64,000 bases of DNA from a virus. The position numbers were made by a program, and so were the translations under genes. How positions within the stretch are numbered: the stretch's first letter is position 1; every line of letters starts with the position of its first letter. This document shows, in pieces, positions 1 through 64,000 of the stretch. The notes beneath the pieces were generated by a model. It ran no database searches, had not been told where the DNA came from, and saw nothing but the letters and a program-made list of their open reading frames with translations. The stretch lies in IMG/VR virus record IMGVR_UViG_3300008012_000024, positions 1-64,000 of that record; one strand, 5' to 3'.

Positions 1-101
1 GAACCACCCCGAATATCCAAAGGGAGTTATTTCCCAACTACAGGGTTTCGGTATATCCGAACCGCTGGGCACCTTTGGTTGGAACGTCTCAAGTCCTCGC
101 T
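1..101 (-). ncRNA. Structured 5' leader RNA or small RNA, truncated by the window edge
   Basis: Immediately downstream of a consensus promoter lies a G+C-richer stretch with no convincing short ORF on the transcribed strand. As RNA it can form a 7-bp long-range helix (CCAAAGG at 78-72 with CCUUUGG at 23-17). This encloses a 10-bp hairpin with two single-base bulges (67-57 with 51-41, loop AUAUA at 56-52). A competing hairpin GGGA/UCCC (35-32 with 25-22) shares bases with the outer helix, so two mutually exclusive folds are possible. A further small helix may form near 98-82. This looks like a cis-regulatory leader of the next leftward gene or an independent small RNA. I cannot match it to a known motif from memory. 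Confidence 0.5.
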
Positions 102-107
102 GTAGTA

Positions 108-136
108 ATTATAAGGTAAGAGTCGTGATTTGTCAA
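108..136 (-). promoter_or_regulatory. Consensus sigma70-type (early) promoter
   Basis: On the minus strand TTGACA (136-131) is followed by exactly 17 bp and TATAAT (113-108), a perfect match to the bacterial vegetative promoter. The -35 box overlaps the TGA stop codon (135-133) of the upstream small gene. Transcription would begin near 101-103 and run left into the structured leader. Host-type promoters are expected for early phage genes. Confidence 0.85.
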
Positions 137-306
137 GGTGCTTCGTGGTTGTCTTCGATGTACATCTTCAATAAATCGTCATTAGCAGGCATCATCACAG
201 CTTTATCACCCTTTTGATTGACTATACCTATCGTTTCTCCATTTTCAACTCTTTCAAATAATTCATCAAAGTTTTCTTCCCATTCTTGCACTGTAAAAAA
301 TTTCAT
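133..306 (-). CDS. Small Phd/YefM-like protein
   Basis: 57-residue protein beginning MKFFTVQEWEEN. The pattern of an N-terminal strand and helix, then LFERVENGETIGIVN and a KAVMMPAND strand, resembles the Phd/YefM antitoxin fold (short DNA-binding proteins of the form F..RVE.GE...I...G.....VMM). No toxin gene is visible next to it, so a regulatory role or an orphan antitoxin-like protein is as likely as a toxin-antitoxin pair. The ATG at 306-304 lies 9 bp downstream of a late-type box, so the leader would be very short. The stop codon sits inside the next promoter. Similar short proteins are common in marine T4-like phages, as far as I recall. Confidence 0.65.
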   Translation of the reverse strand: MKFFTVQEWEENFDELFERVENGETIGIVNQKGDKAVMMPANDDLLKMYIEDNHEAP

Positions 307-314
307 AGTTGCAT

Positions 315-322
315 TATTTATC
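315..322 (-). promoter_or_regulatory. T4-late-type promoter box
   Basis: GATAAATA on the minus strand at 322-315 fits the T4/cyanophage late consensus NATAAATA. It lies directly upstream of the Phd-like gene and overlaps the stop of the gene at 321-515. Confidence 0.5.
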
Positions 323-515
323 AGGTAGTTGCAAGCTCTGCATATTCAATTTGATCCTCATCAAGATTGGCAGTAACAACTTCAAGAACATTCATAAACT
401 GATCAACAGTTTCACATTCAACAAATTTTTCATCCCCCTGATCACTCAAAAGAAGGAATGAACGAGAGCAAATGTCAATCACAATACCTTCAACGTACTC
501 AGCAGTGTTGTTCAT
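321..515 (-). CDS. Conserved small phage protein of unknown function
   Basis: 64 residues from the ATG at 515-513 (MNNTAEYVEG...). A GTG at 542 would add nine residues, but those codons hold a C-homopolymer and look non-coding, so the internal ATG is preferred; an AAGGG about 12 nt upstream could serve as a weak ribosome site. The protein is acidic (VECETVDQFMNVLEVV, ending in DEDQIEYAELATT) with alternating strands and a helix. I recognise no domain. Its size and position resemble small hypotheticals conserved among cyanomyoviruses. Confidence 0.6.
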   Translation of the reverse strand: MNNTAEYVEGIVIDICSRSFLLLSDQGDEKFVECETVDQFMNVLEVVTANLDEDQIEYAELATT

Positions 516-586
516 GATGGGGGGGTTCCCTTGATTACCCACGTATTATAGAGCATCTTGATATGAGTGTCAATTGTGCCAGTTGA

Positions 587-2161
587 TCAAGTGTACCCAT
601 ACTTCTCTTTGTTGGCGTTGAAATTCTTCTCAACTTCATTTTTGGTAAGTGCCTTTGAATACAATCTGACGAGAGATATTTTTCCTGGAAATACATTTTG
701 AATATATGTAGAGGAAGAAAATCCAATACGTAAAGGTTCATCTGTATCAATTATATTTAAAGTGGCATTTCTATCACTAGTATCTAAACTTCCATTTATG
801 TAAATTGATGATCCTTTTCCTTGTTCTTTGACGGAAACAATATGATACCAAGTATTTAAATTAATTTTTGAGCTATCTAAACTATCATCTCCTCTAGATC
901 CAAAATTAACTTTTACATCATCACCAGATTTGTAAATTTGCATTCCATAACCAGCAGTAGAGGCAACGCCCACAATACTTGCACCTCCACCATTAATATC
1001 TGAAGTTAATCCAGTATCTGCAGTTAGATATATCCAAGATTCCATGCTAAAAGAAGTATCACCTATAGCAATTTTAGAATCGTTGCCAACATAATTTTTC
1101 CTAGATTCTAAAAATTTAGTGTTATAATTATATTGATTAAACCATAAACTTCCCCTTTCTTCTGTGTCATCAAACGTTGGATTGATATCTGAAATTATAA
1201 GATTAGTTCCGTCAGATCCTAAATTTTCAACCCCAACTATGCTATTAATTCCAGTTTTAGTGTCTAGAGAAACATTTATTGAGTATTTTCTAGATGCGTC
1301 AACATAGAAAAATAAATTATCTAAAGTAATATTTTCAGTAATATTATTAAAATTACTGATAGTAGTTTTTAAGTCATTGATTTCTTGAGATGTATCATTA
1401 ATTGTATTAGTAGTCCATTCCTCAAATTGTTGTTCATTCAAAGAATTTTTAACAGTATTTACTGCTGATATTTGAGTATCTCTTTGTAATCTTAAAGATT
1501 GAATTTCCGAAGATAATGTGATTATAGAATTTGCATATCCAACACAATCTCCAACAGATGGAGATGTTAAATTTGTAAAATTTCCAATTGAAGATCCACT
1601 ATTTTGTTGAGATTCTGTTTCATACCCATACCCAAATAAATTTTCTTCCAATTCTTCTGATGTTGATTCAAATAAATTATCTATACCAAAATTTTCTATA
1701 TTTAAATATCTGGAAATGGTAAGTTTGTCATTATAAATTGTAGATCCCAATCCAACTGAAGCCCCTTCAATAATTAGTGGTGAAGAATCTGTTGAATAAT
1801 CTTCTATTGTACATCCTTCACTAACTGCATTATTAAAAATTGACAGTATTTCTTGCTTTTTCTGATTTATTTGTGTATTATAATCATTTATAATTTTATC
1901 GTATGCTTTAGCAATTTCTCTATAATTATTAGTTAATTCTTTACTTCTTTCTAACTCCTTATTTTTTATCTGTAAAGGAGTTTCAAAAATCTCGTAGACT
2001 CTTTTCTCTCTTGTCCAACTACCGTCTGGATTTTGAGTAACTAAGTACTCTATTTTTGCTGGTGTACTAGGTTCTGGATCATCACCACGCGATTCTACCT
2101 CTTTCAATGATTCTGAAAGATTAGAAATAACTCTTCTAATGTGAAAATCTTCTTCTGCCAT
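587..2161 (-). CDS. Coiled-coil virion protein with C-terminal LamG-like domain
   Basis: 524 residues. The N-terminal half is rich in long polar helices (KNKELERSKELTNNYREIAKAYDK and a second Q/L/N-rich helix near 225-275), which suggests a trimeric coiled-coil stalk. The last ~200 residues form a LamG/concanavalin-like jelly roll: SMESWIYL strand, NLNTWYHIVSV, GSSIYINGSLD, LRIGFSS and the closing GKISLVRLYSKALT. This domain binds carbohydrate in many phage adhesins. It is the last gene of the leftward tail-fibre run and is followed by small non-structural genes. A receptor-binding or fibre-tip role is inferred. Confidence 0.75.
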   Translation of the reverse strand: MAEEDFHIRRVISNLSESLKEVESRGDDPEPSTPAKIEYLVTQNPDGSWTREKRVYEIFETPLQIKNKELERSKELTNNYREIAKAYDKIINDYNTQINQKKQEILSIFNNAVSEGCTIEDYSTDSSPLIIEGASVGLGSTIYNDKLTISRYLNIENFGIDNLFESTSEELEENLFGYGYETESQQNSGSSIGNFTNLTSPSVGDCVGYANSIITLSSEIQSLRLQRDTQISAVNTVKNSLNEQQFEEWTTNTINDTSQEINDLKTTISNFNNITENITLDNLFFYVDASRKYSINVSLDTKTGINSIVGVENLGSDGTNLIISDINPTFDDTEERGSLWFNQYNYNTKFLESRKNYVGNDSKIAIGDTSFSMESWIYLTADTGLTSDINGGGASIVGVASTAGYGMQIYKSGDDVKVNFGSRGDDSLDSSKINLNTWYHIVSVKEQGKGSSIYINGSLDTSDRNATLNIIDTDEPLRIGFSSSTYIQNVFPGKISLVRLYSKALTKNEVEKNFNANKEKYGYT

Positions 2162-2187
2162 TTTTATTTTACTTTATATAATATGTA

Positions 2188-3555
2188 TTAATGATATATG
2201 ATCTTATCATATGATAAAGCATAATATGATTGACCCACTGGTGGAGTAGATATGGCACCCCAATCAGTTCTAGTTCCTATTTGTTGTGGAGTATCAACAG
2301 ATGTTGGTGGATTCTGTCCACTTATACCCAAATAATTTCCGTCATTTCTTCCCCACGCCCATAAAGTACCATCAGTTTTTATTGCTAGAGTACTGTGCTC
2401 ACCACAAGAAATATATCTCCAATTTGATTCGTTACCAACTTTTTGAGGTCTATTATATTTTAGAGTATTTCCTAAACCAAGTTGACCATATGTATTTTGT
2501 CCCCACATCCATAATGTTCCATTATCTTTTATTGCTCCCTGAAAATAACGTCCTGCAGAACAACGTTTCCAATCATCCTCAGTATTAGAAGAACCACCCG
2601 TACTTATTCTCAGTGCTGGATAAAAATCTGCTGGACTGTTGACAGGATCTGGTGTAAAGGCATCTCCAAGACCGTCGTCCGATCTATTATCACCCATCCA
2701 ATACATTGTACCATTCCCAGCAATAATTCCTGTAGAAGTAGGTCCAGTTGATAAATCTCTTGGATATCTGGGACGATCTAGAGCGATATAGTTGGAACCA
2801 GAACCAGATGCATCAATGTCAAAAAACGTTGAATTGAAACTACCAGCACCATCTCTACCAATAATATGGTTAGTAGTACCATAATTCATATGCAAACTAT
2901 AAACTCTACCATCAATATCAATCTCCTCATCATTATCTTCATCAGATTGGGTTGATCCTATGGCTAAGATGAAAATGTTATACCACCCAGCCCAAACTTT
3001 TCTAGCAACATATTCATCTGGGAGATTATTCCAGAAACTGCTTTGCAAAAGAGTTGGATATGTAATCGGAGTAGCACCAGAACTCGTCTTTCCCCACATA
3101 TATAAAGATCCATCCTGTTTAAGACCAACCATATGTTCATGTCCACATGCAAAGTCATACCATTTATGACCACTAACTAGACGCGGATAATCATATGAAT
3201 TGATCTGCCCATCACCAAAAATACCAGCTTTCCCATCACCCCAAACATATAAATCACCACTCATCGTTAAACCAGCAGCGAAACCATCTCCACTATCAAC
3301 TTTTCTAAAATCACCAAAATTGTAAAAAGTTGGTTCTGGTGATGTTTTTGAATTTGGAGAATTTGCATCACCAAGTTCACCATTATCATTTTTTCCCCAA
3401 GATTCTATAACACCAGTAGTAAAAAATTCTTTTGGTACAAATACATCATCCATTCGTGTAACCATAAATGGATTAGTGGTACTAAATCCAGTAACAAGAT
3501 TTATCTGTCCATATTTGTTATTAAAAGGAAACCCTATATTATAATTAGTTGCCAT
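2188..3555 (-). CDS. RCC1-repeat beta-propeller adhesin
   Basis: 455 residues, mostly RCC1-type blades: repeated LYVWGDGKAGIFGDG, LYMWGKTSSG, LWMWGQNTYGQLGLGN and LWAWGRNDGNYLGISG, each followed by a W+.(I/V)S(C/A)G strand. The tryptophan-glycine core (WG.N..GQLG) is diagnostic. The N-terminus (GFPFNNKYGQINLVTGFSTTNPFM) is shared in style with other virion proteins and may be an attachment domain. It sits directly downstream of another RCC1 gene with a 1-bp gap. In this setting RCC1 propellers are probably receptor-binding or decoration modules, not chromatin factors. Function is inferred. Confidence 0.8.
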   Translation of the reverse strand: MATNYNIGFPFNNKYGQINLVTGFSTTNPFMVTRMDDVFVPKEFFTTGVIESWGKNDNGELGDANSPNSKTSPEPTFYNFGDFRKVDSGDGFAAGLTMSGDLYVWGDGKAGIFGDGQINSYDYPRLVSGHKWYDFACGHEHMVGLKQDGSLYMWGKTSSGATPITYPTLLQSSFWNNLPDEYVARKVWAGWYNIFILAIGSTQSDEDNDEEIDIDGRVYSLHMNYGTTNHIIGRDGAGSFNSTFFDIDASGSGSNYIALDRPRYPRDLSTGPTSTGIIAGNGTMYWMGDNRSDDGLGDAFTPDPVNSPADFYPALRISTGGSSNTEDDWKRCSAGRYFQGAIKDNGTLWMWGQNTYGQLGLGNTLKYNRPQKVGNESNWRYISCGEHSTLAIKTDGTLWAWGRNDGNYLGISGQNPPTSVDTPQQIGTRTDWGAISTPPVGQSYYALSYDKIIYH

Positions 3556-3556
3556 T

Positions 3557-5005
3557 TTAAATATATTGTGTAGATTTTATTCCTATACATCCATAATCTT
3601 GTGCTCTTACTTGTTTCCAATTAGAATATTGTGTCTCTACATTATAGTTTAATAAAGTTGGCTGAAATCTCCAACTATAAGAAGTATATTCAAGTTGACG
3701 ATCTTGGTTGTTGCCATAACCATACAAACGTCCATCTGCACCTATAAGTATAGTAAAGTATATTCCACATGAAACAAATCTATAAGGTCCACCTGAAACC
3801 TGTAAAATACCTCCAGCAGTAGATCCCGAATTTATAGGTGCTGGTCCTATTCGATTATTTAATATAAGACCTGAAGAAATAAAATTAAAATCTAAAGGTT
3901 GACCAAACATGGAATCTTGATAATCATCATTTCTCCAGAAACCACCAGTCCATAGAGTTCCATCATTTCTTATGGCAGCCCAATGTGAAGAAGAAATATC
4001 ACAATGAATGTATCTTCTCCCAAAATCACCCCATGTTTGTCTTAATTCTATTGGATAAGTACTATTGAACATATTTCCACATCCATATAATCTACCATCT
4101 TCCTTTATTCCAATCCATTCATTTGTACCACATTGAACATATCTCCATTTATCTTCAAATGCTGATATATTTGGATTACCATAAACTCTTTTCATATATC
4201 CACCAGAATCTTGAGTACTAAAATTACCAAGTTGACCATAATTATTTCTTCCTGAACCGTACAAATAACCTTCTTGATCTATATACATGGCAAAATTAAA
4301 TCCAACAGAAACATATCTCCATTTTGTATTGAGTATAGATCCAGAAGTGACCATTGATGTAATATCCGTTGGAGGCACAAAAGTCCGTCCCCAATCGGTA
4401 ATATCAGGGTTGTTGGTATCTGCACCAGTACCAGCAAGACCATATACATTTCGTCCCCATGCCCATAGACTACCATCTCTTTTAATTGCTGCTACAAAGT
4501 TTGTACCAGGTGCACAATGTATCCAATCAGTACTGGTTGTAACTTGGTAAGGTGCGCCTTCATCAAAAGTCTGGCGGTATGTGTTTGATGCATATGGTTG
4601 TCCAAGTTCACCAGAACCATTCTGTCCAGACATCCATAAAGTACCATCACTTGCTAAAAAAGATGTATTCCGAAAAGCATAATTACTATTATTCTGGTAA
4701 GTTGGATTATTTCTAATATCTACAATTTCTTTTCTATAAAAAGCACTGCCATAAGTTGGTGGATCATTCCATCCAGCAGATTCATTTTGAAGATAATTAA
4801 GTCTCACTAAATCGTAAGTAGTACTGTTTTTTGGTATTAGGCTAGTAATTGAAAAATTTGCACCCCACCAGTATGCATCTGATCTTGTTCTATCATCAAT
4901 CAAACTTCGATATGTGGTTGTGAGATAATCTCTACTAACCAAAATACTTCCTAAATCAGACTCTCTTATGTGAAAATTTGTGGGAATTGAAGTTGATATA
5001 GGCAT
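3557..5005 (-). CDS. RCC1-repeat beta-propeller protein, paralogue of its neighbour
   Basis: 482 residues with about six to seven RCC1-like blades: LWMSGQNGSGELG, LWAWGRNVYGLAGTG, LYGSGRNNYGQLGNF, LYGCGNMFNS, LWTGGFWRNDD and LYGYGNNQDRQLEY. W/C-G strands (KWRYVSVGFNFAMYI, KWRYVQCGTNEW, YRFVSCG) sit between blades. The start MPISTSIPTNFHIRESDLGSILVSRDYL resembles small virion attachment segments. Three consecutive RCC1-bearing genes here suggest duplication of a receptor-binding head. There is no signal peptide. A virion location is inferred from position. Confidence 0.8.
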   Translation of the reverse strand: MPISTSIPTNFHIRESDLGSILVSRDYLTTTYRSLIDDRTRSDAYWWGANFSITSLIPKNSTTYDLVRLNYLQNESAGWNDPPTYGSAFYRKEIVDIRNNPTYQNNSNYAFRNTSFLASDGTLWMSGQNGSGELGQPYASNTYRQTFDEGAPYQVTTSTDWIHCAPGTNFVAAIKRDGSLWAWGRNVYGLAGTGADTNNPDITDWGRTFVPPTDITSMVTSGSILNTKWRYVSVGFNFAMYIDQEGYLYGSGRNNYGQLGNFSTQDSGGYMKRVYGNPNISAFEDKWRYVQCGTNEWIGIKEDGRLYGCGNMFNSTYPIELRQTWGDFGRRYIHCDISSSHWAAIRNDGTLWTGGFWRNDDYQDSMFGQPLDFNFISSGLILNNRIGPAPINSGSTAGGILQVSGGPYRFVSCGIYFTILIGADGRLYGYGNNQDRQLEYTSYSWRFQPTLLNYNVETQYSNWKQVRAQDYGCIGIKSTQYI

Positions 5006-5008
5006 AAT

Positions 5009-5695
5009 TTAACTAGTTGTAGTAGAAGATTCGACAGCAGCACTATCACCAGTGTTTGTATATGATACATCAAATTCTGGCATTGATAATAATGCCTCAC
5101 AATCACCACAAGCATCTATTTCGTTATGCTTTGTATATTCCCAATCAAATTGCTCTTGTACATAATCATCTATTTCATCTATAATAGTCTGCATTTCAGT
5201 AGAATTTAATTCTATCCATGTATTTTGAAACTTAAATCTTCTTCTAACATCTGTACTCATAGCACGAATCTTTGATGCTAATTGAGATCTATTTTCCCTC
5301 ATAGTTGAAACTGTTATTTCAATATCATTAATTGTTACTGTAATATTTCCATTATTTTCTTTATGCCATCTATCGTTAGTTATTTTTTCTTTATATCGTT
5401 GCTTAAGTTTTTCTAAAGGTATTGGAAGTATTTCATAAAAATATGTTAATCGATCTTCTCCAATCTCCCACCTAATCATATTTGGATATTCTGTTTTTCT
5501 ATTATGATGTGGGATATTATTAACGACTGGTAAAATTTTTAATTGATCATTAAAATTAATAGGAACATTCATATAATCTAATGGTCCTACATTATAATCT
5601 AAATTTAGATCATCCTTTATAGTTGAATTTATTAAACGATAGTTGAATCCAATAGGTCCTAATAATATGAAGGATCCGTTTACTAAGGCATACAT
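5009..5695 (-). CDS. Virion-associated protein with DUF4376-like domain
   Basis: 228 residues from the ATG at 5695-5693 (MYALVNGSFILLGP). An upstream ATG at 5746 would overlap the preceding gene by 47 bp, so the shorter form is chosen; it leaves a 4-bp gap. Residues ~115-210 carry a pattern like DUF4376: a short strand pair (ITVTINDIEITV), a helix with R..LASKIRAMS, a hydrophobic strand (FQNTWIELN), then STEMQTIIDEIDDYVQEQFDWEY. This module is common in tail-fibre-associated proteins. A CGDC pair near the C-terminus is notable. The final SSTTTS tail looks disordered. Assignment moderate. Confidence 0.55.
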   Translation of the reverse strand: MYALVNGSFILLGPIGFNYRLINSTIKDDLNLDYNVGPLDYMNVPINFNDQLKILPVVNNIPHHNRKTEYPNMIRWEIGEDRLTYFYEILPIPLEKLKQRYKEKITNDRWHKENNGNITVTINDIEITVSTMRENRSQLASKIRAMSTDVRRRFKFQNTWIELNSTEMQTIIDEIDDYVQEQFDWEYTKHNEIDACGDCEALLSMPEFDVSYTNTGDSAAVESSTTTS

Positions 5696-5699
5696 TTTT

Positions 5700-8600
5700 T
5701 TATCCGTAAGTAACGTAATATTCTGGTGCAGACCCAGAGGTAACAAAGGCGGTATGTCTAAATCCAGCAGAAATCATTTTTACACTTGCTTTATGTCTAA
5801 ATGAATTACCAGCATTAGGTTCCATTAAATGTGGAAACTCAATCCTATTGGTATTTATTGTCGATTTTTGCCCCAATTGTCTATTTGAATTATCACCCCA
5901 CGACCAAGCAGATCCGTTAAATTTTACTGCTGCAGTATGTGTCTCACCACAAGAAACACCTTTCCATTGCCCAATATCAAGTTCATAATTTCCAGAAACG
6001 AATGTATTAGAAACTAATGTTGGAGAACTTCTAGAATTTTGATTATTTAAACCTAATTGCCCATCATCATTTCTTCCCCACAGATATAAAGATCCATCAT
6101 CTTTAATTGCAGCACTATGATATCCACCAGCAGAAATTGACTTCCAATGGTTATTAGTTCCCACTTGCTGCGGTGTATCATAATATTGTTGCACATCGTT
6201 ACCAATACCCAATATTCCTTCTCTACCAGAAACATTACCATTAGTAAGATAATTTCCACCCCATGCCCACAATGTTCCATCCTTTTTAAGTGCTAATGTA
6301 TGATTTCTTCCTGCTGATACTGTTAACCAATCTTCATCAGTTCCAACTTGAGTAAAGGTGTTTCTATCTGAAGTATCACCCAATCCAAGTTGCCCATAAG
6401 TATTGTTCCCAGTAGCCCAAAGAGTGCCATTATCTTTAATTGCCATAGTATGAAATCCTTTCCCAGAAACTTGAACCCAATCAACATCAAAATTAACAGG
6501 TGTTGGTGTGGATGTAGAAGTATTACTTCCATTACCTAATTGTCCAGCCCCATTAGCACCCCAAGTATATAAAATCTTTTGTGTAGATATCAATGCAGAA
6601 TGTTGTAATCCAGCAGATATAATTTTTATACGAGTAAATTGAGTACCTAAAGCTGTTGAGTTTGGTACAGTAATAGCACCACCAGCATTACCATCACCCA
6701 ACTGCCCATCACTGTCTGCTCCCCAACTATACAAAACTCCTTCTCTAGTTACTGCTAGTGTGTGATATCCTCCACATTTAACATCTTTCCAACTATCCTT
6801 TGCTTGAGTATTAACATCATAATGATAATAAAATGATCCAAAATCAGTTGTAGATGATCCATTACCTAATTGCCCCAAAGCATTATCACCAGTAGTAACT
6901 AATCTATCACCAATATATTGATCTATAAACCATTTTTCAGTAATAAAGTGATCTGTTAATTCTCCTTCATCCGAGTAATAATTTTGTGCATCAGGTACTG
7001 AACCTGCAAGTGGAGCGTTCCAGAGTATTGTTGGTGAACCACCCTCTATAGAATGAAGATCGGTAAAATTTTGATCATCATATTGTGTAGACTCAGAACC
7101 ACTGTAAAACTGAATAGATGATTGTGTTCCAACATTATTTGAAATATACAAAAGAACACTTGAATAATTCCATCCTCTATTTTGTTCCAGTACAGTTGCA
7201 ATTAAACCAGCTGCTAGTGGACATGCTGAACTACTACCAGTAAATGAATTATCATATGAAATTTCAGAAAGATTATTCCCATCATAAGAATAAGCTGTAC
7301 CAGGATGCCTTTCATATAAAAAAGAATAACCACTAATAGCACCATCCTGTGCTGTTGCTGCAATAGTTAATTCACCTGGTGCATATGCGTCTACCGCATT
7401 TCCCATATTACTATAGTATACTTTTCTTTCTCTACCTTCATTATCATAGTTAGAATCTAAAGCTCCAATACAAATTGTTCTGTAAGTAACACTACCATCA
7501 TTATTGTTCACTTTTCCTATCTGTCCAGGAAACCCTTTTCTATTAACAGTAAGAGTATAATTACGCCCCCCATATTGTGCAATAGATTGAGCCAATGTTT
7601 GATTTGCAGTTGGGTAGATGTAATTATTATAATCTGGGTGTTCTGATTTCACCATTTTTTGATTTTCATTCCCTGAAGCATGTACAAAGATTACTCCAGA
7701 ATCAATAAGTTCTTCACCTGCTTGAGATTCAGAATTATCTACCATTTCACATTGAAAAAGAGTATTTGGTTCTGTGAAATGGGTTAGAAATCTGGGACTT
7801 GCTCCCCAATCTACACTTCCTGATCCATCATCAATATCATATTGTTGTCCTCCACCACCCAAAGTTCCCGATCTAAAATAATAATAACCAGTAAGCAGTG
7901 CTGATAATGGAAGTCTAAAACCCCAACTATTGCTGGAAACGGTTGGATTTTTTGAATCATCAGATGTTCTATTTGGTTTATATAAATGAAATAATTTCAA
8001 CATATCAAAATAATTTTCAAATCCAAGACCATAGGTACTATACACATCTACATACCACTTATTTGCATTATATGCCCATCCATGCCATTTACCATATGCT
8101 TGTGATGCACAAGATGTGCCATGAGATGCACTACTAGGAATTTGGGGTACATTTCTATTTTGAAATGTACCATTACAATTAGCTCTCGTATATGAGGATG
8201 GAATTGAAATAACTGCTCCCCCTAAAATTGTAGTACTACTTCTACTGTTAACATTTCCCCACCACGATTTTGCGACTTGTTCTACGGGTACAGTAGTTCC
8301 ATCCCATCTAGTCTCTAATCTATTATTAGGATCAGCTTCAAAATAAGTTGGATCTAGATAATATGGTGCTTCCAAAACTAAGTCTAATAATTGACATGAT
8401 CCATTACTAGCACTTGCAGAAAAATTACTGTTTAAGACATTACCACCATCCCAATCATATGGTCCATATGGCCAATAACCTTGAGGTACTGGTGTCGATT
8501 GAAATGTACGAAAGTCTTGGAATTCTGCATGACCAAACCAACATTGATTATCACCAACTACGAGATCAACGTCTCTACCAGTTCCATTATTTTCGTTTAT

Positions 8601-9203
8601 TTGGTTGTTTTGATGTGAATTTGTAGAATAATTTGATATATTACCAAAATTTGATGCCGTGGCAAATGTAATACCCTTAGATTCATTTATCCAAGGATCC
8701 TCTTTCTGAGACATCCTGTACAATTGATATCCAGTTCTTCCAGTGTCCTCACCTATATTAGTTCTAGATGACAATTGACCATACAACCAAGTAGTATCTC
8801 CTCTATAATGCTTTGCACCGTGATTCCATCTGTAAGAAAATTCCACATTTTTGGGATTTACCAAATATGTTCCTCTATAAAACTGCGTATCAACATTGAC
8901 ATATTTTACTCTAGGATGTTCTTTTAGTGCTATAGCTTCCGAATCAGTTAATAAGTAAATAGCTCTTGTTTCACTGTGGAGTTTTTGATCAACACAATCA
9001 CAACAATCTGATGGAATATTATCATCTAAACTTCCATCTCTCATCAATTCTTCATGAATATATTGCCAATCTTCTGGTGTATAACATCCAATACAATACC
9101 TTTTTTTAACATCACCTTCAGGTTCTTTTTCTAAAGTATTTTTATAATTTAAAAAATCTTCATCGTCCTCAATGTGAGGTATTTTTAAGATATCATTATT
9201 CAT
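5700..9203 (-). CDS. Subtilisin-like serine protease fused to an RCC1 propeller
   Basis: 1167 residues. Residues ~75-110 resemble an I9-type propeptide. The S8 catalytic set can be read in order: Asp218 in VDLVVGDNQ, His361 in SASHGTSCAS, oxyanion Asn512 in VHASGNENQ, and Ser658 in FTGSSSACPLAAG. Spacing is longer than in a minimal subtilisin, with an insertion between Asp and His (~220-355). From ~770 to the end there are six or more RCC1 blades (LYSWGADSDGQLGDG, LYTWGANGAGQLGNG, LYLWGRNDDGQLGL). No signal peptide is visible, which fits a virion-borne protein. It could trim fibre proteins, degrade host surface proteins during entry, or be structural only. The fusion order is plainly encoded; the role is inference. 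Confidence 0.85.
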   Translation of the reverse strand: MNNDILKIPHIEDDEDFLNYKNTLEKEPEGDVKKRYCIGCYTPEDWQYIHEELMRDGSLDDNIPSDCCDCVDQKLHSETRAIYLLTDSEAIALKEHPRVKYVNVDTQFYRGTYLVNPKNVEFSYRWNHGAKHYRGDTTWLYGQLSSRTNIGEDTGRTGYQLYRMSQKEDPWINESKGITFATASNFGNISNYSTNSHQNNQINENNGTGRDVDLVVGDNQCWFGHAEFQDFRTFQSTPVPQGYWPYGPYDWDGGNVLNSNFSASASNGSCQLLDLVLEAPYYLDPTYFEADPNNRLETRWDGTTVPVEQVAKSWWGNVNSRSSTTILGGAVISIPSSYTRANCNGTFQNRNVPQIPSSASHGTSCASQAYGKWHGWAYNANKWYVDVYSTYGLGFENYFDMLKLFHLYKPNRTSDDSKNPTVSSNSWGFRLPLSALLTGYYYFRSGTLGGGGQQYDIDDGSGSVDWGASPRFLTHFTEPNTLFQCEMVDNSESQAGEELIDSGVIFVHASGNENQKMVKSEHPDYNNYIYPTANQTLAQSIAQYGGRNYTLTVNRKGFPGQIGKVNNNDGSVTYRTICIGALDSNYDNEGRERKVYYSNMGNAVDAYAPGELTIAATAQDGAISGYSFLYERHPGTAYSYDGNNLSEISYDNSFTGSSSACPLAAGLIATVLEQNRGWNYSSVLLYISNNVGTQSSIQFYSGSESTQYDDQNFTDLHSIEGGSPTILWNAPLAGSVPDAQNYYSDEGELTDHFITEKWFIDQYIGDRLVTTGDNALGQLGNGSSTTDFGSFYYHYDVNTQAKDSWKDVKCGGYHTLAVTREGVLYSWGADSDGQLGDGNAGGAITVPNSTALGTQFTRIKIISAGLQHSALISTQKILYTWGANGAGQLGNGSNTSTSTPTPVNFDVDWVQVSGKGFHTMAIKDNGTLWATGNNTYGQLGLGDTSDRNTFTQVGTDEDWLTVSAGRNHTLALKKDGTLWAWGGNYLTNGNVSGREGILGIGNDVQQYYDTPQQVGTNNHWKSISAGGYHSAAIKDDGSLYLWGRNDDGQLGLNNQNSRSSPTLVSNTFVSGNYELDIGQWKGVSCGETHTAAVKFNGSAWSWGDNSNRQLGQKSTINTNRIEFPHLMEPNAGNSFRHKASVKMISAGFRHTAFVTSGSAPEYYVTYG

Positions 9204-9204
9204 A

Positions 9205-12200
9205 TTAACTATTTTCTTCTAATTTTTCTATTCTAATCTCATGATTTTTTATAGATTCAATTAAAATCGGTATAATAGCATCATAGTTAACTGTTTTGGA
9301 CCCATCAGAATTAGTTTCAATAATTTGGGGTAAAACTTTTTCAACATCTTGTGCTATTAATCCAAGAGATGGTTTTTTACTTTCTTTCCAGTTAAATGCA
9401 ACTCCTTTTAATTGTTGCGTTATTCCTATAGGATCATTAATATTTTCAATATTAATTTTTGCTCTTACATCTGATAATGATGTAAAGGATTGTGAGGATA
9501 AATTTCCTGTAGATGGTTTGTAAAATAATTTAGTAGAATGAGTTGTAAGAATAGTAGTTATACCAGAGGTAACACTGGTAAAACCAATAGAATAGTCATT
9601 AGTATCAATACTAGTAGTAGGTAAATTCTCAATATTAAGTTCCCCTGCTCCACTACTAGATCCACCACTACCACCAACATCAGTTAAAATCGATGTTATG
9701 GCCCACTCATCTCCACCACTTGATGAGAACTGTACTTGTTCAACTTTAATGTAAACACCACTAGCAACTTTAGCATTTTCTGGAATTTCTGCTTGTACTT
9801 CTGTCCAAGCATTTGAAGCAGTAGCAGATTCATTAGTTCCAGCTCCACTTGTAACTCGTAATACTTTGTGGAATTGAGTCCAACCTACACCATCAAGGGA
9901 ATAATAAAGGAATAATTCTTCACCATTATCTGGACCTTCATACCAATTTCTACATACATGGAATGAAAATGTATTGGAATTTTTTAAGTATATTCTATTT
10001 GGTGTAATAACTTTTCTATCTGCACTAATATTAGGGGAACCTTCATCAAAAACACATATTGGAGTGTATTGATTTATCAAACCATCAGTTGATGATGTTG
10101 GTAAATTCACTGCACCTATTGTGTTATATTGGGCAATAGTAGTTGGCCATGCGTTATGAAAATAAGCACTAGCATAATTTGAAAAATCTAAAGCGGCAAA
10201 GGAACTATTAGTATTGGAAGAATAAGATCTTATGTAAACTGAACTCACCAGGTAGTGGTCGATGTTAGCACCACTAGATGATTGCTTTAGTCTTATGAAA
10301 ACTCCACCAGAGTTTTTAGCACCATCGGGAACTTTAAATACATTTCTTATCCATCTAAGACCATTTTGGGAAGAGCTATTAAACCTACCCCTCTCCCCAA
10401 TCTCATTCCAACCCGTAGTGCCATTATAAGAATATTCCAGTATTACTTCTTCCAAATCATCTGGTTGTTCACCCCAACCTCCTACTCCACCAGGAAGAGA
10501 CCAGAATTCAACCAATTCTGAAGATGCTAAAAATATTTTATTTCTAGTAGTGATAGTTCTCGTTTCAGTAGAACCAATACTACCTCCAGACGTACCAAAT
10601 TGAAAAACGTAATCATTGGATTGTATCCAAGGTAATGGTGTTGATGAAACATTTCCAAAATCAGAAAATGCATCAGTTAATGATCTTTGATATACAGTGC
10701 CTCTCATAACATTAGAGGTATTTGTTGCATCGAGTATAAGAGTTCCCGATCCACCACCTCCACCACCTATACCACCAGTATTTGGAGAAGTGATTTGTAT
10801 TGCTAATGCACTTATAGCCCAGTTATCAAAGGCAGTTCCACTACTATTGTCTTGTTTGAATCTAACATATGCACCTTCATAATTTTGTATTGCAGTTGGT
10901 ACATCTACTTCTTGAAGAACCCACGTATTTCTTGTTATATCTGATGGTTGAATTGTAAAAATGTTAGTCCAGTTAGTGCCGTTGAACGAATATTGGAGTG
11001 ATAAACCTTCACCAGAATCTGGTTGTTCACCCCATCCACTTCCACCTTGATTGACATAGAAAAATATCTTAGATATGGTGGCAAAATAAACTTTTCTACT
11101 TGTTCTTACCCATCTTTCTCCAGTTGTCCCTGAAAATAATGCAATTGATGCTCCAGATGTAACATTAGATGTGTTACTCATGCCACTTATATTACCTACA
11201 GTGGTAAAAGATACACCATCAACTAAATTATTACTAACAGTTTGAGTATTAACAACCAAATCTCCTGGAATGTCAAAATTCATCAATGTATAAGGTGTTG
11301 TAGATGTTAATCCTTTAACACCTTGTGCACCTTGTGAACCAGTGTCACCCTTGATACCACCTAAACCTATTCTGCCTTGAACACCCTGCCTTCCCTGTGT
11401 TCCCTGAGTGCCCTGCTCACCCTCGACACCCTGCATTCCTTGTGAACCTCTCCTGCCTTGTAATCCTTGAGTACCCTGTACACCTTGAGTACCTTGATCA
11501 CCTTTTGAACCAGTTATACCTCTACCTTGAACACCCTGTACACCTTGAACTCCTTGTAAACCCTGAGTACCTTGGGGTCCCTGAATTCCACTATACCCTT
11601 GTATTCCTTGAGGACCTTGAGTTCCTTGAACACCCTGAGAACCTTGAGGGGATAATCCTCCTTGAATTCCCTGAAGTCCTTGTAAACCTTGAACACCTTG
11701 GAATCCTTGAGATCCTTGAACACCTTGAAAATTACTTAAAGGACCCTGAAGTCCTTGCATTCCCTGTAAACCTTGTGTCCCTTGAGTGCCCTGAAAATTA
11801 CCAAGCACACCCTGGATTCCTTGCAACCCTTGAATACCTTGAATACCTTGAGCACCTTGGAATCCTTCCGTTCCTTGTAAACCTTGAACACCTTGGTGAC
11901 TTCTTCCTTGTAATCCTTGTAATCCTTGGAATCCTTGCGAACCTTGTAATCCTTGAACGCCTTGCAAACCTTGCAAACCTTGAAATCCTTGAGTTCCCTG
12001 GAATCCCTGCATTCCTTGAAGACCTTGAGATCCCTGTATACCTTGAAAACCTTGAACACCTTGAAATCCTTGGGATCCCTGTGTTCCTTGAAAATTACTT
12101 AAAGGACCCTGAAGTCCTTGCATTCCTTGTAAACCTTGTGTTCCTTGATTACCTTGTAATCCTTGAACACCCTGTAATCCTTGAAGTCCTTGTAAACCTT

Positions 12201-12678
12201 GAACGCCTTGGAATCCTTGGGATCCTTGAACACCCTGTAATCCTTGAAGTCCTTGTAAACCTTGAAGTCCTTGTAATCCTTGAAGTCCTTGTAATCCTTG
12301 AACACCTTGAAAATTTCCTAAAGGACCCTGTAATCCTTGTCTTCCCTGTAAACCTTGTGTCCCTTGATTACCTTGCAATCCTTGAGTACCTTGAGTACCT
12401 TGAAAATTGCTCAAAGCACCTTGCAGTCCCTGAGTACCTTGTATTCCAGCACCTTGTGTTTCAGTTGCTCTTATCCAATATCTTTCCCCAGCATAACCAT
12501 CGACAGCAGCAACCATATACTGATCGCCAGCAGGTATGGGTTTATTGACTATCGAAGAAACTCCAACTAAAGGATCTCCAAGATCTGGTTCTGCTTGATT
12601 TAATCCCAGAAATTGATATCTATCGGATGTTATTCCCGTTCTCGCAAGTTTTTTAACTCTTTTAGAATTAAGGTCCAT
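9205..12678 (-). CDS. Collagen-like tail fibre with C-terminal S74 self-cleaving chaperone
   Basis: 1157 residues. A short head domain (1-75) is followed by ~380 residues of Gly-X-Y repeats, mostly GLQ/GTQ/GVQ, broken by NFQG interruptions. Then come three related beta-sandwich-like modules (each with WGEQPD.GE.L.L.YS.NG..W) between ~500 and 1000. The last ~90 residues form the intramolecular chaperone: SLSDVRAK gives the Ser1069/Lys1074 dyad of peptidase S74, then [27 protein letters not shown] and a terminal helix. S74 domains trimerise fibres and cleave themselves off. The gene lies 1 bp upstream of the protease-RCC1 gene. This is a side- or long-fibre candidate. Confidence 0.85.
11310..12455 (-). 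repeat. Collagen-like coding repeats (9-bp periodic)
   Basis: On the plus strand this shows as endlessly varied CCTTGTAATCCTTGAAGT units, i.e. tandem Gly-Leu-Gln-type codons read leftward. Near-identical blocks recur inside this gene and in the large fibre gene, including the GPLSNFQG interruption block. The periodicity is a coding feature, not a CRISPR array. Confidence 0.9.
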
Positions 12679-12686
12679 ATTTTATA

Positions 12687-13046
12687 TTACTGTTTTGCTG
12701 TTTCAAGTACACTAAGTATTATTTCAAGAACACCATTTTCATTTGCAGTGACTTGAATACTATCTGATGTTTCTAATGCCAATCTTCCATCAGAAACTAA
12801 ATTTGCACCATCATTAGGTGCTACTAAAAATTCATTGGCAAAAGCAAAATTTATAGTTGATTCCGTTGGTCTTGAATGAAATGCACTAACTGTATATGCA
12901 CTCAATGCAGCTCCAGAAGAAACATTGGTGACTTGACATAATATTACAATAGATGCAACACCAATTGGGCATGTGTATATACCAACAGTATCAGTAGTTA
13001 CTGGTACTCGTATTGTTCGGAATTTATTAAGTGCTACTACTGCCAT
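12687..13046 (-). CDS. Small virion structural protein
   Basis: 119 residues, beta-rich with no membrane helix: MAVVALNKFRTIRVPVTTDTVGIYTCPIGVAS followed by alternating strands and SDSIQVTANENGVLEIILSVLETAKQ. It sits between the two collagen-like fibre genes, abutting the upstream one (stop at 13047, start at 13046). The strand pattern (nucleation of a small jelly roll, then a short C-terminal helix) resembles the proteins at 58727-59089 and 62661-63011, which also look like fibre accessory or tip proteins. No family name is recognised. Probably a fibre-associated or decoration protein. Confidence 0.6.
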   Translation of the reverse strand: MAVVALNKFRTIRVPVTTDTVGIYTCPIGVASIVILCQVTNVSSGAALSAYTVSAFHSRPTESTINFAFANEFLVAPNDGANLVSDGRLALETSDSIQVTANENGVLEIILSVLETAKQ

Positions 13047-16000
13047 TTATCCTATTGCAAGAATTAAAGGTGTTACTGTATTTAACAGACTTTGACTGAA
13101 TGCTCTACCACTAATTGTTCCAGTAAGTTGATTAATTGTAAACTGATCACCAATTTTAAAGTTACCAGCTTGATCCGTACTGGTATAAACAACTTGACCA
13201 CCATTGTTCATTACAACTTCATTTTCAGTTATAACAACTCCACCCAATCCAGGTTTTGCTGAGAAAATATTATTTCCAGCACCAACCCATTCAAAAGAGT
13301 GTGATGATGTAATTTGTAAACTTACTCTACTAAAATAGACTGTTGTTCCAGCACTCACTGTGTTATTTAGATTCTGGTTTAGAACAATAGTTGAGATTCC
13401 TGCAACAGGTTTTGTTGCACTTTCAATAGAATAATATAATGGATAAATTATGGTAGTTGCAGCTGCACCGACTCCTCCACCACCAGTAAACGTAACAGTT
13501 GGATTTGTCAAATATTGACTACCAGCACTAATAATATCTACTGAGATTACTCTTCCACTTGCATCAATATTTGGTGATCCCTCACAAACAATTCCATTTG
13601 GTCCTTCTGGATCTGAAATTGTAACTATTGGAGGTGCTATGTATCCAGAACCACCATCAGTAACTTCAATTTTTTGAACTGTATAATACAACTCTCCAAA
13701 ATATAATGCTTGTCCATCATAAGGACGATAACTACCAACTCCACTAACTGTTATAGTATCTTGCTCAACTTCTGCTATTCCAGAAGAAATGCCAGTATAT
13801 CTATAAATTGATTTAGATGTTTCATCACCGACACCATCAGCAACCAATCCCAATCTACCAAATGAGGAGTTTGAGTTTGTTAAGTCACATTGCCCACCTG
13901 AAGCGGTGAAAATTGCTGTATCGTTACAAATGGTAAATATAGAAACTAACTGAGAATATGCTCCATTTGTAATAGAAACTCCAATTCCTCCTTGGTTATA
14001 CTGTGTATATGAATCAACACTCATCGTTCCTGTAACACCAATATCTGGTAAATCACCAGGTTCTGCCTCAAATCCATCAACTTTCATTCCGATAGAATTT
14101 GGAATAAAGTTTGTACAGTTTCTAGTATAAGGTCCTTGAACAATATTACCAACCCCTCTAGAATATGGTGGTGTAACAGTTCCGCCAACAACATAAGTAT
14201 GATCTACACTAGAAGTTCCGACATTTACCGTAAAAGTATCATTTTCATTATCTGCACTTAATACTCTAAATGCATAACCGTTATTTCCAGAAGGATATAT
14301 TGTTGTAGTAGCCGCTCCACTAGAACATGCAAATTCCATATCTCTCAAAGTAACCAAATCACCTGATCTTAACTTAATTCCAGGTGAAGTAATTGTAACT
14401 ATTCCTGTAGTATGTGTGTAATCTGCTTGTGTAATGTTCATTGAACGATTAACAACATACCCATCAGAAACATATGTGTGTGGAATAGTACTAACACCAG
14501 TATATACATCAAAAGAATTATCACCATGTACCTTAGTTACATAGAACTCATATCCAAAATATCCAGATGGGAATCTTGTTGTTGAAATAGATCCACCAGA
14601 GGAACATGAGAATAACAGGTCTCTAATTTCAACCAAATCACCAACGTTAGGTGTATATCCTAATGCTTTAAGAGTTGTTTTTCCAGATTCTTTTTCGTAA
14701 ACAGCACTAGAAATTCCTGAGAGATGATCAAATCCTTCTCCACGATTTCCAGGATATGTTGTATTGAATCCAATTGTTGAGAATGCTGTTGATCCTAAAC
14801 CAACTATATTGGTGACAACCCCAACACATGACCTCATTGCTGATGCAACATCAGTACAAGAATTAATCGTATTGTTAAATCCAGACTTATAATCAGATTG
14901 AATAGATAAATCTTTTACTTGAGTGAACTCAGATTGGAAGTTACTAACCTTTTTAACTGTTCCACCACTTTCATATGTATGAGGTAATACTGTTTTGCCA
15001 GTTACTACTTCAAATACATCATCACTAAGAACATCTTTAACTGGGAAAATATAACCAAAAGTTCCATCAGGATAAATTTCAGATGTGTAATTGGAAGTTA
15101 ACGTTCCACCATTTACATAATTGTGTGCTTTTGTTGTAGTTCCTGTATTTACTTCAACTTTATTAGAAACGTATAACGCTGGGTAATTTGATAAATTACC
15201 GTCACTAATTACTGTGGTTATAATTGCAATAATATTATCAATATTCGTTTGCACATCTGCACAAGAACTAGGATCTTGATTATCACCTGTCAGAGGATCT
15301 GCTGTAATCGTTAAATCTTTTACATTTAATTGATTTGTAATTGCTTTCTTAGCATAATCGCGAATACTATTAAATGCCGTTATAGATTCTGACTCCTCTC
15401 CAAGTAATCCATTTGTAATTGGTGCACCATTTGCATCAAAATATGCTCTGGTAGATTCTCTAATAAATTTATTAGTCCCATATCTAATATCCTTTTCGAG
15501 AGCATCTACAATAAATCCGATGTCTCTACGACACTTATTTTCTCCAGCAACAAAAATACCTGCATTAACATAAGTTGTTTTTAAGAGATCAAGATTTCCT
15601 GCATCAATTATTACAACAACTAAAGAAGTTAAAGTGTCAATTGCACTTTGTACATTAGCACATGAATCTGATGACTGATTATCTCCAGTCACTGGATCAG
15701 CAGTAATAGTTAAATCTGTTACCGTAAGTTGATTAGTAATTGCCTGCTTCATTAAATCTCTAGCGGCATTAAAAGCATCTATAGATGATGCTTCTTCACC
15801 AACCAATCCATTTGAAATTGGTGTTCCATTATTAAAATAGAGTTTAACAAATGATATTGAATAACTATTTCCACCAGTAAATACATCAGTTGAAACTGCG
15901 TCTACAAAATAACCAATGTCACGTTTACACTTAGTTTCTGTTGAAGAATCTGCAGGATTTTCTCCAGCCTGCATTGTATTCCAAGCACTATTAATGATCT

Positions 16001-19000
16001 CCGTTCTGTTTTGCTGTATTAATCTATAAGCATCTTTAAATCTAGAAAATCTTGTTGTTTGTACATCATTAGGATAATAAAAATCTGGATGAGATATTGC
16101 AATCGAAGCTAAAGATTTATCAATAATTTCAGTTCTATTTGCTTTTATTAAATTTGCAGCATCAACATATCGATCATCAGTTGTAGATATAACTTCAAAA
16201 TCATATCCATTATTTCCAGATGGATAAACTGATTGACCTTGATCACAACTAAAAACTAATCCTCCAAGTTTTACTCTCTTTCCTGGTTCAATGAAAAGAT
16301 ATGGACCTGTTGGACCAGTTCCAGTAACTGTTACCGTAGTTATTCCAGTTAAATAATCATAATCTGCATCATCTACAGTAAATACTGGTGTATAAAGTTT
16401 GGATACTTGTCCACCACTCACGTAAGTATGAGGATTTGCATAAGTTGTAGATCCAGTATTTACTATAAATGTAGTGCTACTAGATGAAGAACTAATAACA
16501 TCTTGAACTGTAAATTCATATCCTTGATTTCCATCTGGATAAACGTCCGTTCCATCAACACACTCGAAAGTTAATCCTTCAATTTTAACTCGATCACCAG
16601 AGGATATTGGTAGATAACCAGAAGTTTGAATTGTTGTAATTCCTGTGCTGTTAGTGTAAGAAGCTGTTATAACACCAACAGGAACTCCAGAAGATCCAGA
16701 TGTACATGAATATGTCAGATTCTCAATTTTGACAGCATCATCTTTTAATAATCCATGATCTGTAGCAGTTATTGTAGTAATGCCAGTACTATAATCATAA
16801 TCTGCAGATACAACAGTTGTTCCAAATCCAACTACAGTTCCTCCCCAAGTAGAGTTATTAACAATTGCTCTAGCAACATCAAATGAATAGTCTAAAGTTG
16901 CAATTGTCTGTTCAATTTCACCTTTTTCATTGTCTAATGTACCAACTGCTAAGTTCCAATCATCATCATAATATGATTTACCAGCACCAACACACTTAGA
17001 GTTACCACCTCTAGTAATATCATATATTACAGATCTCCATATATCACCAACATCATCGGCACAATCAGCACTTTCTAATCTTACTCCATGAATTGTTGTA
17101 ATACCAGTAGCATAATTAAAATTATCAATAATATTAGTAATAATACCAACACGTTCTCTTATTTTTTCTCTAACTGCAGTGCAACCGCCACCAACTAAAA
17201 TTGGTGAGTAAGAAACATTTTGTGCAAGTTGACTATAAGTTGTAACACCAGGTTGAGATTTATAATCTTTGTTATCTATAATGTATGTTGTAACACCAAC
17301 AGCATATTGTATAGCGGATATAGTCGCATCTTGAATACTATTTCCATTTTCATCGTTTCCAATAATGTGGAGAAGTGTTCCTCCATCATCATAATAAGAT
17401 AATCCTGCACCAACACATTTTTTATTACTTCCAGCTTTCAAATCATAAGATAAAGAACGCAAAATATCTTTAATATCATCTTCACAATTAGATGGATCTG
17501 TAGAAATACCTGAAGAATTAGTAACAACAAATGGTTGACCAGCGGAACCAACGTATGCAGTGGTTAAAAATCCTACTGTTTCTGCAGCAATATAGTCAAT
17601 ATTTAAATCAATTAATCTTGCAGCATCTTGCTCTCTATGATTTCCAGCAAATCCACTATATCCACTAGTTAAGAATCCTACAGATTCTTTCGCAATATAA
17701 TCTAAATTCAATCTAATCATTCTTGCAGCATCAAAGAATCTATCCGTAGCAACCCCCAATAAAGGTTGTAATGCTACCACTGCAGCTCCATCAGTCATTT
17801 CTGGACCGATAAAGCTAATATCAGTTATATGACATCCATTATTAACATAAATCAAATCTTGATTTGGATTTTTTGGTGTAATAATACAATTTCTAAGTTC
17901 TGTTCCTTCAATCGAAACAATTTTATTCAGAATAACAGGATTATCCTCAACATATGTGCCTGGAAATACTTTTATAGTATCATTTGTTAATGCAACAGAT
18001 GAAGCTCCTTTTATAGTTCGCTTTGGATGATTTTCTGCAAGACCAGTATTATTATCATCACCATTTATAGAAACAAATATCGTTCTTCCAACTGGTTTAT
18101 ATGATTGAACTTCTACTTTACCTTTTCCTGGAACTTGAGTTTCAAAAATATCAATACCAATTCCTGGAACAATTTGAGTAACAATTCCACTTAGAGTATC
18201 ACCATTACCAAAATAATTTGTTGCTGTTGCTGTTCCAACTACAGTCAGTGTATTTGTAATTGCACTCGTTCCAATACCAATACTACCAGAGGATGGATTG
18301 AAAACTAATTTTTCACTAGATACCTCTATCACTTCAGTTGATCCAACAGTAACGTTGGTCATCACTGGATAAAGAACTACATCTTCATCGGTATCATCAA
18401 CTTCAAATTGTGTTATTCCCTTAGGACCTTGCAATCCTTGAAGTCCTTGAGTACCTTGGATTCCTTGAACTCCTTGTAATCCTTGAGTGCCCTGAACTCC
18501 CTGGAATCCCTGTGTCCCCTGTGTTCCTTGTAAACCTTGAGTACCTTGCGTTCCCTGGAGTCCTTGAATACCTTGGAGTCCTTGTGTTCCCTGAACTCCC
18601 TGTAAACCTTGCGTTCCTTGATGTCCCTGTAAACCTTGAGTTCCTTGAACTCCTTGTAAACCCTGAGTACCTTGGGGTCCCTGTAAACCTTGAGTGCCTT
18701 GAGTTCCTTGGAAATTCGATCTTACACCCTGTAAACCTTGGAGACCTTGGGTACCCTGATTTCCTTGTAATCCTTGAACACCTTGAACACCTTGAACACC
18801 CTGAGTACCTTGAGTACCTTGAACACCCTGAGGTCCCTGAAGACCCTGTGTTCCTTGTGTAGATTGAACTCCCTGTAAACCTTGAAGACCTTGAACACCC
18901 TGATTTCCTTGTAGTCCTTGAGTACCTTGAAAATTGCCAATTACACCTTGTAATCCCTGTAAACCTTGTAATCCCTGTAAACCTTGAAGTCCTTGTAATC

Positions 19001-21761
19001 CTTGAAGTCCTTGTAATCCCTGTAATCCCTGTAAACCTTGAAGTCCTTGAGTACCTTGATTACCTTGTAATCCCTGTAATCCTTGGAGACCTTGGACACC
19101 TTGAGTTCCTTGATTACCTTGTATACCTTGTAATCCTTGGAGACCTTGGAGACCTTGAGTTCCTTGAAAATTACTTAAAGGACCTTGAACACCTTGGAAT
19201 CCTTGAGATCCTTGAACACCTTGAAAATTACTTAAAGGACCCTGAAGTCCTTGCATTCCTTGTGTACCTTGGAAATTACTTATATTACCTTGAAGACCCT
19301 GAAGACCTTGAAGACCCTGAAGACCTTGAAGACCTTGAGCACTCTGGACACCTTGTAAACCTTGTAATCCTTGGAGACCTTGGAATCCTTGAGATCCTTG
19401 AACACCTTGAAAATTACTTAAAGGACCCTGAAGTCCTTGCATTCCCTGTAAACCTTGAAGTCCTTGAAATCCTTGACATCCTTGAGTGCCTTGGAAACCC
19501 TGTAAACCTTGAAGTCCTTGTAATCCTTGAAGTCCTTGTAATCCTTGAACACCCTGATTTCCCTGTGTTCCTTGGAAATTACTTAGATTACCTTGAAGTC
19601 CTTGTAATCCTTGAACACCCTGATGTCCTTGTAATCCCTGTAATCCTTGTGTTCCTTGAAAATTACTTAAAGGACCTTGAACACCCTGAAGACCTTGAAC
19701 ACCAGTAGGGTTAAATGAGATAGATAATCTCTCTGTATCATCAAAACTAGAAGAACCAGAAAGATAAGTAACATAAACCTCTAAGAATCTATGACTACCA
19801 GAAAATCCATTTATTGTTACATCTTCAACTTGAGTAACATAAAATATAACAGCTCCAGGATTGTTAGTTTCCGCTGATGAAATAGTTAAAGATCCTTTTA
19901 TAGTGTTTGTGAATGAAGGATCATCCCACCCGTTAATCCAATTAGATCTTGATACTCCATAATAATCTTGTACCGAAATAAAAATTCTATTAACTGATGC
20001 AATTGAAAGATTATTAAATTTTAGTGTTCCATTTGCGACTCGATATAAAATATTACTAATTCCACCTGGATCAAGTGGTCTCTGAGTTTCACTATCAAAT
20101 TCATAAGGTACACCATTAGGAAATCCAACAACACCCTGAGTTCCTTGAAAATTACTTAAAGGACCCTGAAGTCCTTGAAGTCCTTGGAGTCCTTGAACTC
20201 CTTGGAGTCCCTGAGTTCCTTGATTAGATTGTACACCTTGTAAACCTTGAGTTCCTTGGAAATTACCAACTACACCTTGTAGTCCTTGATTTCCCTGTGT
20301 TCCTTGATTACCTTGTAATCCTTGAGTTCCTTGAAAATTGCTAATTACACCTTGAAGTCCTTGAAGTCCTTGAAGACCTTGAGCACTCTGGACACCTTGT
20401 AAACCTTGTAATCCTTGAGTTCCTTGAAAATTACTTAAAGGACCCTGAAGTCCTTGAAGTCCTTGAAGACCTTGAGCACTCTGGACACCTTGGAATCCTT
20501 GTAAACCTTGTAAACCTTGAACACCTTGCCTTCCAATAGGAGCGAAGAAAAATGCAATCTTTGTATTTGCACCTATTGTACTAGTAGTATCTGTTAAAAG
20601 ATTGACAGTAAGTGTATAATAAGTATTAAAAGCACCCTGAGTACCAGCATTTACATCAGTAACTTCAAAAATATAAGAAATAGTTCCGTCTGGGGAAGAA
20701 GATTGTAAATGCAAATATCCTACAGTTGGTTTTGATCCTAAAATTTCCCAATCATCAAACCATGCAGTTTGATTCTTACCTACACTATCAATATTATCAA
20801 TGTATATTTTTGTTATATCTGCTGGAGTATTATTATCAAATCTAAAGTATCCATTACCAGGATCTCCCTGTGTTGTAGAAGTATTAAATCTCCATATTGT
20901 TCCACCACTATCACCTTTATTACCTTGCTCACCAATTAAACCCTGAACACCTTGGAATCCTTGTGCGCCTTGAGATCCTTTTGAACCTTGAAGTCCTTGG
21001 AAATTGCTAAGTACACCCTGAGCACCTTGGAGTCCTTGAGCACCTTGGAGTCCTTGAAATCCTTGTGACCCCTGAGAACCTTGTAAACCTTGAGCACCTT
21101 GGAGTCCTTGGGTTCCTTGAAAATTACCAAGTACACCTTGTAGTCCTTGATTTCCCTGTGTTCCTTGATTACCTTGTAATCCTTGATTTCCCTGTAATCC
21201 CTGATGTCCTTGTAATCCCTGTAATCCTTGTGTTCCTTGAAAATTACTTAAAGTACCTTGGAGACCTTGAGCACCTACGGTTCCAGTAATCGTTAATCTT
21301 TTATCACCATCAATGTTTTGTGTTGTAAGTGCAATACCAACACCAGCTACTATTTTTACAGTATCAAGACCTTCGGCTTCTAATGTATCTTGCCCATCAA
21401 CTTCCCAATATTTAAACGTACTATTAAGGGCAATTTGTACAGCACCATCACCCAAATCAGATACTGCAAATCCAGAATCAGTATCAAAACGTATTGCTTT
21501 TACATTTGTAATCTGATTACTAATTACACCATTCCCAGTTTCAGGGTCTATAGTTAATGTATCAATTGCACTAACTTCTATACCAACGTTCTCTAAGTTA
21601 GATCCATCACCATAATAATTTTGAGCATAGACACTAACTGCACTAACAATACCAGTATTACCATATACGGTAACACCTGTTCCAACCTTAAGATCATCTA
21701 TCTCTAAAAGAGATAGTTGCTCAGGCGGTTGATTTGTACTGTAGATATTAATTCTTGCCAT
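13047..21761 (-). CDS. Giant collagen-like and beta-helix tail fibre protein (2904 aa)
   Basis: Largest gene in the window. Residues 1-165 form a head domain. About 165-1118 is collagen-like Gly-X-Y ([12 protein letters not shown]) with regular NFQG, QSAQG and QSTQG interruptions and two inserted globular domains (e.g. near 290-405 and 545-685). After that, GDDNNTGLAENHPKRTIKGA and IKVFPGTYVEDNPVILNK mark a right-handed beta-helix start (DUF1565-like). The C-terminal ~1600 residues contain internal duplications: five YPSGNNGY-type units and three CRRDIGFIVDA-type units. The end is beta-rich (GGSGYIAPPIVTI). No S74 chaperone is present. Long fibre or baseplate-attached fibre; close in style to giant structural proteins of cyanomyoviruses. 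Confidence 0.8.
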   Translation of the reverse strand: MARINIYSTNQPPEQLSLLEIDDLKVGTGVTVYGNTGIVSAVSVYAQNYYGDGSNLENVGIEVSAIDTLTIDPETGNGVISNQITNVKAIRFDTDSGFAVSDLGDGAVQIALNSTFKYWEVDGQDTLEAEGLDTVKIVAGVGIALTTQNIDGDKRLTITGTVGAQGLQGTLSNFQGTQGLQGLQGHQGLQGNQGLQGNQGTQGNQGLQGVLGNFQGTQGLQGAQGLQGSQGSQGFQGLQGAQGLQGAQGVLSNFQGLQGSKGSQGAQGFQGVQGLIGEQGNKGDSGGTIWRFNTSTTQGDPGNGYFRFDNNTPADITKIYIDNIDSVGKNQTAWFDDWEILGSKPTVGYLHLQSSSPDGTISYIFEVTDVNAGTQGAFNTYYTLTVNLLTDTTSTIGANTKIAFFFAPIGRQGVQGLQGLQGFQGVQSAQGLQGLQGLQGPLSNFQGTQGLQGLQGVQSAQGLQGLQGLQGVISNFQGTQGLQGNQGTQGNQGLQGVVGNFQGTQGLQGVQSNQGTQGLQGVQGLQGLQGLQGPLSNFQGTQGVVGFPNGVPYEFDSETQRPLDPGGISNILYRVANGTLKFNNLSIASVNRIFISVQDYYGVSRSNWINGWDDPSFTNTIKGSLTISSAETNNPGAVIFYVTQVEDVTINGFSGSHRFLEVYVTYLSGSSSFDDTERLSISFNPTGVQGLQGVQGPLSNFQGTQGLQGLQGHQGVQGLQGLQGNLSNFQGTQGNQGVQGLQGLQGLQGLQGLQGFQGTQGCQGFQGLQGLQGMQGLQGPLSNFQGVQGSQGFQGLQGLQGLQGVQSAQGLQGLQGLQGLQGLQGNISNFQGTQGMQGLQGPLSNFQGVQGSQGFQGVQGPLSNFQGTQGLQGLQGLQGIQGNQGTQGVQGLQGLQGLQGNQGTQGLQGLQGLQGLQGLQGLQGLQGLQGLQGLQGLQGVIGNFQGTQGLQGNQGVQGLQGLQGVQSTQGTQGLQGPQGVQGTQGTQGVQGVQGVQGLQGNQGTQGLQGLQGVRSNFQGTQGTQGLQGPQGTQGLQGVQGTQGLQGHQGTQGLQGVQGTQGLQGIQGLQGTQGTQGLQGTQGTQGFQGVQGTQGLQGVQGIQGTQGLQGLQGPKGITQFEVDDTDEDVVLYPVMTNVTVGSTEVIEVSSEKLVFNPSSGSIGIGTSAITNTLTVVGTATATNYFGNGDTLSGIVTQIVPGIGIDIFETQVPGKGKVEVQSYKPVGRTIFVSINGDDNNTGLAENHPKRTIKGASSVALTNDTIKVFPGTYVEDNPVILNKIVSIEGTELRNCIITPKNPNQDLIYVNNGCHITDISFIGPEMTDGAAVVALQPLLGVATDRFFDAARMIRLNLDYIAKESVGFLTSGYSGFAGNHREQDAARLIDLNIDYIAAETVGFLTTAYVGSAGQPFVVTNSSGISTDPSNCEDDIKDILRSLSYDLKAGSNKKCVGAGLSYYDDGGTLLHIIGNDENGNSIQDATISAIQYAVGVTTYIIDNKDYKSQPGVTTYSQLAQNVSYSPILVGGGCTAVREKIRERVGIITNIIDNFNYATGITTIHGVRLESADCADDVGDIWRSVIYDITRGGNSKCVGAGKSYYDDDWNLAVGTLDNEKGEIEQTIATLDYSFDVARAIVNNSTWGGTVVGFGTTVVSADYDYSTGITTITATDHGLLKDDAVKIENLTYSCTSGSSGVPVGVITASYTNSTGITTIQTSGYLPISSGDRVKIEGLTFECVDGTDVYPDGNQGYEFTVQDVISSSSSSTTFIVNTGSTTYANPHTYVSGGQVSKLYTPVFTVDDADYDYLTGITTVTVTGTGPTGPYLFIEPGKRVKLGGLVFSCDQGQSVYPSGNNGYDFEVISTTDDRYVDAANLIKANRTEIIDKSLASIAISHPDFYYPNDVQTTRFSRFKDAYRLIQQNRTEIINSAWNTMQAGENPADSSTETKCKRDIGYFVDAVSTDVFTGGNSYSISFVKLYFNNGTPISNGLVGEEASSIDAFNAARDLMKQAITNQLTVTDLTITADPVTGDNQSSDSCANVQSAIDTLTSLVVVIIDAGNLDLLKTTYVNAGIFVAGENKCRRDIGFIVDALEKDIRYGTNKFIRESTRAYFDANGAPITNGLLGEESESITAFNSIRDYAKKAITNQLNVKDLTITADPLTGDNQDPSSCADVQTNIDNIIAIITTVISDGNLSNYPALYVSNKVEVNTGTTTKAHNYVNGGTLTSNYTSEIYPDGTFGYIFPVKDVLSDDVFEVVTGKTVLPHTYESGGTVKKVSNFQSEFTQVKDLSIQSDYKSGFNNTINSCTDVASAMRSCVGVVTNIVGLGSTAFSTIGFNTTYPGNRGEGFDHLSGISSAVYEKESGKTTLKALGYTPNVGDLVEIRDLLFSCSSGGSISTTRFPSGYFGYEFYVTKVHGDNSFDVYTGVSTIPHTYVSDGYVVNRSMNITQADYTHTTGIVTITSPGIKLRSGDLVTLRDMEFACSSGAATTTIYPSGNNGYAFRVLSADNENDTFTVNVGTSSVDHTYVVGGTVTPPYSRGVGNIVQGPYTRNCTNFIPNSIGMKVDGFEAEPGDLPDIGVTGTMSVDSYTQYNQGGIGVSITNGAYSQLVSIFTICNDTAIFTASGGQCDLTNSNSSFGRLGLVADGVGDETSKSIYRYTGISSGIAEVEQDTITVSGVGSYRPYDGQALYFGELYYTVQKIEVTDGGSGYIAPPIVTISDPEGPNGIVCEGSPNIDASGRVISVDIISAGSQYLTNPTVTFTGGGGVGAAATTIIYPLYYSIESATKPVAGISTIVLNQNLNNTVSAGTTVYFSRVSLQITSSHSFEWVGAGNNIFSAKPGLGGVVITENEVVMNNGGQVVYTSTDQAGNFKIGDQFTINQLTGTISGRAFSQSLLNTVTPLILAIG
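18420..21280 (-). repeat. Collagen-like coding repeats in the giant fibre, in four blocks
   Basis: Degenerate 9-bp units encode Gly-X-Gln triplets at about 18420-19700, 20130-20540 and 20930-21280. Globular inserts separate the blocks. One run near 18950-19050 contains roughly ten consecutive GLQ triplets with almost identical codons, the kind of tract expected to change length by slippage or recombination. Confidence 0.85.
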
Positions 21762-21764
21762 GTT

Positions 21765-22652
21765 TTATTTCTTGTCGTATGTCCAACCAGCGATTGAATA
21801 TTCCGAATTATCACCTGGGTAATCATCTGGTGTGGTACCTTCGTACTCTATTATCATTTTACCCAATCTATCAGCCCAAACTTGATAATGACAATTAATT
21901 GTTGTTCCATTTCCAGATTTTACAATAATATTTTTACCCCATTCAATTTTTTCAACATAAAGATCTTGACTATGCCCTATTTGAGTAAGATTTACTGTGA
22001 TAGACTCTTTGTCAACTAAACCATCCCAATAATCGGGGAGAGTAATTACATTACTATTTAACAACTTTCCTCGAACGTATATTGCAGCTTCTGGACCCTC
22101 AACACATGCATGTCTTAACCTATAATTTGGTTTATTGGGGTGCTTTATATCAAAGGTTTTTTTACTATTTAAAGCTAATGGAAGATTACCAACTCCAGCA
22201 ACAAGAACAGCACCATTCAAATTGATAGTAGGTGCAGATATATCAACTTTACCACTACCATTCATAAGAACACTATTACCAGTTAAAGTAAGTCCCTTAG
22301 TTCCAGCTATTGCAGTTTTTGTACTTTTAACGGTTGTTGTGACTGAAACTACATCTAGGGTAGGACCCTCAATTCTAGTAGCACCATTTACGGATGTAGC
22401 GCCAACAATAGTAACTACACCTGTTAAATTAGATGGTCCTACAACTTCAACAGCTATTGGATTTGTGGTGTTAGACATCACATTAAGTGCTGCATTAACA
22501 ATTTTATTCATACCAGAACCGACAAAACATTGATATATGTTTGCACTTCCTGGTGGGATGAATGCTTGTGGTATGTTTAATGCAGCGCCAACAACTGGTG
22601 CTTTAACTTCTAAATAACTTGTCGAAATATCCGAAAAATTTGCTGATGACAT
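21765..22652 (-). CDS. Virion structural protein with beta-helical middle and chaperone-like end
   Basis: 295 residues. The N-terminal half has short beta-helix-like rungs (GLTLTGNSVLMNGSGKV, DISAPTINLNGAVLV). The C-terminal half reads TFDIKHPNKPNYRLRHACVEGPEAAIYVRGKL, then LPDYWDGLVDKESITVNLTQIG and DLYVEKIEWGKNIIVKSGNG. I recognise this block from structural proteins of marine T4-like phages, where it follows a fibre shaft. It starts 11 bp after the needle-like gene stop and ends 4 bp before the giant fibre. A fibre attachment or whisker-like role is inferred. Confidence 0.65.
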   Translation of the reverse strand: MSSANFSDISTSYLEVKAPVVGAALNIPQAFIPPGSANIYQCFVGSGMNKIVNAALNVMSNTTNPIAVEVVGPSNLTGVVTIVGATSVNGATRIEGPTLDVVSVTTTVKSTKTAIAGTKGLTLTGNSVLMNGSGKVDISAPTINLNGAVLVAGVGNLPLALNSKKTFDIKHPNKPNYRLRHACVEGPEAAIYVRGKLLNSNVITLPDYWDGLVDKESITVNLTQIGHSQDLYVEKIEWGKNIIVKSGNGTTINCHYQVWADRLGKMIIEYEGTTPDDYPGDNSEYSIAGWTYDKK

Positions 22653-22663
22653 AATATATTATT

Positions 22664-23275
22664 TTATTTTACTGTTCCTGTAGATCCACATGACTGGGAT
22701 AGACCCTTTAACAAAGATTCCCAATTTCCTTGAAGTAATGATGTAATCGATTTTGTCATTGATTGAGGAGGAAATTGTTCTAATAATCCCATTACATTTA
22801 CAAAGTTTTCTGTAACTATATTTACTCCACTAGTTCCATTTAGACATAATCTAGATGCAGCAATACGCACTTCCTTTGTTGAAGCTATGATTACATGCCC
22901 ATTTGAAGATACTAAAAAATTTCCTTGATTTTTTTCACCTGTTGTTTCGATATGAATATTTTTTGCTTTAAGATGTATATTTCCTCTTTCAGCATTAATA
23001 ATTAAATCACCGTTTTTGGCAACGATAGATCTTGCAATAGCTTCTTTTTTTGTTCCATCTATACTATGACCAGAAACTTCGTGCCATGCGTCTTGTATAT
23101 GTTCAACTTTAGATCCATCTTTATGATAAACACAGTGATTATTTGTTGATGTAATAATACAAAAATCTCTACCATCATCCTGTGATCCTGGTCCTATGGG
23201 ACCACAATGAACATAAGCATGTGGATTATTTGCAATTGTATAATCTGGTGCTGGATTTGATGGTGGTGTTGTCAT
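22664..23275 (-). CDS. Baseplate needle-like beta-helix protein (gp5 C-terminal-like)
   Basis: 203 residues from the ATG at 23275-23273, which overlaps the upstream TGA as ATGA; the earlier in-frame start at 23287 is less likely. The centre is a run of alternating short strands (GDLIINAERGNIHLKAKNIHIETTG, GHVIIASTKEVRIAASRLCLNG), the rung pattern of VgrG/gp5 cell-puncturing needles. In T4 this needle is the C-terminal part of gp5; here the OB domain is encoded by a separate gene at 25992-26498. It lies in the hub gene run. Central spike is the best inference. There is no recognisable lysozyme motif. Confidence 0.55.
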   Translation of the reverse strand: MTTPPSNPAPDYTIANNPHAYVHCGPIGPGSQDDGRDFCIITSTNNHCVYHKDGSKVEHIQDAWHEVSGHSIDGTKKEAIARSIVAKNGDLIINAERGNIHLKAKNIHIETTGEKNQGNFLVSSNGHVIIASTKEVRIAASRLCLNGTSGVNIVTENFVNVMGLLEQFPPQSMTKSITSLLQGNWESLLKGLSQSCGSTGTVK

Positions 23276-25992
23276 CTTGAAATACAATCAATTACGGTTA
23301 ACAATTTATCTGTACCAATAGCATCCAATTCTTCCTGTTCAAGAGCAGAAATGGGTGTGAATTTAAGCACTGTTCTAAACTTAGCTCCTACTCCATTTCT
23401 ACTATTTATTGTAATATCTGGGAGAACTGTGTATCCTCTTGGTGATGATACAATTCTAATATCAACTATTTCACCATCTGGAGAAACTTCAAGTTCAAAC
23501 TCTGGTTGATCTTCAAGATCTCCATCTACTTCAACGGTATCTTCTTCATCATATCCAGTTCCAGTGCTAACAATTATAATTCTACTGATTTCAGAAACTA
23601 CTTGTGACGAATCTTCAGGAACTTGATCTTCATCAGGATCATCATCAATCGATGCAATTAATCCTGGTAGATTTATTATATTCTGATCTCTACCATCTCC
23701 GTCTTGATTGGAATCAGTTTCACCATCATCATCACCACCAGATGGTTCACCCGTTCCACCGCCACCTGTAGGTGAAGTACTGGTTGTACTACCAGTTGGT
23801 ACTTCATTACTTCCACCACCACCAGATGGAATTGGATTATTTGGATCACCAGTTGGATCATTATCTGGATCTGGGTCTGGATTTGGGTCTGGATTTGGAT
23901 CTGGGTCTGGATCACCAGTAGGATCTTCAACATCTGGATCGGGGTCTGGATCTGGATCGGGGTCTGGATCGGGGTCTGGATCTGGATCGGGGTCTGGATC
24001 TGGGTCTGGATCGGTACCTGGTACACCAGTTACATCCTCAGGATCATCGGAACCTGGGGGATCTGGTGGATCTGTAGGATCCTCGGGAACTGTAGGATCT
24101 TCTAATTTTGATACGATAATTTGAATTACTTCAACAGCAGTATTTTCAATAGATAAAGCTTTTGTATTTAATGCGGTAAGAATATAATACAATTCTTTGG
24201 TTGTTTCACCTTCAGCAAATTCGGTATCAAGTGGAATAACTAAAGATGCTGATCCATTAGGAACTAATCCACTGTATATTGTTTCAGATGTATCAGACTG
24301 TTGATTATAACTACCTAAAGAAACTTGAGTTGCATTACTAGTACTCCAAATAAACTTAACTGTGTTTCCTACAACAGAATCTTCTGGTTCTGCCGCAAAT
24401 GAGTCTATTGACGGTGGATCTGTATTGATAGGATCTCCAGGATCTCCTGGAACATCATTTTTAAATACCCTAACTGAGATATCATTTTTAGTTTCATTCT
24501 GTGGATGATCAGAAAAAGTTTTTATCGCTGTAAGTTGATATATTTTTTCAGTTTCATTGGAACCAGCAGGAAAATTAACATCATCTTCTGATATGTTTAT
24601 TGTACGACTTCCATTAGCAGGTAAATCTCCAAGACCTTGAACATTTAATCTTACTTTATCCGCATTTGATGTTTCCCATCTAATAGTTACTGTATTATTA
24701 ACTTCAACATCTCTTGGAACAGATTCTAAACTTCTAATTACTGGTTGAGGTCTAATTTGATTAGTATATCCAATTCCTGGATTTGTAATTACAACATCAG
24801 TTACTTCACCACCTTCCAAAATTGGATATCCATTTCCACCAACACCACATCCACCAGGATCTACAAAGGACATAAATGGAGTTGATTCATATTCATTTCC
24901 TGGATAGAACATATTAACACCAACAATTTCTCCAATGGCATTAACAACAGCTCCACCTACAGCTTGTGCTCCACCTCCACCAAAAAATTCAACCTGAACA
25001 CCACATTCAAAAGAACCACTATAACAACCACCTGGAGAAACATATCCACCCTGATTTTCTGGATCACCTTCTCCAAAGAAGTCATCCATCCACCCATTAA
25101 CAGATTTAGAGATACCTTCACTAAAACTAAAGTTATACCAATTATCAGTTTTAGTATTTTGTGGTCCACCAAATGGTCCAGCTGCAAATTCTTTTAATTC
25201 TTCATTACACTCTGGTTGTTCACATAAAAATCCTTCAAATCCCAATATAAAATTAATCGCCTGATAAACAGACCCCATAACTCTTGATACTGGAGCAAGT
25301 TCCTTATTGATTGAATCAAAAAAAGGTTTCATTGCTCTATCGATATCATTAAGAAGTTTATTTAATATTGCATTAACATAATTTTCAACAGAACAAAAAG
25401 GAACGTTTATAACTTTTCCTATAAATGAATATAAAAAATCTCCAACTAAATTAAATAATCCATCAATAATATCATCAAATTTACAAAATACTTTATCAAG
25501 TGTAATTGCCAGTTTTGACTTGGTCGTTTCTTTGGTTTGTGGAGGATTTGTTAAGTAAATTAAATAATCAATACCAGACTTGATCTTTCTAAGAACCCAT
25601 TCTCTAGATCTTTGAGTAATGCCCTTAAGAACTCCAACTATTTCTGATATTGTTGCTCTTATTTCGCTTTGTAAATTAGATACTGCCTTTATAGTTCCAT
25701 TAATATACTTATCTCCATATTTCTTCAACCCTCTAAGAAAAATAAAAAACTTTTTTAGTGAAACATATATATTTGCTGCATTATTTTTTCCACATGGAGC
25801 AGCTTTAACATGTGGAAGCTCACATAACTCTCTATATGAATCAAGAGCTAAAGTTCTACATACAGGTAATTTACTCGGATCAAAGTACCCATTTTCTTGT
25901 ATTATATTGATTTTTTCATTATTAGGAATTTTTACAGAATTACCTGTTAAATCATTATTAAGATAATCTGTTGGTATTCTACTTTTTGCCAT
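23272..25992 (-). CDS. Large baseplate/tail structural protein with Asp-Pro repeat
   Basis: 906 residues. Residues 1-250 are helical with amphipathic segments (KFFIFLRGLKKYGDKYINGTIKAVSNLQSEIRATISEIVG). Then comes a glycine-rich stretch (GGYVSPGGCYSGSFECGVQVEFFGGGG) and two Ig-like or Y-G-type modules (~420-520 and ~540-620; SVPRDVEVNNTVTIRWETSNADKV, EDSVVGNTVKFIWSTSNATQV). A low-complexity Asp-Pro/Gly linker covers ~640-800, followed by a final domain with GTGYDEEDTVEVDGD. It sits between the OB-domain hub gene and the needle-like gene, with which it overlaps by 4 bp. Cyanophages often carry a long protein here, described as gp5-related. No catalytic motif is visible. Confidence 0.6.
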   Translation of the reverse strand: MAKSRIPTDYLNNDLTGNSVKIPNNEKINIIQENGYFDPSKLPVCRTLALDSYRELCELPHVKAAPCGKNNAANIYVSLKKFFIFLRGLKKYGDKYINGTIKAVSNLQSEIRATISEIVGVLKGITQRSREWVLRKIKSGIDYLIYLTNPPQTKETTKSKLAITLDKVFCKFDDIIDGLFNLVGDFLYSFIGKVINVPFCSVENYVNAILNKLLNDIDRAMKPFFDSINKELAPVSRVMGSVYQAINFILGFEGFLCEQPECNEELKEFAAGPFGGPQNTKTDNWYNFSFSEGISKSVNGWMDDFFGEGDPENQGGYVSPGGCYSGSFECGVQVEFFGGGGAQAVGGAVVNAIGEIVGVNMFYPGNEYESTPFMSFVDPGGCGVGGNGYPILEGGEVTDVVITNPGIGYTNQIRPQPVIRSLESVPRDVEVNNTVTIRWETSNADKVRLNVQGLGDLPANGSRTINISEDDVNFPAGSNETEKIYQLTAIKTFSDHPQNETKNDISVRVFKNDVPGDPGDPINTDPPSIDSFAAEPEDSVVGNTVKFIWSTSNATQVSLGSYNQQSDTSETIYSGLVPNGSASLVIPLDTEFAEGETTKELYYILTALNTKALSIENTAVEVIQIIVSKLEDPTVPEDPTDPPDPPGSDDPEDVTGVPGTDPDPDPDPDPDPDPDPDPDPDPDPDPDVEDPTGDPDPDPNPDPNPDPDPDNDPTGDPNNPIPSGGGGSNEVPTGSTTSTSPTGGGGTGEPSGGDDDGETDSNQDGDGRDQNIINLPGLIASIDDDPDEDQVPEDSSQVVSEISRIIIVSTGTGYDEEDTVEVDGDLEDQPEFELEVSPDGEIVDIRIVSSPRGYTVLPDITINSRNGVGAKFRTVLKFTPISALEQEELDAIGTDKLLTVIDCISR
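23860..24020 (-). repeat. Asp-Pro (DP) codon tandem repeat
   Basis: Near-perfect 6-bp and 12-bp repeats (GGATCTGGGTCT / GGATCGGGGTCT on the plus strand) encode about two dozen Asp-Pro pairs with a few Asn or Gly breaks. The tract is locally G+C-rich in an AT-rich genome and should be length-variable. It probably forms a stiff acidic linker. Confidence 0.85.
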
Positions 25993-26498
25993 TATTTTCT
26001 AAAAAAACTCCTACTTGTACGAAATGGTGTTTGCTCTCTTTTTTCACCAGGTTTTTTTCCACTAATCATATGATACAGAGCTGGTTGCACACTTTTATAC
26101 CAATTTTTAGTCTTTTTAAATTCTGCACTTTTTTTCGATGTTTGATCACTTTCAGTTATTTCGTATGATGGATCACTTCTCCCCAAAACTCCTACTATCA
26201 AAGGTAATAGTTTTTCTGGATCAGTATTTAAAAATACTCCGACAACCCATTCACCACCAGTTATTCCAACACTCTTTCTATTTAGAGATCCATGACTAGT
26301 TGATCTCATGATCACTGCCCATTCCAACCCATCATCAGAAAGTTCAGAACCTAATGATGGGTGATAACCCAATATCCTAACTTTAACACGATCACCCCAC
26401 CCTTTAGGATTTTCAATATTAATTGTTTGTCCCAAGGGAACTTGACCTATGAACCATTTTAATGGTGCTTTTCCAACAAAATCTGGATTAAATGACAT
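25992..26498 (-). CDS. Baseplate hub gp5-like OB-fold protein
   Basis: 168 residues. The pattern LKWFIGQVPLGQTINIENPKGWGDRVKVRILGYHP, then EWAVIMRST and GEWVVGVFLNTDPEKLLPLIVGVLGR, matches the N-terminal OB domain of T4 gp5/VgrG-type spike proteins (GRV+VRI.G.HP, ..W..V......G.....P..G..V...F..gd...P+V+G..). The C-terminus is basic and probably disordered (SGKKPGEKREQTPF). T4 gp5 is 575 residues with a lysozyme domain; none is present here. It overlaps the gp27-like gene by 11 bp, as expected for hub partners. Confidence 0.75.
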   Translation of the reverse strand: MSFNPDFVGKAPLKWFIGQVPLGQTINIENPKGWGDRVKVRILGYHPSLGSELSDDGLEWAVIMRSTSHGSLNRKSVGITGGEWVVGVFLNTDPEKLLPLIVGVLGRSDPSYEITESDQTSKKSAEFKKTKNWYKSVQPALYHMISGKKPGEKREQTPFRTSRSFFRK

Positions 26499-27807
26499 TA
26501 GAAGTTGTCTCCGTATTTGTATATATTCCAGGTGTGTCCCGAACTATTCTTAAAGAAGTATATGAAGATCTAGGTCTAAAATCATGGCATAAATGAGTTA
26601 TAATATATTTACCACTATTTAATTCACTTTTGGTACCTTTATGTTTACTATCAAAAGAAATTTTCTGAAAAATACAATTTATAACATCACCAGCATGTAA
26701 TGCTAAATTACATGGAACTATTATATCAATCACGTGTGACATTAATAAATTATATCTCTGTATTGATCTTGATAGGTAGAATTTTTTATCATTCACAATA
26801 GATGAACTTATTCCAGGATTAGTGAATCCAGAATCTGCAAGTGAAAACACAGTTCTTGAAAAATTAACATTAGTTTTATCTTCATCATCATATAAAGCTT
26901 GAAAATCTATATTATTTCCAAGAGTACTATGTCCATAAGATGCTAATGGTACTTGTTTTTCAACATATCCAAAAGTACTCATATCAAAAGATGCTTCCTT
27001 TATCATAGAAATACCAGAGTACATATTACTCAAAACATTACTATTATTATGATAAACAGGTTCTTTTAATATCTTAAAATCATTTTTTCTATCATCAGTA
27101 TTGAACATTACATCTGTGTGCGTGTAAGTTGCAACAGGATCTGATTGAATGATACTATCAATTGATTTGTAGTTCATGCCATCTTGAGTCTCCCAGAAAA
27201 AATATCCAGGTCCACCCGTACTAGAGACAGATTTTTTCGCCATGGAAGTAATAATATCAAATGGTCTGTTACCATTCATACGAAAAGAATCACTATTACT
27301 TGTTTGATCTATAAAAACTTTTTCTGTTGGAAATCCCAACTCATCTGTTAATATTTTTTCAATAGAACTAGAAATAGTATTATGATAACTCTTAAAACTT
27401 TTGTGAGTTCCGTTTATAACTGAAGACTCTGAAAGTAAACTTAAAGTAACAGTTTCAGATTGACTGTCTTGAGAAATCGGAGTTGGATTTGAAACTCTAA
27501 ATGGAGTTGTCCTAAAATCTAAAAATCCAGATTCATTCTCAATAAAAAATTGTACAGATTCTTGTCCCTTACCAATAATTGGTAAACTATCTCGTAGTGT
27601 TCCAAGTCTTGTTTGAACATCAACATTAGAACTTGCTCTTACAAGATCTCCAACATCATAATATGTTAATGATGCTGTAAGTATTGGAGAAAAAATACTT
27701 TCATAATACTTAAATCCCAATGTTTTTGCTTCAATAGGAACTACCGTATTATCTTTTGGTCTTCCAATTAATATTTGTTTGTAGTGGGATGAATTACTAT
27801 ATGGCAT
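26488..27807 (-). CDS. gp27: Baseplate hub subunit, gp27-like
   Basis: 439 residues. Position directly upstream of the gp5-like OB gene and the beta-rich content match the gp27 hub ring that carries the spike. The N-terminal part (LGFKYYESIFSPILTASLTYYDVGDL) and later IEKILTDELGFPTEKVFIDQT plus PFDIITSMAKKS are typical of gp27/gpD-like tube-fold hubs. The closing segment (LALHAGDVINCIFQK, SGKYIITHLCHDF, SYTSLRIVRD) is the conserved end of this family (HxGD.I, GKY.I..L.H). It overlaps the downstream gene by 11 bp. Confidence 0.75.
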   Translation of the reverse strand: MPYSNSSHYKQILIGRPKDNTVVPIEAKTLGFKYYESIFSPILTASLTYYDVGDLVRASSNVDVQTRLGTLRDSLPIIGKGQESVQFFIENESGFLDFRTTPFRVSNPTPISQDSQSETVTLSLLSESSVINGTHKSFKSYHNTISSSIEKILTDELGFPTEKVFIDQTSNSDSFRMNGNRPFDIITSMAKKSVSSTGGPGYFFWETQDGMNYKSIDSIIQSDPVATYTHTDVMFNTDDRKNDFKILKEPVYHNNSNVLSNMYSGISMIKEASFDMSTFGYVEKQVPLASYGHSTLGNNIDFQALYDDEDKTNVNFSRTVFSLADSGFTNPGISSSIVNDKKFYLSRSIQRYNLLMSHVIDIIVPCNLALHAGDVINCIFQKISFDSKHKGTKSELNSGKYIITHLCHDFRPRSSYTSLRIVRDTPGIYTNTETTSNVI

Positions 27808-27811
27808 GTCT

Positions 27812-30502
27812 TTAAGAGATTAGGGATCTATTACGTAATCCAGATCCTGACTTTGGTGTGATAACAAATGGAACAACTTGTTGTACAGGAACTTCAACAA
27901 TTTCAGTTGGACCAGAAACCACAGCTATGGTTGTTTCTTTCAATATAGTTATTGATGCAGAATCACCACCACCATATCCAGGAGTAGCTGGTGATATTCC
28001 TTGCTGTGGTCTTATCTGTTGATTGTTTTTTATTCTCTGTTCCAACAATTTTTCAATTTTTAACAAAAGTTTTTTATTTTTTTCATTGGTGGTTTCATAT
28101 TCAGTTGGAAATAATCCAGTTCCAAATGCACCTCTAGTATCTTTGATTATGAGTTTACCACTACTATCTATTTCAACATTTATATTTTCTTGTCCAAATA
28201 TCATATTATTACCCTTTCCAATACTTAATATCATTTTTTTGATATTTTCACTTATCTGTAAATTGGTTTTTGGTTTTGGTGGTTCTAATTTATATGGACC
28301 TGGTTTCATCGTTGGTGATCCCATTTTAATAGTGTAATTGCCATCACCAGTTCCAAGATAATCTTTTGTGGCAACACTAAAATCTAACATATGATTTTTA
28401 GAGTGTCCTGGTACTCCAGAACCTGCATCATTTACACGTACAACTGCAGTTTTATTTGTTCTAGTATTTGTCACGATAACATTGAAAGCCTGACCCCTAG
28501 ATAAAGTTCTACCACCAGGCATATATCTGGGATCTGCTCTATAAGTCATAGATTTTGGAAGTTTTGCCAAAAATTCTGGGAATGCTGCAGCAGTAAATAA
28601 TTCTGGTCGATAACCTTCACCAGAAGAAGTTGCTGGTAATCCATCTGGTGTTTTATATCCACTTGCATTAATTCCACCCAAAGATGGATCATAATAAGAT
28701 GTTTTTGCATTAGTAGCAATAATATCACCTTGTTTCAATTGATTAGGACCAGGACCACCTCCACCTAATAATTGAGTTGTTATTAATGGTCTTAATCGTG
28801 CCCAACCAGGATATGCACCTGCTTTAGTAGTATAAGGTCCACCTTCCTTGAAAAAATCAACGCTCTGGTGTGGTCCAGTCCCACTACCAACTTCTCTTGG
28901 TTTATCTAGATATTCTTGTCTTGTTGCTTTTCTACCTAAAACTTGTCCCGCAGTAATAGTATCCCCATCTTTAACTTTCAGTTCTCCTGTAGGAAAATGG
29001 GCATATAGTGCATCAAAATAAGTTCCTGGATTATTTGGATCTTCACTTCGTATAATTACATGATTTCCGTATCCACGTTTTTTACTAGGATCTTTGTCCC
29101 ATCCAGGGTCTGCTGGATCATTAGCAATTCCACGTGGTATAACTTTACCATCAAATAATGCAATCATATTAGGATTGGGACCTGTAATCTCATATCCAGG
29201 TTCATCGGTTGCATCTTGACTAATAATAGTCCTCTTTCTATTCCACAATTCCTCCTCTTTAAACGCCTGTTGCTCAGTCGCTTTGTAATCGGATGGTAAA
29301 CGTCCTACTGGTCTTTTCTCTCTAGGATATTTTAGTTTCAATAAAGATTTGTAAGACTGCATGAAAGTCTTAAATAATGAATTATTTTCTTCATATTCTT
29401 TCGATATATTACTAGATTCTTCAGTATTTGTTTTTAATTTTGAAAAATAATTTACAGATGTGATTGCCCTTTTAGCTTTCCCAGTTAATCCACCAGAAAC
29501 TGTCATTTTCTGACCAGTAACTGTTCCTCCAGTTGAAAGTTTTTGTATATCATTGTATGCACGCTGAGATTCATATCTTTCTACGTTTGCATCCCATACT
29601 TTCTCTTCACCAATTCCCTGCCAAGATTCTGGTGCTGTGGTTGCAGTACCAGTCTTATCTCCAGGAGACATAACTCCCATTTTCCCCTGAAAAGGAGCCA
29701 TGATTACTTTACTCTTATCTTTTAGGAAGACAGTTCCAGTGTTTGAATCGTAACCAGGAGCCGATGCTTTTATTTTTTGTTGTGCTTTTGCCTTTACTGG
29801 TTTAATAGCAACAGCTTTTACTGCAGGATCTTTAAGTGCTTCAGAATAACTACCATATACTTTCTTAGTCGTGCTTGAATAATACTTTCCTTCTATCTCT
29901 GCCAATTCTTGTTTAATCTTATCATCTTCATCAGGATTTTTAATTAAATTAAAGATATCAAAATCTAATCCTTTTAACATCTTATCAGTTTCATTAATAA
30001 GTTTTCCAGCTTCTCTAATCGTATCAAGTCCTGCTTGGAATGATCCACCGATTATTGGTAATAAAACTTTTGTTAAATCAAGTATTCCTTTCATTCCTTT
30101 TACAACAATATCAAATATTGTTGCAATAGCTGGACCTAACCAAGGATTATCTTCAAAAAATTTCTTTATTGTAGTAAATGCAGTCTGTAACCCCCTTAAA
30201 AGGGTTGGTAAATTATTTACTAAAACACCAAGTATAATAACACCAAAAACTTCTTTGAACTTATCAATCATACTCTTTGGTTTTGCTACCAATCTTGTAG
30301 CAATATTAGTCAATGCAGACTTTTGTGCTCCCGCTTCTATTTTGTTTTCCTTTTTCTTACGTTTTGATTTACCTAAAAGAATAAAATTAAATCTTTTTTC
30401 ATCCTTTTTTATTTTCGATATTTTTTTTCTTTTTGAAAAAATCAAAGAATTTATATTAAGAATATTAAATTTTAATTTTTTTACGCTCTTTGTACTTTCC
30501 AT
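27812..30502 (-). CDS. Tail protein with membrane-like helices plus M23-like and RlpA-like domains
   Basis: 896 residues. The N-terminus is very basic (KRKKISKIKKDEKR...), followed at ~80-175 by hydrophobic helices (FGVIILGVLVNNLPTLLRGL, GPAIATIFDIVVKGMKGILDL) like those of tape-measure proteins. Residues ~435-570 resemble an M23 LytM fold (GYGNHVIIRSED, YAHFPTGELKVKDGDTITAGQVLG, GTGPHQSVDFF), though the usual first Zn ligand motif is not evident. Residues ~590-740 resemble an RlpA double-psi barrel (TSYYDPSLGG, VIVTNTRTNKTAVVRVNDAG, HMLDFSVATKDYLGTG). It probably penetrates or remodels peptidoglycan at infection, replacing the missing gp5 lysozyme. Structural role likely; enzymatic activity inferred. 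Confidence 0.65.
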   Translation of the reverse strand: MESTKSVKKLKFNILNINSLIFSKRKKISKIKKDEKRFNFILLGKSKRKKKENKIEAGAQKSALTNIATRLVAKPKSMIDKFKEVFGVIILGVLVNNLPTLLRGLQTAFTTIKKFFEDNPWLGPAIATIFDIVVKGMKGILDLTKVLLPIIGGSFQAGLDTIREAGKLINETDKMLKGLDFDIFNLIKNPDEDDKIKQELAEIEGKYYSSTTKKVYGSYSEALKDPAVKAVAIKPVKAKAQQKIKASAPGYDSNTGTVFLKDKSKVIMAPFQGKMGVMSPGDKTGTATTAPESWQGIGEEKVWDANVERYESQRAYNDIQKLSTGGTVTGQKMTVSGGLTGKAKRAITSVNYFSKLKTNTEESSNISKEYEENNSLFKTFMQSYKSLLKLKYPREKRPVGRLPSDYKATEQQAFKEEELWNRKRTIISQDATDEPGYEITGPNPNMIALFDGKVIPRGIANDPADPGWDKDPSKKRGYGNHVIIRSEDPNNPGTYFDALYAHFPTGELKVKDGDTITAGQVLGRKATRQEYLDKPREVGSGTGPHQSVDFFKEGGPYTTKAGAYPGWARLRPLITTQLLGGGGPGPNQLKQGDIIATNAKTSYYDPSLGGINASGYKTPDGLPATSSGEGYRPELFTAAAFPEFLAKLPKSMTYRADPRYMPGGRTLSRGQAFNVIVTNTRTNKTAVVRVNDAGSGVPGHSKNHMLDFSVATKDYLGTGDGNYTIKMGSPTMKPGPYKLEPPKPKTNLQISENIKKMILSIGKGNNMIFGQENINVEIDSSGKLIIKDTRGAFGTGLFPTEYETTNEKNKKLLLKIEKLLEQRIKNNQQIRPQQGISPATPGYGGGDSASITILKETTIAVVSGPTEIVEVPVQQVVPFVITPKSGSGLRNRSLIS

Positions 30503-30503
30503 A

Positions 30504-33032
30504 TTACACCAAGATACCTAAAGTTTCTGGGACTGTATAATTAAAGTCATTATTAGAATCAAATGGTGATATAGAAGGAATTGGAGATGTAGCATCTGAT
30601 TGTGTAGTCCTTGGTTTTGGTGTAGATTTTTTAGAAAGATCTAAAACCTTGGGCGCAAGATTAACAACATTAACAGATGGAGAACCAGTTTCTTTTTCAA
30701 TAACAAATGGAACGACAGTTGTACTTGTAGGAGATTGTACAATATTTTTTACATTTGTTACTGGTTTAGCAATATTATTAGTTACGGGTTGTCTTATACT
30801 ATTATTAACTGATGAAAAATGAGATCTTGATGGTGATTGTTTATTTTGACTTACAAATTTTGGTGCTGGAATACTTGGTCCAGACATTTTTTTAGGTCTA
30901 GATCTTTTCGGTCTAGTAATTTTAGATTTTAATCCTGGTGATCCACCACCACTTGGTGGATCACCACTTGGTGGATTTGTTTTTGCTCTTTCCTTTCTAT
31001 TTTTCTTAGAAATTTCTCGCTTCTCTTCATCAAACAATTCAGTAAATTCAGTAATTAAATCTTTAAATACCCTGTTTGATCTTCTAGTTACTGCATTAAT
31101 TTTTTCTTGGTTGATAGTTGCTTCAGTAAATTGTTTCCACAATCTTCCAGCATTATCATTAATATCCTTTAAAAGTGGGCGGAAAGGATTTGCTGCTGAT
31201 GAACGAATAACTTCTTCTCCAGGAGCAAGCATTGCAGGAACACTATCAACTGTTTGAGATCCTGAACCAAATACTGTTCCACCCATACTTCTAAATTGGG
31301 TTTCTGGTTGAACATTTACTTTTTCAGATGGACTATTTGCATATATTCTCTCTAACTGTTGTCTGACTTCTTTAGGTGCTCCAACAAAAAGATTTCCACC
31401 AGATGTTCCAGATAATTCTCTCTGTATGAGACGTTTTAATACCTCATCAAGAACAACATTTTCATCTACTACCAATCTACCTTCTTTTGCTCTTTGTTGT
31501 AAGAGAGCTCTATGAAATGCTGGAGATTGTACTTCTTTTTCAGCTGCTATGACTACTCTATCTGCCTGACGATCTGGTAGTTTAAGTTTTAATTGCCCTA
31601 AACGATTTCTAACAGCAACTTTAAATTTGCTTAGGTTGGCAGATCTAAGACTTGTAAAAGGAGATTTCGGTCTCACTCCCCTTCCAGGTCTTCCAGCCAT
31701 AATCATACCTGCATAATCTAATGCAGTTTGAGCTCCGAAGAAGGTTTTAATCCACGGATTATCTAACATCAACTGAGTTTGTTGAGCTTTATAATCCTGT
31801 TCTTCTTTGCTTATAAATCTGAATTTGGGTGTGTCATCCCCAGTGAATATATTTTTTGATGTTGGTTCAACGATCAATTGACCCATTGGAGTTTGAACAC
31901 TTTGTGTTTTTGTTTGTCCAAAAATAGTACGATCATTGTAATATTTTTTAAGTAAAGGATTAACATATTCTTGAACTCCTACTGGTATTGCCTTTCTTCT
32001 TATTATTTCTAATGGTGTAGGTTCGGATTTTGTTACTTCTTCTATCGGTGGCGTCTCTTTAGGTTTTAGTGGTGAAGCCGAAGCACTAGATTCAGAAGCT
32101 TTGGCAAGTGCAGTTAATGGATTACTAATCTCTATAAGTTGTTTTAATATTTCAATAGCTCCCAAACCCAGAAGTCCATTAAAAATACCTGTAAAAATAG
32201 GTTTATAATCTGTTTTACTAATTGCTGCCTGCATTTGCGCTTCCAACGCAGATGACAGTTCTGGAGATGGTTCTTTGATACAGTTTGGAAGCTTTGCACA
32301 AAGATCTTCTAAAGGGAATTTTGGTGGTTGAACCCTAGGTGTTTTAAGTCTATTTTCAAAGAGAGATCTAAGACCTCTTCCAATTTTGTATAATTTTTTA
32401 ACTAATCCAAGTAATTTTACTGCACCAAAAACTACTAGTAATTCTTTCCAGTAATCTTTTAAGAAATTAAAGAACTGCTGTAATTTTTCTTGGTTTTCTT
32501 TCTCAGATAACCATTTAAAGGCAGTATTGAGTACTATACCAGTTATTATTATAGAAAGAAAATCTAAAATTCTTTGGAATATACTTTTAGCAGGTGCTAT
32601 TACAGTATTTAATGCACTACCAATTAAAGATTTACCCCGACTTTCTATCCTCTTTTCTTTTTCATTAATTTTATTTTTTGCTATCCTTTTTTTCGATAGT
32701 CTTAAATTTTCATTTCTTTCCTTTATCCTTTCATCATAATCTAAACTTAACTGCTCTCTAATTTGAGAAAGTAACTTATTAGATTCTTCTAAAACTTTAA
32801 ATATATTTAAATTAGACTGAATATATTTAACTATACCACGTGATTCTTGATTTTCACTCTTTTCAGAAACTAATTTACTAGGTGTAATTTTTGGTGTTAG
32901 TTTTTTAAAACTAAAACTACTTTTTTTAAGACTTATACCAGATCCTAAAGCACCACGATTTAAAGAAGAATTTATATTTCTTCTACTAATTTTGGGAAGA
33001 GATGGTGCTCTATAGATTTGGTTAATTTCCAC
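30504..33032 (-). CDS. Tape-measure-like tail protein
   Basis: 842 residues, starting at GTG (33032-33030); an 11-bp overlap with the gp51-like gene supports coupling. The N-terminal ~150 residues are basic and coiled coil (RIKERNENLRLSKKRIAKNKINEKEKR). Then come hydrophobic helices (IIITGIVLNTAFKWL, LLVVFGAVKLLGLVKKL, IFNGLLGLGAIEILKQLI). Near 575-640, GGTVFGSGSQTVDSVPAMLAPGEEVIRSSA is a signature seen in many tail tape-measure proteins. The C-terminus is proline/serine-rich. Together with its downstream neighbour it may form a gp29-equivalent or its partner. Homology to T4 gp29 itself is not obvious by eye. Confidence 0.6.
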   Translation of the reverse strand: MEINQIYRAPSLPKISRRNINSSLNRGALGSGISLKKSSFSFKKLTPKITPSKLVSEKSENQESRGIVKYIQSNLNIFKVLEESNKLLSQIREQLSLDYDERIKERNENLRLSKKRIAKNKINEKEKRIESRGKSLIGSALNTVIAPAKSIFQRILDFLSIIITGIVLNTAFKWLSEKENQEKLQQFFNFLKDYWKELLVVFGAVKLLGLVKKLYKIGRGLRSLFENRLKTPRVQPPKFPLEDLCAKLPNCIKEPSPELSSALEAQMQAAISKTDYKPIFTGIFNGLLGLGAIEILKQLIEISNPLTALAKASESSASASPLKPKETPPIEEVTKSEPTPLEIIRRKAIPVGVQEYVNPLLKKYYNDRTIFGQTKTQSVQTPMGQLIVEPTSKNIFTGDDTPKFRFISKEEQDYKAQQTQLMLDNPWIKTFFGAQTALDYAGMIMAGRPGRGVRPKSPFTSLRSANLSKFKVAVRNRLGQLKLKLPDRQADRVVIAAEKEVQSPAFHRALLQQRAKEGRLVVDENVVLDEVLKRLIQRELSGTSGGNLFVGAPKEVRQQLERIYANSPSEKVNVQPETQFRSMGGTVFGSGSQTVDSVPAMLAPGEEVIRSSAANPFRPLLKDINDNAGRLWKQFTEATINQEKINAVTRRSNRVFKDLITEFTELFDEEKREISKKNRKERAKTNPPSGDPPSGGGSPGLKSKITRPKRSRPKKMSGPSIPAPKFVSQNKQSPSRSHFSSVNNSIRQPVTNNIAKPVTNVKNIVQSPTSTTVVPFVIEKETGSPSVNVVNLAPKVLDLSKKSTPKPRTTQSDATSPIPSISPFDSNNDFNYTVPETLGILV

Positions 33033-33198
33033 TTTGTTGTGCTTTTAGATTTTCTTCTTCAACATGCTGTTGTAAAAGCGAAACATAGATTTCCCTTTCA
33101 AAGGGAATCATATTTTCCAACTCCGTCAAGCTATATTTATGATGCTGCATCAAGGCAAAATTAACACGGTAATATGACTCAAGATTAGTATGAGCCAT
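33022..33198 (-). CDS. Small hub assembly or tail chaperone protein (gp51-like)
   Basis: 58 residues, start ATG at 33198-33196, stop TAA at 33024-33022. The sequence MAHTNLESYYRVNFALMQ..KYSLTELENMIPFEREIYVSLL has the (M)(L/I)P(W/F)EREIY motif seen in small phage tail-assembly proteins between the hub gene gp26 and the tape measure. In T4-like phages the equivalent slot holds gp51, the hub assembly catalyst. It lies 2 bp after gp26 and overlaps the tape-measure start by 11 bp. Identity by motif and position only. Confidence 0.6.
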   Translation of the reverse strand: MAHTNLESYYRVNFALMQHHKYSLTELENMIPFEREIYVSLLQQHVEEENLKAQQSGN

Positions 33199-33200
33199 AC

Positions 33201-33923
33201 TCAGGTGAAAAAACTTGCAAGGCCCTCAAGAACGACTTCAGATTCAACTTTGGTTTTCGGATTTGTAACATTAACAATATGCATCAATTTAGGCATAGTT
33301 ATAAAGAAGTTTTCAACCTCTTTCAACTGCCTGGTGTTCATTTGATCTACAAAATCCTTCAACTCTTTCTTAGTACAATCTTTTGCAGACCAAGACTCTT
33401 CTTTATTATATACCATATCGATACATGAGACAATCATGTCTAATGATTTGTCAACATTATCATCATCCGTATTATATTCAAAATTATTCTCAACAAACTG
33501 ATCCAAGGAAGGATACTTCATCTTCATTGAAAGTTCATCATCCAACCTAATAATCTGTTCATGGTCAGGATTTCTCTGAACTGAAATGCTATCTATATCA
33601 ATAGATGTTTTAACTTGAGTTTCTTCATCATCTGGGCAGATAACACTTACTTCAACTGATTCACCAACAGATTTTGCTCTAACATTGAGGAAAATATATT
33701 CAATATCAAAAGTTGATAAGTCTTTTATCTTAACACCTCTTGTGCTAATACAATCTCCTAAGATTTGTACAATAGCATTGGTAATTTGTTTCATATCTTC
33801 AGATTCTAATGCCATGATTAGAATCTTTTCTTCTCTAACAAGAAAAGGTCTATACTTAATCTTTTTACCAGAAGATGGAATTTCCATCTCATACAATGGC
33901 GTATTAATCTTAGGTAAAGGCAT
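33201..33923 (-). CDS. gp26: Baseplate hub subunit gp26
   Basis: 240 residues. MPLPKINTPLYEMEIPSSGKKIKYRPFLVREEKILIMALES is the typical start of the T4 baseplate gp26 family (PFLV+EEK.LL.A.ES). Further matches are the central TFDIEYIFLNVRAKSVGE and the C-terminal helix MNTRQLKEVENFFITMPKL. T4 gp26 is 208 residues, so length fits. It is a component of the baseplate hub assembled in the cytoplasm. A TATAAATA late box lies 27-34 bp upstream of its ATG. Confidence 0.85.
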   Translation of the reverse strand: MPLPKINTPLYEMEIPSSGKKIKYRPFLVREEKILIMALESEDMKQITNAIVQILGDCISTRGVKIKDLSTFDIEYIFLNVRAKSVGESVEVSVICPDDEETQVKTSIDIDSISVQRNPDHEQIIRLDDELSMKMKYPSLDQFVENNFEYNTDDDNVDKSLDMIVSCIDMVYNKEESWSAKDCTKKELKDFVDQMNTRQLKEVENFFITMPKLMHIVNVTNPKTKVESEVVLEGLASFFT

Positions 33924-33949
33924 AATTTTCTATACAATTCATGTGTTTT

Positions 33950-33957
33950 TATTTATA
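33950..33957 (-). promoter_or_regulatory. T4 late promoter (TATAAATA)
   Basis: Minus-strand TATAAATA at 33957-33950, identical to the T4 late consensus, lies in the 39-bp gap upstream of gp26. It is a good candidate start for the leftward hub, tail and fibre transcript. Confidence 0.7.
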
Positions 33958-33962
33958 GGGTG

Positions 33963-34670
33963 TTATGCAATATTGCCGTTCAAATCAATTGATTCGGTTG
34001 CAAACTCCCTACGTACAATGTATCTATCATAGTTTAGAGTAACTGTTATTTTCATAATTTCAGAACCACCATATGCAACTGGTATTGAAGCCATAGACTT
34101 AGGAAAAGCATTAACTAACTGATATGATATGTTTGTTGCACCACCTTTTGCATAGTCTGCTTCAAACTTTTTGATGTAAATTCCGTTAGTTTTATAATAC
34201 TTTGGGTAGTTATATCTTCTATAATAACCAACTGATGCTGATTGATCTGAGTTTTGTTGTGGCATGTCTCCACCAGCGCCACCAGAAATAAAATCCATCC
34301 ATGCTTCAAAAAATCCTAATACTTTATATTGTCTATCAATATAAAATGTGAAGTCAATATCAGTATTAATTCTAGTATGTGCAAATTCTTGCCCAACACC
34401 AATGAAATTATCTTTTACTTCTGCAGTTGCATATGAAGATGCTGGTAAAGTTGCATTAGTACAAAGAAGACCTATACCTCTACCAAAATCTTCATTGAAA
34501 TTGATAGATCCATATTGAGTACCATCACTAAGAAACTTTAAAAATGATGTTGTAGTTGATGGTGAAGCCCAAGAATTTCCAATAAAAACTTCGTATAGAT
34601 TTGTTCTCGATAAATTCAAAAACGTTGGCAACATACTCATATTTACAGTGCCAATCTCTGGAACTTTCAT
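33963..34670 (-). CDS. Tail-tube-fold baseplate protein (gp54/gp19-like)
   Basis: 235 residues. The pattern is LPTFLNLSRTNLYEVFIG, then LCTNATLPASSYATAEVKDNFIGVGQEFAHTRINTDIDFTFYIDRQYKVLGFFEAWMDFI, and later YYRRYNYPKYYKTNGIYIKKFE, VNAFPKSMASIPVAYG and MKITVTLNYDRYIV. Length and strand layout are those of T4-type tube proteins (gp19) and their initiator gp54. No second tube gene is visible in the window. I favour a baseplate tube initiator because of the setting beside gp26 and gp48. It is divergently oriented from gp4 with a 39-bp shared regulatory gap. Confidence 0.6.
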   Translation of the reverse strand: MKVPEIGTVNMSMLPTFLNLSRTNLYEVFIGNSWASPSTTTSFLKFLSDGTQYGSINFNEDFGRGIGLLCTNATLPASSYATAEVKDNFIGVGQEFAHTRINTDIDFTFYIDRQYKVLGFFEAWMDFISGGAGGDMPQQNSDQSASVGYYRRYNYPKYYKTNGIYIKKFEADYAKGGATNISYQLVNAFPKSMASIPVAYGGSEIMKITVTLNYDRYIVRREFATESIDLNGNIA

Positions 34671-34671
34671 T

Positions 34672-34710
34672 TCTAAATACTTTTATACGCTATGTTATGA
34701 ACTATTTAGA
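34672..34710. promoter_or_regulatory. Divergent late-type promoter pair (TCTAAATA on both strands)
   Basis: TCTAAATA occurs on the plus strand (34672-34679, ~30 bp before the gp4 ATG) and on the minus strand (34710-34703, ~32 bp before the ATG at 34670). The symmetrical placement suggests a back-to-back pair differing from T4 TATAAATA at one base. Confidence 0.5.
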
Positions 34711-35144
34711 TGGCATACAAAGGAAAATACAAACCTTCTTATCCCAAGAAATACAAGGGTGATCCTACAAATATAGTTTATAGATCATTATGGGAAAGAA
34801 AGTTTATGGTTTATTGTGATAAAAATGAAAGAATATTAGAATGGGGTAGTGAAGAACTTGCACTTCCTTATAGATCACCGTTAGATAACAGAATTCATCG
34901 TTACTTTCCAGATTTTTATATTAAAGTTGTAGAAAATAATGGACAGATTCAAAAGTATTTGATTGAAATAAAACCCAAAAAACAAACTATTGAACCTAAA
35001 GTTAAAAAAACAAAAACTAAAGGTTACATATATGAAGTTACTGAATGGGCAAAAAATCAAGCAAAATGGAAAGTTGCTCAAGAATTTTGTGAAGATCGTC
35101 GATGGAAATTTAAAATTATCACAGAAGACGAACTAGGTATCTAA
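34710..35144 (+). CDS. gp4: Head completion protein gp4 (nuclease-like fold)
   Basis: 144 residues. MAYKGKYKPSYPKKYKGDPTNIVYRSLWERKFM...ILEWGSEELALPY.SP.D...HRYFPDFYI is the hallmark of the T4 gp4 (gp50/65) head completion family, whose fold resembles TnsA and related endonucleases (E..., PDF, E.KPKKQ). T4 gp4 is ~150 residues. It acts at the head portal vertex before tail joining. First gene of the rightward block; stop and next start are 1 bp apart. Confidence 0.85.
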   Translation: MAYKGKYKPSYPKKYKGDPTNIVYRSLWERKFMVYCDKNERILEWGSEELALPYRSPLDNRIHRYFPDFYIKVVENNGQIQKYLIEIKPKKQTIEPKVKKTKTKGYIYEVTEWAKNQAKWKVAQEFCEDRRWKFKIITEDELGI

Positions 35145-35145
35145 A

Positions 35146-35550
35146 ATGCCAAGAAAAACACTAAGGCAAAGAGCAGCAGAAAATACTGATACTGATTTTA
35201 ATGTAAATCGTCTTAGATCAGTAACTGATAGTATCGTCGGTACTGAACATCCAGATGATTTAATGATTGAATTAATGAATGTTTTAAATGAAAGTGGAAA
35301 AGTTCCTGATTCTGGAAAATACTACATTTTTGTTTACAATCCTAAAACACCAAACATAAAATATGATCAAAATCCATTTGTTGCCGTTTCAGATGTTTTT
35401 TCATGGGGGTTCAGAGGTATAAACTTTCATTGGGGAAAAGTTAGACAATATACTTGGGATGAGATAGTAGGGGAAATATATGAAGTCTATCAATCTGAGA
35501 TAAAAGATTTACAAACCATACCTTTTGGAAACTTTCGTCTAAATAGTTAA
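35146..35550 (+). CDS. Conserved phage protein of unknown function between gp4 and gp48
   Basis: 134 residues. MPRKTLRQRAAENTD starts a basic N-terminus. The centre reads GKYYIFVYNPKTPNIKYDQNPFVAVSDVFSWGFRGINFHWGKVRQYTWDEIVGEIYEVYQSEI. The block WGFRGINFHWG.VRQYTW.E is strongly patterned and suggests a compact virion or assembly protein. I recall a similar ORF in this position in cyanomyoviruses. Its place between head completion and tube cap points to head-tail joining. No enzyme motif. Confidence 0.6.
   Translation: MPRKTLRQRAAENTDTDFNVNRLRSVTDSIVGTEHPDDLMIELMNVLNESGKVPDSGKYYIFVYNPKTPNIKYDQNPFVAVSDVFSWGFRGINFHWGKVRQYTWDEIVGEIYEVYQSEIKDLQTIPFGNFRLNS
35538..35545 (+). promoter_or_regulatory. 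Late-type box variant (TCTAAATA) upstream of gp48
   Basis: TCTAAATA lies 15 bp before the gp48 ATG, overlapping the last codons of the preceding gene. It is the same variant as in the 34.7-kb divergent gap. Confidence 0.35.
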
Positions 35551-35559
35551 AAAAGGATA

Positions 35560-36456
35560 ATGGCAGAACAATCAATAAGGTATCCTTCTGATATGGCAAT
35601 TGAGAAGGAAACTGATTATTTTAGTATTACACTTAAGGAATATGTAAATCCAGATGCATCTGGAATTGGTAACACAAATTTTACCGTTACTGGATTGCTT
35701 GATTATTCTAAAAAAGAATCCATACAGATTGGTTCAGTCATATACTTACCAATGCCATCAAATTTGCAAGATTCCAATGCGGTATCTTGGGGTGAAAGTA
35801 AGATGAATAATCTTACTGCTGCAGGAGTCGCTGCAGGAGGGGCACTAATGGATATTGACCTATTTAATCTCGAAGGATCATTAGAAGAAGTTAAAGGGAA
35901 ATTGGGAACGATTCGTGGTTCTTTGGATTTGGATAAGATAATAACATTAGGAAAAACTCAATTATCTGCAGAAGCAGTAAATGTTCTTGGTGGTAATGTT
36001 ACCCTAGATCAAATTCTGGCACGTAGTTATGGTCAAATCGTAAATCAAAATAATAGATTATTGTTCAACGGTGTTACTTTAAGAGAGTTTAACTTTTCAT
36101 TCAAGTTAACACCGAGAAATGAAGAGGACAGAGATAATATTAAAAAAATAATTAGAACACTTAAAGTGCATATGAGTGCTAAGAATAATAGTAAAGAAAA
36201 GGACCCTGGTACATTTATTAAGACTCCTGGTTACTTTGATCTGCAATATAGAAAGGGGAATACTAAACACCCATTTCTACCATCATTCAAAGAATGTGCT
36301 CTAAAAAATATGGCAGTTAATTATACTGGTGAAAATGTTTATGCAACATATCATGACGGAACTCCTGTTTCTATGCAACTTGATTTAAGTTTTCAAGAAG
36401 TTGTACCAGTTTATGCAGAAGATTATACTGATAGTCTTTTAGGAGTAGGATACTGA
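35560..36456 (+). CDS. gp48: Baseplate tail tube cap gp48
   Basis: 298 residues. The middle part FNGVTLREFNFSFKLTPRNEEDRDNIKKIIRTLKVHMSAK is the gp48 (tube cap) signature (R.F.F.F.L.PR...E......II..FK..M). It is followed by GYFDLQYRKG and FLPSFKECALKNMAVNYTGE with YATYHDGTPVSMQLDLSFQE. T4 gp48 is 364 residues, so this is a compact version. An AAAAAGGATA sequence precedes the ATG. It sits on top of the hub and nucleates the tail tube with gp54. Confidence 0.85.
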   Translation: MAEQSIRYPSDMAIEKETDYFSITLKEYVNPDASGIGNTNFTVTGLLDYSKKESIQIGSVIYLPMPSNLQDSNAVSWGESKMNNLTAAGVAAGGALMDIDLFNLEGSLEEVKGKLGTIRGSLDLDKIITLGKTQLSAEAVNVLGGNVTLDQILARSYGQIVNQNNRLLFNGVTLREFNFSFKLTPRNEEDRDNIKKIIRTLKVHMSAKNNSKEKDPGTFIKTPGYFDLQYRKGNTKHPFLPSFKECALKNMAVNYTGENVYATYHDGTPVSMQLDLSFQEVVPVYAEDYTDSLLGVGY

Positions 36457-36457
36457 T

Positions 36458-37159
36458 ATGGGTTATTTCAGAGAACTTCCAGAACTAGATTACCAATCAC
36501 CATTAGTTGATAGAACATCAACACTAGAGTTTGTTAGAGCTAAAAATCTCTTTAGAAGAGTAAAAATTCGTAGTGATTTTGAAAAAATTTATAATGCTTT
36601 TGAAAAATATACAATAGTAGAAGATACACGCCCCGATCAAGTTGCAAACGAATTGTATAAAGATTCCACTTTAGATTGGGTTGTTTTAATATCTGCCAAT
36701 ATACTAAATGTTAGGAATGAATGGCCTTTATCAAATAGTAATCTTGAAGCATATGCATATGATTTATATGGTGACACTTTAAATGATGTCAAATATTATG
36801 AAACTATTGAAGTAAAAGATGCGAAAGGTAGAATTATTCTCCCTGCTGGTGAAATTGTAGATCAAAATCACAAAGTACCAAAACCAGTAACAGATACATT
36901 ACCAACACAATCATATGTTCAATATTATGATGCAGATACCAACTCATATAAGAGAGTTGAAAATATCACAATACCTGTAACTAATTTTGAATATGAGGTA
37001 ATGAAAAATGATAAAAAAAGAGAAATTACAGTATTAAGATCTCGATATTTAGAGCAATTTTTAGATGAATTGAGACAGTTGATGAAATACAAAGACTCAT
37101 CACAATATGTGAATGATACTTTGATTAAAGCAGAAAATATTAGAATTACCTCTCCATAA
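36458..37159 (+). CDS. gp53: Baseplate wedge gp53
   Basis: 233 residues. MGYFRELPELDYQS..VDRTSTLEFVRAKNLFRRVKIRSDF, then FEKYTIVEDTRPDQVANELYKDSTLDWVVLISANILNVRNEWPLS, is the conserved gp53 core (R.D.IA...YGD..L.W+IL..N.I....+WPLS). T4 gp53 is 196 residues. It links adjacent wedges around the hub. The ATG is 1 bp after the gp48 stop, and its stop abuts the palindromic terminator. Confidence 0.85.
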   Translation: MGYFRELPELDYQSPLVDRTSTLEFVRAKNLFRRVKIRSDFEKIYNAFEKYTIVEDTRPDQVANELYKDSTLDWVVLISANILNVRNEWPLSNSNLEAYAYDLYGDTLNDVKYYETIEVKDAKGRIILPAGEIVDQNHKVPKPVTDTLPTQSYVQYYDADTNSYKRVENITIPVTNFEYEVMKNDKKREITVLRSRYLEQFLDELRQLMKYKDSSQYVNDTLIKAENIRITSP

Positions 37160-37184
37160 AAAAGGGGGGGATTTAAATCCCCCC
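37158..37184 (-). terminator. Perfect palindromic terminator between convergent blocks
   Basis: GGGGGGATTT/AAATCCCCCC (165-174 with 175-184) is a 20-bp perfect inverted repeat. Read leftward it is followed by six T residues (163-158), a strong intrinsic terminator for the gp32 transcript. On the plus strand no T-run follows, though the hairpin could still protect or slow the gp53 transcript. Confidence 0.8.
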
Positions 37185-37188
37185 GCTG

Positions 37189-37275
37189 TTACTTAAAGAT
37201 AAGCATATAATAAGTTGCCACAACCAGGAGGGTCAGGCAGACCCTCTCATATGACCACTTGAACTTTTTTTTCAT
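37189..37275 (-). CDS. 28-residue single-pass membrane microprotein downstream of gp32
   Basis: Start ATG at 37275-37273 overlaps the gp32 TGA as TGATG, and the stop TAA at 37191-37189 directly precedes the terminator. The product has a basic head (MKKKFKWSYERV) and a hydrophobic segment CLTLLVVATYYMLIF ending in Lys. That is a plausible N-in membrane peptide translated by coupling to gp32. The coding frame contains a GAGGGTC/GACCCTC inverted repeat. I cannot assign a function. Reality is supported by tight packing between the gp32 stop and the terminator. Confidence 0.6.
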   Translation of the reverse strand: MKKKFKWSYERVCLTLLVVATYYMLIFK

Positions 37276-38225
37276 CAGTCCTCTGCCAGTTTAGCAAAGT
37301 AACTCAGTGTATCATCATCTTCGGTAGAAGAACTGGTGATATCGGAGCTGTTAAAGTCTCGCCCATCACTCAATGAATTCAATTCTTCTTTCATTGATTG
37401 TGGCATAGGATTGCTCTCACCACGATTTTGGCGGCGGAACTCTTCCTCTTCCTCAAGGGTCTCCTGATCTTGGAATTTAGGAGTTCCCTTATTTCCAAGA
37501 ACATAATCCATACGCTTTTTCAGTTCATCATAGGTTTTGAACTGATCGGGAGCAACAAGTTCAGAAAGAGAATACTGCTTCTTCCAGATTGCTTCCATAG
37601 CGTCATCATCATCTAGGAGGGCGCTGGAGCGGGCAAACTCCGAAGAGTCATAGTTACGGTAACCAGCAACGTTCTTCGCCTTCAGCTTGAAGTTAGCACC
37701 TTGCCAGAAGTCGAACGGATCGATTGCTTCCTCATCTTCAAACTCAGGTTGCATTGCAGTAGTGAGTTTATCAAAGATCTTCTTACCAAACTTATACAAG
37801 AAAACTTTTCCCTCGTTTTCAGGATTAGCAGGATCTTTTACAACATAAATGTTGGCGATGTAAGTCAGTTTACGCTTCTGCTTACGTGCAAGTTCTTTTC
37901 CAGCATCAGTGCCATTGTTCCAAAGCATGGAATTATACTCAGACACAGGATCTTTCTGTCCCATCGTAGTCAGAGAGTTCTCAATGTACCAACCACCAGG
38001 ACCTTGGAAGGCATGGGAGTACAGTTTAACAAACGGCAGATCTTCGCCGTTAGGAGCAGGCAGGAAACGAATAACGGCATAACCGTTGCCGCTCTTATCA
38101 CATTCCAGTTTCCAGAGACGCTCATCTCCTGGGTTAGCGGAATTATTCATTTTTTCGACTTCTTTAACCAGTTTAGCGGTCAAAGAGCCCAGTTTGGATT
38201 GCTTTTTAAGGTCTGCGAAAGACAT
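37275..38225 (-). CDS. gp32: Single-stranded DNA-binding protein gp32
   Basis: 316 residues. The N-terminal basic/Leu segment FADLKKQSKLGSLTAKLVKEVEKM fits the cooperativity domain. RLWKLECDKSGNGYAVIRFLPAPNGEDLPFVKLYSHAFQGPGGWYIENSLTT is the gp32 OB-fold core (PV...sL.T...  with FVKLY.H.F). The end is the acidic tail EDDDTLSYFAKLAED that recruits replication partners in T4. T4 gp32 (301 aa) has a Zn site with three Cys; only one Cys is visible here, so the Zn site is missing. A consensus promoter and GAGGT ribosome site precede it. Expression is likely early to middle. Confidence 0.9.
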   Translation of the reverse strand: MSFADLKKQSKLGSLTAKLVKEVEKMNNSANPGDERLWKLECDKSGNGYAVIRFLPAPNGEDLPFVKLYSHAFQGPGGWYIENSLTTMGQKDPVSEYNSMLWNNGTDAGKELARKQKRKLTYIANIYVVKDPANPENEGKVFLYKFGKKIFDKLTTAMQPEFEDEEAIDPFDFWQGANFKLKAKNVAGYRNYDSSEFARSSALLDDDDAMEAIWKKQYSLSELVAPDQFKTYDELKKRMDYVLGNKGTPKFQDQETLEEEEEFRRQNRGESNPMPQSMKEELNSLSDGRDFNSSDITSSSTEDDDTLSYFAKLAED

Positions 38226-38270
38226 TTGGATTACCTCGGATTAATTGGATTCGGGGGGATTTACTTGGAT

Positions 38271-38299
38271 AGTATAACAAAAAATCGGTTAGGCGTCAA
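38271..38299 (-). promoter_or_regulatory. Sigma70-type promoter for gp32
   Basis: Minus-strand TTGACG (299-294), 17-bp spacer, TATACT (276-271), about 45 bp before the gp32 ATG. The -35 overlaps the end of the DUF1825-like gene. The leader contains a C-run and the ribosome site GAGGT. Confidence 0.75.
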
Positions 38300-38621
38300 T
38301 GTATTTTTTAAGTGCCTCGATGGTTGCATTCATACTATCAAAAAGCATAATCATATCAGTTTCTGGTGGAAAACCCATCAGAGCAACTGATTTACGAAGA
38401 TTCTCTTTCATTTCTACCGCTTTAGGGTCGTCTGAAAGAGATAACCTAGTATACATCACTTGCTGCTTTTCTAGCAAGTCTGTGAGAATTTGGACATGTT
38501 CCAACTTTTCTTCACGGGACATTGCACTAAAAGACAATAAACTTCCATAAATTTTTTCTTGAAGATAATTTATCTCTTCAAGTTCTTTTTGAATAATTTC
38601 AGATTCAAAAAAGTCACTCAT
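38289..38621 (-). CDS. DUF1825-family protein
   Basis: 110 residues, all helical: FFESEIIQKELEEINYLQEKIYGSL, MSREEKLEHVQILTDLLEKQQVMYTRLSLSDDPKAVEMKENLRKSVALMGFPPETDMIMLFDSMNATIEALKKYID. The F(F/D)(D/E)S.I+Q.E...I..LQ...Y start and the L.D.LE+Q...Y.R..LSDDP block match DUF1825, a family of cyanobacteria and their phages. The activity is unknown to me; its constant position beside gp32/gp59 suggests a replication or transcription role. This is one of the best host-group markers in the window. Confidence 0.8.
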   Translation of the reverse strand: MSDFFESEIIQKELEEINYLQEKIYGSLLSFSAMSREEKLEHVQILTDLLEKQQVMYTRLSLSDDPKAVEMKENLRKSVALMGFPPETDMIMLFDSMNATIEALKKYIDA

Positions 38622-39210
38622 CTACCAGGTCTCTCAAAATTTTCTTGTATTTGAATACATCAATATTTATGAAGGGATTATATTTTTTTAATTTTAAACT
38701 TACGGTTTCCCATACAGGATCTTTTAATTTTTTATCAAAGTTTTTTGAAAAACCAAAAATTTTTTCAAAAATAACGAATGTTTCAAGACTTATTTCTCCA
38801 CCAAGAAATTTTTTTAGTAAAATTGGGTGACCCTTGGAACAATTGAAGAGATTCTCTAATTCGTTGTTCGATAGTAATTCGTTGCTTTGTTCTTTGAACA
38901 AGTAAGTTGAACTCTGACGACGTTTCATCCAATCGGCGTACACTCTTTCGCCAGAATTGATAATTTCTCCAATCCATAGGTTTTGTGGGTTATCGGCAGC
39001 AGCAAAATTAGATACTAAAAAATCCAAAATTTCTTGATCAGAATACTTACGAGAGGTTTTTTCAAACCAATACTTGTCTTTTCTTTTATTGAAAGAAGTA
39101 ATACTCGCACGGGTTTTTGCCCCGTATTTGAAAAAGTCGTATTTTGGATTTGTGAAGTGATTTTTTAGTGACAAATAATGTTGGTAAGTTTCAAAGGGAG
39201 TCACGATCAT
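38614..39210 (-). CDS. gp59: Helicase loader gp59
   Basis: 198 residues. MIVTPFETYQHYLSLKNHFTNPKYDFFKYGAKTRASITSFNKRKDKYWFEK is the N-terminal signature of gp59 (pfam T4 gp59_N: Y..YL.LK.HF....YD...Y.GK...). The C-terminal half LLSNNELENLFNCSKGHPILLKKFLGGEISLETFVIFEKI fits gp59_C. It loads gp41 helicase on gp32-coated forked DNA. Slightly shorter than T4 (217 aa). Overlaps gp33 by 4 bp and DUF1825 by 8 bp. Confidence 0.9.
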   Translation of the reverse strand: MIVTPFETYQHYLSLKNHFTNPKYDFFKYGAKTRASITSFNKRKDKYWFEKTSRKYSDQEILDFLVSNFAAADNPQNLWIGEIINSGERVYADWMKRRQSSTYLFKEQSNELLSNNELENLFNCSKGHPILLKKFLGGEISLETFVIFEKIFGFSKNFDKKLKDPVWETVSLKLKKYNPFINIDVFKYKKILRDLVDE

Positions 39211-39467
39211 AGTGGCAGTTTAGCTCTCGATGTTTTTTTCATAAAGTTGAGACGAATAGCATCCCACTTTAACTTTTCTTTTAGAGGTTTTGATACAAGT
39301 TTTGTAATTGAATCAACTTCAATATTGTTAGTCTCACAATAGAAACATATTGCATCAATATAATTCATCTTTTCTTTTGCAACAATTTTTTCAATTTCTA
39401 TTGCAAATTTTGATGGTGTTAAAAACTTGTTTTCTAACACGTTTTTTAGATCTTTATTTTGTTCCAT
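39207..39467 (-). CDS. gp33: Late transcription co-activator gp33
   Basis: 86 residues from the ATG at 39467-39465 (MEQNKDLKNVLENKFLTPSKFA). Extending to 39566 would overlap the exonuclease gene by over 110 bp, so the short form (14-bp overlap) is chosen. The core SKFAIEIEKIVAKEKMNYIDAICFYCETNNIEVDSITKLVSKPLKEKLKWDAIRLN is typical of gp33 in cyanophages (I...V....Y+DA++.YCE...IE......L+S+.LK.K++.EA..LN). In T4 gp33 bridges RNA polymerase to the sliding clamp for late promoters. This agrees with the NATAAATA boxes found here. Confidence 0.85.
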   Translation of the reverse strand: MEQNKDLKNVLENKFLTPSKFAIEIEKIVAKEKMNYIDAICFYCETNNIEVDSITKLVSKPLKEKLKWDAIRLNFMKKTSRAKLPL

Positions 39468-40137
39468 AGAATTCCAATTTATCTCTAACAAACTCTCCAA
39501 TATATTCTGTGAGAAGTTTGATGTACTTTGATTTGTCTCGTTCTTCATAGACGACGCATTCTCCATTTTCGCAAGCCATAATAATTACAAGTTTTTTGAC
39601 TGAAATACCAGTCAGTTCGTACAGCATACAACCATATGCCATGCACTGTACAAAATAGTGATCAATCCACTCCCGTGGTTTCGGTTTAGCAGATGTCTTA
39701 AAGTCGATTATTGCTAATTCGCCGTTGTATTCTGCAATACAATCAACAGTTCCCGCAATCCCTAATTGTTTACTATATAGCGAACCTTCAAGGGTGTATA
39801 TATTATTTATATTTTTAAGAGTTTGCTTAGAGATTTTAAATAAAAAGTCAGAAATAGGTTGTACTTCTGGCAATTCTTCATTCTTTAGAAAATACTCTAC
39901 AAGAGTATGCATATCTGTACCACGACTTGTGGCACGTTTTGTGATGCGTTCTGCTTTTTCTTCCCCTACCCGTTTTCTCCACTTAGCAAAAAATTCTCTA
40001 TTTCTGTGACTGGTAACAGATGTAATGGAGACCAGTCGGAGGAGTTCTTCTTCATCAGGAACTTTATAAAATCTTACTCCATCAATTGTTTCTCTTTCAA
40101 GAGATGGAAGATCAATATCAACATGGTTAAAAATCAT
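39454..40137 (-). CDS. PD-(D/E)XK exonuclease
   Basis: 227 residues. RGTDMHTLVEYFL (His77), GIAGTVDCIAEYNGELAIIDFKTSAKPK (Asp132, Asp145, Lys147) and the following Q.MAYG.M are the motifs of Cas4/RecB-like MGME1-type exonucleases (H, D, D-x-K, QxxxY). It probably acts in recombination or in recycling host DNA into nucleotides. Cyanophages commonly carry it next to gp33/gp59. Overlaps the downstream oxygenase-like gene by 4 bp. Catalytic set complete by eye. Confidence 0.8.
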   Translation of the reverse strand: MIFNHVDIDLPSLERETIDGVRFYKVPDEEELLRLVSITSVTSHRNREFFAKWRKRVGEEKAERITKRATSRGTDMHTLVEYFLKNEELPEVQPISDFLFKISKQTLKNINNIYTLEGSLYSKQLGIAGTVDCIAEYNGELAIIDFKTSAKPKPREWIDHYFVQCMAYGCMLYELTGISVKKLVIIMACENGECVVYEERDKSKYIKLLTEYIGEFVRDKLEFYGTK

Positions 40138-40835
40138 TTTTCACTCATAAAAAATACTTGTGTTAATCTTGGATCAAAGTTATTAGAGAATAAATTACTA
40201 GCACTATGAAAGTAATTTGAATTATATAAGATTAATCTATTATAAACATTATCAATTTCATGTGTTTTTTCAAATAATTCATCAACTTTATCTTTTATTT
40301 TAATAATGTCTATAGCAGGATTTGGTTTGGGAATATAAGAAGAGTATAGCATATTTTTGTATGCATTGAAATAGTAGTCATATTCTCTTCTAAGATCTGC
40401 AAACTTTTTATTTGTTGATGGATCTGAAATGTTATTTGTATAATTTTTTAATTTATAAAAACTAGTTCCAGAACTTTTAATGGATTTTTTATTTAAATAA
40501 ACAACACCAGAAAGAGTTTTTTTACCATCTATAAAATAGTTTTTATAAAGATCGGTATGTACAAATCCACTATTTAATGATGAATTTTTAAAAGGAGAAA
40601 AAATATATGTTTTATGAAATGAAGTTTCCAAATCATAATTGAATACATCAACACTAGTTTTATTTTTTAATAAAACTGAAAAAGATGTGAAAATATCAGA
40701 GTTATTATCTAATATTGAAGTTCTTTTTCCTGGCCAATTAGAACCTACCTCAGAAGAAAATTTTTGTGATAAGGCATAATTTACAACACTATCTGGATCT
40801 GAATAAAAATTATCTATAACAATAACATCATTCAT
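40134..40835 (-). CDS. 2OG-Fe(II) oxygenase-like protein (DUF6445-like)
   Basis: 233 residues. FVHTDLY (His93-x-Asp95), SNYFHSA (His210) and PRLTQVFFM (Arg223) place the HxD...H...R facial-triad and 2-oxoglutarate residues in order on beta strands (LSGVVYLNKKSIKSSGTSFY, RLILYNSNYFHSA). The layout resembles DUF6445, a branch of the double-stranded beta-helix fold. Substrate unknown. It is wedged between PhoH and the exonuclease with 4-bp overlaps, so it is co-expressed with nucleic acid enzymes. Family assignment by motif. Confidence 0.6.
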   Translation of the reverse strand: MNDVIVIDNFYSDPDSVVNYALSQKFSSEVGSNWPGKRTSILDNNSDIFTSFSVLLKNKTSVDVFNYDLETSFHKTYIFSPFKNSSLNSGFVHTDLYKNYFIDGKKTLSGVVYLNKKSIKSSGTSFYKLKNYTNNISDPSTNKKFADLRREYDYYFNAYKNMLYSSYIPKPNPAIDIIKIKDKVDELFEKTHEIDNVYNRLILYNSNYFHSASNLFSNNFDPRLTQVFFMSEK

Positions 40836-41590
40836 AAATTAGTTTCTTGTTTTGCAAGAAGATATTCTTTAACCAAACCAGATCTTACAATATCATTAAC
40901 ATCAAACTCAACAAGATCGACAGAAGGCATAGTTTGCAGTATTTTTATAAAATCAAAGATACCATTCTTATCATTAGTCTTTGTTAAATCAGACTGAGTG
41001 GCATCACCACAAAACATAATTTTAGAGTTTTCACCGATTCGTGTAATTATACTATCAAGTTCGTGGAAAGTTAGATTTTGAAATTCATCAACAATAATAA
41101 TTGCATTATCGAGAGTAGTTCCACGAAGAAAAGAAGTGCTCCAAAACTTAATCGTTTCTTGTGACTTCAAATTACCGTAAAGCATTTCAAAATCTGCATC
41201 ACTGGGCATTTGAAACATATACTTCACCATATTTTTATATGGAATTTGATAAATGTCTGCTTTATCTTCATGAGTACCAGGTAAAAAACCAATTTCCCTG
41301 GTTGCAACTAACGATCTAACCAAATAAATTTTTTCAAAAGGACTATTTTCATCTAATACATCTTTAAGTGCATTATAAAGAGTAATAAACGTTTTACCAG
41401 TTCCAGCACAACCATAGGCAACTAGATGTTTATCTTCTTTATATGAATCAAAATAAGTTTTTTGATTATCAGTAATAGGTTCAATATCAATAAGATATTC
41501 TAACCCTAATGGTTTTCTACGCTTCATCTGCTTTACAGTGAGTCCAACCCCAATAGGTTGCTCTGCAGATCCTCTTTTTCTTCTTGCCAT
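40832..41590 (-). CDS. phoH: PhoH-like P-loop ATPase
   Basis: 252 residues. Walker A GCAGTGKT (60-67), LVRS...EIGFLPG (the PhoH-specific R....G.LPG block), Walker B IIIVDEFQN (Asp168-Glu169) and sensor-like MFCGDATQSDL. These are the conserved motifs of the PhoH family, found in nearly all marine T4-like phages. It is an RNA helicase-like ATPase sometimes tied to phosphate stress, but its phage role is unknown. Normal length. The basic N-terminus MARRKRG may bind nucleic acid. Confidence 0.9.
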   Translation of the reverse strand: MARRKRGSAEQPIGVGLTVKQMKRRKPLGLEYLIDIEPITDNQKTYFDSYKEDKHLVAYGCAGTGKTFITLYNALKDVLDENSPFEKIYLVRSLVATREIGFLPGTHEDKADIYQIPYKNMVKYMFQMPSDADFEMLYGNLKSQETIKFWSTSFLRGTTLDNAIIIVDEFQNLTFHELDSIITRIGENSKIMFCGDATQSDLTKTNDKNGIFDFIKILQTMPSVDLVEFDVNDIVRSGLVKEYLLAKQETNL

Positions 41591-41599
41591 ACTAGAATA

Positions 41600-41845
41600 C
41601 TAAATCTTTTTTACGTTTGCGCCAGGCATAGATGCTGCTCTTCCAAGGACATCATTCCATCCTGGATTTTTAGCAACTAATTTACTCTGCCATTCACCAA
41701 CTTCACCAAATCCTGGTGCGTTGTATGGAGTATAGTATCTTTCCCATTCTGGGTTGTCTTCTCTCCACTGATCCCATTCGTGAACACTCATCTTCACTTC
41801 TTTGGTTTCACCAGTTTCTTTATGTTTTACAGGATAAGTTGCCAT
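41600..41845 (-). CDS. Small conserved phage protein
   Basis: 81 residues: MATYPVKHKETGETKEVKMSVHEWDQWREDNPEWERYYTPYNAPGFGEVGEWQSKLVAKNPGWNDVLGRA. The start resembles FmdB-type regulators (YxCxxCG) but the Cys pairs are absent. The remainder (DNPEW.R...P..APG.GEVGEW..KL..KNPGWN.VL) matches small conserved ORFs of cyanomyoviruses. No function can be assigned. It has its own late box 24-31 bp upstream and lies 9 bp upstream of PhoH, so it may lead a late unit. Confidence 0.7.
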   Translation of the reverse strand: MATYPVKHKETGETKEVKMSVHEWDQWREDNPEWERYYTPYNAPGFGEVGEWQSKLVAKNPGWNDVLGRAASMPGANVKKI

Positions 41846-41868
41846 TCTTTATAATTTCAATACGAAAA

Positions 41869-41876
41869 TATTTATA
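41869..41876 (-). promoter_or_regulatory. T4 late promoter (TATAAATA)
   Basis: Minus-strand TATAAATA at 41876-41869, overlapping the thyX stop codon and ~24 bp before the ATG of the 81-residue gene. It would add late transcription of that gene and phoH. Confidence 0.6.
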
Positions 41877-42510
41877 CCCATTCAAGTGCTTCAGCAACTG
41901 TTGGAAACTGTTCAATAAAAATCTTCTTACATCCATTTGCTACATCCATGTGCTCTTTCTGAGTGCCGTTTGCAGACCTCAGAGTTATATAATGGATCCA
42001 TGACCTGCATGATCCTGACATGTAGATTTTTGTTGGTACGCAGAGTGGAAGCACATTTCTTGCACATTCCTTTGCGACACCACGTTCAAGCATTTGCTTG
42101 TACAAAGCCATGGAAGAATCAAAGAGAGTTTGCATCTGAAGTTGCAGAGTCTGAACATCAAAAGGATCCAAATCATCAATAGAATTTTGACGATTCTTCG
42201 TGTCTTGCCTACGAAGTTCTGGTAGTGGAATCTTATCAAAACCTAACAGAGATGAATCAGCGTACCGCTGGGAAAACTCTTGATATGTGAACGAACGGTG
42301 ACGCAAAATTTGAGCTGCGATTGCCCTGGTAGTTTCAATCTCCAGAGTCATGAAACTTTGCTCAAATACACTCCAGTGATTATGTTTAATACAATATTTC
42401 AAAAGTCCTGCATATTTTTCGTTTTCTTGATTTGCAGGATTAGAAACTCTGGCAACATATGCCATAGTTTCTTCTGCATCTGGAGTTACACTAATCAGTT
42501 TTACGGTCAT
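41872..42510 (-). CDS. thyX: Flavin-dependent thymidylate synthase ThyX
   Basis: 212 residues. The ThyX signature RHRSFTYQEFS (RHR-X7-S, residues 70-80) is complete. Flanking signs are KYCIKHNHWSVFEQSFMTLEIETTRAIAAQILR and VAKECARNVLPLCVPTKIYMSGSCRSWIHYITLR. It makes dTMP from dUMP with FAD and methylenetetrahydrofolate, supplying nucleotides for phage DNA. Length is normal for the family (~210-230). A 4-bp overlap links it to the small gene upstream. Confidence 0.92.
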   Translation of the reverse strand: MTVKLISVTPDAEETMAYVARVSNPANQENEKYAGLLKYCIKHNHWSVFEQSFMTLEIETTRAIAAQILRHRSFTYQEFSQRYADSSLLGFDKIPLPELRRQDTKNRQNSIDDLDPFDVQTLQLQMQTLFDSSMALYKQMLERGVAKECARNVLPLCVPTKIYMSGSCRSWIHYITLRSANGTQKEHMDVANGCKKIFIEQFPTVAEALEWV

Positions 42511-42677
42511 TTACCAAATCCTTTGTAATTTTGTTTTTCAATTTCGGAAATTTGTTCTTTAAGATTGGAAAGTTCTTTTTTCATTTCTACAATCCTTTCT
42601 TCATCATAAAGATGATCTTGCTTGATAAGTCTTTCAAGCAATTTTACAAGACGTTTAGCTCTTGTCGTATCAGTCAT
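42507..42677 (-). CDS. Small coiled-coil phage protein
   Basis: 56 residues from the ATG at 42677-42675 (MTDTTRAKRLVKLLERLIKQDHLYDEERIVEMKKELSNLKEQISEIEKQNYKGFGK). It is wholly helical with heptad-like leucines in the second half; the end FGK is typical of small cyanophage ORFs. The start overlaps the previous gene by 8 bp (out of frame), and the stop overlaps thyX by 4 bp. Starts at 42680 or 42698 are possible but would deepen the overlap. Function unknown. Confidence 0.65.
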   Translation of the reverse strand: MTDTTRAKRLVKLLERLIKQDHLYDEERIVEMKKELSNLKEQISEIEKQNYKGFGK

Positions 42678-42834
42678 CATCATCCTCAAAGATTTCATCG
42701 TAATCTAGTTCTTTTCTTTTTGAAGTAGATTCTGGATATTTATATGCTTCCACATCAGATAGAACTTCAGCTTTTAGAGAATCAACCAATAATTCCAAAT
42801 TACGAACTATTAGTTTTAACCTTTCTTTGTCCAT
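42670..42834 (-). CDS. Small acidic-tailed phage protein
   Basis: 54 residues, ATG 42834-42832, stop TGA 42672-42670. The sequence MDKERLKLIVRNLELLVDSLKAEVLSD opens with an amphipathic helix, then SKRKELDYDEIFEDDDD gives an acidic end. The stop is embedded in the start of the next gene. A promoter with TATACT lies ~22 bp upstream. No domain recognised; a regulator or clamp/polymerase-contacting peptide is possible but not shown. Confidence 0.6.
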   Translation of the reverse strand: MDKERLKLIVRNLELLVDSLKAEVLSDVEAYKYPESTSKRKELDYDEIFEDDDD

Positions 42835-42855
42835 AAATTATTTTCATTATTATAG

Positions 42856-42884
42856 AGTATAGCACAAAAAAAGAGGGTGATCAA
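42856..42884 (-). promoter_or_regulatory. Sigma70-like promoter overlapping a terminator
   Basis: Minus-strand TTGATC (884-879), 17-bp spacer, TATACT (861-856), ~22 bp before the ATG at 42834. The -35 is the loop of the terminator hairpin of the preceding gene, so ending one transcript and starting the next share the same bases. Confidence 0.55.
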
Positions 42885-42889
42885 CCCTC
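42866..42889 (-). terminator. Intrinsic terminator with stop codon in its loop
   Basis: Minus-strand GAGGGT, loop TGATC, ACCCTC, then seven T residues (872-866). The TGA stop of the gene at 42881-43060 is in the loop. Confidence 0.75.
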
Positions 42890-43060
42890 AGTGTCTAATA
42901 GAATTCTGCAGATTCGCTTACATGTAGCTTGGTCTTCGTCGCATTCAATTAAGCAGTCAAAGTAATCGTTTACCAGATCTAATTCCTCATTACATCGGTT
43001 TAGCGTACTCTCAAAATGATTCCATTCTGCTAATTGGTTGCGAGAAATGAGATTATGCAT
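42881..43060 (-). CDS. Small conserved cyanophage protein
   Basis: 59 residues from ATG 43060-43058, preceded by a strong ribosome site GGAGGTG. MHNLISRNQLAEWNHFESTLNRCNEELDLVNDYFDCLIECDEDQATCKRICRILLDTEG is helical with four Cys in the second half (C..L.EC......CK..C), which may bind metal or form disulfides. I recognise the pattern from other T4-like cyanophages but know no function. The final codons lie in the terminator stem. Confidence 0.7.
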   Translation of the reverse strand: MHNLISRNQLAEWNHFESTLNRCNEELDLVNDYFDCLIECDEDQATCKRICRILLDTEG

Positions 43061-43202
43061 CACACCTCCAACGCAATTTTAACATTAATTTAGAAAATCA
43101 TAATAAAGAAAAAATTTCAGAACATAAGCAGAACCTTAATTCTATTCTATGTAGTAATGTTTTGGTATCTTAATATACTATTGTAACTTTTTAATGTAAG
43201 TA

Positions 43203-43231
43203 CAAAAAAAGAGAGGTTTCTTAACCTCTCT
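43203..43231 (-). terminator. Intrinsic terminator
   Basis: Minus-strand GAGAGGTT, loop AAGA, AACCTCTC, followed by seven T residues (210-204). It ends the small-gene transcript reading left from ~43.5 kb. Confidence 0.8.
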
Positions 43232-43319
43232 TATGTAAAAGTGTTAACTTTCCGTAAACTAAACCAAGAAATGCAATACTAAAAATAGAACCTAATGATA
43301 CTACTTATAATGCTTGCAC
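43221..43319 (-). pseudogene. Possible decayed membrane microprotein
   Basis: A GTG-started frame reads VQAL, then an in-frame TAA, then VVSLGSIFSIAFLGLVYGKLTLLHKRG and a TAA located in the loop of the terminator. The post-stop part is a textbook short membrane segment with a basic tail. Its stop placement copies the neighbouring gene, whose stop also sits in its terminator loop. A single base change in codon 5 would restore a 32-residue protein. It could also be chance; no alternative start for the downstream part is seen. Confidence 0.35.
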
Positions 43320-43326
43320 AATTGCC

Positions 43327-43491
43327 TCACTTATTATAAGTGTGACCGCGATAGCAGAAAGTACCATGTACTTCATCAGCACCTTGCTTACACTCATACT
43401 TGACACCACGATAAGTGGTCATTGCGATTTGAGCGTCGTGCAGTGCTGCTGCTTTTTTAATTTGCTTTTTAATGAGATTGAGGGTGTTCAT
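43327..43491 (-). CDS. DUF4278-like small protein
   Basis: 54 residues: MNTLNLIKKQIKKAAALHDAQIAMTTYRGVKYECKQGADEVHGTFCYRGHTYNK. The two YRG motifs (TYRGVKY and CYRGHTY) are the hallmark of DUF4278, a short family of cyanobacteria and their phages. The N-terminal helix is basic. Function unknown. It is preceded by weak purine signals only and stands in the run of tiny genes between 42.5 and 44.0 kb. Confidence 0.75.
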   Translation of the reverse strand: MNTLNLIKKQIKKAAALHDAQIAMTTYRGVKYECKQGADEVHGTFCYRGHTYNK

Positions 43492-43563
43492 TGTAGGTCT
43501 CCTAAAAGAATGGGTGAAAATTAACCTTCTCAGCTTTCGCTGGATCCGTTTTTTCCCGTTCCT

Positions 43564-43734
43564 TCAGTCGTTTGCGTCCCAGTAGAATTCACATTCAGGT
43601 ACAGATTCCTTTACGGTCTCTACCAATTCTACCACCACTTGTGGAGGTAGTTCTGATCTATTTTTTGTGATCCTGAACAATAATGCATCAGCATCAGTAC
43701 AAGTTATACTTGAATATAAAAGTAATTCTAGCAT
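43564..43734 (-). CDS. Small conserved cyanophage protein, twin-leader gene 2
   Basis: 56 residues: MLELLLYSSITCTDADALLFRITKNRSELPPQVVVELVETVKESVPECEFYWDAND. The hydrophobic start and T/C-DAD segment look like a short secreted or periplasmic protein, with two Cys that could pair. Similar proteins are common in cyanomyoviruses. Its ATG is preceded by CGTTCATCC, the same leader as the next gene upstream, and not by a Shine-Dalgarno sequence. Function unknown. Confidence 0.7.
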   Translation of the reverse strand: MLELLLYSSITCTDADALLFRITKNRSELPPQVVVELVETVKESVPECEFYWDAND

Positions 43735-43769
43735 GGGATGAACGCTCCGTTCCGCGACTTACTTGCGTC

Positions 43770-43970
43770 CTATGTATACACTCCGTTACATTCACCTGGT
43801 ACTTTTGATTTGAGGTAAGCGATTAGACTCAACTTCGACCGAAGGTCAAGGTTTGGATCTAATCGGATTTCCGTAGATCGTTGTAACCACCTTTCACAAG
43901 ACATGTGCCAATCGTAAGGATTAGCGTCATTATGATGGGCAAGGGTGAATGCCAGCAGTAGTGCTAACAT
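43770..43970 (-). CDS. Small conserved cyanophage protein with signal-like start, twin-leader gene 1
   Basis: 66 residues. MLALLLAFTLAHHNDANPYDWHMSCERWLQRSTEIRLDPNLDLRSKLSLIAYLKSKVPGECNGVYT. The first 12 residues form a short hydrophobic segment (signal or anchor), followed by a helical domain with two Cys (C25 and C61). It parallels the neighbouring gene: hydrophobic start, two Cys, end motif VPECE / VPGEC, so the two are probably ancient duplicates. It follows a good sigma70 promoter by about 20 bp. Confidence 0.7.
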   Translation of the reverse strand: MLALLLAFTLAHHNDANPYDWHMSCERWLQRSTEIRLDPNLDLRSKLSLIAYLKSKVPGECNGVYT

Positions 43971-43989
43971 TGGATGAACGTACTAGAGT

Positions 43990-44018
43990 ATTATAACTCC
44001 TATGTACTATGTAGTCAA
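43990..44018 (-). promoter_or_regulatory. Sigma70-type promoter for the small-gene cluster
   Basis: Minus-strand TTGACT (44018-44013), 17-bp spacer, TATAAT (43995-43990). Transcription would start ~43983 and serve the genes at 43770-43970, 43564-43734 and 43327-43491 up to the terminator at 43203. Confidence 0.8.
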
Positions 44019-44047
44019 GTAGTTATGTAACTTATGATACAATTTTA

Positions 44048-44070
44048 AAAAACCTTACAGGTTAAAAATT
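44048..44070 (-). terminator. Weak intrinsic terminator
   Basis: Minus-strand AACCT, loop GTA, AGGTT followed by a T-run (about 44065-44049). The stem is only 5 bp. It lies ~30 bp after the stop of the gene at 44102 and just before the promoter at 43990-44018. Confidence 0.4.
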
Positions 44071-44101
44071 TTGGCGAATTTTTTTCGGGGTTATTGGGAA
44101 A

Positions 44102-44461
44102 TCACTTTCGCTTTTTCTTTTCGGTGGGTGCTTTATACCCCCAGAGTTTTGGATTCACTGTACCATAACCAAAATCAATTTTCTGTATTGATCCTTTACC
44201 ATACTTATCATAATACATATCAAACAACTTAGATATTTTACTACATCTAGTAAGATCCATATACTCAATACCATCAACGATATACCAAATTAATCTGGCA
44301 TCATTTGGCCAAGATGGATCTTTAACTTGTTCTAAAGTTGCTTTCTCAACCAAAATACTACAACCATATCTAGCTGTGGAATTTTCTTTTTCTTCGTTAC
44401 TCCATTCCACAGATGATCCTCCAGTTTCCTTAGATTTTACTTCATCATAAGTCTCATTCAT
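44102..44461 (-). CDS. Conserved phage protein of unknown function
   Basis: 119 residues from the ATG at 44461-44459 (MNETYDEVKSKETGG), which overlaps the upstream stop as ATGA; the start at 44476 is less economical. The middle has ARYGCSILVEKATLEQVKDPSWPNDARLIWYIVDGIEYMDLTRCSKISKLFDMYYDKYG, a mixed alpha/beta domain, and the end is basic (KAPTEKKKRK). It occurs beside the DUF6433-like gene, as I recall from other cyanomyoviruses. No catalytic signature. Confidence 0.6.
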   Translation of the reverse strand: MNETYDEVKSKETGGSSVEWSNEEKENSTARYGCSILVEKATLEQVKDPSWPNDARLIWYIVDGIEYMDLTRCSKISKLFDMYYDKYGKGSIQKIDFGYGTVNPKLWGYKAPTEKKKRK

Positions 44462-45048
44462 GAGCGATTTCCCCATTTAATATCAGGATACGCAGTAGAA
44501 ACAATATCTTTAGTGATATTGTACTTGGTTTGCAGTTTTTTATCTTTAATTAAGATTAAAATTTCTGCTTCCAAAGGATGTAAACCCCTAAGCATATCAA
44601 TGAAAAGAGTTTCTCTCCTCATAGAATTCATACCAGGATTTCCACCACGAAGAAAATTATAAAACTTACGAAATTCTTTACGAATGGTAGTTTGCCCCTG
44701 ATCATTCATGCCAAGTGAGTTACTACCAAGTTCTTCCATTTTTTTAACTGCATCACCAATTTTGCCACTCATATCACCACTAAAAGCATTTTGTTCACCA
44801 TTAGTAGCATAAGGAACAGGTCCTTCTGGAAGAAGACTGATTACACTCTCATCAAAATTCCAAATAAAAACTGCTTTAAGAGAATTATCTCCGTATTTTT
44901 GAAGAACCTCAACTTTTTTTGCTTTACTACGCTGTTTGGAAGCTAATTGTAAAACTTCAAAAGCAAAAGGATTTTTTGCAAGATCTGGAATAGGTTTAGA
45001 TGCTGCTTTTTTCCTAGTCGTCGTCTTCTTCTGATTGGTTGTCGTCAT
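44458..45048 (-). CDS. Conserved phage protein (DUF6433-like)
   Basis: 196 residues from the ATG at 45048-45046 (MTTTNQKKTTTRKKAAS). The basic Thr/Lys start is followed by NPFAFEVLQLASKQRSKAKKVEVLQKYGDNSLKAVFIWNFDESVISLLPEGPVPY and FYNFLRGGNPGMNSMRRETLFIDMLRGLHPLEAEILILIKDKKLQTKYNITKDIVSTAYPDIKWG. The LRGLHP.EAEILILIKDK.L block is distinctive for a T4-like marine phage family that I associate with DUF6433. It may bind nucleic acid given its basic start and F.W core. Activity unknown. Confidence 0.65.
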   Translation of the reverse strand: MTTTNQKKTTTRKKAASKPIPDLAKNPFAFEVLQLASKQRSKAKKVEVLQKYGDNSLKAVFIWNFDESVISLLPEGPVPYATNGEQNAFSGDMSGKIGDAVKKMEELGSNSLGMNDQGQTTIRKEFRKFYNFLRGGNPGMNSMRRETLFIDMLRGLHPLEAEILILIKDKKLQTKYNITKDIVSTAYPDIKWGNRS

Positions 45049-45241
45049 AATAGTTTTCAAAATTAAATGCAATTACCTCATCGGGTATTAGGTTCCCGTT
45101 ACCATCAAACATTTCGGGATGAGGTCTTGGTACTTCCCGATAATTCATCATGTATTCTCTCGCGGTCCACCCAACAACAGTTCCTAGTATAAGAAACAAA
45201 ATAGTCAAAAATGATCCAAAAACTAAACTTACTGCTAACAT
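45014..45241 (-). CDS. Small single-pass membrane protein
   Basis: 75 residues: a long N-terminal hydrophobic segment (MLAVSLVFGSFLTILFLILGTVVGW), then a soluble part (REYMMNYREVPRPHPEMFDGNGNLIPDEVIAFNFENYYDD) with an acidic end. The last 35 bp are read in a second frame as the start of the next gene. Ribosome site AAGAGGTAAG precedes the ATG. Similar membrane-anchored small proteins with PHPEM...DG.G.. are common in cyanophages. Probable inner-membrane location; role unknown. Confidence 0.7.
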   Translation of the reverse strand: MLAVSLVFGSFLTILFLILGTVVGWTAREYMMNYREVPRPHPEMFDGNGNLIPDEVIAFNFENYYDDNQSEEDDD

Positions 45242-45261
45242 TGTTCTTACCTCTTAGGAAA

Positions 45262-45450
45262 CTATTTTTCTTTTTTCTTTATATTTAAAGAAAATTCAAA
45301 ATAAAGATTAATTTCCCTTCTACGAAAATTTAATACTTTATTTGTAATAAAGTGTATAACGTTGGGTTTTTTCTTTTTGCCTCCGCGTAAAACAAATTCA
45401 ACTCCTCGGTTAATAGGAATCTTAGAATTATTTATATTGTTATTAGACAA
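45262..45450 (-). CDS. Hypothetical basic small protein
   Basis: 62 residues if it begins at TTG (45450-45448), overlapping the end of the glutaredoxin gene by 8 bp: MSNNNINNSKIPINRGVEFVLRGGKKKKPNVIHFITNKVLNFRRREINLYFEFSLNIKKKEK. It is very basic. The REINLYFEFSL strand suggests a real fold. A TTG start and lack of a known match make it uncertain. It is kept because the frame is compactly placed between neighbours. Confidence 0.4.
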   Translation of the reverse strand: MSNNNINNSKIPINRGVEFVLRGGKKKKPNVIHFITNKVLNFRRREINLYFEFSLNIKKKEK

Positions 45451-45676
45451 ATTGTTTTTCTTTTAAAAATTTAATTGTATCTGTACATCCACCCAAGTAT
45501 TCATCTTCATAAATTACTTGAGGAAAAGTTGATTCACTTCCAAATTTAGAAATAAAATCATCCCTGGTAAAATCTTTTCCCAGAGTAAGTTCCTCATAAG
45601 AGTTACCTGTTAATTCTATCACTTGTTTAACTTTATAGCAATACTTACAATTTTTTCTAGTAAAAATTTTAAACAA
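45443..45676 (-). CDS. Glutaredoxin
   Basis: 77 residues. MFKIFTRKNCKYCYKVKQVIEL has the CxxC redox motif (Cys10, Cys13) after the first strand. STFPQVIYEDEYLGGCTDTIKFL gives the cis-Pro segment (TFPQVI) and the GG-C-TD motif of the glutathione-binding groove. Standard size for phage glutaredoxins. It could reduce ribonucleotide reductase for dNTP synthesis. It is the last clear gene before the glycan cassette and shares its direction. Confidence 0.85.
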   Translation of the reverse strand: MFKIFTRKNCKYCYKVKQVIELTGNSYEELTLGKDFTRDDFISKFGSESTFPQVIYEDEYLGGCTDTIKFLKEKQFV

Positions 45677-45694
45677 AATTAAATTCCTCCTTTT

Positions 45695-46516
45695 CTATAC
45701 TCCATCCTCATGCCAACATTCATTGTAACCATTTTTTTGATCATCATATGGGTATGACATAAGATCTTTTTTAGGCCATTTTAAATCAATACCTTTTTTA
45801 GGGAAAGATTTAAATAACCTTTTTGATAGATTAGTGCTAATCTCATGAGATTCATCCCATTGTTGACAATTATCATATAGATACTTATCTTGTTGGATTA
45901 GCATTATCTTGACACGATCATCAAAATTAGAACAATAATGTGCTCCAATATAAGTTTCAGATCTAGTAAAATATGGATAATATTTCCACAGATCATTCTT
46001 TGATATTTTTACCAGATCTGTAATGTTATATGTTTTTAATGGTATATCAAATAATTTATATAAATCTTCAGTTTTTCCCCAGAAAAGATGATCTCTGGGG
46101 TGGAATAGAAGATGTGGATATAATCCTGGTACAAATATACGATCTTTCTCTCTGTTCTCTATAAAAAATTCATACATATTGAGCATACTCTTATGATCAT
46201 ATAACTGATCGGTACGCATTTTTATAGAATACTCTGTTGTAGATTTTTTTATACCACTGAAAGAGGAGAAAATTTGAAGATTGACATTATCATCTCCAGT
46301 ATTTGTAGGTTTTTTGTTCGGTACTAATACAATTCTATCTACATTTTTATCAATAATATCTCTGAGGGATGATAAATCATCATCATCCCAACAGGATAAA
46401 ATTATATTATTAACGAAAGGAATATTTAAATAACTTTCTATTACATCATTGGTAAATTCATCATATTTTCCTTGCAGAATAATATCATGTTTTTCATACT
46501 CATTATTATTCCGCAT
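45695..46516 (-). CDS. WavE-family polysaccharide synthesis protein
   Basis: 273 residues. HDIILQGKYDEFTNDVIESYLNIPFVNNIILSCWDDD, then TEYSIKMRTDQLYDHKSMLNMYEFF and DHLFWGKTEDLYKLFDIPL, match the WavE lipopolysaccharide family (I.QG......T...I.SY....P...IILSTW, +R.D.). WavE proteins are GT-like enzymes of outer-core LPS. The D in MRTDQ may be the metal or sugar-nucleotide contact. It ends the glycan cassette (gap to the GT25 gene: 2 bp) and precedes glutaredoxin. Function inferred from family. Confidence 0.65.
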   Translation of the reverse strand: MRNNNEYEKHDIILQGKYDEFTNDVIESYLNIPFVNNIILSCWDDDDLSSLRDIIDKNVDRIVLVPNKKPTNTGDDNVNLQIFSSFSGIKKSTTEYSIKMRTDQLYDHKSMLNMYEFFIENREKDRIFVPGLYPHLLFHPRDHLFWGKTEDLYKLFDIPLKTYNITDLVKISKNDLWKYYPYFTRSETYIGAHYCSNFDDRVKIMLIQQDKYLYDNCQQWDESHEISTNLSKRLFKSFPKKGIDLKWPKKDLMSYPYDDQKNGYNECWHEDGV

Positions 46517-46518
46517 GA

Positions 46519-49500
46519 CTACTTTTTTTCGCGTTCAATATCATAGTGCTTCAAATTATCAACAATAAGATTATGATAATACGGAGTAAGATTATAGTTA
46601 TCAATCAAATCTAGAAAAATTTCTTTAGATTCTTCAACTTTACCCCAGTACCAACCAGAAGATGCTTTTTCAAAAAGTAAACCAAGTCTTCCAGGATATT
46701 CAACATCATGTGTTGTTTTTGGAGAATCAAAATCAGATAAAGTCAAACCCTGGCAGGCAAATTGATAACAGTGACTCCACTGCGATCTTTTCTCATGGAA
46801 TCTTGCAAGCAAAAAGTATGCTTCTGGTCTAGTTGGTTTTATACATAACGCTTGCTGCAGTAATGATTCTGCTGTACCATCTCTTGTTCCTTGTTTATCA
46901 TAACAATGATGGCACTTAATTATTGCTTCATATTGCATATCTTCACTTTCAAACCTTTCAGCGGCTCTCAAGAAATATGAAAGTGCTGGTGCAGTGTGCC
47001 CTTCTTTTTCATACCATATTCCAAGGTTGTAATTTTTTTGTGCATCCTCACAATCTAAAGAATATTCATACAATAACTGCTCTAACTCAGTCCTTTCCCT
47101 TCCAATACTTTTTTTTTCTTCTACAATTTCAGTATCTTTTTCGGAAGTTACAGAAAGCAGTGCGCCAAGTGAAACATTGTTATTTTTCCACCAATCTGTG
47201 ACAAATTTATATGTTTCAACATGATGTGCTTTGTTTTTATCAGATAATCCCTCTTTCCCATAAAAAGTAGAAGGATGATTTTGATCTTCAACAAAAAGAT
47301 TTATAGAATAAACTTTACCAAGTCCATAGAAAATTACATTTTCTGGCATTGGATAAAAATTGGAGTTTGGAATATTTAAAGTATAAGTATTATTATCAAA
47401 ATAATGATCAATTATTTTTTTAGCATACCCTCTGGTTAAAATATATGCGGTTACAGACCAATCATACATTGATCTATCACGCAATCTCACTTCTTCCTGA
47501 CCATCTCGTACACAGCAGAGTTGAACACATTCAGCATCTTCTGGAAGACTTTGAATAAATTCTGTCCAAGAAAAATTCCAATCATTAACAGTCTCAAGGC
47601 TTAGATCATCTTCACAAAAGAATGCATACTCTTCATCAGTTTCATCATACCACTTTTTAATCATCTTGATATGAGATACTACACATCCCTTTGTACCATC
47701 ATCAAGTATATGTAACTGCTCTCCTTCTAATTTATCATCAGATTCAGAAAATCTCTTGGAAATTACACCAACAGTTTTTTCTACACCACAACTAAAAAAT
47801 TGTTTATTAAGTTTATTTCTCCGTTCAACACTTTCCTCTAAACTTATATAGTAAACGCTAGGAAAGTTTACAAATTTTATTTTGTTTGGTATCTCTTTAC
47901 TTTGATTCAATTTAAATGCCATTTCTTTCCATTTATTAAGGACAATATTGTGTGAATTATGATGGTGAACATTTACATTATCATCTTCACCGTCAATTTG
48001 ATATGATGCTTTAAAGGAAATATCTTCTAAAAAGAGAGGAATTACATAAACTTCATCACTCAATCCAAAGATAATAGTTTCAATAACTGGTACAATAGCC
48101 CAGTCTGGTCTGTATTCTACATCGTGACATTTGGAATCAAGATGGAATACATCATCATAATAATATGTATCAATCAATTTTTGTGCATATTTTCTACTAA
48201 TTAAGTATGCACATCCAGACCAATCACTCCATTCTCTAGTTTTAAATTTAATATCTAAACCATACTCATATTCTCTAAGTAAACAAAGTTGAACACATTC
48301 CCATTGTGGAGGTAAAGAGTTAAAAAACTCTTCCCATGTAAAGTCCCAATATTTTACAGATTCTAAGGAGATATCATCTTCACAGAAAAAAGCATATTCC
48401 TCTTCAGTGTCATTCAACCATTCTTTAATGGCCTTTAAATGAGAAGTTACTGGACCTCTACTACCAATACTTAATCGATGTAAGTACCCACTTTGAATTT
48501 GATGCTCACTATCATCATATTTTTTAAATATATGAGGAGTTATATGATCTTCTAGTATACCATACTCTGAAAATATTTTATATAAATTTTCTCTCCTCTC
48601 TTCAGAATGTTCAACACTAATAAAATTAACTGGTGGAAGATTTTTTAATTTATTTTTATCCAGTTGATGTTGGTTATTATCAATAGATGCTGTGTAATAA
48701 CGACCACCTTCAGAAGAAACTATCCATTTAGTTTCACACTTAACGTATGCTCCAGATACTTCATCCACTTTAGCACGGTTAATCTGATTGTGTTTCATTG
48801 CTAAAACGTAATCAGTTTGCCATTCTAAATCATCACCACTATAACAACCAGAAAGATTTGCTCTTATAATATCTCTTATTTCTCTTTGCTCATAGGTTGA
48901 ACGAAAGTTTTCAAATCGTTTATTGTCTGGATGAGGCATGTGAATTAGATGATAATCAAAATCTAATTTCTTGTGCTCTAATCCATAAATCTCTAATCTT
49001 TTATAAATCTCATCATCTTCAAATGAGTAAAAATCTGAAAACGATTCGTTATATCCACCAATATTAATAAAATGTTCCTTTGAAACAAAAAGAAGACCTG
49101 TCAAATACCTATAGTATGAACTATAAGAATTGTAATAATCTTGTATTTGCTCAACACTCATCTTCATTTTATCAAATTTATGAAGACCACTCTCTTCATC
49201 ATAAAATTCTGGACTTTTTATAGAAGATTTTCCACTAACAAATGAATTTTCATCAATCTTATATTTGTTGAAAAAGGAATAATATGGACTCATTATATAA
49301 TCACAATCAACCTTAAGTATGTAATCTCCAGTCGCTTGTTGAGCAGCCAAGTTTAATGGTTGTGGTTGATTAAAATACTCAACATCATCTACACGAATGA
49401 TTTTAATCCTTTCGTCCAGTTGAGTTAGATTTTTTAATGGTTTGTCAGATTTCCAATCAACAATAATAATTTCTGATATTTCTGAGTAATTTAACCAAGA

Positions 49501-49563
49501 ATTTAATGAAACTCTTAATGCTTCATTTCTATTTTTACAAGCACATATTAATGAAATCTTCAT
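46519..49563 (-). CDS. Four-module glycosyltransferase: GT2-GT25-GT25-TPR
   Basis: 1014 residues. Residues 1-230: a GT2 domain (SLICACKNRNEAL, then the DCD motif at 86-88, and the GGYNESFSDFYSFEDDEIYKR acceptor-site block). Residues ~294-540: a GT25-like domain (SVEHSEERRENLYKIF, EYAFFCEDDISLES with Glu375-Asp377, then SGCAYLISRKYAQKLI). Residues ~550-780: a second GT25-like domain (SLEESVERRNKL, CEDDLSLET with 631-633, TAYILTRGYAKKII). Residues 817-1014: TPR-like helices (NYNLGIWYEKEGHTAPALSYFLRAAERFE, RPEAYFLLARFHEKRSQW). The two GT25 domains are clear tandem duplicates. The fusion could build a short oligosaccharide by itself. Overlaps the GDPD-like gene by 4 bp. Confidence 0.85.
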   Translation of the reverse strand: MKISLICACKNRNEALRVSLNSWLNYSEISEIIIVDWKSDKPLKNLTQLDERIKIIRVDDVEYFNQPQPLNLAAQQATGDYILKVDCDYIMSPYYSFFNKYKIDENSFVSGKSSIKSPEFYDEESGLHKFDKMKMSVEQIQDYYNSYSSYYRYLTGLLFVSKEHFINIGGYNESFSDFYSFEDDEIYKRLEIYGLEHKKLDFDYHLIHMPHPDNKRFENFRSTYEQREIRDIIRANLSGCYSGDDLEWQTDYVLAMKHNQINRAKVDEVSGAYVKCETKWIVSSEGGRYYTASIDNNQHQLDKNKLKNLPPVNFISVEHSEERRENLYKIFSEYGILEDHITPHIFKKYDDSEHQIQSGYLHRLSIGSRGPVTSHLKAIKEWLNDTEEEYAFFCEDDISLESVKYWDFTWEEFFNSLPPQWECVQLCLLREYEYGLDIKFKTREWSDWSGCAYLISRKYAQKLIDTYYYDDVFHLDSKCHDVEYRPDWAIVPVIETIIFGLSDEVYVIPLFLEDISFKASYQIDGEDDNVNVHHHNSHNIVLNKWKEMAFKLNQSKEIPNKIKFVNFPSVYYISLEESVERRNKLNKQFFSCGVEKTVGVISKRFSESDDKLEGEQLHILDDGTKGCVVSHIKMIKKWYDETDEEYAFFCEDDLSLETVNDWNFSWTEFIQSLPEDAECVQLCCVRDGQEEVRLRDRSMYDWSVTAYILTRGYAKKIIDHYFDNNTYTLNIPNSNFYPMPENVIFYGLGKVYSINLFVEDQNHPSTFYGKEGLSDKNKAHHVETYKFVTDWWKNNNVSLGALLSVTSEKDTEIVEEKKSIGRERTELEQLLYEYSLDCEDAQKNYNLGIWYEKEGHTAPALSYFLRAAERFESEDMQYEAIIKCHHCYDKQGTRDGTAESLLQQALCIKPTRPEAYFLLARFHEKRSQWSHCYQFACQGLTLSDFDSPKTTHDVEYPGRLGLLFEKASSGWYWGKVEESKEIFLDLIDNYNLTPYYHNLIVDNLKHYDIEREKK

Positions 49564-50039
49564 TCAGACAACTCTCTCCTATAATAATTACAATTATCTG
49601 TACAGATACCTTTTGTTGATAATATTCTATCGTATCTTTCTTCGTATTTATTGTAATAAGAAATGGACTCTGGTAGAACAATGATTGAGTTATTATATGG
49701 TATTTGTCCTACTAATACCCACCCAATACCCCTACTGGTTAAAGCATACCTATCATTTTCATGATAGAAGTAATGTAAATTCATGACCGTAGAAGAGCAG
49801 AACTCTAAGGATTCACGATCTTTACAGTGAATCCAGAGTCTTTCTCTATGCTTATAAAGCCACCCAAGTTTCAATGGATATTGAGGTTTATCATGTCCAA
49901 GAAAAAGTTGTTTATCTTTCGATCTCAAATCAATTTCTACGTCATATCCCATCGATAAGGCTTCATCAATGTAATCTGGACTATTTTCCCTTTCAGGATT
50001 AGGACCATCTACATTTCCCCTATGAGCAATGATAATCAT
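49560..50039 (-). CDS. Minimal GDPD-like phosphodiesterase
   Basis: 159 residues, about two thirds of a normal glycerophosphodiester phosphodiesterase. The full catalytic string is present: HRGN (His6-Arg7), EN (Glu18-Asn19), EIDLR (Glu35, Asp37) and GHD (His49), i.e. the HR...EN...ExD...H pattern on a TIM-barrel start. Later strands are WIHCKDRES and IGWVLVGQIPYNNSIIVLPES. Such short forms occur in surface-polysaccharide clusters. It could hydrolyse a phosphodiester on a sugar or glycerol product or remodel a phospho-linked side chain. It starts 1 bp after the RLP stop, so the two are coupled. Activity inferred. Confidence 0.7.
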   Translation of the reverse strand: MIIIAHRGNVDGPNPERENSPDYIDEALSMGYDVEIDLRSKDKQLFLGHDKPQYPLKLGWLYKHRERLWIHCKDRESLEFCSSTVMNLHYFYHENDRYALTSRGIGWVLVGQIPYNNSIIVLPESISYYNKYEERYDRILSTKGICTDNCNYYRRELSE

Positions 50040-50040
50040 A

Positions 50041-51279
50041 TCAAAACTCTAAAACCCATTCTGGAAGAGATCCACCACCAGTTTCATATCCCCACTTATC
50101 AATAGCAGCACGGAATTCCTCTCCAGGATTCTTATCAATCGCTTGTCGCATTGCTAAAGCACCAGAGAGAGTGCCACCAGGGTGTCCATGAACTGCACCA
50201 CCACAGTTTGCTAGGAAATCAGTTCCAAACTTCTCAGCAGTAGTGTTGACGATACCTGGATGCATACCACAACTGAGTGCTGGTAGGACATTTCTATGAT
50301 GCAAAGTATCCATCACGGTATGCAGTTCTGCTTCATCATCACTCAAATATCCACCCCACATACCAGCATGGATAGTATCAACACCACAGAGACCTGCAAG
50401 GTCACAAAGAACACTCCAATCGATACCAAAGTTATGACGCTTATCAGTCAGAATCTTATCTCCACTCTTCTGATAATGAACAAACATTGGAAGATCCATC
50501 TTCCTCACGGAATTGTAAACACCAAGTCCACTCCAGAAATTAATGTGAATACCATTACCACCATTATTTGCAACAAACTTTGCACGATCAAGGATAGTAT
50601 GGTGATCACCATTAATGCAGAAACAGTAAATTACTCCCCTACCACATTCATTAACAAGATTTGAAATAAGTTCTACACGATCTTCAAGACGGCAAAAAGA
50701 TGGATTGGAAAGAATCTCATCTTCTTTAATAAAATCTACTCCACCATCGAGAAGTTCTTTAACCATCTCCGAAAGAGTTTGTGGAGAGATTCCAGTTTTT
50801 GGTTTAACAATAGCACCAGAAAGTGGTTTATCGTAACGATTAACAAACCTACGGATACCATCAATACCATACTTAGGTCCCAAAAACTGTGCTTCAACAT
50901 CAGCAGGAAAATCAAGTTTTCTGAGTCTACATGTTTTGAAGACATCAATATCAAGTTGTCCACCCATTAACTGACACATCAGATGAGAAATACCATCACC
51001 TTCCCAATCAGTATTCACTTTAGGGAAACCAATCTTTACTTCACCAGAAGTCATGTTAGTTAATTTTTCTTCATCGTCGTAAATGACGCATGATGCAAGT
51101 TCAAAAAGATCATCACTTTCCCAACGATTACGAACTTTTGGATTACCCACACTTTGTCCAATTGCAAGTGCCCAAGCAGCATCTCGCAAGTTGCCTATAT
51201 TTTCATATGTTTCGATGTAAAATGTAGCAACAACACAACGATTTTTTTCTTGTTCTGTTAATTCTCTAAAAAATTTCAT
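50041..51279 (-). CDS. RuBisCO-like protein (form IV-type)
   Basis: 412 residues with the RuBisCO large-subunit barrel. AIVKPKTG (Lys159, Lys161) equals catalytic Lys175/177. GGVDFIKEDE (Lys185, Asp187, Glu188) equals the carbamylated Lys201 and Mg ligands 203/204. FVHYQ (His268) equals His294, but Arg295 is Tyr269. TIHAGMWGGYL keeps His304 (His327) but loop-6 Lys334 is Tyr311. LSCG keeps Ser337 (Ser379), and CGG (360-361) equals Gly403/404. Asn123 and Thr65/Trp66 are not matched. Losing Lys334 and Arg295 rules out normal carboxylation, while the enolising core remains, as in form IV RLPs. It is richer in G+C (hand counts ~35-53% per line) than most flanking genes. It overlaps the methyltransferase stop by 4 bp and sits 1 bp before a GDPD-like gene. 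Confidence 0.88.
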   Translation of the reverse strand: MKFFRELTEQEKNRCVVATFYIETYENIGNLRDAAWALAIGQSVGNPKVRNRWESDDLFELASCVIYDDEEKLTNMTSGEVKIGFPKVNTDWEGDGISHLMCQLMGGQLDIDVFKTCRLRKLDFPADVEAQFLGPKYGIDGIRRFVNRYDKPLSGAIVKPKTGISPQTLSEMVKELLDGGVDFIKEDEILSNPSFCRLEDRVELISNLVNECGRGVIYCFCINGDHHTILDRAKFVANNGGNGIHINFWSGLGVYNSVRKMDLPMFVHYQKSGDKILTDKRHNFGIDWSVLCDLAGLCGVDTIHAGMWGGYLSDDEAELHTVMDTLHHRNVLPALSCGMHPGIVNTTAEKFGTDFLANCGGAVHGHPGGTLSGALAMRQAIDKNPGEEFRAAIDKWGYETGGGSLPEWVLEF

Positions 51280-51950
51280 ACTTTAACCTCATTTTTTATA
51301 AAAACCAATATCTCATCACCAGCAAATCCATATGTTTTATTAGAACCATATGTCTTTACTTGAGTAATATTACAATAATACTTATCATTATTATATTGTT
51401 CAAGAAAATTTGCATATGATTGGATTGCGTAGTCAACGTCTTCAACTATAAGAATTCCTCCAGGATTTAAATACTTATGAACATTTGAAATTACTTTTAC
51501 CTGATCCCAAAACTCATGGCTGGCATCGTCTATAATAATATCAAATTTAGTACCTGTTTTTTCAAATGCTTCAAGAATTGATTGTTCATCCCTAACATTT
51601 ATATAATCATAATGAACGTTATGAAGATTATCATTTTTAGCAAGTTGGACAAAATCATATTGATAGCGAGTTTCTGTACAGTGTTCCAATTTACAATCCC
51701 AACCATATAGAGTAGCCTGCGAAAAATACTCTCTCCACATCTTCATAGATGCATTTTTATATATACCAATCTCACCAAACACAATGTCTTTATGTCTAAG
51801 ATTAGAAAATAAAAAATTATAAAAAGGAGTATAGGAATGACGCCCCATTTCATATACTAATGAAGATTTGTCTGTTTTATATTTTTCACCAATATGACAT
51901 AAATCAGTTGGAGATGTGAAACTATTGTAAAGTACTTGATTGAATTTCAT
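51276..51950 (-). CDS. Class I SAM methyltransferase (sugar-O-methyltransferase-like)
   Basis: 224 residues. DLCHIGEKYKTDKSSLVYEMGRHSYTPFYNFLFSNL and KDIVFGEIGIYKNASMKMWREYFSQATLYGWDC give motif I. FDIIIDDASHEFWDQVKVISNVHKYLNPGGILIVEDV carries motif IV (IDDASH) and the post-II strand. The DDxSH...H motif with the YKTDK start recalls macrocin/rhamnosyl O-methyltransferases (MycE/CmcI type), which use a metal to methylate a sugar hydroxyl. Translationally coupled to the RLP (stop/start overlap 4 bp) and to the cupin (4 bp). Substrate unknown. Confidence 0.75.
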   Translation of the reverse strand: MKFNQVLYNSFTSPTDLCHIGEKYKTDKSSLVYEMGRHSYTPFYNFLFSNLRHKDIVFGEIGIYKNASMKMWREYFSQATLYGWDCKLEHCTETRYQYDFVQLAKNDNLHNVHYDYINVRDEQSILEAFEKTGTKFDIIIDDASHEFWDQVKVISNVHKYLNPGGILIVEDVDYAIQSYANFLEQYNNDKYYCNITQVKTYGSNKTYGFAGDEILVFIKNEVKV

Positions 51951-52273
51951 AATTTAACCTCAAATTTGTCTGATGGTATAGATGGTGTTTTTACACATAC
52001 TACTGTGCAGTCTTCCAAAAACACTGGATCTGCAACTTCATATCTATCTAGTACGAATACATCACCACTGTTTATTTCTTTATTTTGAATTATCATTTTT
52101 CCAGAAACTAGAACATTATATTCTATACCCTTTTTATGATAATGTGCAGGCCACTCTTCACCCTTTTTATGATTTAAAACTGCCACTTCAAAATCTTTTG
52201 TTCTAAAAATAGAGGGTTCAAAATCACCAATGATCCACCCTCTAGTGTAATCGGAAAGTTTAGTAATTTTCAT
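51947..52273 (-). CDS. Small cupin
   Basis: 108 residues. The cupin motif 1 HYHKKGIEYNVLVSGKM supplies His44, His46 and Glu51; motif 2 ends NKEINSGDVFVLDRYEVADPVFLED. Single-domain cupins of this size act as sugar isomerases/epimerases or as metal sensors in polysaccharide loci. The missing second His of a full four-ligand site leaves the metal doubtful. Overlaps the nucleotidyltransferase start by 14 bp. Likely a partner in sugar modification. Confidence 0.6.
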   Translation of the reverse strand: MKITKLSDYTRGWIIGDFEPSIFRTKDFEVAVLNHKKGEEWPAHYHKKGIEYNVLVSGKMIIQNKEINSGDVFVLDRYEVADPVFLEDCTVVCVKTPSIPSDKFEVKL

Positions 52274-52982
52274 ATTTCATAAGAAAGGAATCTAAATCTT
52301 CTGGAACCCCAACTGGATTATGTTGCCAATTTGGAATATGATGAATACCAACTTTTAACTCCTTCTTTATCATATGATTGTAAGAAGGTCCAACATAAAA
52401 TTCACCATTAGGTGCTCTATCATCACATTCTATCATACTCTCAGTACTTTGTACAAAGTACTTACCCTTTCTCCAGTAATGAATACCATTTAAAGAAATG
52501 TCACTCAATACCTCCTTTTCTTTTATCAATTTAACAAAACCATTTTTATCAATTTTAGCATAACTATTTTTAGGAGTAGTTGTGCTATAAGTTACAACAA
52601 CACCATCATACTTATAATATCTAGCAGTTGTCAAGAAAAGATCAGAATCCCACCACATAATTTGATCACAATTGGCAATAACAAGTTCATCCTCATTATT
52701 AATATAATCTTTAAATAAAAGACAACTAGATGCAGGACCTTCGGTTGTTTCTTCTACACTGATTATTTTTGCATCGGGAAGAATGTTGTGAAGTAATGTG
52801 CAAACCTGATCATAATAACTATCCTTTCTGATTACAAAATGATATGTACCATTCATACCAAGAGACTCAATAGCTCTTTGTATCATTGGAACACCGTGTA
52901 TATCAATTAAAGGTTTTGGTATTTTGTAAGTATCTCTAGGAAATCTAGTTCCTTCACCCGCCATTGGTATTAAAATGTTCAT
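52260..52982 (-). CDS. Sugar-phosphate nucleotidyltransferase
   Basis: 240 residues. MNILIPMAGEGTRFPRDTYKIPKPLIDIHGVPMIQRAIESLG holds the GxGTRF and PKPL signature of NTP transferases. VIANCDQIMWWDSD is the metal/sugar aspartate region, and ISLNGIHYWRKGKYFV plus NGEFYVGPSYNHMI match the RmlA/GlmU-like tail. It would couple a sugar-1-phosphate to NTP. Length is typical of capsule-cluster members. The neighbouring cupin, methyltransferases and RLP suggest the activated sugar is unusual. Confidence 0.8.
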   Translation of the reverse strand: MNILIPMAGEGTRFPRDTYKIPKPLIDIHGVPMIQRAIESLGMNGTYHFVIRKDSYYDQVCTLLHNILPDAKIISVEETTEGPASSCLLFKDYINNEDELVIANCDQIMWWDSDLFLTTARYYKYDGVVVTYSTTTPKNSYAKIDKNGFVKLIKEKEVLSDISLNGIHYWRKGKYFVQSTESMIECDDRAPNGEFYVGPSYNHMIKKELKVGIHHIPNWQHNPVGVPEDLDSFLMKYENY

Positions 52983-53627
52983 TCACTTTACCTCAATAAA
53001 CTTATTGTATCTCTTTTTTCTAGCAAATCCAATTCCCCAATCTTGAGGACATGCATTTTCAATAACATCCCATCTAGTTTTGTCCAAATTATTAATAAAT
53101 TTATTTGGACCTGGATGACACGTTGTGTCATGTAAACCAACTATTCCATTCGGTGCTAACAATTTAGTATATTCCCAATCAGTCAATACTTGATTAATAC
53201 TATGCCATCCATCAATAAAAATGAAATCAAATTTTTTAATTCCCCAAAACTGGTCAAACATACCAACATTTTCATCAATATATGAACTATTGTTCTGAAT
53301 GGTATGAATGTTATTATCTGGATCCCTTATAAAAGACCTATCTTCAAGATCAAGACCAACGTATATAGTCTCATGTCTTTTATTTGAAGTTAATACATGA
53401 ACAAATGATTCTTCATCATTTCTAGCAATACCAATCTCAAGAATTGCTTTAGCATGATCTTTTACTTTTAAAAATTGTTCTAAAAGATTTGATCTATTAC
53501 ATTCAGTTACTTCTTTACAATTATCAGATCTTACATAATTTTTAAAAAAATCATTTTGCTCATAATCTAAATCATCATATTCAGTAAAAGTTCTGATATC
53601 ACAAACAAGATCTTTTTTCCATTTCAT
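52983..53627 (-). CDS. Class I SAM methyltransferase (Methyltransf_24-like)
   Basis: 214 residues. AILEIGIARNDEESFVHVL (motif I), TIYVGLDLEDRSF (motif II acidic end), FDFIFIDGWHSINQVLTDWEYTKLLAPNGIVGLHDTTCHPGPNKFI (motif IV with IDGWHS and motif V). The IDG.HSY..V..D......L...G....HD pattern matches Methyltransf_24 sugar or small-molecule methyltransferases. N-terminal part poorly conserved. It is the second methyltransferase of the cassette and ends 1 bp before the nucleotidyltransferase. Confidence 0.75.
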   Translation of the reverse strand: MKWKKDLVCDIRTFTEYDDLDYEQNDFFKNYVRSDNCKEVTECNRSNLLEQFLKVKDHAKAILEIGIARNDEESFVHVLTSNKRHETIYVGLDLEDRSFIRDPDNNIHTIQNNSSYIDENVGMFDQFWGIKKFDFIFIDGWHSINQVLTDWEYTKLLAPNGIVGLHDTTCHPGPNKFINNLDKTRWDVIENACPQDWGIGFARKKRYNKFIEVK

Positions 53628-54256
53628 AATACTTCTCCAGGTTTTAGTTTAAAATAGTCAGGAAGATTAGTAAACCATTTATATTCCTCTCCCAATTTTT
53701 GTTCCAACAATTGTTTTATTTCTTCTGTTTCTTTTTCCCAACTTGTTTTTCTTTCCTTAAAATTAAGTTTAGGATGGTTTTTAGGGACTCCCCAATAATT
53801 TCTAATCTCTTCTTGAACTTTAATATCACCCAAAGACTCATACTTGGTGAATAAAAATTCATATTCACTATTGGGATTTTCAACATAACCCGTTAAGTGA
53901 GATTTATATTGAACCGCATCATAAGGATTTAGTAAGTATTCTTTAAGGGTTATTGTATTACCAACCTTAAAATAAGTTGGATCGCCACAACACCATTCTC
54001 TCCAATGAACCCATGTTTCACTAGGAAATCCTCTGCGGAAGGAAGCTAAAATATAGTCATAAGGATTACACATTAAATAATGAATTTTATGTCCATTCTT
54101 ATATTTTATATAATTATTAGAATATTCTATAGGCAATCCTTCTTTTTTAAATCTACTATGAACGCTATAAGTTGATCCATCTAATGTTGGTCCTTTTCCC
54201 AACCATCGTAATAAGTAATGTGTTGCAGTATTTCCTGGAGTTATTAATATGTTCAT
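53624..54256 (-). CDS. Sulfotransferase-like protein
   Basis: 210 residues. The opening MNILITPGNTATHYLLRWLGKG resembles a 5'-phosphosulfate loop (T..S.T..L...L), and LMCNPYDYILASFRRGF resembles the 3'-phosphate-binding R.P.D...S..+R. These motifs belong to the PAPS sulfotransferase fold. The canonical P-loop Lys is not evident and the protein is short. Marine viruses often carry such genes. If right, it would add sulfate to the glycan. It overlaps the following methyltransferase gene by 4 bp. Confidence 0.45.
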   Translation of the reverse strand: MNILITPGNTATHYLLRWLGKGPTLDGSTYSVHSRFKKEGLPIEYSNNYIKYKNGHKIHYLMCNPYDYILASFRRGFPSETWVHWREWCCGDPTYFKVGNTITLKEYLLNPYDAVQYKSHLTGYVENPNSEYEFLFTKYESLGDIKVQEEIRNYWGVPKNHPKLNFKERKTSWEKETEEIKQLLEQKLGEEYKWFTNLPDYFKLKPGEVL

Positions 54257-54260
54257 TTAG

Positions 54261-55133
54261 TTAATAATTTATAATTTTTTTCACAATTTGTTTTGTTGTT
54301 AAATTGTTTTTTAGATGGGAAAAAAGATATTCATTTAAAGAATTATATTCTGGATGAATTTCTCCTTTTCTAGCATATTTATTAACCTCTCTGAATATCT
54401 CTTTAGGATAATCTAACATCACAAATGCAGGACATTCATCAATATCTGGAAAATATGGTACACACTTATTGGCAAGTATTTCAAGATGCCTCATACAATT
54501 CCATTGACTTTTTTTCCAAGTTATTCCATAATAAGATATTGCATAATCCCTATAATATGATTCTTCAGTAGTATAAACATACGTTTCTTTTTTTCCAGGA
54601 ATTATGTCAGCAAATACTTTTTCTTTTTTAGGAGTATGTTTAATTAGTTGTGACTCAGGTATACCAAAACTTATGGGATTTCCTGCTCCTATATTTTCTA
54701 ATTGACTCTTCCATATTATTCCATAAGGAAATATTCCAAAAGCGTGAGAATAATTCCAAGAATTATCTGATCCATCAATAAAATGAACTTTATCTTTAGA
54801 ATAGTATTTTCTAACAATATCAAGATAATCTAAACATCTCCTATTTGGAAATGACTCATGTGTGTATACACATCCGTATATAATAATATCATAAAACTTA
54901 GAACGTATTTTTTCAACTATTATTTCTGGAGATTCTACGTTTGGAACATAATCAAGTTTTCCAAACATAGTAAATCCTTTTCCATATAATTTAGATAGAT
55001 CAGAACTATTTTTAATCATATAAGAAGGATAATGAGTCTCATATACATCAAATCCACTATCAATTAATCCATGATAAACAGTATCTGCCTGATATTCTGG
55101 GTATGCAAAGTTATAGACGTATAAAATTTTCAT
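54261..55133 (-). CDS. Glycosyltransferase-like protein of unknown family
   Basis: 290 residues. An N-terminal Rossmann-like strand (MKILYVYNFAYPEYQADTVYHGLIDSGFDVYETHYPSYM), then YDIIIYGCVYTHESF. The C-terminal block WKKSQWNCMRHLEILANKCVPYFPDIDECPAFVMLDYPKEIFREV resembles the C-lobe of retaining GT-B enzymes or CgeB-like proteins (RH.E..A..C.P.F.D...CP). The donor-binding Glu is probable. It sits between two other cassette genes (4-bp gap and 1-bp overlap). No close family named. Confidence 0.5.
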   Translation of the reverse strand: MKILYVYNFAYPEYQADTVYHGLIDSGFDVYETHYPSYMIKNSSDLSKLYGKGFTMFGKLDYVPNVESPEIIVEKIRSKFYDIIIYGCVYTHESFPNRRCLDYLDIVRKYYSKDKVHFIDGSDNSWNYSHAFGIFPYGIIWKSQLENIGAGNPISFGIPESQLIKHTPKKEKVFADIIPGKKETYVYTTEESYYRDYAISYYGITWKKSQWNCMRHLEILANKCVPYFPDIDECPAFVMLDYPKEIFREVNKYARKGEIHPEYNSLNEYLFSHLKNNLTTKQIVKKIINY

Positions 55134-55909
55134 TAGTAAACGTGAGTTTCTGCGGAATAATGTTCACCATACCAGTATCTCCTAAAATCTTTTTTGTTAT
55201 TGATAATAACATTGAAAGGAAATCTATTAAGTTCTATTTGCATACTGTTCAAATAATCACGAAGAATAGATTCTGGATGATAATCAATGGTACCCATATT
55301 AGTGAGATTATTATATAAATCAGAATATATGTCCATCAATTGTGATGTACCTAATGCAAATTGATCATTAACTCCACCACACCAATCTTCACCTTTTGGA
55401 ATATTAATACAATCTGGTAACTTTTTCAAATCCAATTCTTTACCTTCAAAATCACTATCAAATCTCATCCGTATAACTCTATCAAAAACAATATTGTTTT
55501 CATTCTCATAATCTTTTTTTAATTGATTACTTTTCCAAATAGAGTACAACATACTTATGTAACCAATATCATGCCTTGGTTTAATACATGTATCTGGTAT
55601 AAAGGGATTGGTATCTAAACAATCATATATTTTTTGAAAATGATGTTTTTTACTTTCATAATCTTCAATGAGTAAAGTCTCATACTTGTATTGATTTTGA
55701 TCAATAATACCAAGATCAGTTTCTACAATGTTTTGTTTTTCCTTTAACTCTAAACCCTGTATCGTTGTCGTAAAATCTTCACGATCATATATCTTCCAAG
55801 TATGAATAAAAAGTTTTAGATCTTCATAATTTTTAGTTATATTCTCAATACTACGAACAGCAAATTCTGGATACCTGACAGCACCAGAAATACATATAGC
55901 GATTTTCAT
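55133..55909 (-). CDS. Putative glycosyltransferase-type protein
   Basis: 258 residues. MKIAICISGAVRYPEFAVRSIENITKNYEDLKLFIHTWK opens like small capsule or LPS-associated GT-fold proteins (ICISG..R......S..+I......D.FIHTW). DIGYISMLYSIWKSNQLKKDYENENNIVFDRVIRMRFDSDF supplies a D-x-D-like motif (RFDSD). It ends with KFNV-type strands. Overlaps the downstream gene by 1 bp. A GT-A-like transferase is the best guess. Confidence 0.55.
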   Translation of the reverse strand: MKIAICISGAVRYPEFAVRSIENITKNYEDLKLFIHTWKIYDREDFTTTIQGLELKEKQNIVETDLGIIDQNQYKYETLLIEDYESKKHHFQKIYDCLDTNPFIPDTCIKPRHDIGYISMLYSIWKSNQLKKDYENENNIVFDRVIRMRFDSDFEGKELDLKKLPDCINIPKGEDWCGGVNDQFALGTSQLMDIYSDLYNNLTNMGTIDYHPESILRDYLNSMQIELNRFPFNVIINNKKDFRRYWYGEHYSAETHVY

Positions 55910-56907
55910 TATTCAAAAATGTAATTTTTAACGACTTGCTTGGGAACTCTCAACAAATATGCAGCATTATCCTGGAATCCAAATGTCATCAAGTAATCAT
56001 CACCGTACTCACACATTCCAACTGCAAATTCAATAGAACCACCTAAGAAAGAAAATCTTTTTGATACTTTAGTAATCTTCCAGTCTTTATCCCATACAAC
56101 AAATCTATGCCTGTATGTTCCATCCTTTCTTCCTGCAGGACTTTGATATAGGAATGTCTCATGATTCAAACAGAAACGTCTTTGATCATCCAATTTTAAA
56201 ACTTGCGATCCACCACGCAAATCAATACATCCCAAATCCTGCCATTCTGAGAGAGCAACTCTTTCAGTTTTATTTGTTTCCATATTATACTTAACTACTT
56301 CCGTTCCATTAGTCCACTTAATAAAATGAAACGGCATGTCTAGGACAGGCATCCAGTTTTTTTCACAATAAGAAGTCTTGTCACCCTGATCGTCACCAGG
56401 AACTGGAATTCTATATTGTTTTAATTCTTTAACACCATTTTCAGTAAACTCAATCTCAGACAACTCCATGCGTCCTTGACCATTATAAGTGGTATCTCTT
56501 CTTACACCACAAATATAAAGTTTACCATCCCACCTCATAATCCGAGCATCTTCCAATCCAACAAATTCCCATAATTCTTTATCAGGAAAATCTGAAGTAT
56601 CAATATGATGATAATATTTAATAGACATATCATCTGTCATTTCACACATAATATTTTTAGTGCGAAGACGTAAATCGTTTTCTGGATGAATATAAACTAA
56701 TGGTCCCCAATGATGTTCATACTTATTCAATTCAGAATGATACAATGTATAATTAATATTTCTAAGATTTACAATGATTTTTCCATTATCATTATAAATT
56801 GATGGGTTAGTTAGTGCTGGTCCTTTAAGATCTTCTGAAGGAATAATCAGTGGGTGTATAGATCCACCATTTTCTAAGGCAATCTTTACAAAATTTTCTT
56901 CACTCAT
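55909..56907 (-). CDS. GH130-like five-bladed propeller protein
   Basis: 332 residues with a beta-propeller of alternating strands. Key blocks are PSIYNDNGKIIVNLRNINYTLY, FVGLEDARIMRWDGKLYICGVRRDT, DLRGGSQVLKLDDQRRFCLNHET, GTYRHRFVVWDKDWKITKVSKRFSFLGGSIEFAVGMCEYGDDYLMTFGFQD. E-DAR...W and IEFA.G...D are typical of GH130 mannoside phosphorylase-like proteins. The FVGLEDAR block may hold the acid. It heads the cassette behind a late box and is about 40% G+C, higher than its GT neighbours. It could process mannosides or bind glycans. Confidence 0.65.
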   Translation of the reverse strand: MSEENFVKIALENGGSIHPLIIPSEDLKGPALTNPSIYNDNGKIIVNLRNINYTLYHSELNKYEHHWGPLVYIHPENDLRLRTKNIMCEMTDDMSIKYYHHIDTSDFPDKELWEFVGLEDARIMRWDGKLYICGVRRDTTYNGQGRMELSEIEFTENGVKELKQYRIPVPGDDQGDKTSYCEKNWMPVLDMPFHFIKWTNGTEVVKYNMETNKTERVALSEWQDLGCIDLRGGSQVLKLDDQRRFCLNHETFLYQSPAGRKDGTYRHRFVVWDKDWKITKVSKRFSFLGGSIEFAVGMCEYGDDYLMTFGFQDNAAYLLRVPKQVVKNYIFE

Positions 56908-56927
56908 ATTATTAAATCAACTGTTGA

Positions 56928-56935
56928 TATTTATT
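56928..56935 (-). promoter_or_regulatory. Late-type promoter box (AATAAATA) heading the glycan cassette
   Basis: Minus-strand AATAAATA at 56935-56928, about 20 bp before the ATG at 56907. It fits NATAAATA. The gap between the fibre gene at 56964 and the cassette is only 56 bp, and this is the only promoter-like element I see in it. Confidence 0.55.
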
Positions 56936-56963
56936 TTGGAGTTATAAACTCTATTCTAGCACA

Positions 56964-58727
56964 TTAATATGGAATTGGGCACCAATAAACTTTATTTGAA
57001 CTAGATCCTATGAAATATATATTTCTCCCACGAACGTGAATTCCTCTGAGAGTAGTTTCTTGTTGCGTTACCTTAAAAGATTGCATAAATGTTAAACTAA
57101 CTCCAGTTAATCTCCAGGGGACACTAGTCTTATATTGTTGTATTTCATCAGTGCTATGTCCAGCCGTAAATAAGTATCGTCCATCTTCAGACCATGCAAT
57201 ACCATTTGTACTGCCTTCAACATTAGCATTATCATCTAATGCAATGCTTGAACCATCATAATTATAAGTAGTATCACCTTCTATTGTTCTTAGTCCATAC
57301 CACGGAGGATCAACCGTATACTGATATGCAATATTATTATCAATAGCCCACAACTTTGTTCCATCGTAACTATAACGGCAACCAAGTGGAGTATCAGCAC
57401 TCTGATTATTTGTAAACAAAGATGCTGCTATTAATCCATATCTTTCATTACCAACATGTGTAGATTCTTTTCCAGCATATTTCATTCTAAAAATTCTATC
57501 ATAGTCACCAGTTGTATAAAGGTCACCAACCCATAAAATATCATCAGATTGCCATCTAACACACGCTATGGTATAAGCATAGTAAGAATTATTCCCAGCA
57601 CTTTGTCTGTAATGATTCAGATCATACTTAGCATAATTAGAGCCCATACTAGTAATATCATAAGGTGTTGATAATTCACCAATATAAATTCCATCCATTC
57701 CATAACCACACCAGGCAATTACTGTACCATCAGAATTGAAATCAAATCCAGTTGGATTTGAATCAACTGCACTTGTTGTTCCAAGATGAGTTAAAGTACT
57801 ACTAATATCATAAGCAGTACTTAAACTAAATCTATCAAATACATCTCCCGTCATTCCAAGAACTAATAGATTAGATCCACTATTATAAAACTGAAAATCA
57901 TATGGACCTGTCTCCCAAGTCCCAAGATCAACACTATTACCCTCAGTAACAGTTGATGACACATCCCATGCAGTTGAAACTGAGAATTCAAATAAATCAT
58001 TATATCCATCACACAAAATCCAAAACTTTGTGCCGTCAGGTTTCCATCTTATAGATCTAGCAGTTCTATTCAGTGGACTTGTTGACATAGTGTAATAAGT
58101 TACACCCCCTGCTGTACTTATATCGTATGCAGTAGACAAAGTACGTTGAGCTACTCTATCATTCGGGGCAACAAAATAAACTTTAGTTCCATCATTATTA
58201 AATTCAAATGAGTATGTAGAAGCATCTGATACTCCAGTTGCAGTTGCTAAATTATCATATTTTTTATATGGAATGGCACCGTAAGATATTGTTGATAAAT
58301 CCCACGGAGTTGACATATTAAATAAAATTATACCATCTTTATCATGTCCACACAGAATCAAATATTGACCATCAGGTGAAATATCAAACCCATATGAATT
58401 ACCTTCATATTGTACATGAGACCATTCACGAACATATGATGCTGAACTTGGATCGAAAGGTGTTGATAATGAATATTGTCTAATGTAATCTGAACTAGTA
58501 GCCAAGAACATTTTAGTTCCATCGGGGCTAACGTGAACATCATACCAAGCTGTTCGACCAGTAACAACTGGATTGAAATATCTATTCACAGTAACTGCGG
58601 AAAGAGATGAAGATGCTAGATCTGCACTAACCTTTTTCCGAAGATATTCATTTTGACTTACCATACCACTAGGAATTGCGGCTTTCCTTACCGTTCCAGT
58701 CAATAAACTGCTACTATTAATAGACAT
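56964..58727 (-). CDS. Beta-propeller adhesin with STPWD repeats
   Basis: 587 residues with about nine copies of a ~45-residue blade that closes with LSTPFDPSSASYV, MSTPWDLSTISYG, LSTAYDISTAGG, VSTAWDVSSTVT, LSTPYDITSMGS and similar. Each is preceded by a G.....FS.DG.K..... strand pair. This is a seven- to nine-bladed WD/NHL-like propeller. The N-terminus (LTGTVRKAAIPSGMVSQNEYLRK) may attach to the virion. It overlaps the next structural gene by 1 bp. Its place at the edge of the glycan cassette suggests a receptor-binding protein for surface sugars. Confidence 0.75.
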   Translation of the reverse strand: MSINSSSLLTGTVRKAAIPSGMVSQNEYLRKKVSADLASSSLSAVTVNRYFNPVVTGRTAWYDVHVSPDGTKMFLATSSDYIRQYSLSTPFDPSSASYVREWSHVQYEGNSYGFDISPDGQYLILCGHDKDGIILFNMSTPWDLSTISYGAIPYKKYDNLATATGVSDASTYSFEFNNDGTKVYFVAPNDRVAQRTLSTAYDISTAGGVTYYTMSTSPLNRTARSIRWKPDGTKFWILCDGYNDLFEFSVSTAWDVSSTVTEGNSVDLGTWETGPYDFQFYNSGSNLLVLGMTGDVFDRFSLSTAYDISSTLTHLGTTSAVDSNPTGFDFNSDGTVIAWCGYGMDGIYIGELSTPYDITSMGSNYAKYDLNHYRQSAGNNSYYAYTIACVRWQSDDILWVGDLYTTGDYDRIFRMKYAGKESTHVGNERYGLIAASLFTNNQSADTPLGCRYSYDGTKLWAIDNNIAYQYTVDPPWYGLRTIEGDTTYNYDGSSIALDDNANVEGSTNGIAWSEDGRYLFTAGHSTDEIQQYKTSVPWRLTGVSLTFMQSFKVTQQETTLRGIHVRGRNIYFIGSSSNKVYWCPIPY

Positions 58728-59089
58728 TAGTAGATTTCCTCGTATCCGATAGTTACTTCAAGAATTGAGCTACTACTTGCTTGTACTTTTATAGAATGCC
58801 CCTCTAAAAGATATAAATATGAATCTTTATCTAAAATAATTTGTGTAGATGAAGTAGGAACATATATTCTATATGCAAGATAACGATCATTTGATCCATC
58901 GTTTATAGAAACAGATATCCATGCATCCGTTCCAGTAGAAATATTTGCAGCGTAAATTGAATTTATTTTAAATACTTTATCTGAGGATGCACTATTCGTC
59001 AAAATAGATGATAATGATGTAGTAACAGATCCTGAAACATGCTTACCCAATATAACGAGTCCAGATTTTGTTAAACTTGGATTTGCCAT
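58727..59089 (-). CDS. Small beta-sandwich virion protein
   Basis: 120 residues: KHVSGSVTTSLSSILTNSASSDKVFKINSIYAANISTGTDAWISVSINDGSNDRYLAYRIYVPTSSTQIILDKDSYLYLLEGHSIKVQASSSSILEVTIGYEEIY. The same domain forms the first ~115 residues of the next gene upstream, so it is an attachment or trimerisation module. TQIIL.....YYL.EG.SIKV is the shared signature. Probably part of a fibre base. Confidence 0.65.
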   Translation of the reverse strand: MANPSLTKSGLVILGKHVSGSVTTSLSSILTNSASSDKVFKINSIYAANISTGTDAWISVSINDGSNDRYLAYRIYVPTSSTQIILDKDSYLYLLEGHSIKVQASSSSILEVTIGYEEIY

Positions 59090-59150
59090 TTACTGATTTA
59101 CTCCTATCTTCATTTAAAACTAATAACCCACTACTTACTATGTATAATTA

Positions 59151-60191
59151 TCACAGTCCAAATTCATCTTTATAGTAATTATAATTATTTAGAACTTCGT
59201 TAGCAGACAATGCTTTAGTATATACTAAAAATTTAGATCCCTTCATTTGAGTAGGAAAGGCATCACCACTAGTTTTAGCAACCGTAAAATCAGCTGCAGT
59301 TCCAAATGAATTAGTATTTGTCGAACCAGTCGATATAAGCGATCCATTTATATAAAGTCTAATTGCATTATCACCATCAGCATCCCACGTGAACACTATT
59401 TGACGCCAAGAATTCCAGTGCGAACCAAGATTATAAACAATATCAGTAGTAGTTGTTGTTTCTAATCTAGCTTCCATTTTATATACATTAGAACCAAGAA
59501 GCAATAACATATAAAAACCAAAGTTATTACTTCCAGTATCACGCGCCCCAAAAATATGTCTATAAGCTGAATCAGTATCATCAATATTCACCCACGCTTC
59601 GATTGAGATGGGATTATGACCACTGTTGAAATCTGAAAGAGATACATTTGCATATTCACTACTAGTTCCATCAAATTGGAAATAACCACCAGATCCACTC
59701 GTATGTGTAGGCGATCCATTTAATGTCATATCGTTGCCTTGTCCACTTATATCAGTCCAAGTAGTGCCACTTCCACTGTATGAAGCACTATCAGCAGCAT
59801 CGACATGAAATATTAAACCATCAGTAATAACACCAGGTGCGGTGTAAATATCATCATAAACGACAATAACATGAGTGTTATAACCACTAACTTTTATACT
59901 CTCTCCTTCTTGAAGATAGAAGTATCTAGACCTGTTTAAAATAATTTGCGTACTTTCAGGTGGTACTTGTACGTTTTTTGCAATATAACGATCATTAACA
60001 CCATCACTAATACAAATATCTACTCCACCTAGAGTACTACTACTTGAACATGAAGCGTATATAGTATCTATTTTATATACCTTATTAGAATCAGCGGTAA
60101 CAGACAGGAGAGATGTTAACGTTGTTGTTGTAGATGCCGCAACATAACCTCCATGAATTGACGAAGCACTCGCAATATTTGGATCAGCCAT
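59151..60191 (-). CDS. Virion adhesin: attachment module plus LamG domain
   Basis: 346 residues. Residues 1-115 are a diverged copy of the preceding small protein (STQIILNRSRYFYLQEGESIKV). Then GLIFHVDAADSASYSGSGTTWTDISGQGNDMTLNG opens a LamG/pentraxin-like domain (~120-345) with SIEAWVNIDDTD, NFGFYMLLL, WRQIVFTWDADGDNAIRLYINGSLISTG and TKALSANEVLNNYNYYKDEFGL. The modular build mirrors the gene at 587-2161. A late box TATAAATA lies 26-33 bp upstream of the ATG. Receptor-binding role inferred. Confidence 0.75.
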   Translation of the reverse strand: MADPNIASASSIHGGYVAASTTTTLTSLLSVTADSNKVYKIDTIYASCSSSSTLGGVDICISDGVNDRYIAKNVQVPPESTQIILNRSRYFYLQEGESIKVSGYNTHVIVVYDDIYTAPGVITDGLIFHVDAADSASYSGSGTTWTDISGQGNDMTLNGSPTHTSGSGGYFQFDGTSSEYANVSLSDFNSGHNPISIEAWVNIDDTDSAYRHIFGARDTGSNNFGFYMLLLLGSNVYKMEARLETTTTTDIVYNLGSHWNSWRQIVFTWDADGDNAIRLYINGSLISTGSTNTNSFGTAADFTVAKTSGDAFPTQMKGSKFLVYTKALSANEVLNNYNYYKDEFGL

Positions 60192-60216
60192 ATAAAATCT
60201 TTTTCATGCGTTCAAA

Positions 60217-60224
60217 TATTTATA
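60217..60224 (-). promoter_or_regulatory. T4 late promoter (TATAAATA)
   Basis: Minus-strand TATAAATA at 60224-60217, in the 35-bp gap before the LamG adhesin gene. Confidence 0.65.
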
Positions 60225-60226
60225 TA

Positions 60227-60586
60227 TCATCCAAAAATCATTGATATCATAACACCACCACTGCCACCACTGCCACTACCTCCACCATCAGAAGTACCAG
60301 CAATACCTTGAACACCCTGGGCACCGACAGCAGCATATTCACCAGAAAGACCCTGCAAACCTTGAGTACCTTGGTTTCCTTGAATACCACCAGCACCAGC
60401 AAGACCTTGAACACCTTGAGTGCCTTGAGAACCTTGACCACCAACAGCACCAAAGAGACCCTGAAGTCCTTGAAGTCCTTGAAGACCAATGGTTCCTTGA
60501 GTGCCTTGGTTAGCAAGACCCTGAACACCTTGTGCTCCAGAAAAATTAGTACCAGTTAAAAACTCTGTTAATCTTATATCGGGCAT
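60227..60586 (-). CDS. Short collagen-like fibre protein
   Basis: 119 residues. A short head (MPDIRLTEFLTGTNFSG) is followed by Gly-X-Y triplets such as [44 protein letters not shown] and a glycine-rich end (GGGSGSGGSGGVMISMIFG). The short length suggests a linker or mini-fibre that joins with other fibre parts. The final MISMIFG resembles the LLESMLFT-type ends of other structural proteins here. Confidence 0.75.
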   Translation of the reverse strand: MPDIRLTEFLTGTNFSGAQGVQGLANQGTQGTIGLQGLQGLQGLFGAVGGQGSQGTQGVQGLAGAGGIQGNQGTQGLQGLSGEYAAVGAQGVQGIAGTSDGGGSGSGGSGGVMISMIFG

Positions 60587-60608
60587 AATATTGTAGGGTT
60601 AATATGAT

Positions 60609-61229
60609 CTATTTATCTGCACTATCAAAAGCATAATGTACATTATGTCCATCAGACAACACATAATGAAAAAATATTTGATGATAATATTTTTTAAAAA
60701 TATTTTTTGTTATTGAAAAATTTTTCTTGTCAAATTCTTCTCTCCAATGAAGTATTTCACAACCCTTATATAGAATTGCATCTCCAGCAGAAAGATTCAC
60801 AGAAACATCATCACCATTTGGTGTTTTTACAAATATTGGCCAAGGTTTCTTTGAATTAGAAGATACATGTATTGATACTGATATTTCACATGATGATCTA
60901 TCAATATGTTTTTCTAATTTTTGATTTGAAAAATAAAATCTATCAAAATAATAAGTATTATAAAGTTTTTTACCAATTATTTTTTCTATTTTCAATCTAA
61001 TCTGGTTGTGTATATTTCTATATTGTGGGTGATTATAACAGCAAGTAGCTCCATTTACTTGCATATCTTCACCAGCATATGTAAACTCGTTTAATTTTTT
61101 ACCCCAGTAATGTATTTGCCCAGTTTTAGATGGAACATTCCTGTACAACTCTTCAGGATTCCATAAATCCTTAACAACTAAGTATCCTTGTTCATCAAAA
61201 ACACTATTATTTGTTTTACTAATAGTCAT
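60609..61229 (-). CDS. 2OG-Fe(II) oxygenase (PhyH/P4H-like)
   Basis: 206 residues. EKHIDRSSCEISVSIHV gives His108-x-Asp110. KTPNGDDVSVNLSAGDAILYKGCEILHWREEF gives the distal His161. NIFKKYYHQIFFHYVLSDGH is the closing strand, where a Lys or His could anchor 2-oxoglutarate. The H-D-H triad is in order on a double-stranded beta helix. It lies between the short collagen-like gene and a second oxygenase gene. Substrate unknown: a virion protein or a glycan. Confidence 0.7.
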   Translation of the reverse strand: MTISKTNNSVFDEQGYLVVKDLWNPEELYRNVPSKTGQIHYWGKKLNEFTYAGEDMQVNGATCCYNHPQYRNIHNQIRLKIEKIIGKKLYNTYYFDRFYFSNQKLEKHIDRSSCEISVSIHVSSNSKKPWPIFVKTPNGDDVSVNLSAGDAILYKGCEILHWREEFDKKNFSITKNIFKKYYHQIFFHYVLSDGHNVHYAFDSADK

Positions 61230-61232
61230 AAT

Positions 61233-61853
61233 TTACTTCCACCTAGGTCCAACAACCCAACCAACTAATGATTTTCTTTGTCCTTTAGTAACTTTCAAAA
61301 CTCTATGCTGAGTTCTAGAATCAAAAATTACTATAGTTCCCCTCTGCCTTGGAGCAAAATAACTTTTTCCATCTTCAGCAAGTAATTGTAAATTTCCACC
61401 CTCATAATCTTCTGGATTTGAAAGTTGAACAACAAACGAAAGTTTTCTAACCAATTCTAGATTTTCATTTACAAAATCTTGTGCTCTACCATCAGAATAA
61501 TTTCCTACAGAAATTGGTTTGTAATGGCATGATATTCCAGCATCATTATGCCAAGTGTAAAATTCACCAACATCATATTGAGTAAATTGCATATTCTCTG
61601 CATCAATATTACGGATATCATAGAGAAAATTTTCCCTATTTGCTCTTTGAATATAATGCCAAACAAATCCTCCAACCCAATGCGTTGTTGGAATCCAAGA
61701 ATTTTTTGATGCTCTCTTATCTTTATTTAAAGAATCACCAGATAAAAGAGAATCATTCATTTGATTCCCAAAATTATTATTCAAATCTTCACATATGACT
61801 TCAACAACCTTTTCTGGCAGATTAGTCATATACCAAATACTCTGATATGCCAT
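61233..61853 (-). CDS. 2OG-Fe(II) oxygenase (PKHD/PiuC-like)
   Basis: 206 residues. FYTWHNDAG carries His102-x-Asp104, DSRTQHRVLKV has His183, and QRKSLVGWVVGP has Arg193 for 2-oxoglutarate. LSFVVQLSNPEDYEGGNLQLLAEDG and QRGTIVIFDSRTQHRV are the strongest P4Hc/PKHD features (LS...YEGG.L......G....P+.G....F.S...H.V..V..G.R.SL..W). It is common in T4-like cyanophages. Substrate unproven. Paired with the adjacent oxygenase. Confidence 0.85.
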   Translation of the reverse strand: MAYQSIWYMTNLPEKVVEVICEDLNNNFGNQMNDSLLSGDSLNKDKRASKNSWIPTTHWVGGFVWHYIQRANRENFLYDIRNIDAENMQFTQYDVGEFYTWHNDAGISCHYKPISVGNYSDGRAQDFVNENLELVRKLSFVVQLSNPEDYEGGNLQLLAEDGKSYFAPRQRGTIVIFDSRTQHRVLKVTKGQRKSLVGWVVGPRWK

Positions 61854-61903
61854 TTATTATATTTTCCTGTTCAAATAATTATATCATATAATACTTTCAC
61901 ATA

Positions 61904-62659
61904 TTACTGTGATTGACCAGTAAACATGTCATATTGATATTTTGTTTGGAGATAAGAATATCTGCTAGCAGCACCAGAAACTTCACAATAAAGATAATAT
62001 TCAGTAGCAGATCCATCAGAATTAGCAGTAGCTCCAGTATTGGTGCTACCTGTTCCACCAGCATCATAACACCACATGCTATCAGTATTTTCTTGGTATG
62101 CAACATCAGTCCATGAGTGAGAGGTAGTCCAAGCAGTACTATAAGTTGTAGATCTTTGCCAATATTGAGCACTGTTTTGTCTATACAAGTCTGGATCTAA
62201 ATTATTAATAACTCCATTAGCAGCATGAATTTCTATATGATCCATTTGGAAATCACCAAGAAACCAATTTGAAGCATCACTAGAAGCCTGTTGACGTACA
62301 AGAAATCTTCCCCAACCACTAGATTCGTAAGATGACATGTTAATAGTACCAGTAAGCCATGGCTGACCATCAGCGGAGTGTTGTTCACTTCCCATACCAC
62401 TGGTATAAGTTGTACCATTATTTGATGATACAGGCAATTGAGTAAGAGTACCAGCAGAAATATCGTGCCAATAAAAATTAGTAGTTCCCATGTAATCACC
62501 CCACCTATAATACTTAAATGTAATATATGCGTCTTGTATTTTTACGGATAAATTCTCGGCAGCATGGTATGACAATTCAGACTGACCTGTTACTATTTTA
62601 CTAGAAGTGTCCGTCTTTGCTACAGTTCTTCTACCAGAATTATAACTTTTTATTGGCAT
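61904..62659 (-). CDS. Virion structural protein, MAM/jelly-roll-like
   Basis: 251 residues from the ATG at 62659-62657 (MPIKSYNSGRRTVAKTD), preceded by AAGGAG; the earlier start at 62680 overlaps its neighbour. The middle has AYITFKYYRWGDYMGTTNFYWHDISAGTLTQL, a beta-rich jelly-roll-like pattern (related to MAM/CUB-like folds), followed by GWGRFLVRQQASSDASNWFLGDFQMDHIEIH. The end is Tyr/Ser-rich. Probably a receptor-binding or decoration protein. Confidence 0.6.
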   Translation of the reverse strand: MPIKSYNSGRRTVAKTDTSSKIVTGQSELSYHAAENLSVKIQDAYITFKYYRWGDYMGTTNFYWHDISAGTLTQLPVSSNNGTTYTSGMGSEQHSADGQPWLTGTINMSSYESSGWGRFLVRQQASSDASNWFLGDFQMDHIEIHAANGVINNLDPDLYRQNSAQYWQRSTTYSTAWTTSHSWTDVAYQENTDSMWCYDAGGTGSTNTGATANSDGSATEYYLYCEVSGAASRYSYLQTKYQYDMFTGQSQ

Positions 62660-62660
62660 A

Positions 62661-63011
62661 TTATGAGGACTCCTTATCACCCAAAGGTAAAACAGTTATT
62701 GCATTTGTTGTACTGTCATTTTCAACCCGAATCGTATCACCATTTGTTGTCAATGTGATTGGATATGCGAACTCAATAAATGCCGTATCTGAAGCACTCA
62801 TTGCACCTTTAATTATTTTGTTTGATGTTGCTGGAGATCCACCATTAGCCACCACATAGACGTGAAAAGTTGTGTTAGCACCAGTGTCTAGATTATGTAT
62901 CAGTAATCCTCGGACGTATATTTTTTGAGAATTCTGAACTTGGACAACTGTTCCAGTACTATTTGCTGAAACGGAAACGGGAAATCCTAAACCAGTTTTT
63001 GCTAGGGCCAT
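62661..63011 (-). CDS. Small beta-sandwich virion protein
   Basis: 116 residues: MALAKTGLGFPVSVSANSTGTVVQVQNSQKIYVRGLLIHNLDTGANTTFHVYVVANGGSPATSNKIIKGAMSASDTAFIEFAYPITLTTNGDTIRVENDSTTNAITVLPLGD. A compact beta sandwich in the style of 58727-59089 (ADTAFIEFA...L..GD.I.V). Likely a fibre accessory protein. The stop abuts the start region of the next gene. Confidence 0.6.
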   Translation of the reverse strand: MALAKTGLGFPVSVSANSTGTVVQVQNSQKIYVRGLLIHNLDTGANTTFHVYVVANGGSPATSNKIIKGAMSASDTAFIEFAYPITLTTNGDTIRVENDSTTNAITVLPLGDKESS

Positions 63012-63033
63012 TATATTTTCGTTTTAATTTTAT

Positions 63034-63771
63034 TTAGGTAAATAACATAGATTCCAGTAGATCTGCCGATCCACCACCACCAGAACCAGAAATTGTAACT
63101 GAAGCGATACCACTATTTACTGCTGCTGTTACTGAAGAACCATAAAAATTTAAAGTTGTTACTGCAGCACCAACATTAGATCCTTCTTCTTGTATTGTTA
63201 TTCCACCACCAAGACCAGTATATGAATAAACTTGCCATCCATCTGTTGCATCTTCATATACAAATTCTACAATGACACCCTTCAAATCTAAAATAAAATT
63301 ATCAGCGGAACCTTCAATATTACTACCATTACGTGCCACTGTTAAATTATTAGTGTCCCAATCTCCACCGTCACCAATTTTAACAGAATCACCTTCACTT
63401 GGAGATGCTGGTAATGTTATAGTAAAACTACCACCAGAGGTGTCGGCAATAAGTTGATCACCAGCAGAAGCTGTATAAGTTGTAGTCTTTCTAGTCCATG
63501 GATTTGATCCTCCTCCACCACCACCAGAACTATTAATAGTAACTATTCCTGTAGGACCACCAGTTAAAGTAATATTAGTTCCAGCAACAATTGATGTTAC
63601 AATTCCACTCAATGCAGAACCATCACCAGAATAATCAGTTCCTGTTATCGTTCCACGAACATCAAGTAAACTAGTAGGAACAGAACTGTTGATACCAATT
63701 CTATCCGTATCAACAGCTCTTGTTATTAATCCTTCGGAAACTAAATTTGCAGTTTCTCTAGTTCTTCCCAT
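63034..63771 (-). CDS. Virion/tail-fibre protein
   Basis: 245 residues. MGRTRETANLVSEGLITRAVDTDRIGINSSVPTSLLDVRGTITGTDYSGDGSALSGIVTSIVAGTNITLTGGPTGIVTINSSGGGGGGSN is a typical cyanophage fibre head with a Gly-rich hinge. After it comes TASAGDQLIADTSGGSFTITLPASPSEGDSVKIGDGGDWDTNNLTVARNGSNIEG, a beta-helix-like repeat domain, then SADLLESMLFT at the end. The same D(V)RG.I.G..Y.GDGS.L style occurs at the start of the giant fibre. Confidence 0.7.
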   Translation of the reverse strand: MGRTRETANLVSEGLITRAVDTDRIGINSSVPTSLLDVRGTITGTDYSGDGSALSGIVTSIVAGTNITLTGGPTGIVTINSSGGGGGGSNPWTRKTTTYTASAGDQLIADTSGGSFTITLPASPSEGDSVKIGDGGDWDTNNLTVARNGSNIEGSADNFILDLKGVIVEFVYEDATDGWQVYSYTGLGGGITIQEEGSNVGAAVTTLNFYGSSVTAAVNSGIASVTISGSGGGGSADLLESMLFT

Positions 63772-63789
63772 TTAGTTAGTTCCTCCCTA

Positions 63790-64000
63790 TTATGCTTGAG
63801 ATTCTGACCAAGAAATTCTAGATGATATTTGATAAGGTGAATCTTTATTGATACTTGCAGTATCAAGAGATGATGCACAAATTGTAATTACATCTGGACC
63901 GTTTGGAAATACACCATCACCACCAAGAATAGAGTTTCCAAGATCAGTCAATCTACTTAAATCAAATGTTTCAGATGCAACAGATCTAATTTCTTGACCT
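63790..64000 (-). CDS. C-terminal fragment of a virion structural protein (cut by window edge)
   Basis: 70 complete codons before the stop (TAA 63792-63790), read from the right edge: ...QEIRSVASETFDLSRLTDLGNSILGGDGVFPNGPDVITICASSLDTASINKDSPYQISSRISWSESQA. The end SPYQ.SSRISW.ESQA is a recurring close of cyanophage virion proteins of this type. The start lies outside the window. A 5'-GGGAGGA ribosome site for the next gene lies just downstream of its stop. Confidence 0.65.
   Translation of the reverse strand, partial: GQEIRSVASETFDLSRLTDLGNSILGGDGVFPNGPDVITICASSLDTASINKDSPYQISSRISWSESQA

Follow-up and report, generated by a model that had tools for sequence, protein, structure and literature searches.

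The window analysed here is a 64,000-nucleotide stretch (positions 1 to 64,000) of the linear IMG/VR virus record IMGVR_UViG_3300008012_000024, which is 74,106 bases long. On its minus strand, at 50041-51279, lies an open reading frame with an ATG start and no internal stops that encodes a 412-residue RuBisCO-like protein (RLP), matching RuBisCO_large (PF00016) with an E-value of 1.1e-42. The complete RuBisCO-fold protein described in the initial annotation, which had left the strand unstated, is confirmed, with KPK at residues 159–161, IKEDE at 184–188, IHAG at 303–306 and NCGG at 358–361, numbered via the alignment. The gene overlaps the upstream methyltransferase gene by 4 bp (51276-51279), and a single base, 50040, separates it from a downstream GDPD-like gene, as had also been noted.

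The neighboring genes lie on the same strand and match the glycan cassette proposed for this locus. A sugar-1-phosphate-type nucleotidyltransferase (NTase; 52260..52982, 240 aa) carries the GEGTRF...PKP and D106-Q107 motifs and matches Pfam NTP_transferase (1.8e-8), phrog_3980 (2.6e-56) and PDB 4evw (9.6e-13), its NTase family matches being weak only. The single-domain cupin (51947..52273, 108 aa) is identified by an HxHx4Ex6G motif and by phrog_24762 (6.4e-32), its Cupin_7 match (4.6e-4) being under the Pfam cut-off; across 69 aligned sequences, H44, H46, E51 and G58 each have a conservation of 93% or more. Between cupin and RLP is an accessory methyltransferase (Methyltransf_24/31, 51276..51950), and Pfam also identifies a second methyltransferase (Methyltransf_24, 52983..53627) and a multidomain glycosyltransferase with GT2, GT7C and GT25 domains (46519..49563). 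The minimal GDPD-like phosphodiesterase (mini-GDPD; 49560..50039, 159 aa) has no Pfam match. Its residues H6 R7, E35, D37 and H49 (H-R, E-x-D, H) are invariant in 44 sequences, a profile match to a GDPD structure was obtained at 1.5e-4, and the top PDB matches of its predicted model are mostly GDPDs (best 1zcc, 2o55, 7e0v and 2pz0), with Foldseek E-values that never bettered 0.003 for this short protein. The product is therefore classified as a GDPD by a catalytic motif set in a predicted GDPD-type barrel. A Pfam scan of ten genes of the window revealed no mtn-type gene.

The region is not an assembly artifact. Positions 48500-53500 align over the entire 5,001 bp to three other IMG/VR contigs (L003, L004 and L042) at 99.92–100% nucleotide identity, and contig L002 matches 3,463 bp (48500-51962) at 99.9%. 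Both RLP junctions are thus found again in four further contigs at 99.9–100% identity, which rules out the RLP stretch being a chimera joined to phage DNA. Comparison with a 95%-identical relative (L006) gave a dN of 0.026 and a dS of 0.65, values that mark the window RLP gene as one under selection. Its G+C content is 36–42% in 600-base windows, versus approximately 28–33% in most surrounding windows. Across the viral loci (best 80 of 238), GC3 of the RLP averages only 0.022 over its neighbors and is the highest of any gene in 3/80, so composition is weak evidence for transfer, and a recent transfer read from it was rejected.

Several T4-type genes are encoded in the record: a single-strand binding protein (phrog_224, 5.9e-127), a baseplate tail tube cap (1.4e-75) and a baseplate hub (3.1e-43), along with a PhoH-like protein. 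The 58 phage records that match the hub protein are from Synechococcus, Prochlorococcus, other cyanophages or marine phages, with about 30% identity among the matches listed. By these homologies the RLP-bearing virus is a T4-like phage (Pantevenvirales), in agreement with the initial annotation. A search for the major capsid protein gp23 found nothing in the 74 kb record, itself a fragment, and gave matches in 6 of the 50 RLP-bearing viral records examined. One very large record, L057 (IMGVR_UViG_3300017917_001342, 518,643 bases), has a T4-type gp23 match and carries the RLP module. Elsewhere in the window, two large minus-strand proteins (2188-5005 and 5700-9203) match phage 'regulator of chromosome condensation' families and are probably tail or fibre proteins.

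The active site was compared in an alignment of 102 sequences, comprising the window protein, 80 viral sequences (best 80 of 238) and 21 from genome-collection loci. A form I sequence supplied the motif-based numbering, which, like the residue roles, we take to hold. Equivalents of K175, K177, K201, D203 and E204 (window K159, K161, K185, D187 and E188) are conserved in 102/102, and the window RLP also retains S336, equivalent to S379, and G360-G361. E60, T65, N123 and H294 are replaced by G, N, G and Q in all 102 (window G41, N46, G107 and Q270), and K334 and G380 by Tyr and Cys in the 101 of 101 sequences reaching them (window Y311 and C337). Invariant blocks over 42 diverse members are GQSxGNPxxR, GGQxDI, QxSG, GMxGGY and SCG. 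As judged by these residues, the family has retained the enolising core and lost the carboxylation residues, which supports the form-IV-type reading of the initial annotation, and it is very unlikely that the RLP is a carboxylase. Phosphate binding is not uniform, because 12 of the 81 viral sequences have Gln at the H327 position and the R295/H298 positions deviate in six viral sequences and one other. Given the conserved GG and S379 equivalents and the altered R295/H298, our guess is that the substrate phosphate would bind at what we take to be the P1 site.

An AlphaFold2 model of the RLP (pLDDT 93.3, pTM 0.91) gives a confident prediction of the RuBisCO large-subunit fold. Its best structure matches reached a Foldseek E-value of 6e-34 and a VIA Z of 43.4, with form III RuBisCO and MtnW as the closest solved structures. 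IV-Photo structures (1tel, Z 40.3; 2qyg, Z 40.5) are not closer than other folds, and VIA-align left the form III, MtnW and Photo folds unseparated (Z 40–43). In BFVD, none of the 50 matches listed (of 912) exceeds a TM of 0.40 by query length, so those listed hold no RuBisCO-like fold, and no PHROGs family matches the RLP at E 1.

Form III RuBisCOs are the best matches in sequence as well as in structure, and 5 of the 50 RLP-bearing viral records examined carry genes for the photosystem reaction centre (PF00124), so some of these viruses infect cyanobacteria. Both observations would fit a working RuBisCO that boosts host carbon fixation, a reading we consider to have almost no chance of being right. 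Bona fide RuBisCOs (forms I–III) keep K334 and N123 intact, while the window protein has Tyr311 and Gly107 instead; the replacements of N123, H294 and E60 are found in all 102 aligned sequences, and the RLP and sugar NTase also occur together in non-phototroph genomes, for example Legionella. We reject a carbon-fixation gene on the active-site residues. The initial annotation had set best hits to forms I–III with an intact loop 6 against its assignment; the hits are indeed form III, but loop 6 is not intact, K334 being Tyr in 101/101, and the tree sets the family apart from the form I and form III sequences it includes.

That tree, a quick maximum-likelihood analysis of 56 rows, included 12 references (form I, four form III, MtnW, OiaX and five other RLPs). 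The RLP family forms one side of a branch against the 12 references with an SH-aLRT of 99, the DeepYkr, Photo and GOS types being outside the tree; form I and MtnW sit on long branches and were flagged by the program as unsure in place. The viruses make up one nested group (support 100) together with five genome-collection rows. Outside this group are Elusimicrobia, Azospirillum with Legionella, and Verrucomicrobia with archaea and Pelagibacter. By its active site the window protein is classified as a form-IV-type RLP, and by this tree it belongs to a clade distinct from the 12 references tested. The Azospirillum genome has three RuBisCO-family genes: a form I, another RLP type and the present RLP.

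To our knowledge, RLPs of known function act in sulfur salvage or sugar-acid breakdown. PMC5893883 describes the same functions. Phages could conceivably have captured an RLP belonging to one of the catabolic classes already described (MtnW, OiaX or DeepYkr) for sulfur salvage or sugar-acid use, within the same superfamily and with MtnW structures among the best folds (Z 42.5 and 42.2). We judge this highly improbable. NCBIfam scores are far below the cut-offs for MtnW (121.9 of 513.6 for TIGR03332; 162.9 of 409 for NF007095) and OiaX (156.4 of 700). In the tree, which covers MtnW and OiaX of these classes, the family is split from both with an SH-aLRT of 99, MtnW lying on a very long branch that is unsure in place. 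The OiaX and MtnW sequences we aligned have another residue at K177, which the family retains.

In IMG/VR, relatives of the RLP were found by tblastn (E 1e-3) in 238 stretches with a single-sequence query and in 297 with an alignment query. The viral loci studied are the best 80 of the 238, at 56–100% identity, and therefore the remaining stretches may hold more distant members. A one-per-species genome collection yielded 21 RLP loci, the gene being carried by a few bacterial and archaeal genomes, and 50,697 deposited phage records gave no RLP match at E 1e-3. The RLP was present in 4/22 genomes of the Legionella genus set and 2/197 Pelagibacterales genomes drawn. Matches of at least 60% identity were found in 1/149 for the phylum of the Elusimicrobia genome, 2/236 for the phylum of the Nanoarchaeia genome and 1/82 for the order of the Azospirillum genome; other matches in those three groups are at or below 34% identity, save short pieces of 35–44%. 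By these homology searches the RLP family is rare in the genomes searched. Two contigs binned as bacterial genomes look viral: L082, a Crocinitomicaceae MAG, has an RLP identical in the tree columns to that of viral contig L045, and the first gene of L100, a Sphingobacteriales MAG in the genome contigs, reads by eye as PhoH. Not all 21 genome-collection loci would then be cellular.

Several of the neighbors named in the initial annotation are conserved in related contigs. Within four genes of the RLP, the 80 viral loci (best 80 of 238) contain the NTase in 77, the cupin in 65 and the GDPD in 58, as well as the Methyltransf_24 family of 52983..53627 in 30 and the Methyltransf_24/31 of 51276..51950 in 9. 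A six-frame search within 3 kb of the same loci found the NTase in 77, the cupin in 66 and the GDPD in 62. Two of the three loci that miss the NTase (L002 and L024) are contig ends on that side, and the third is L081. Within 3 kb at the 21 genome-collection loci, the same search found the NTase in 19, the GDPD in 14 and the cupin in only 5, which leaves the cupin outside the minimal pair; the two loci with no partner at all (L087 and L102) are both on contigs shorter than 4 kb. After dereplication at 90%, 33 loci had within two genes the NTase in 29 (4.2 expected), the cupin in 28 (3.6) and the GDPD in 20 (3.3); at 75%, 15 loci had 14 (2.0), 13 (1.8) and 10 (1.4), respectively, the expected counts being taken from other positions in the same loci. 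These gene neighborhoods show a strong link of the RLP with the NTase.

Azospirillum and an Elusimicrobia genome have all four genes together in the order GDPD-RLP-cupin-NTase, and Pelagibacter has GDPD-NTase-RLP-NTase. In Legionella nautarum, maceachernii and drozanskii (L098, L099 and L101), RLP-NTase adjoins a divergent LicD gene. In Pelagibacter the RLP has an NTase homologue on either side (noted at L091:4930-5667 and at L094:9219-9959), and the upstream homologue seems by eye to have lost a GxGTR-like motif and may be inactive. Nine RLP loci from one group of phage contigs (L026, L027, L032-L035, L037, L038 and L072; in L032 at 11241-13935) encode, directly downstream of the RLP, an APH-type kinase together with a cyclase for sugar phosphates that resembles dehydroquinate synthase and has 4p53 (2.9e-78) as its closest PDB match. 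In L032 an SDR comes next. The NTase and RLP trees share two groups, Azospirillum with Legionella and Verrucomicrobia with Nanoarchaeia and Pelagibacter. Their distances correlate with an r of 0.69 over 40 loci, a value matched in 0/2000 permutations and to which shared genome descent can add. In the NTase tree 11/42 inner branches are well supported, and the RLP-linked NTases are not monophyletic, NTases of RLP-less deposited phages falling among them.

The deposited phages have NTase genes in 19 records (18 of them Synechococcus phages), GDPD genes in 16 and cupin genes in 3, and where inspected these genes sit in glycan cassettes that have no RLP. The Synechococcus phages Bellamy and SynMITS9220M01 encode an NTase-RpiB fusion (PF02502, 3.9e-32 and 4.1e-33), with the cupin alongside. 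Scanning with the cupin of Bellamy yielded 72 loci. Of their 60 distinct cupin places, 49 have the NTase-RpiB fusion, 11 an NTase without RpiB and none an RLP; counted by locus, the figures are 59, 11 and 0, while one further locus has no NTase and another no cupin match. The RpiB domain of the fusion matched 0/101 RLP loci at E 1e-5, and PfkB, HAD and GHMP query genes likewise found no match in the 101, these RpiB and kinase searches being one-sequence queries over limited flanks. Eight of the 11 RpiB-less places were inspected and have HAD-like and weakly PfkB-like genes upstream; Pfam, applied to L283 only, placed HAD over the cut-off and PfkB (4.8e-5) under it. The alternation with RpiB may partly reflect phage lineage, since the scan of close relatives used one cupin clade, and the RLP is not necessarily a one-for-one substitute for RpiB, because the sister modules inspected also contain PfkB-like and HAD genes, which likewise go unmatched in RLP loci. 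Phage S-CAM9 has its NTase fused to a different HAD phosphatase, an arrangement shared by RLP loci L014, L073 and L074. An RLP-less cupin-NTase cassette contains an HddA-like heptose 7-phosphate kinase gene (L284:8305-9357; NCBIfam 291 bits, cut-off 600), a hint of heptose chemistry in sister modules. Together, the gene content of sister modules and RLP loci suggests that sugar phosphates are interconverted before a nucleotide is transferred.

The cupin and the GDPD each allow another reading. In methionine salvage, the product of the RLP MtnW passes through a phosphatase to the dioxygenase MtnD, which is a cupin. By analogy, the RLP could make an enediol that the adjoining cupin cleaves or rearranges, the pair shortening or remodelling the sugar before activation, which we regard as unlikely. 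The cupin directly adjoins the RLP in 57/80 viral loci (best 80 of 238) with HxHx4Ex6G intact, a Bacillus plasmid has mtnW and a cupin gene in one cluster, and R. palustris has an RLP and a cupin that act in sequence (PMC5893883). However, the Pelagibacter and Legionella loci lack a cupin in the 3 kb around the RLP, the matches to dioxygenases were all weak (phrog_7851 'cysteine dioxygenase', 0.0036; a quercetin dioxygenase structure, 0.14), and the cupin does not need RLP chemistry, because the same family adjoins NTase-RpiB fusions without an RLP.

Equally improbable in our estimate is a module that makes or edits a phosphodiester-linked substituent (polyol- or acid-phosphate) in place of a glycosyl donor, for which the NTase would activate, a LicD-like transferase add and the GDPD remove. 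The GDPD-like gene within 3 kb of 62/80 viral loci (best 80 of 238) and 14/21 genome-collection loci fits this, as does LicD (PF04991, 1e-42) next to RLP-NTase in L. nautarum, with close homologues at two other Legionella loci. Against it, the viral cassettes examined have ordinary glycosyltransferases, and a phmmer search with the L. nautarum LicD (one sequence, E 1e-3) matched only three Legionella genes across 101 loci. LicD as a general RLP partner was rejected on this distribution.

The reading we prefer, at roughly even confidence, is that the RLP would act on sugar phosphates as a metal-dependent isomerase or tautomerase and supply the NTase, which would yield an activated glycan building block, in a module with the small cupin and mini-GDPD. 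Mg2+ would be held by D187, E188 and carbamylated K185, and a phosphorylated keto-sugar would be enolised. Reprotonation on another carbon would make the enzyme an isomerase, epimerase or tautomerase, the presumed job of RpiB in sister modules. The cupin might finish the RLP product, and the NTase would join the sugar phosphate to a nucleotide. Glycosyltransferases and methyltransferases of the cassette would then attach and trim the activated sugar, and the mini-GDPD would cut a phosphodiester, perhaps removing or recycling such a substituent. The benefit is likely an altered host surface, against superinfection, or a decorated virion. The keto-sugar phosphate chemistry suggested in the initial annotation is strengthened by the NTase link and by RpiB taking the place of the RLP in sister modules, and is still something we infer.

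More broadly, and a little less confidently, we propose that the RLP could be a previously undescribed class dedicated to building nucleotide-activated sugars, with the four-gene module mobile among phages, bacteria and archaea and interchangeable with RpiB, and that phage copies could form part of the unassigned marine RLP diversity. Global Ocean Sampling placed 65 RuBisCO homologues in new groups outside known clades, according to PMC1821046. The phage protein may, as the initial annotation proposed, belong to or explain a marine clade such as IV-GOS. The substrate of the RLP should be directly testable in vitro, because the module consists of four small genes and sister RpiB modules exist. 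If true, a tie between this RLP clade and the synthesis of nucleotide sugars would mean a biosynthetic role for the RuBisCO fold and show how its enolising core is reused. It would also caution against reading every viral 'rbcL' call as a carbon-fixation gene, since such calls can be glycan genes. Landfill phages carry viral 'rbcL' auxiliary genes, one set of which clusters with RbcL-like proteins, and rbcL was also found in an IMG/VR sample; PMC12607003 lists these genes under CO2 fixation, with no gene neighborhood given in the sections at hand, and we liken them to the RLP by description only. Our literature search, covering parts of papers, turned up none that treats the four-gene module or places an RLP together with a cupin and a nucleotidyltransferase, nor a phage RLP in the available portion of PMC9875498. 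What sets the proposed RLP clade apart is an active-site signature and a set of gene partners of its own.

In structural comparison, the RLP shares the architecture of form III RuBisCOs (Pyrococcus horikoshii 2cwx; Thermococcus kodakarensis 1geh/3a12) across 381 residues (2cwx_E, Z 43.4, rmsd 2.3), with KPK, K201-D203-E204, S379 and the GG loop in common. The RLP is only 26% identical, however, and carries E60G, T65N, N123G, H294Q, K334Y and G380C, so carboxylase activity would be unexpected. MtnW, the 2,3-diketo-5-methylthiopentyl-1-phosphate enolase, has the RLP fold (2zvi, Z 42.5) and an enolase-type core, and its gene cluster, like the RLP module, includes a cupin, along with a phosphatase; the aligned MtnW differs from the RLP in having other residues at K177, R295 and H327. 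OiaX, the 3-oxo-isoapionate-4-phosphate decarboxylase, is likewise an RLP in a sugar pathway and its cluster holds an RpiB/LacAB isomerase, but the OiaX used has D, A and Q at 60, 177 and 327 and its neighbor is a four-carbon acid sugar kinase.

The closest working analogy, by description only, is the DeepYkr RLP of R. rubrum and R. palustris. PMC5893883 describes it as a 1,3-isomerase that acts on a ketose phosphate, 5-methylthioribulose-1-P; its gene in R. palustris is RPA2169, and the next locus number, RPA2170, belongs to the cupin that acts on the DeepYkr product. Unlike the RLP module, DeepYkr has no NTase or GDPD partner described in the part of the source at hand. The modules of Bellamy and SynMITS9220M01 differ in having RpiB and no RLP, with PfkB-like and HAD genes upstream in related contigs, but they resemble the RLP module in combining NTase, cupin and GDPD of the same families within a glycan cassette.
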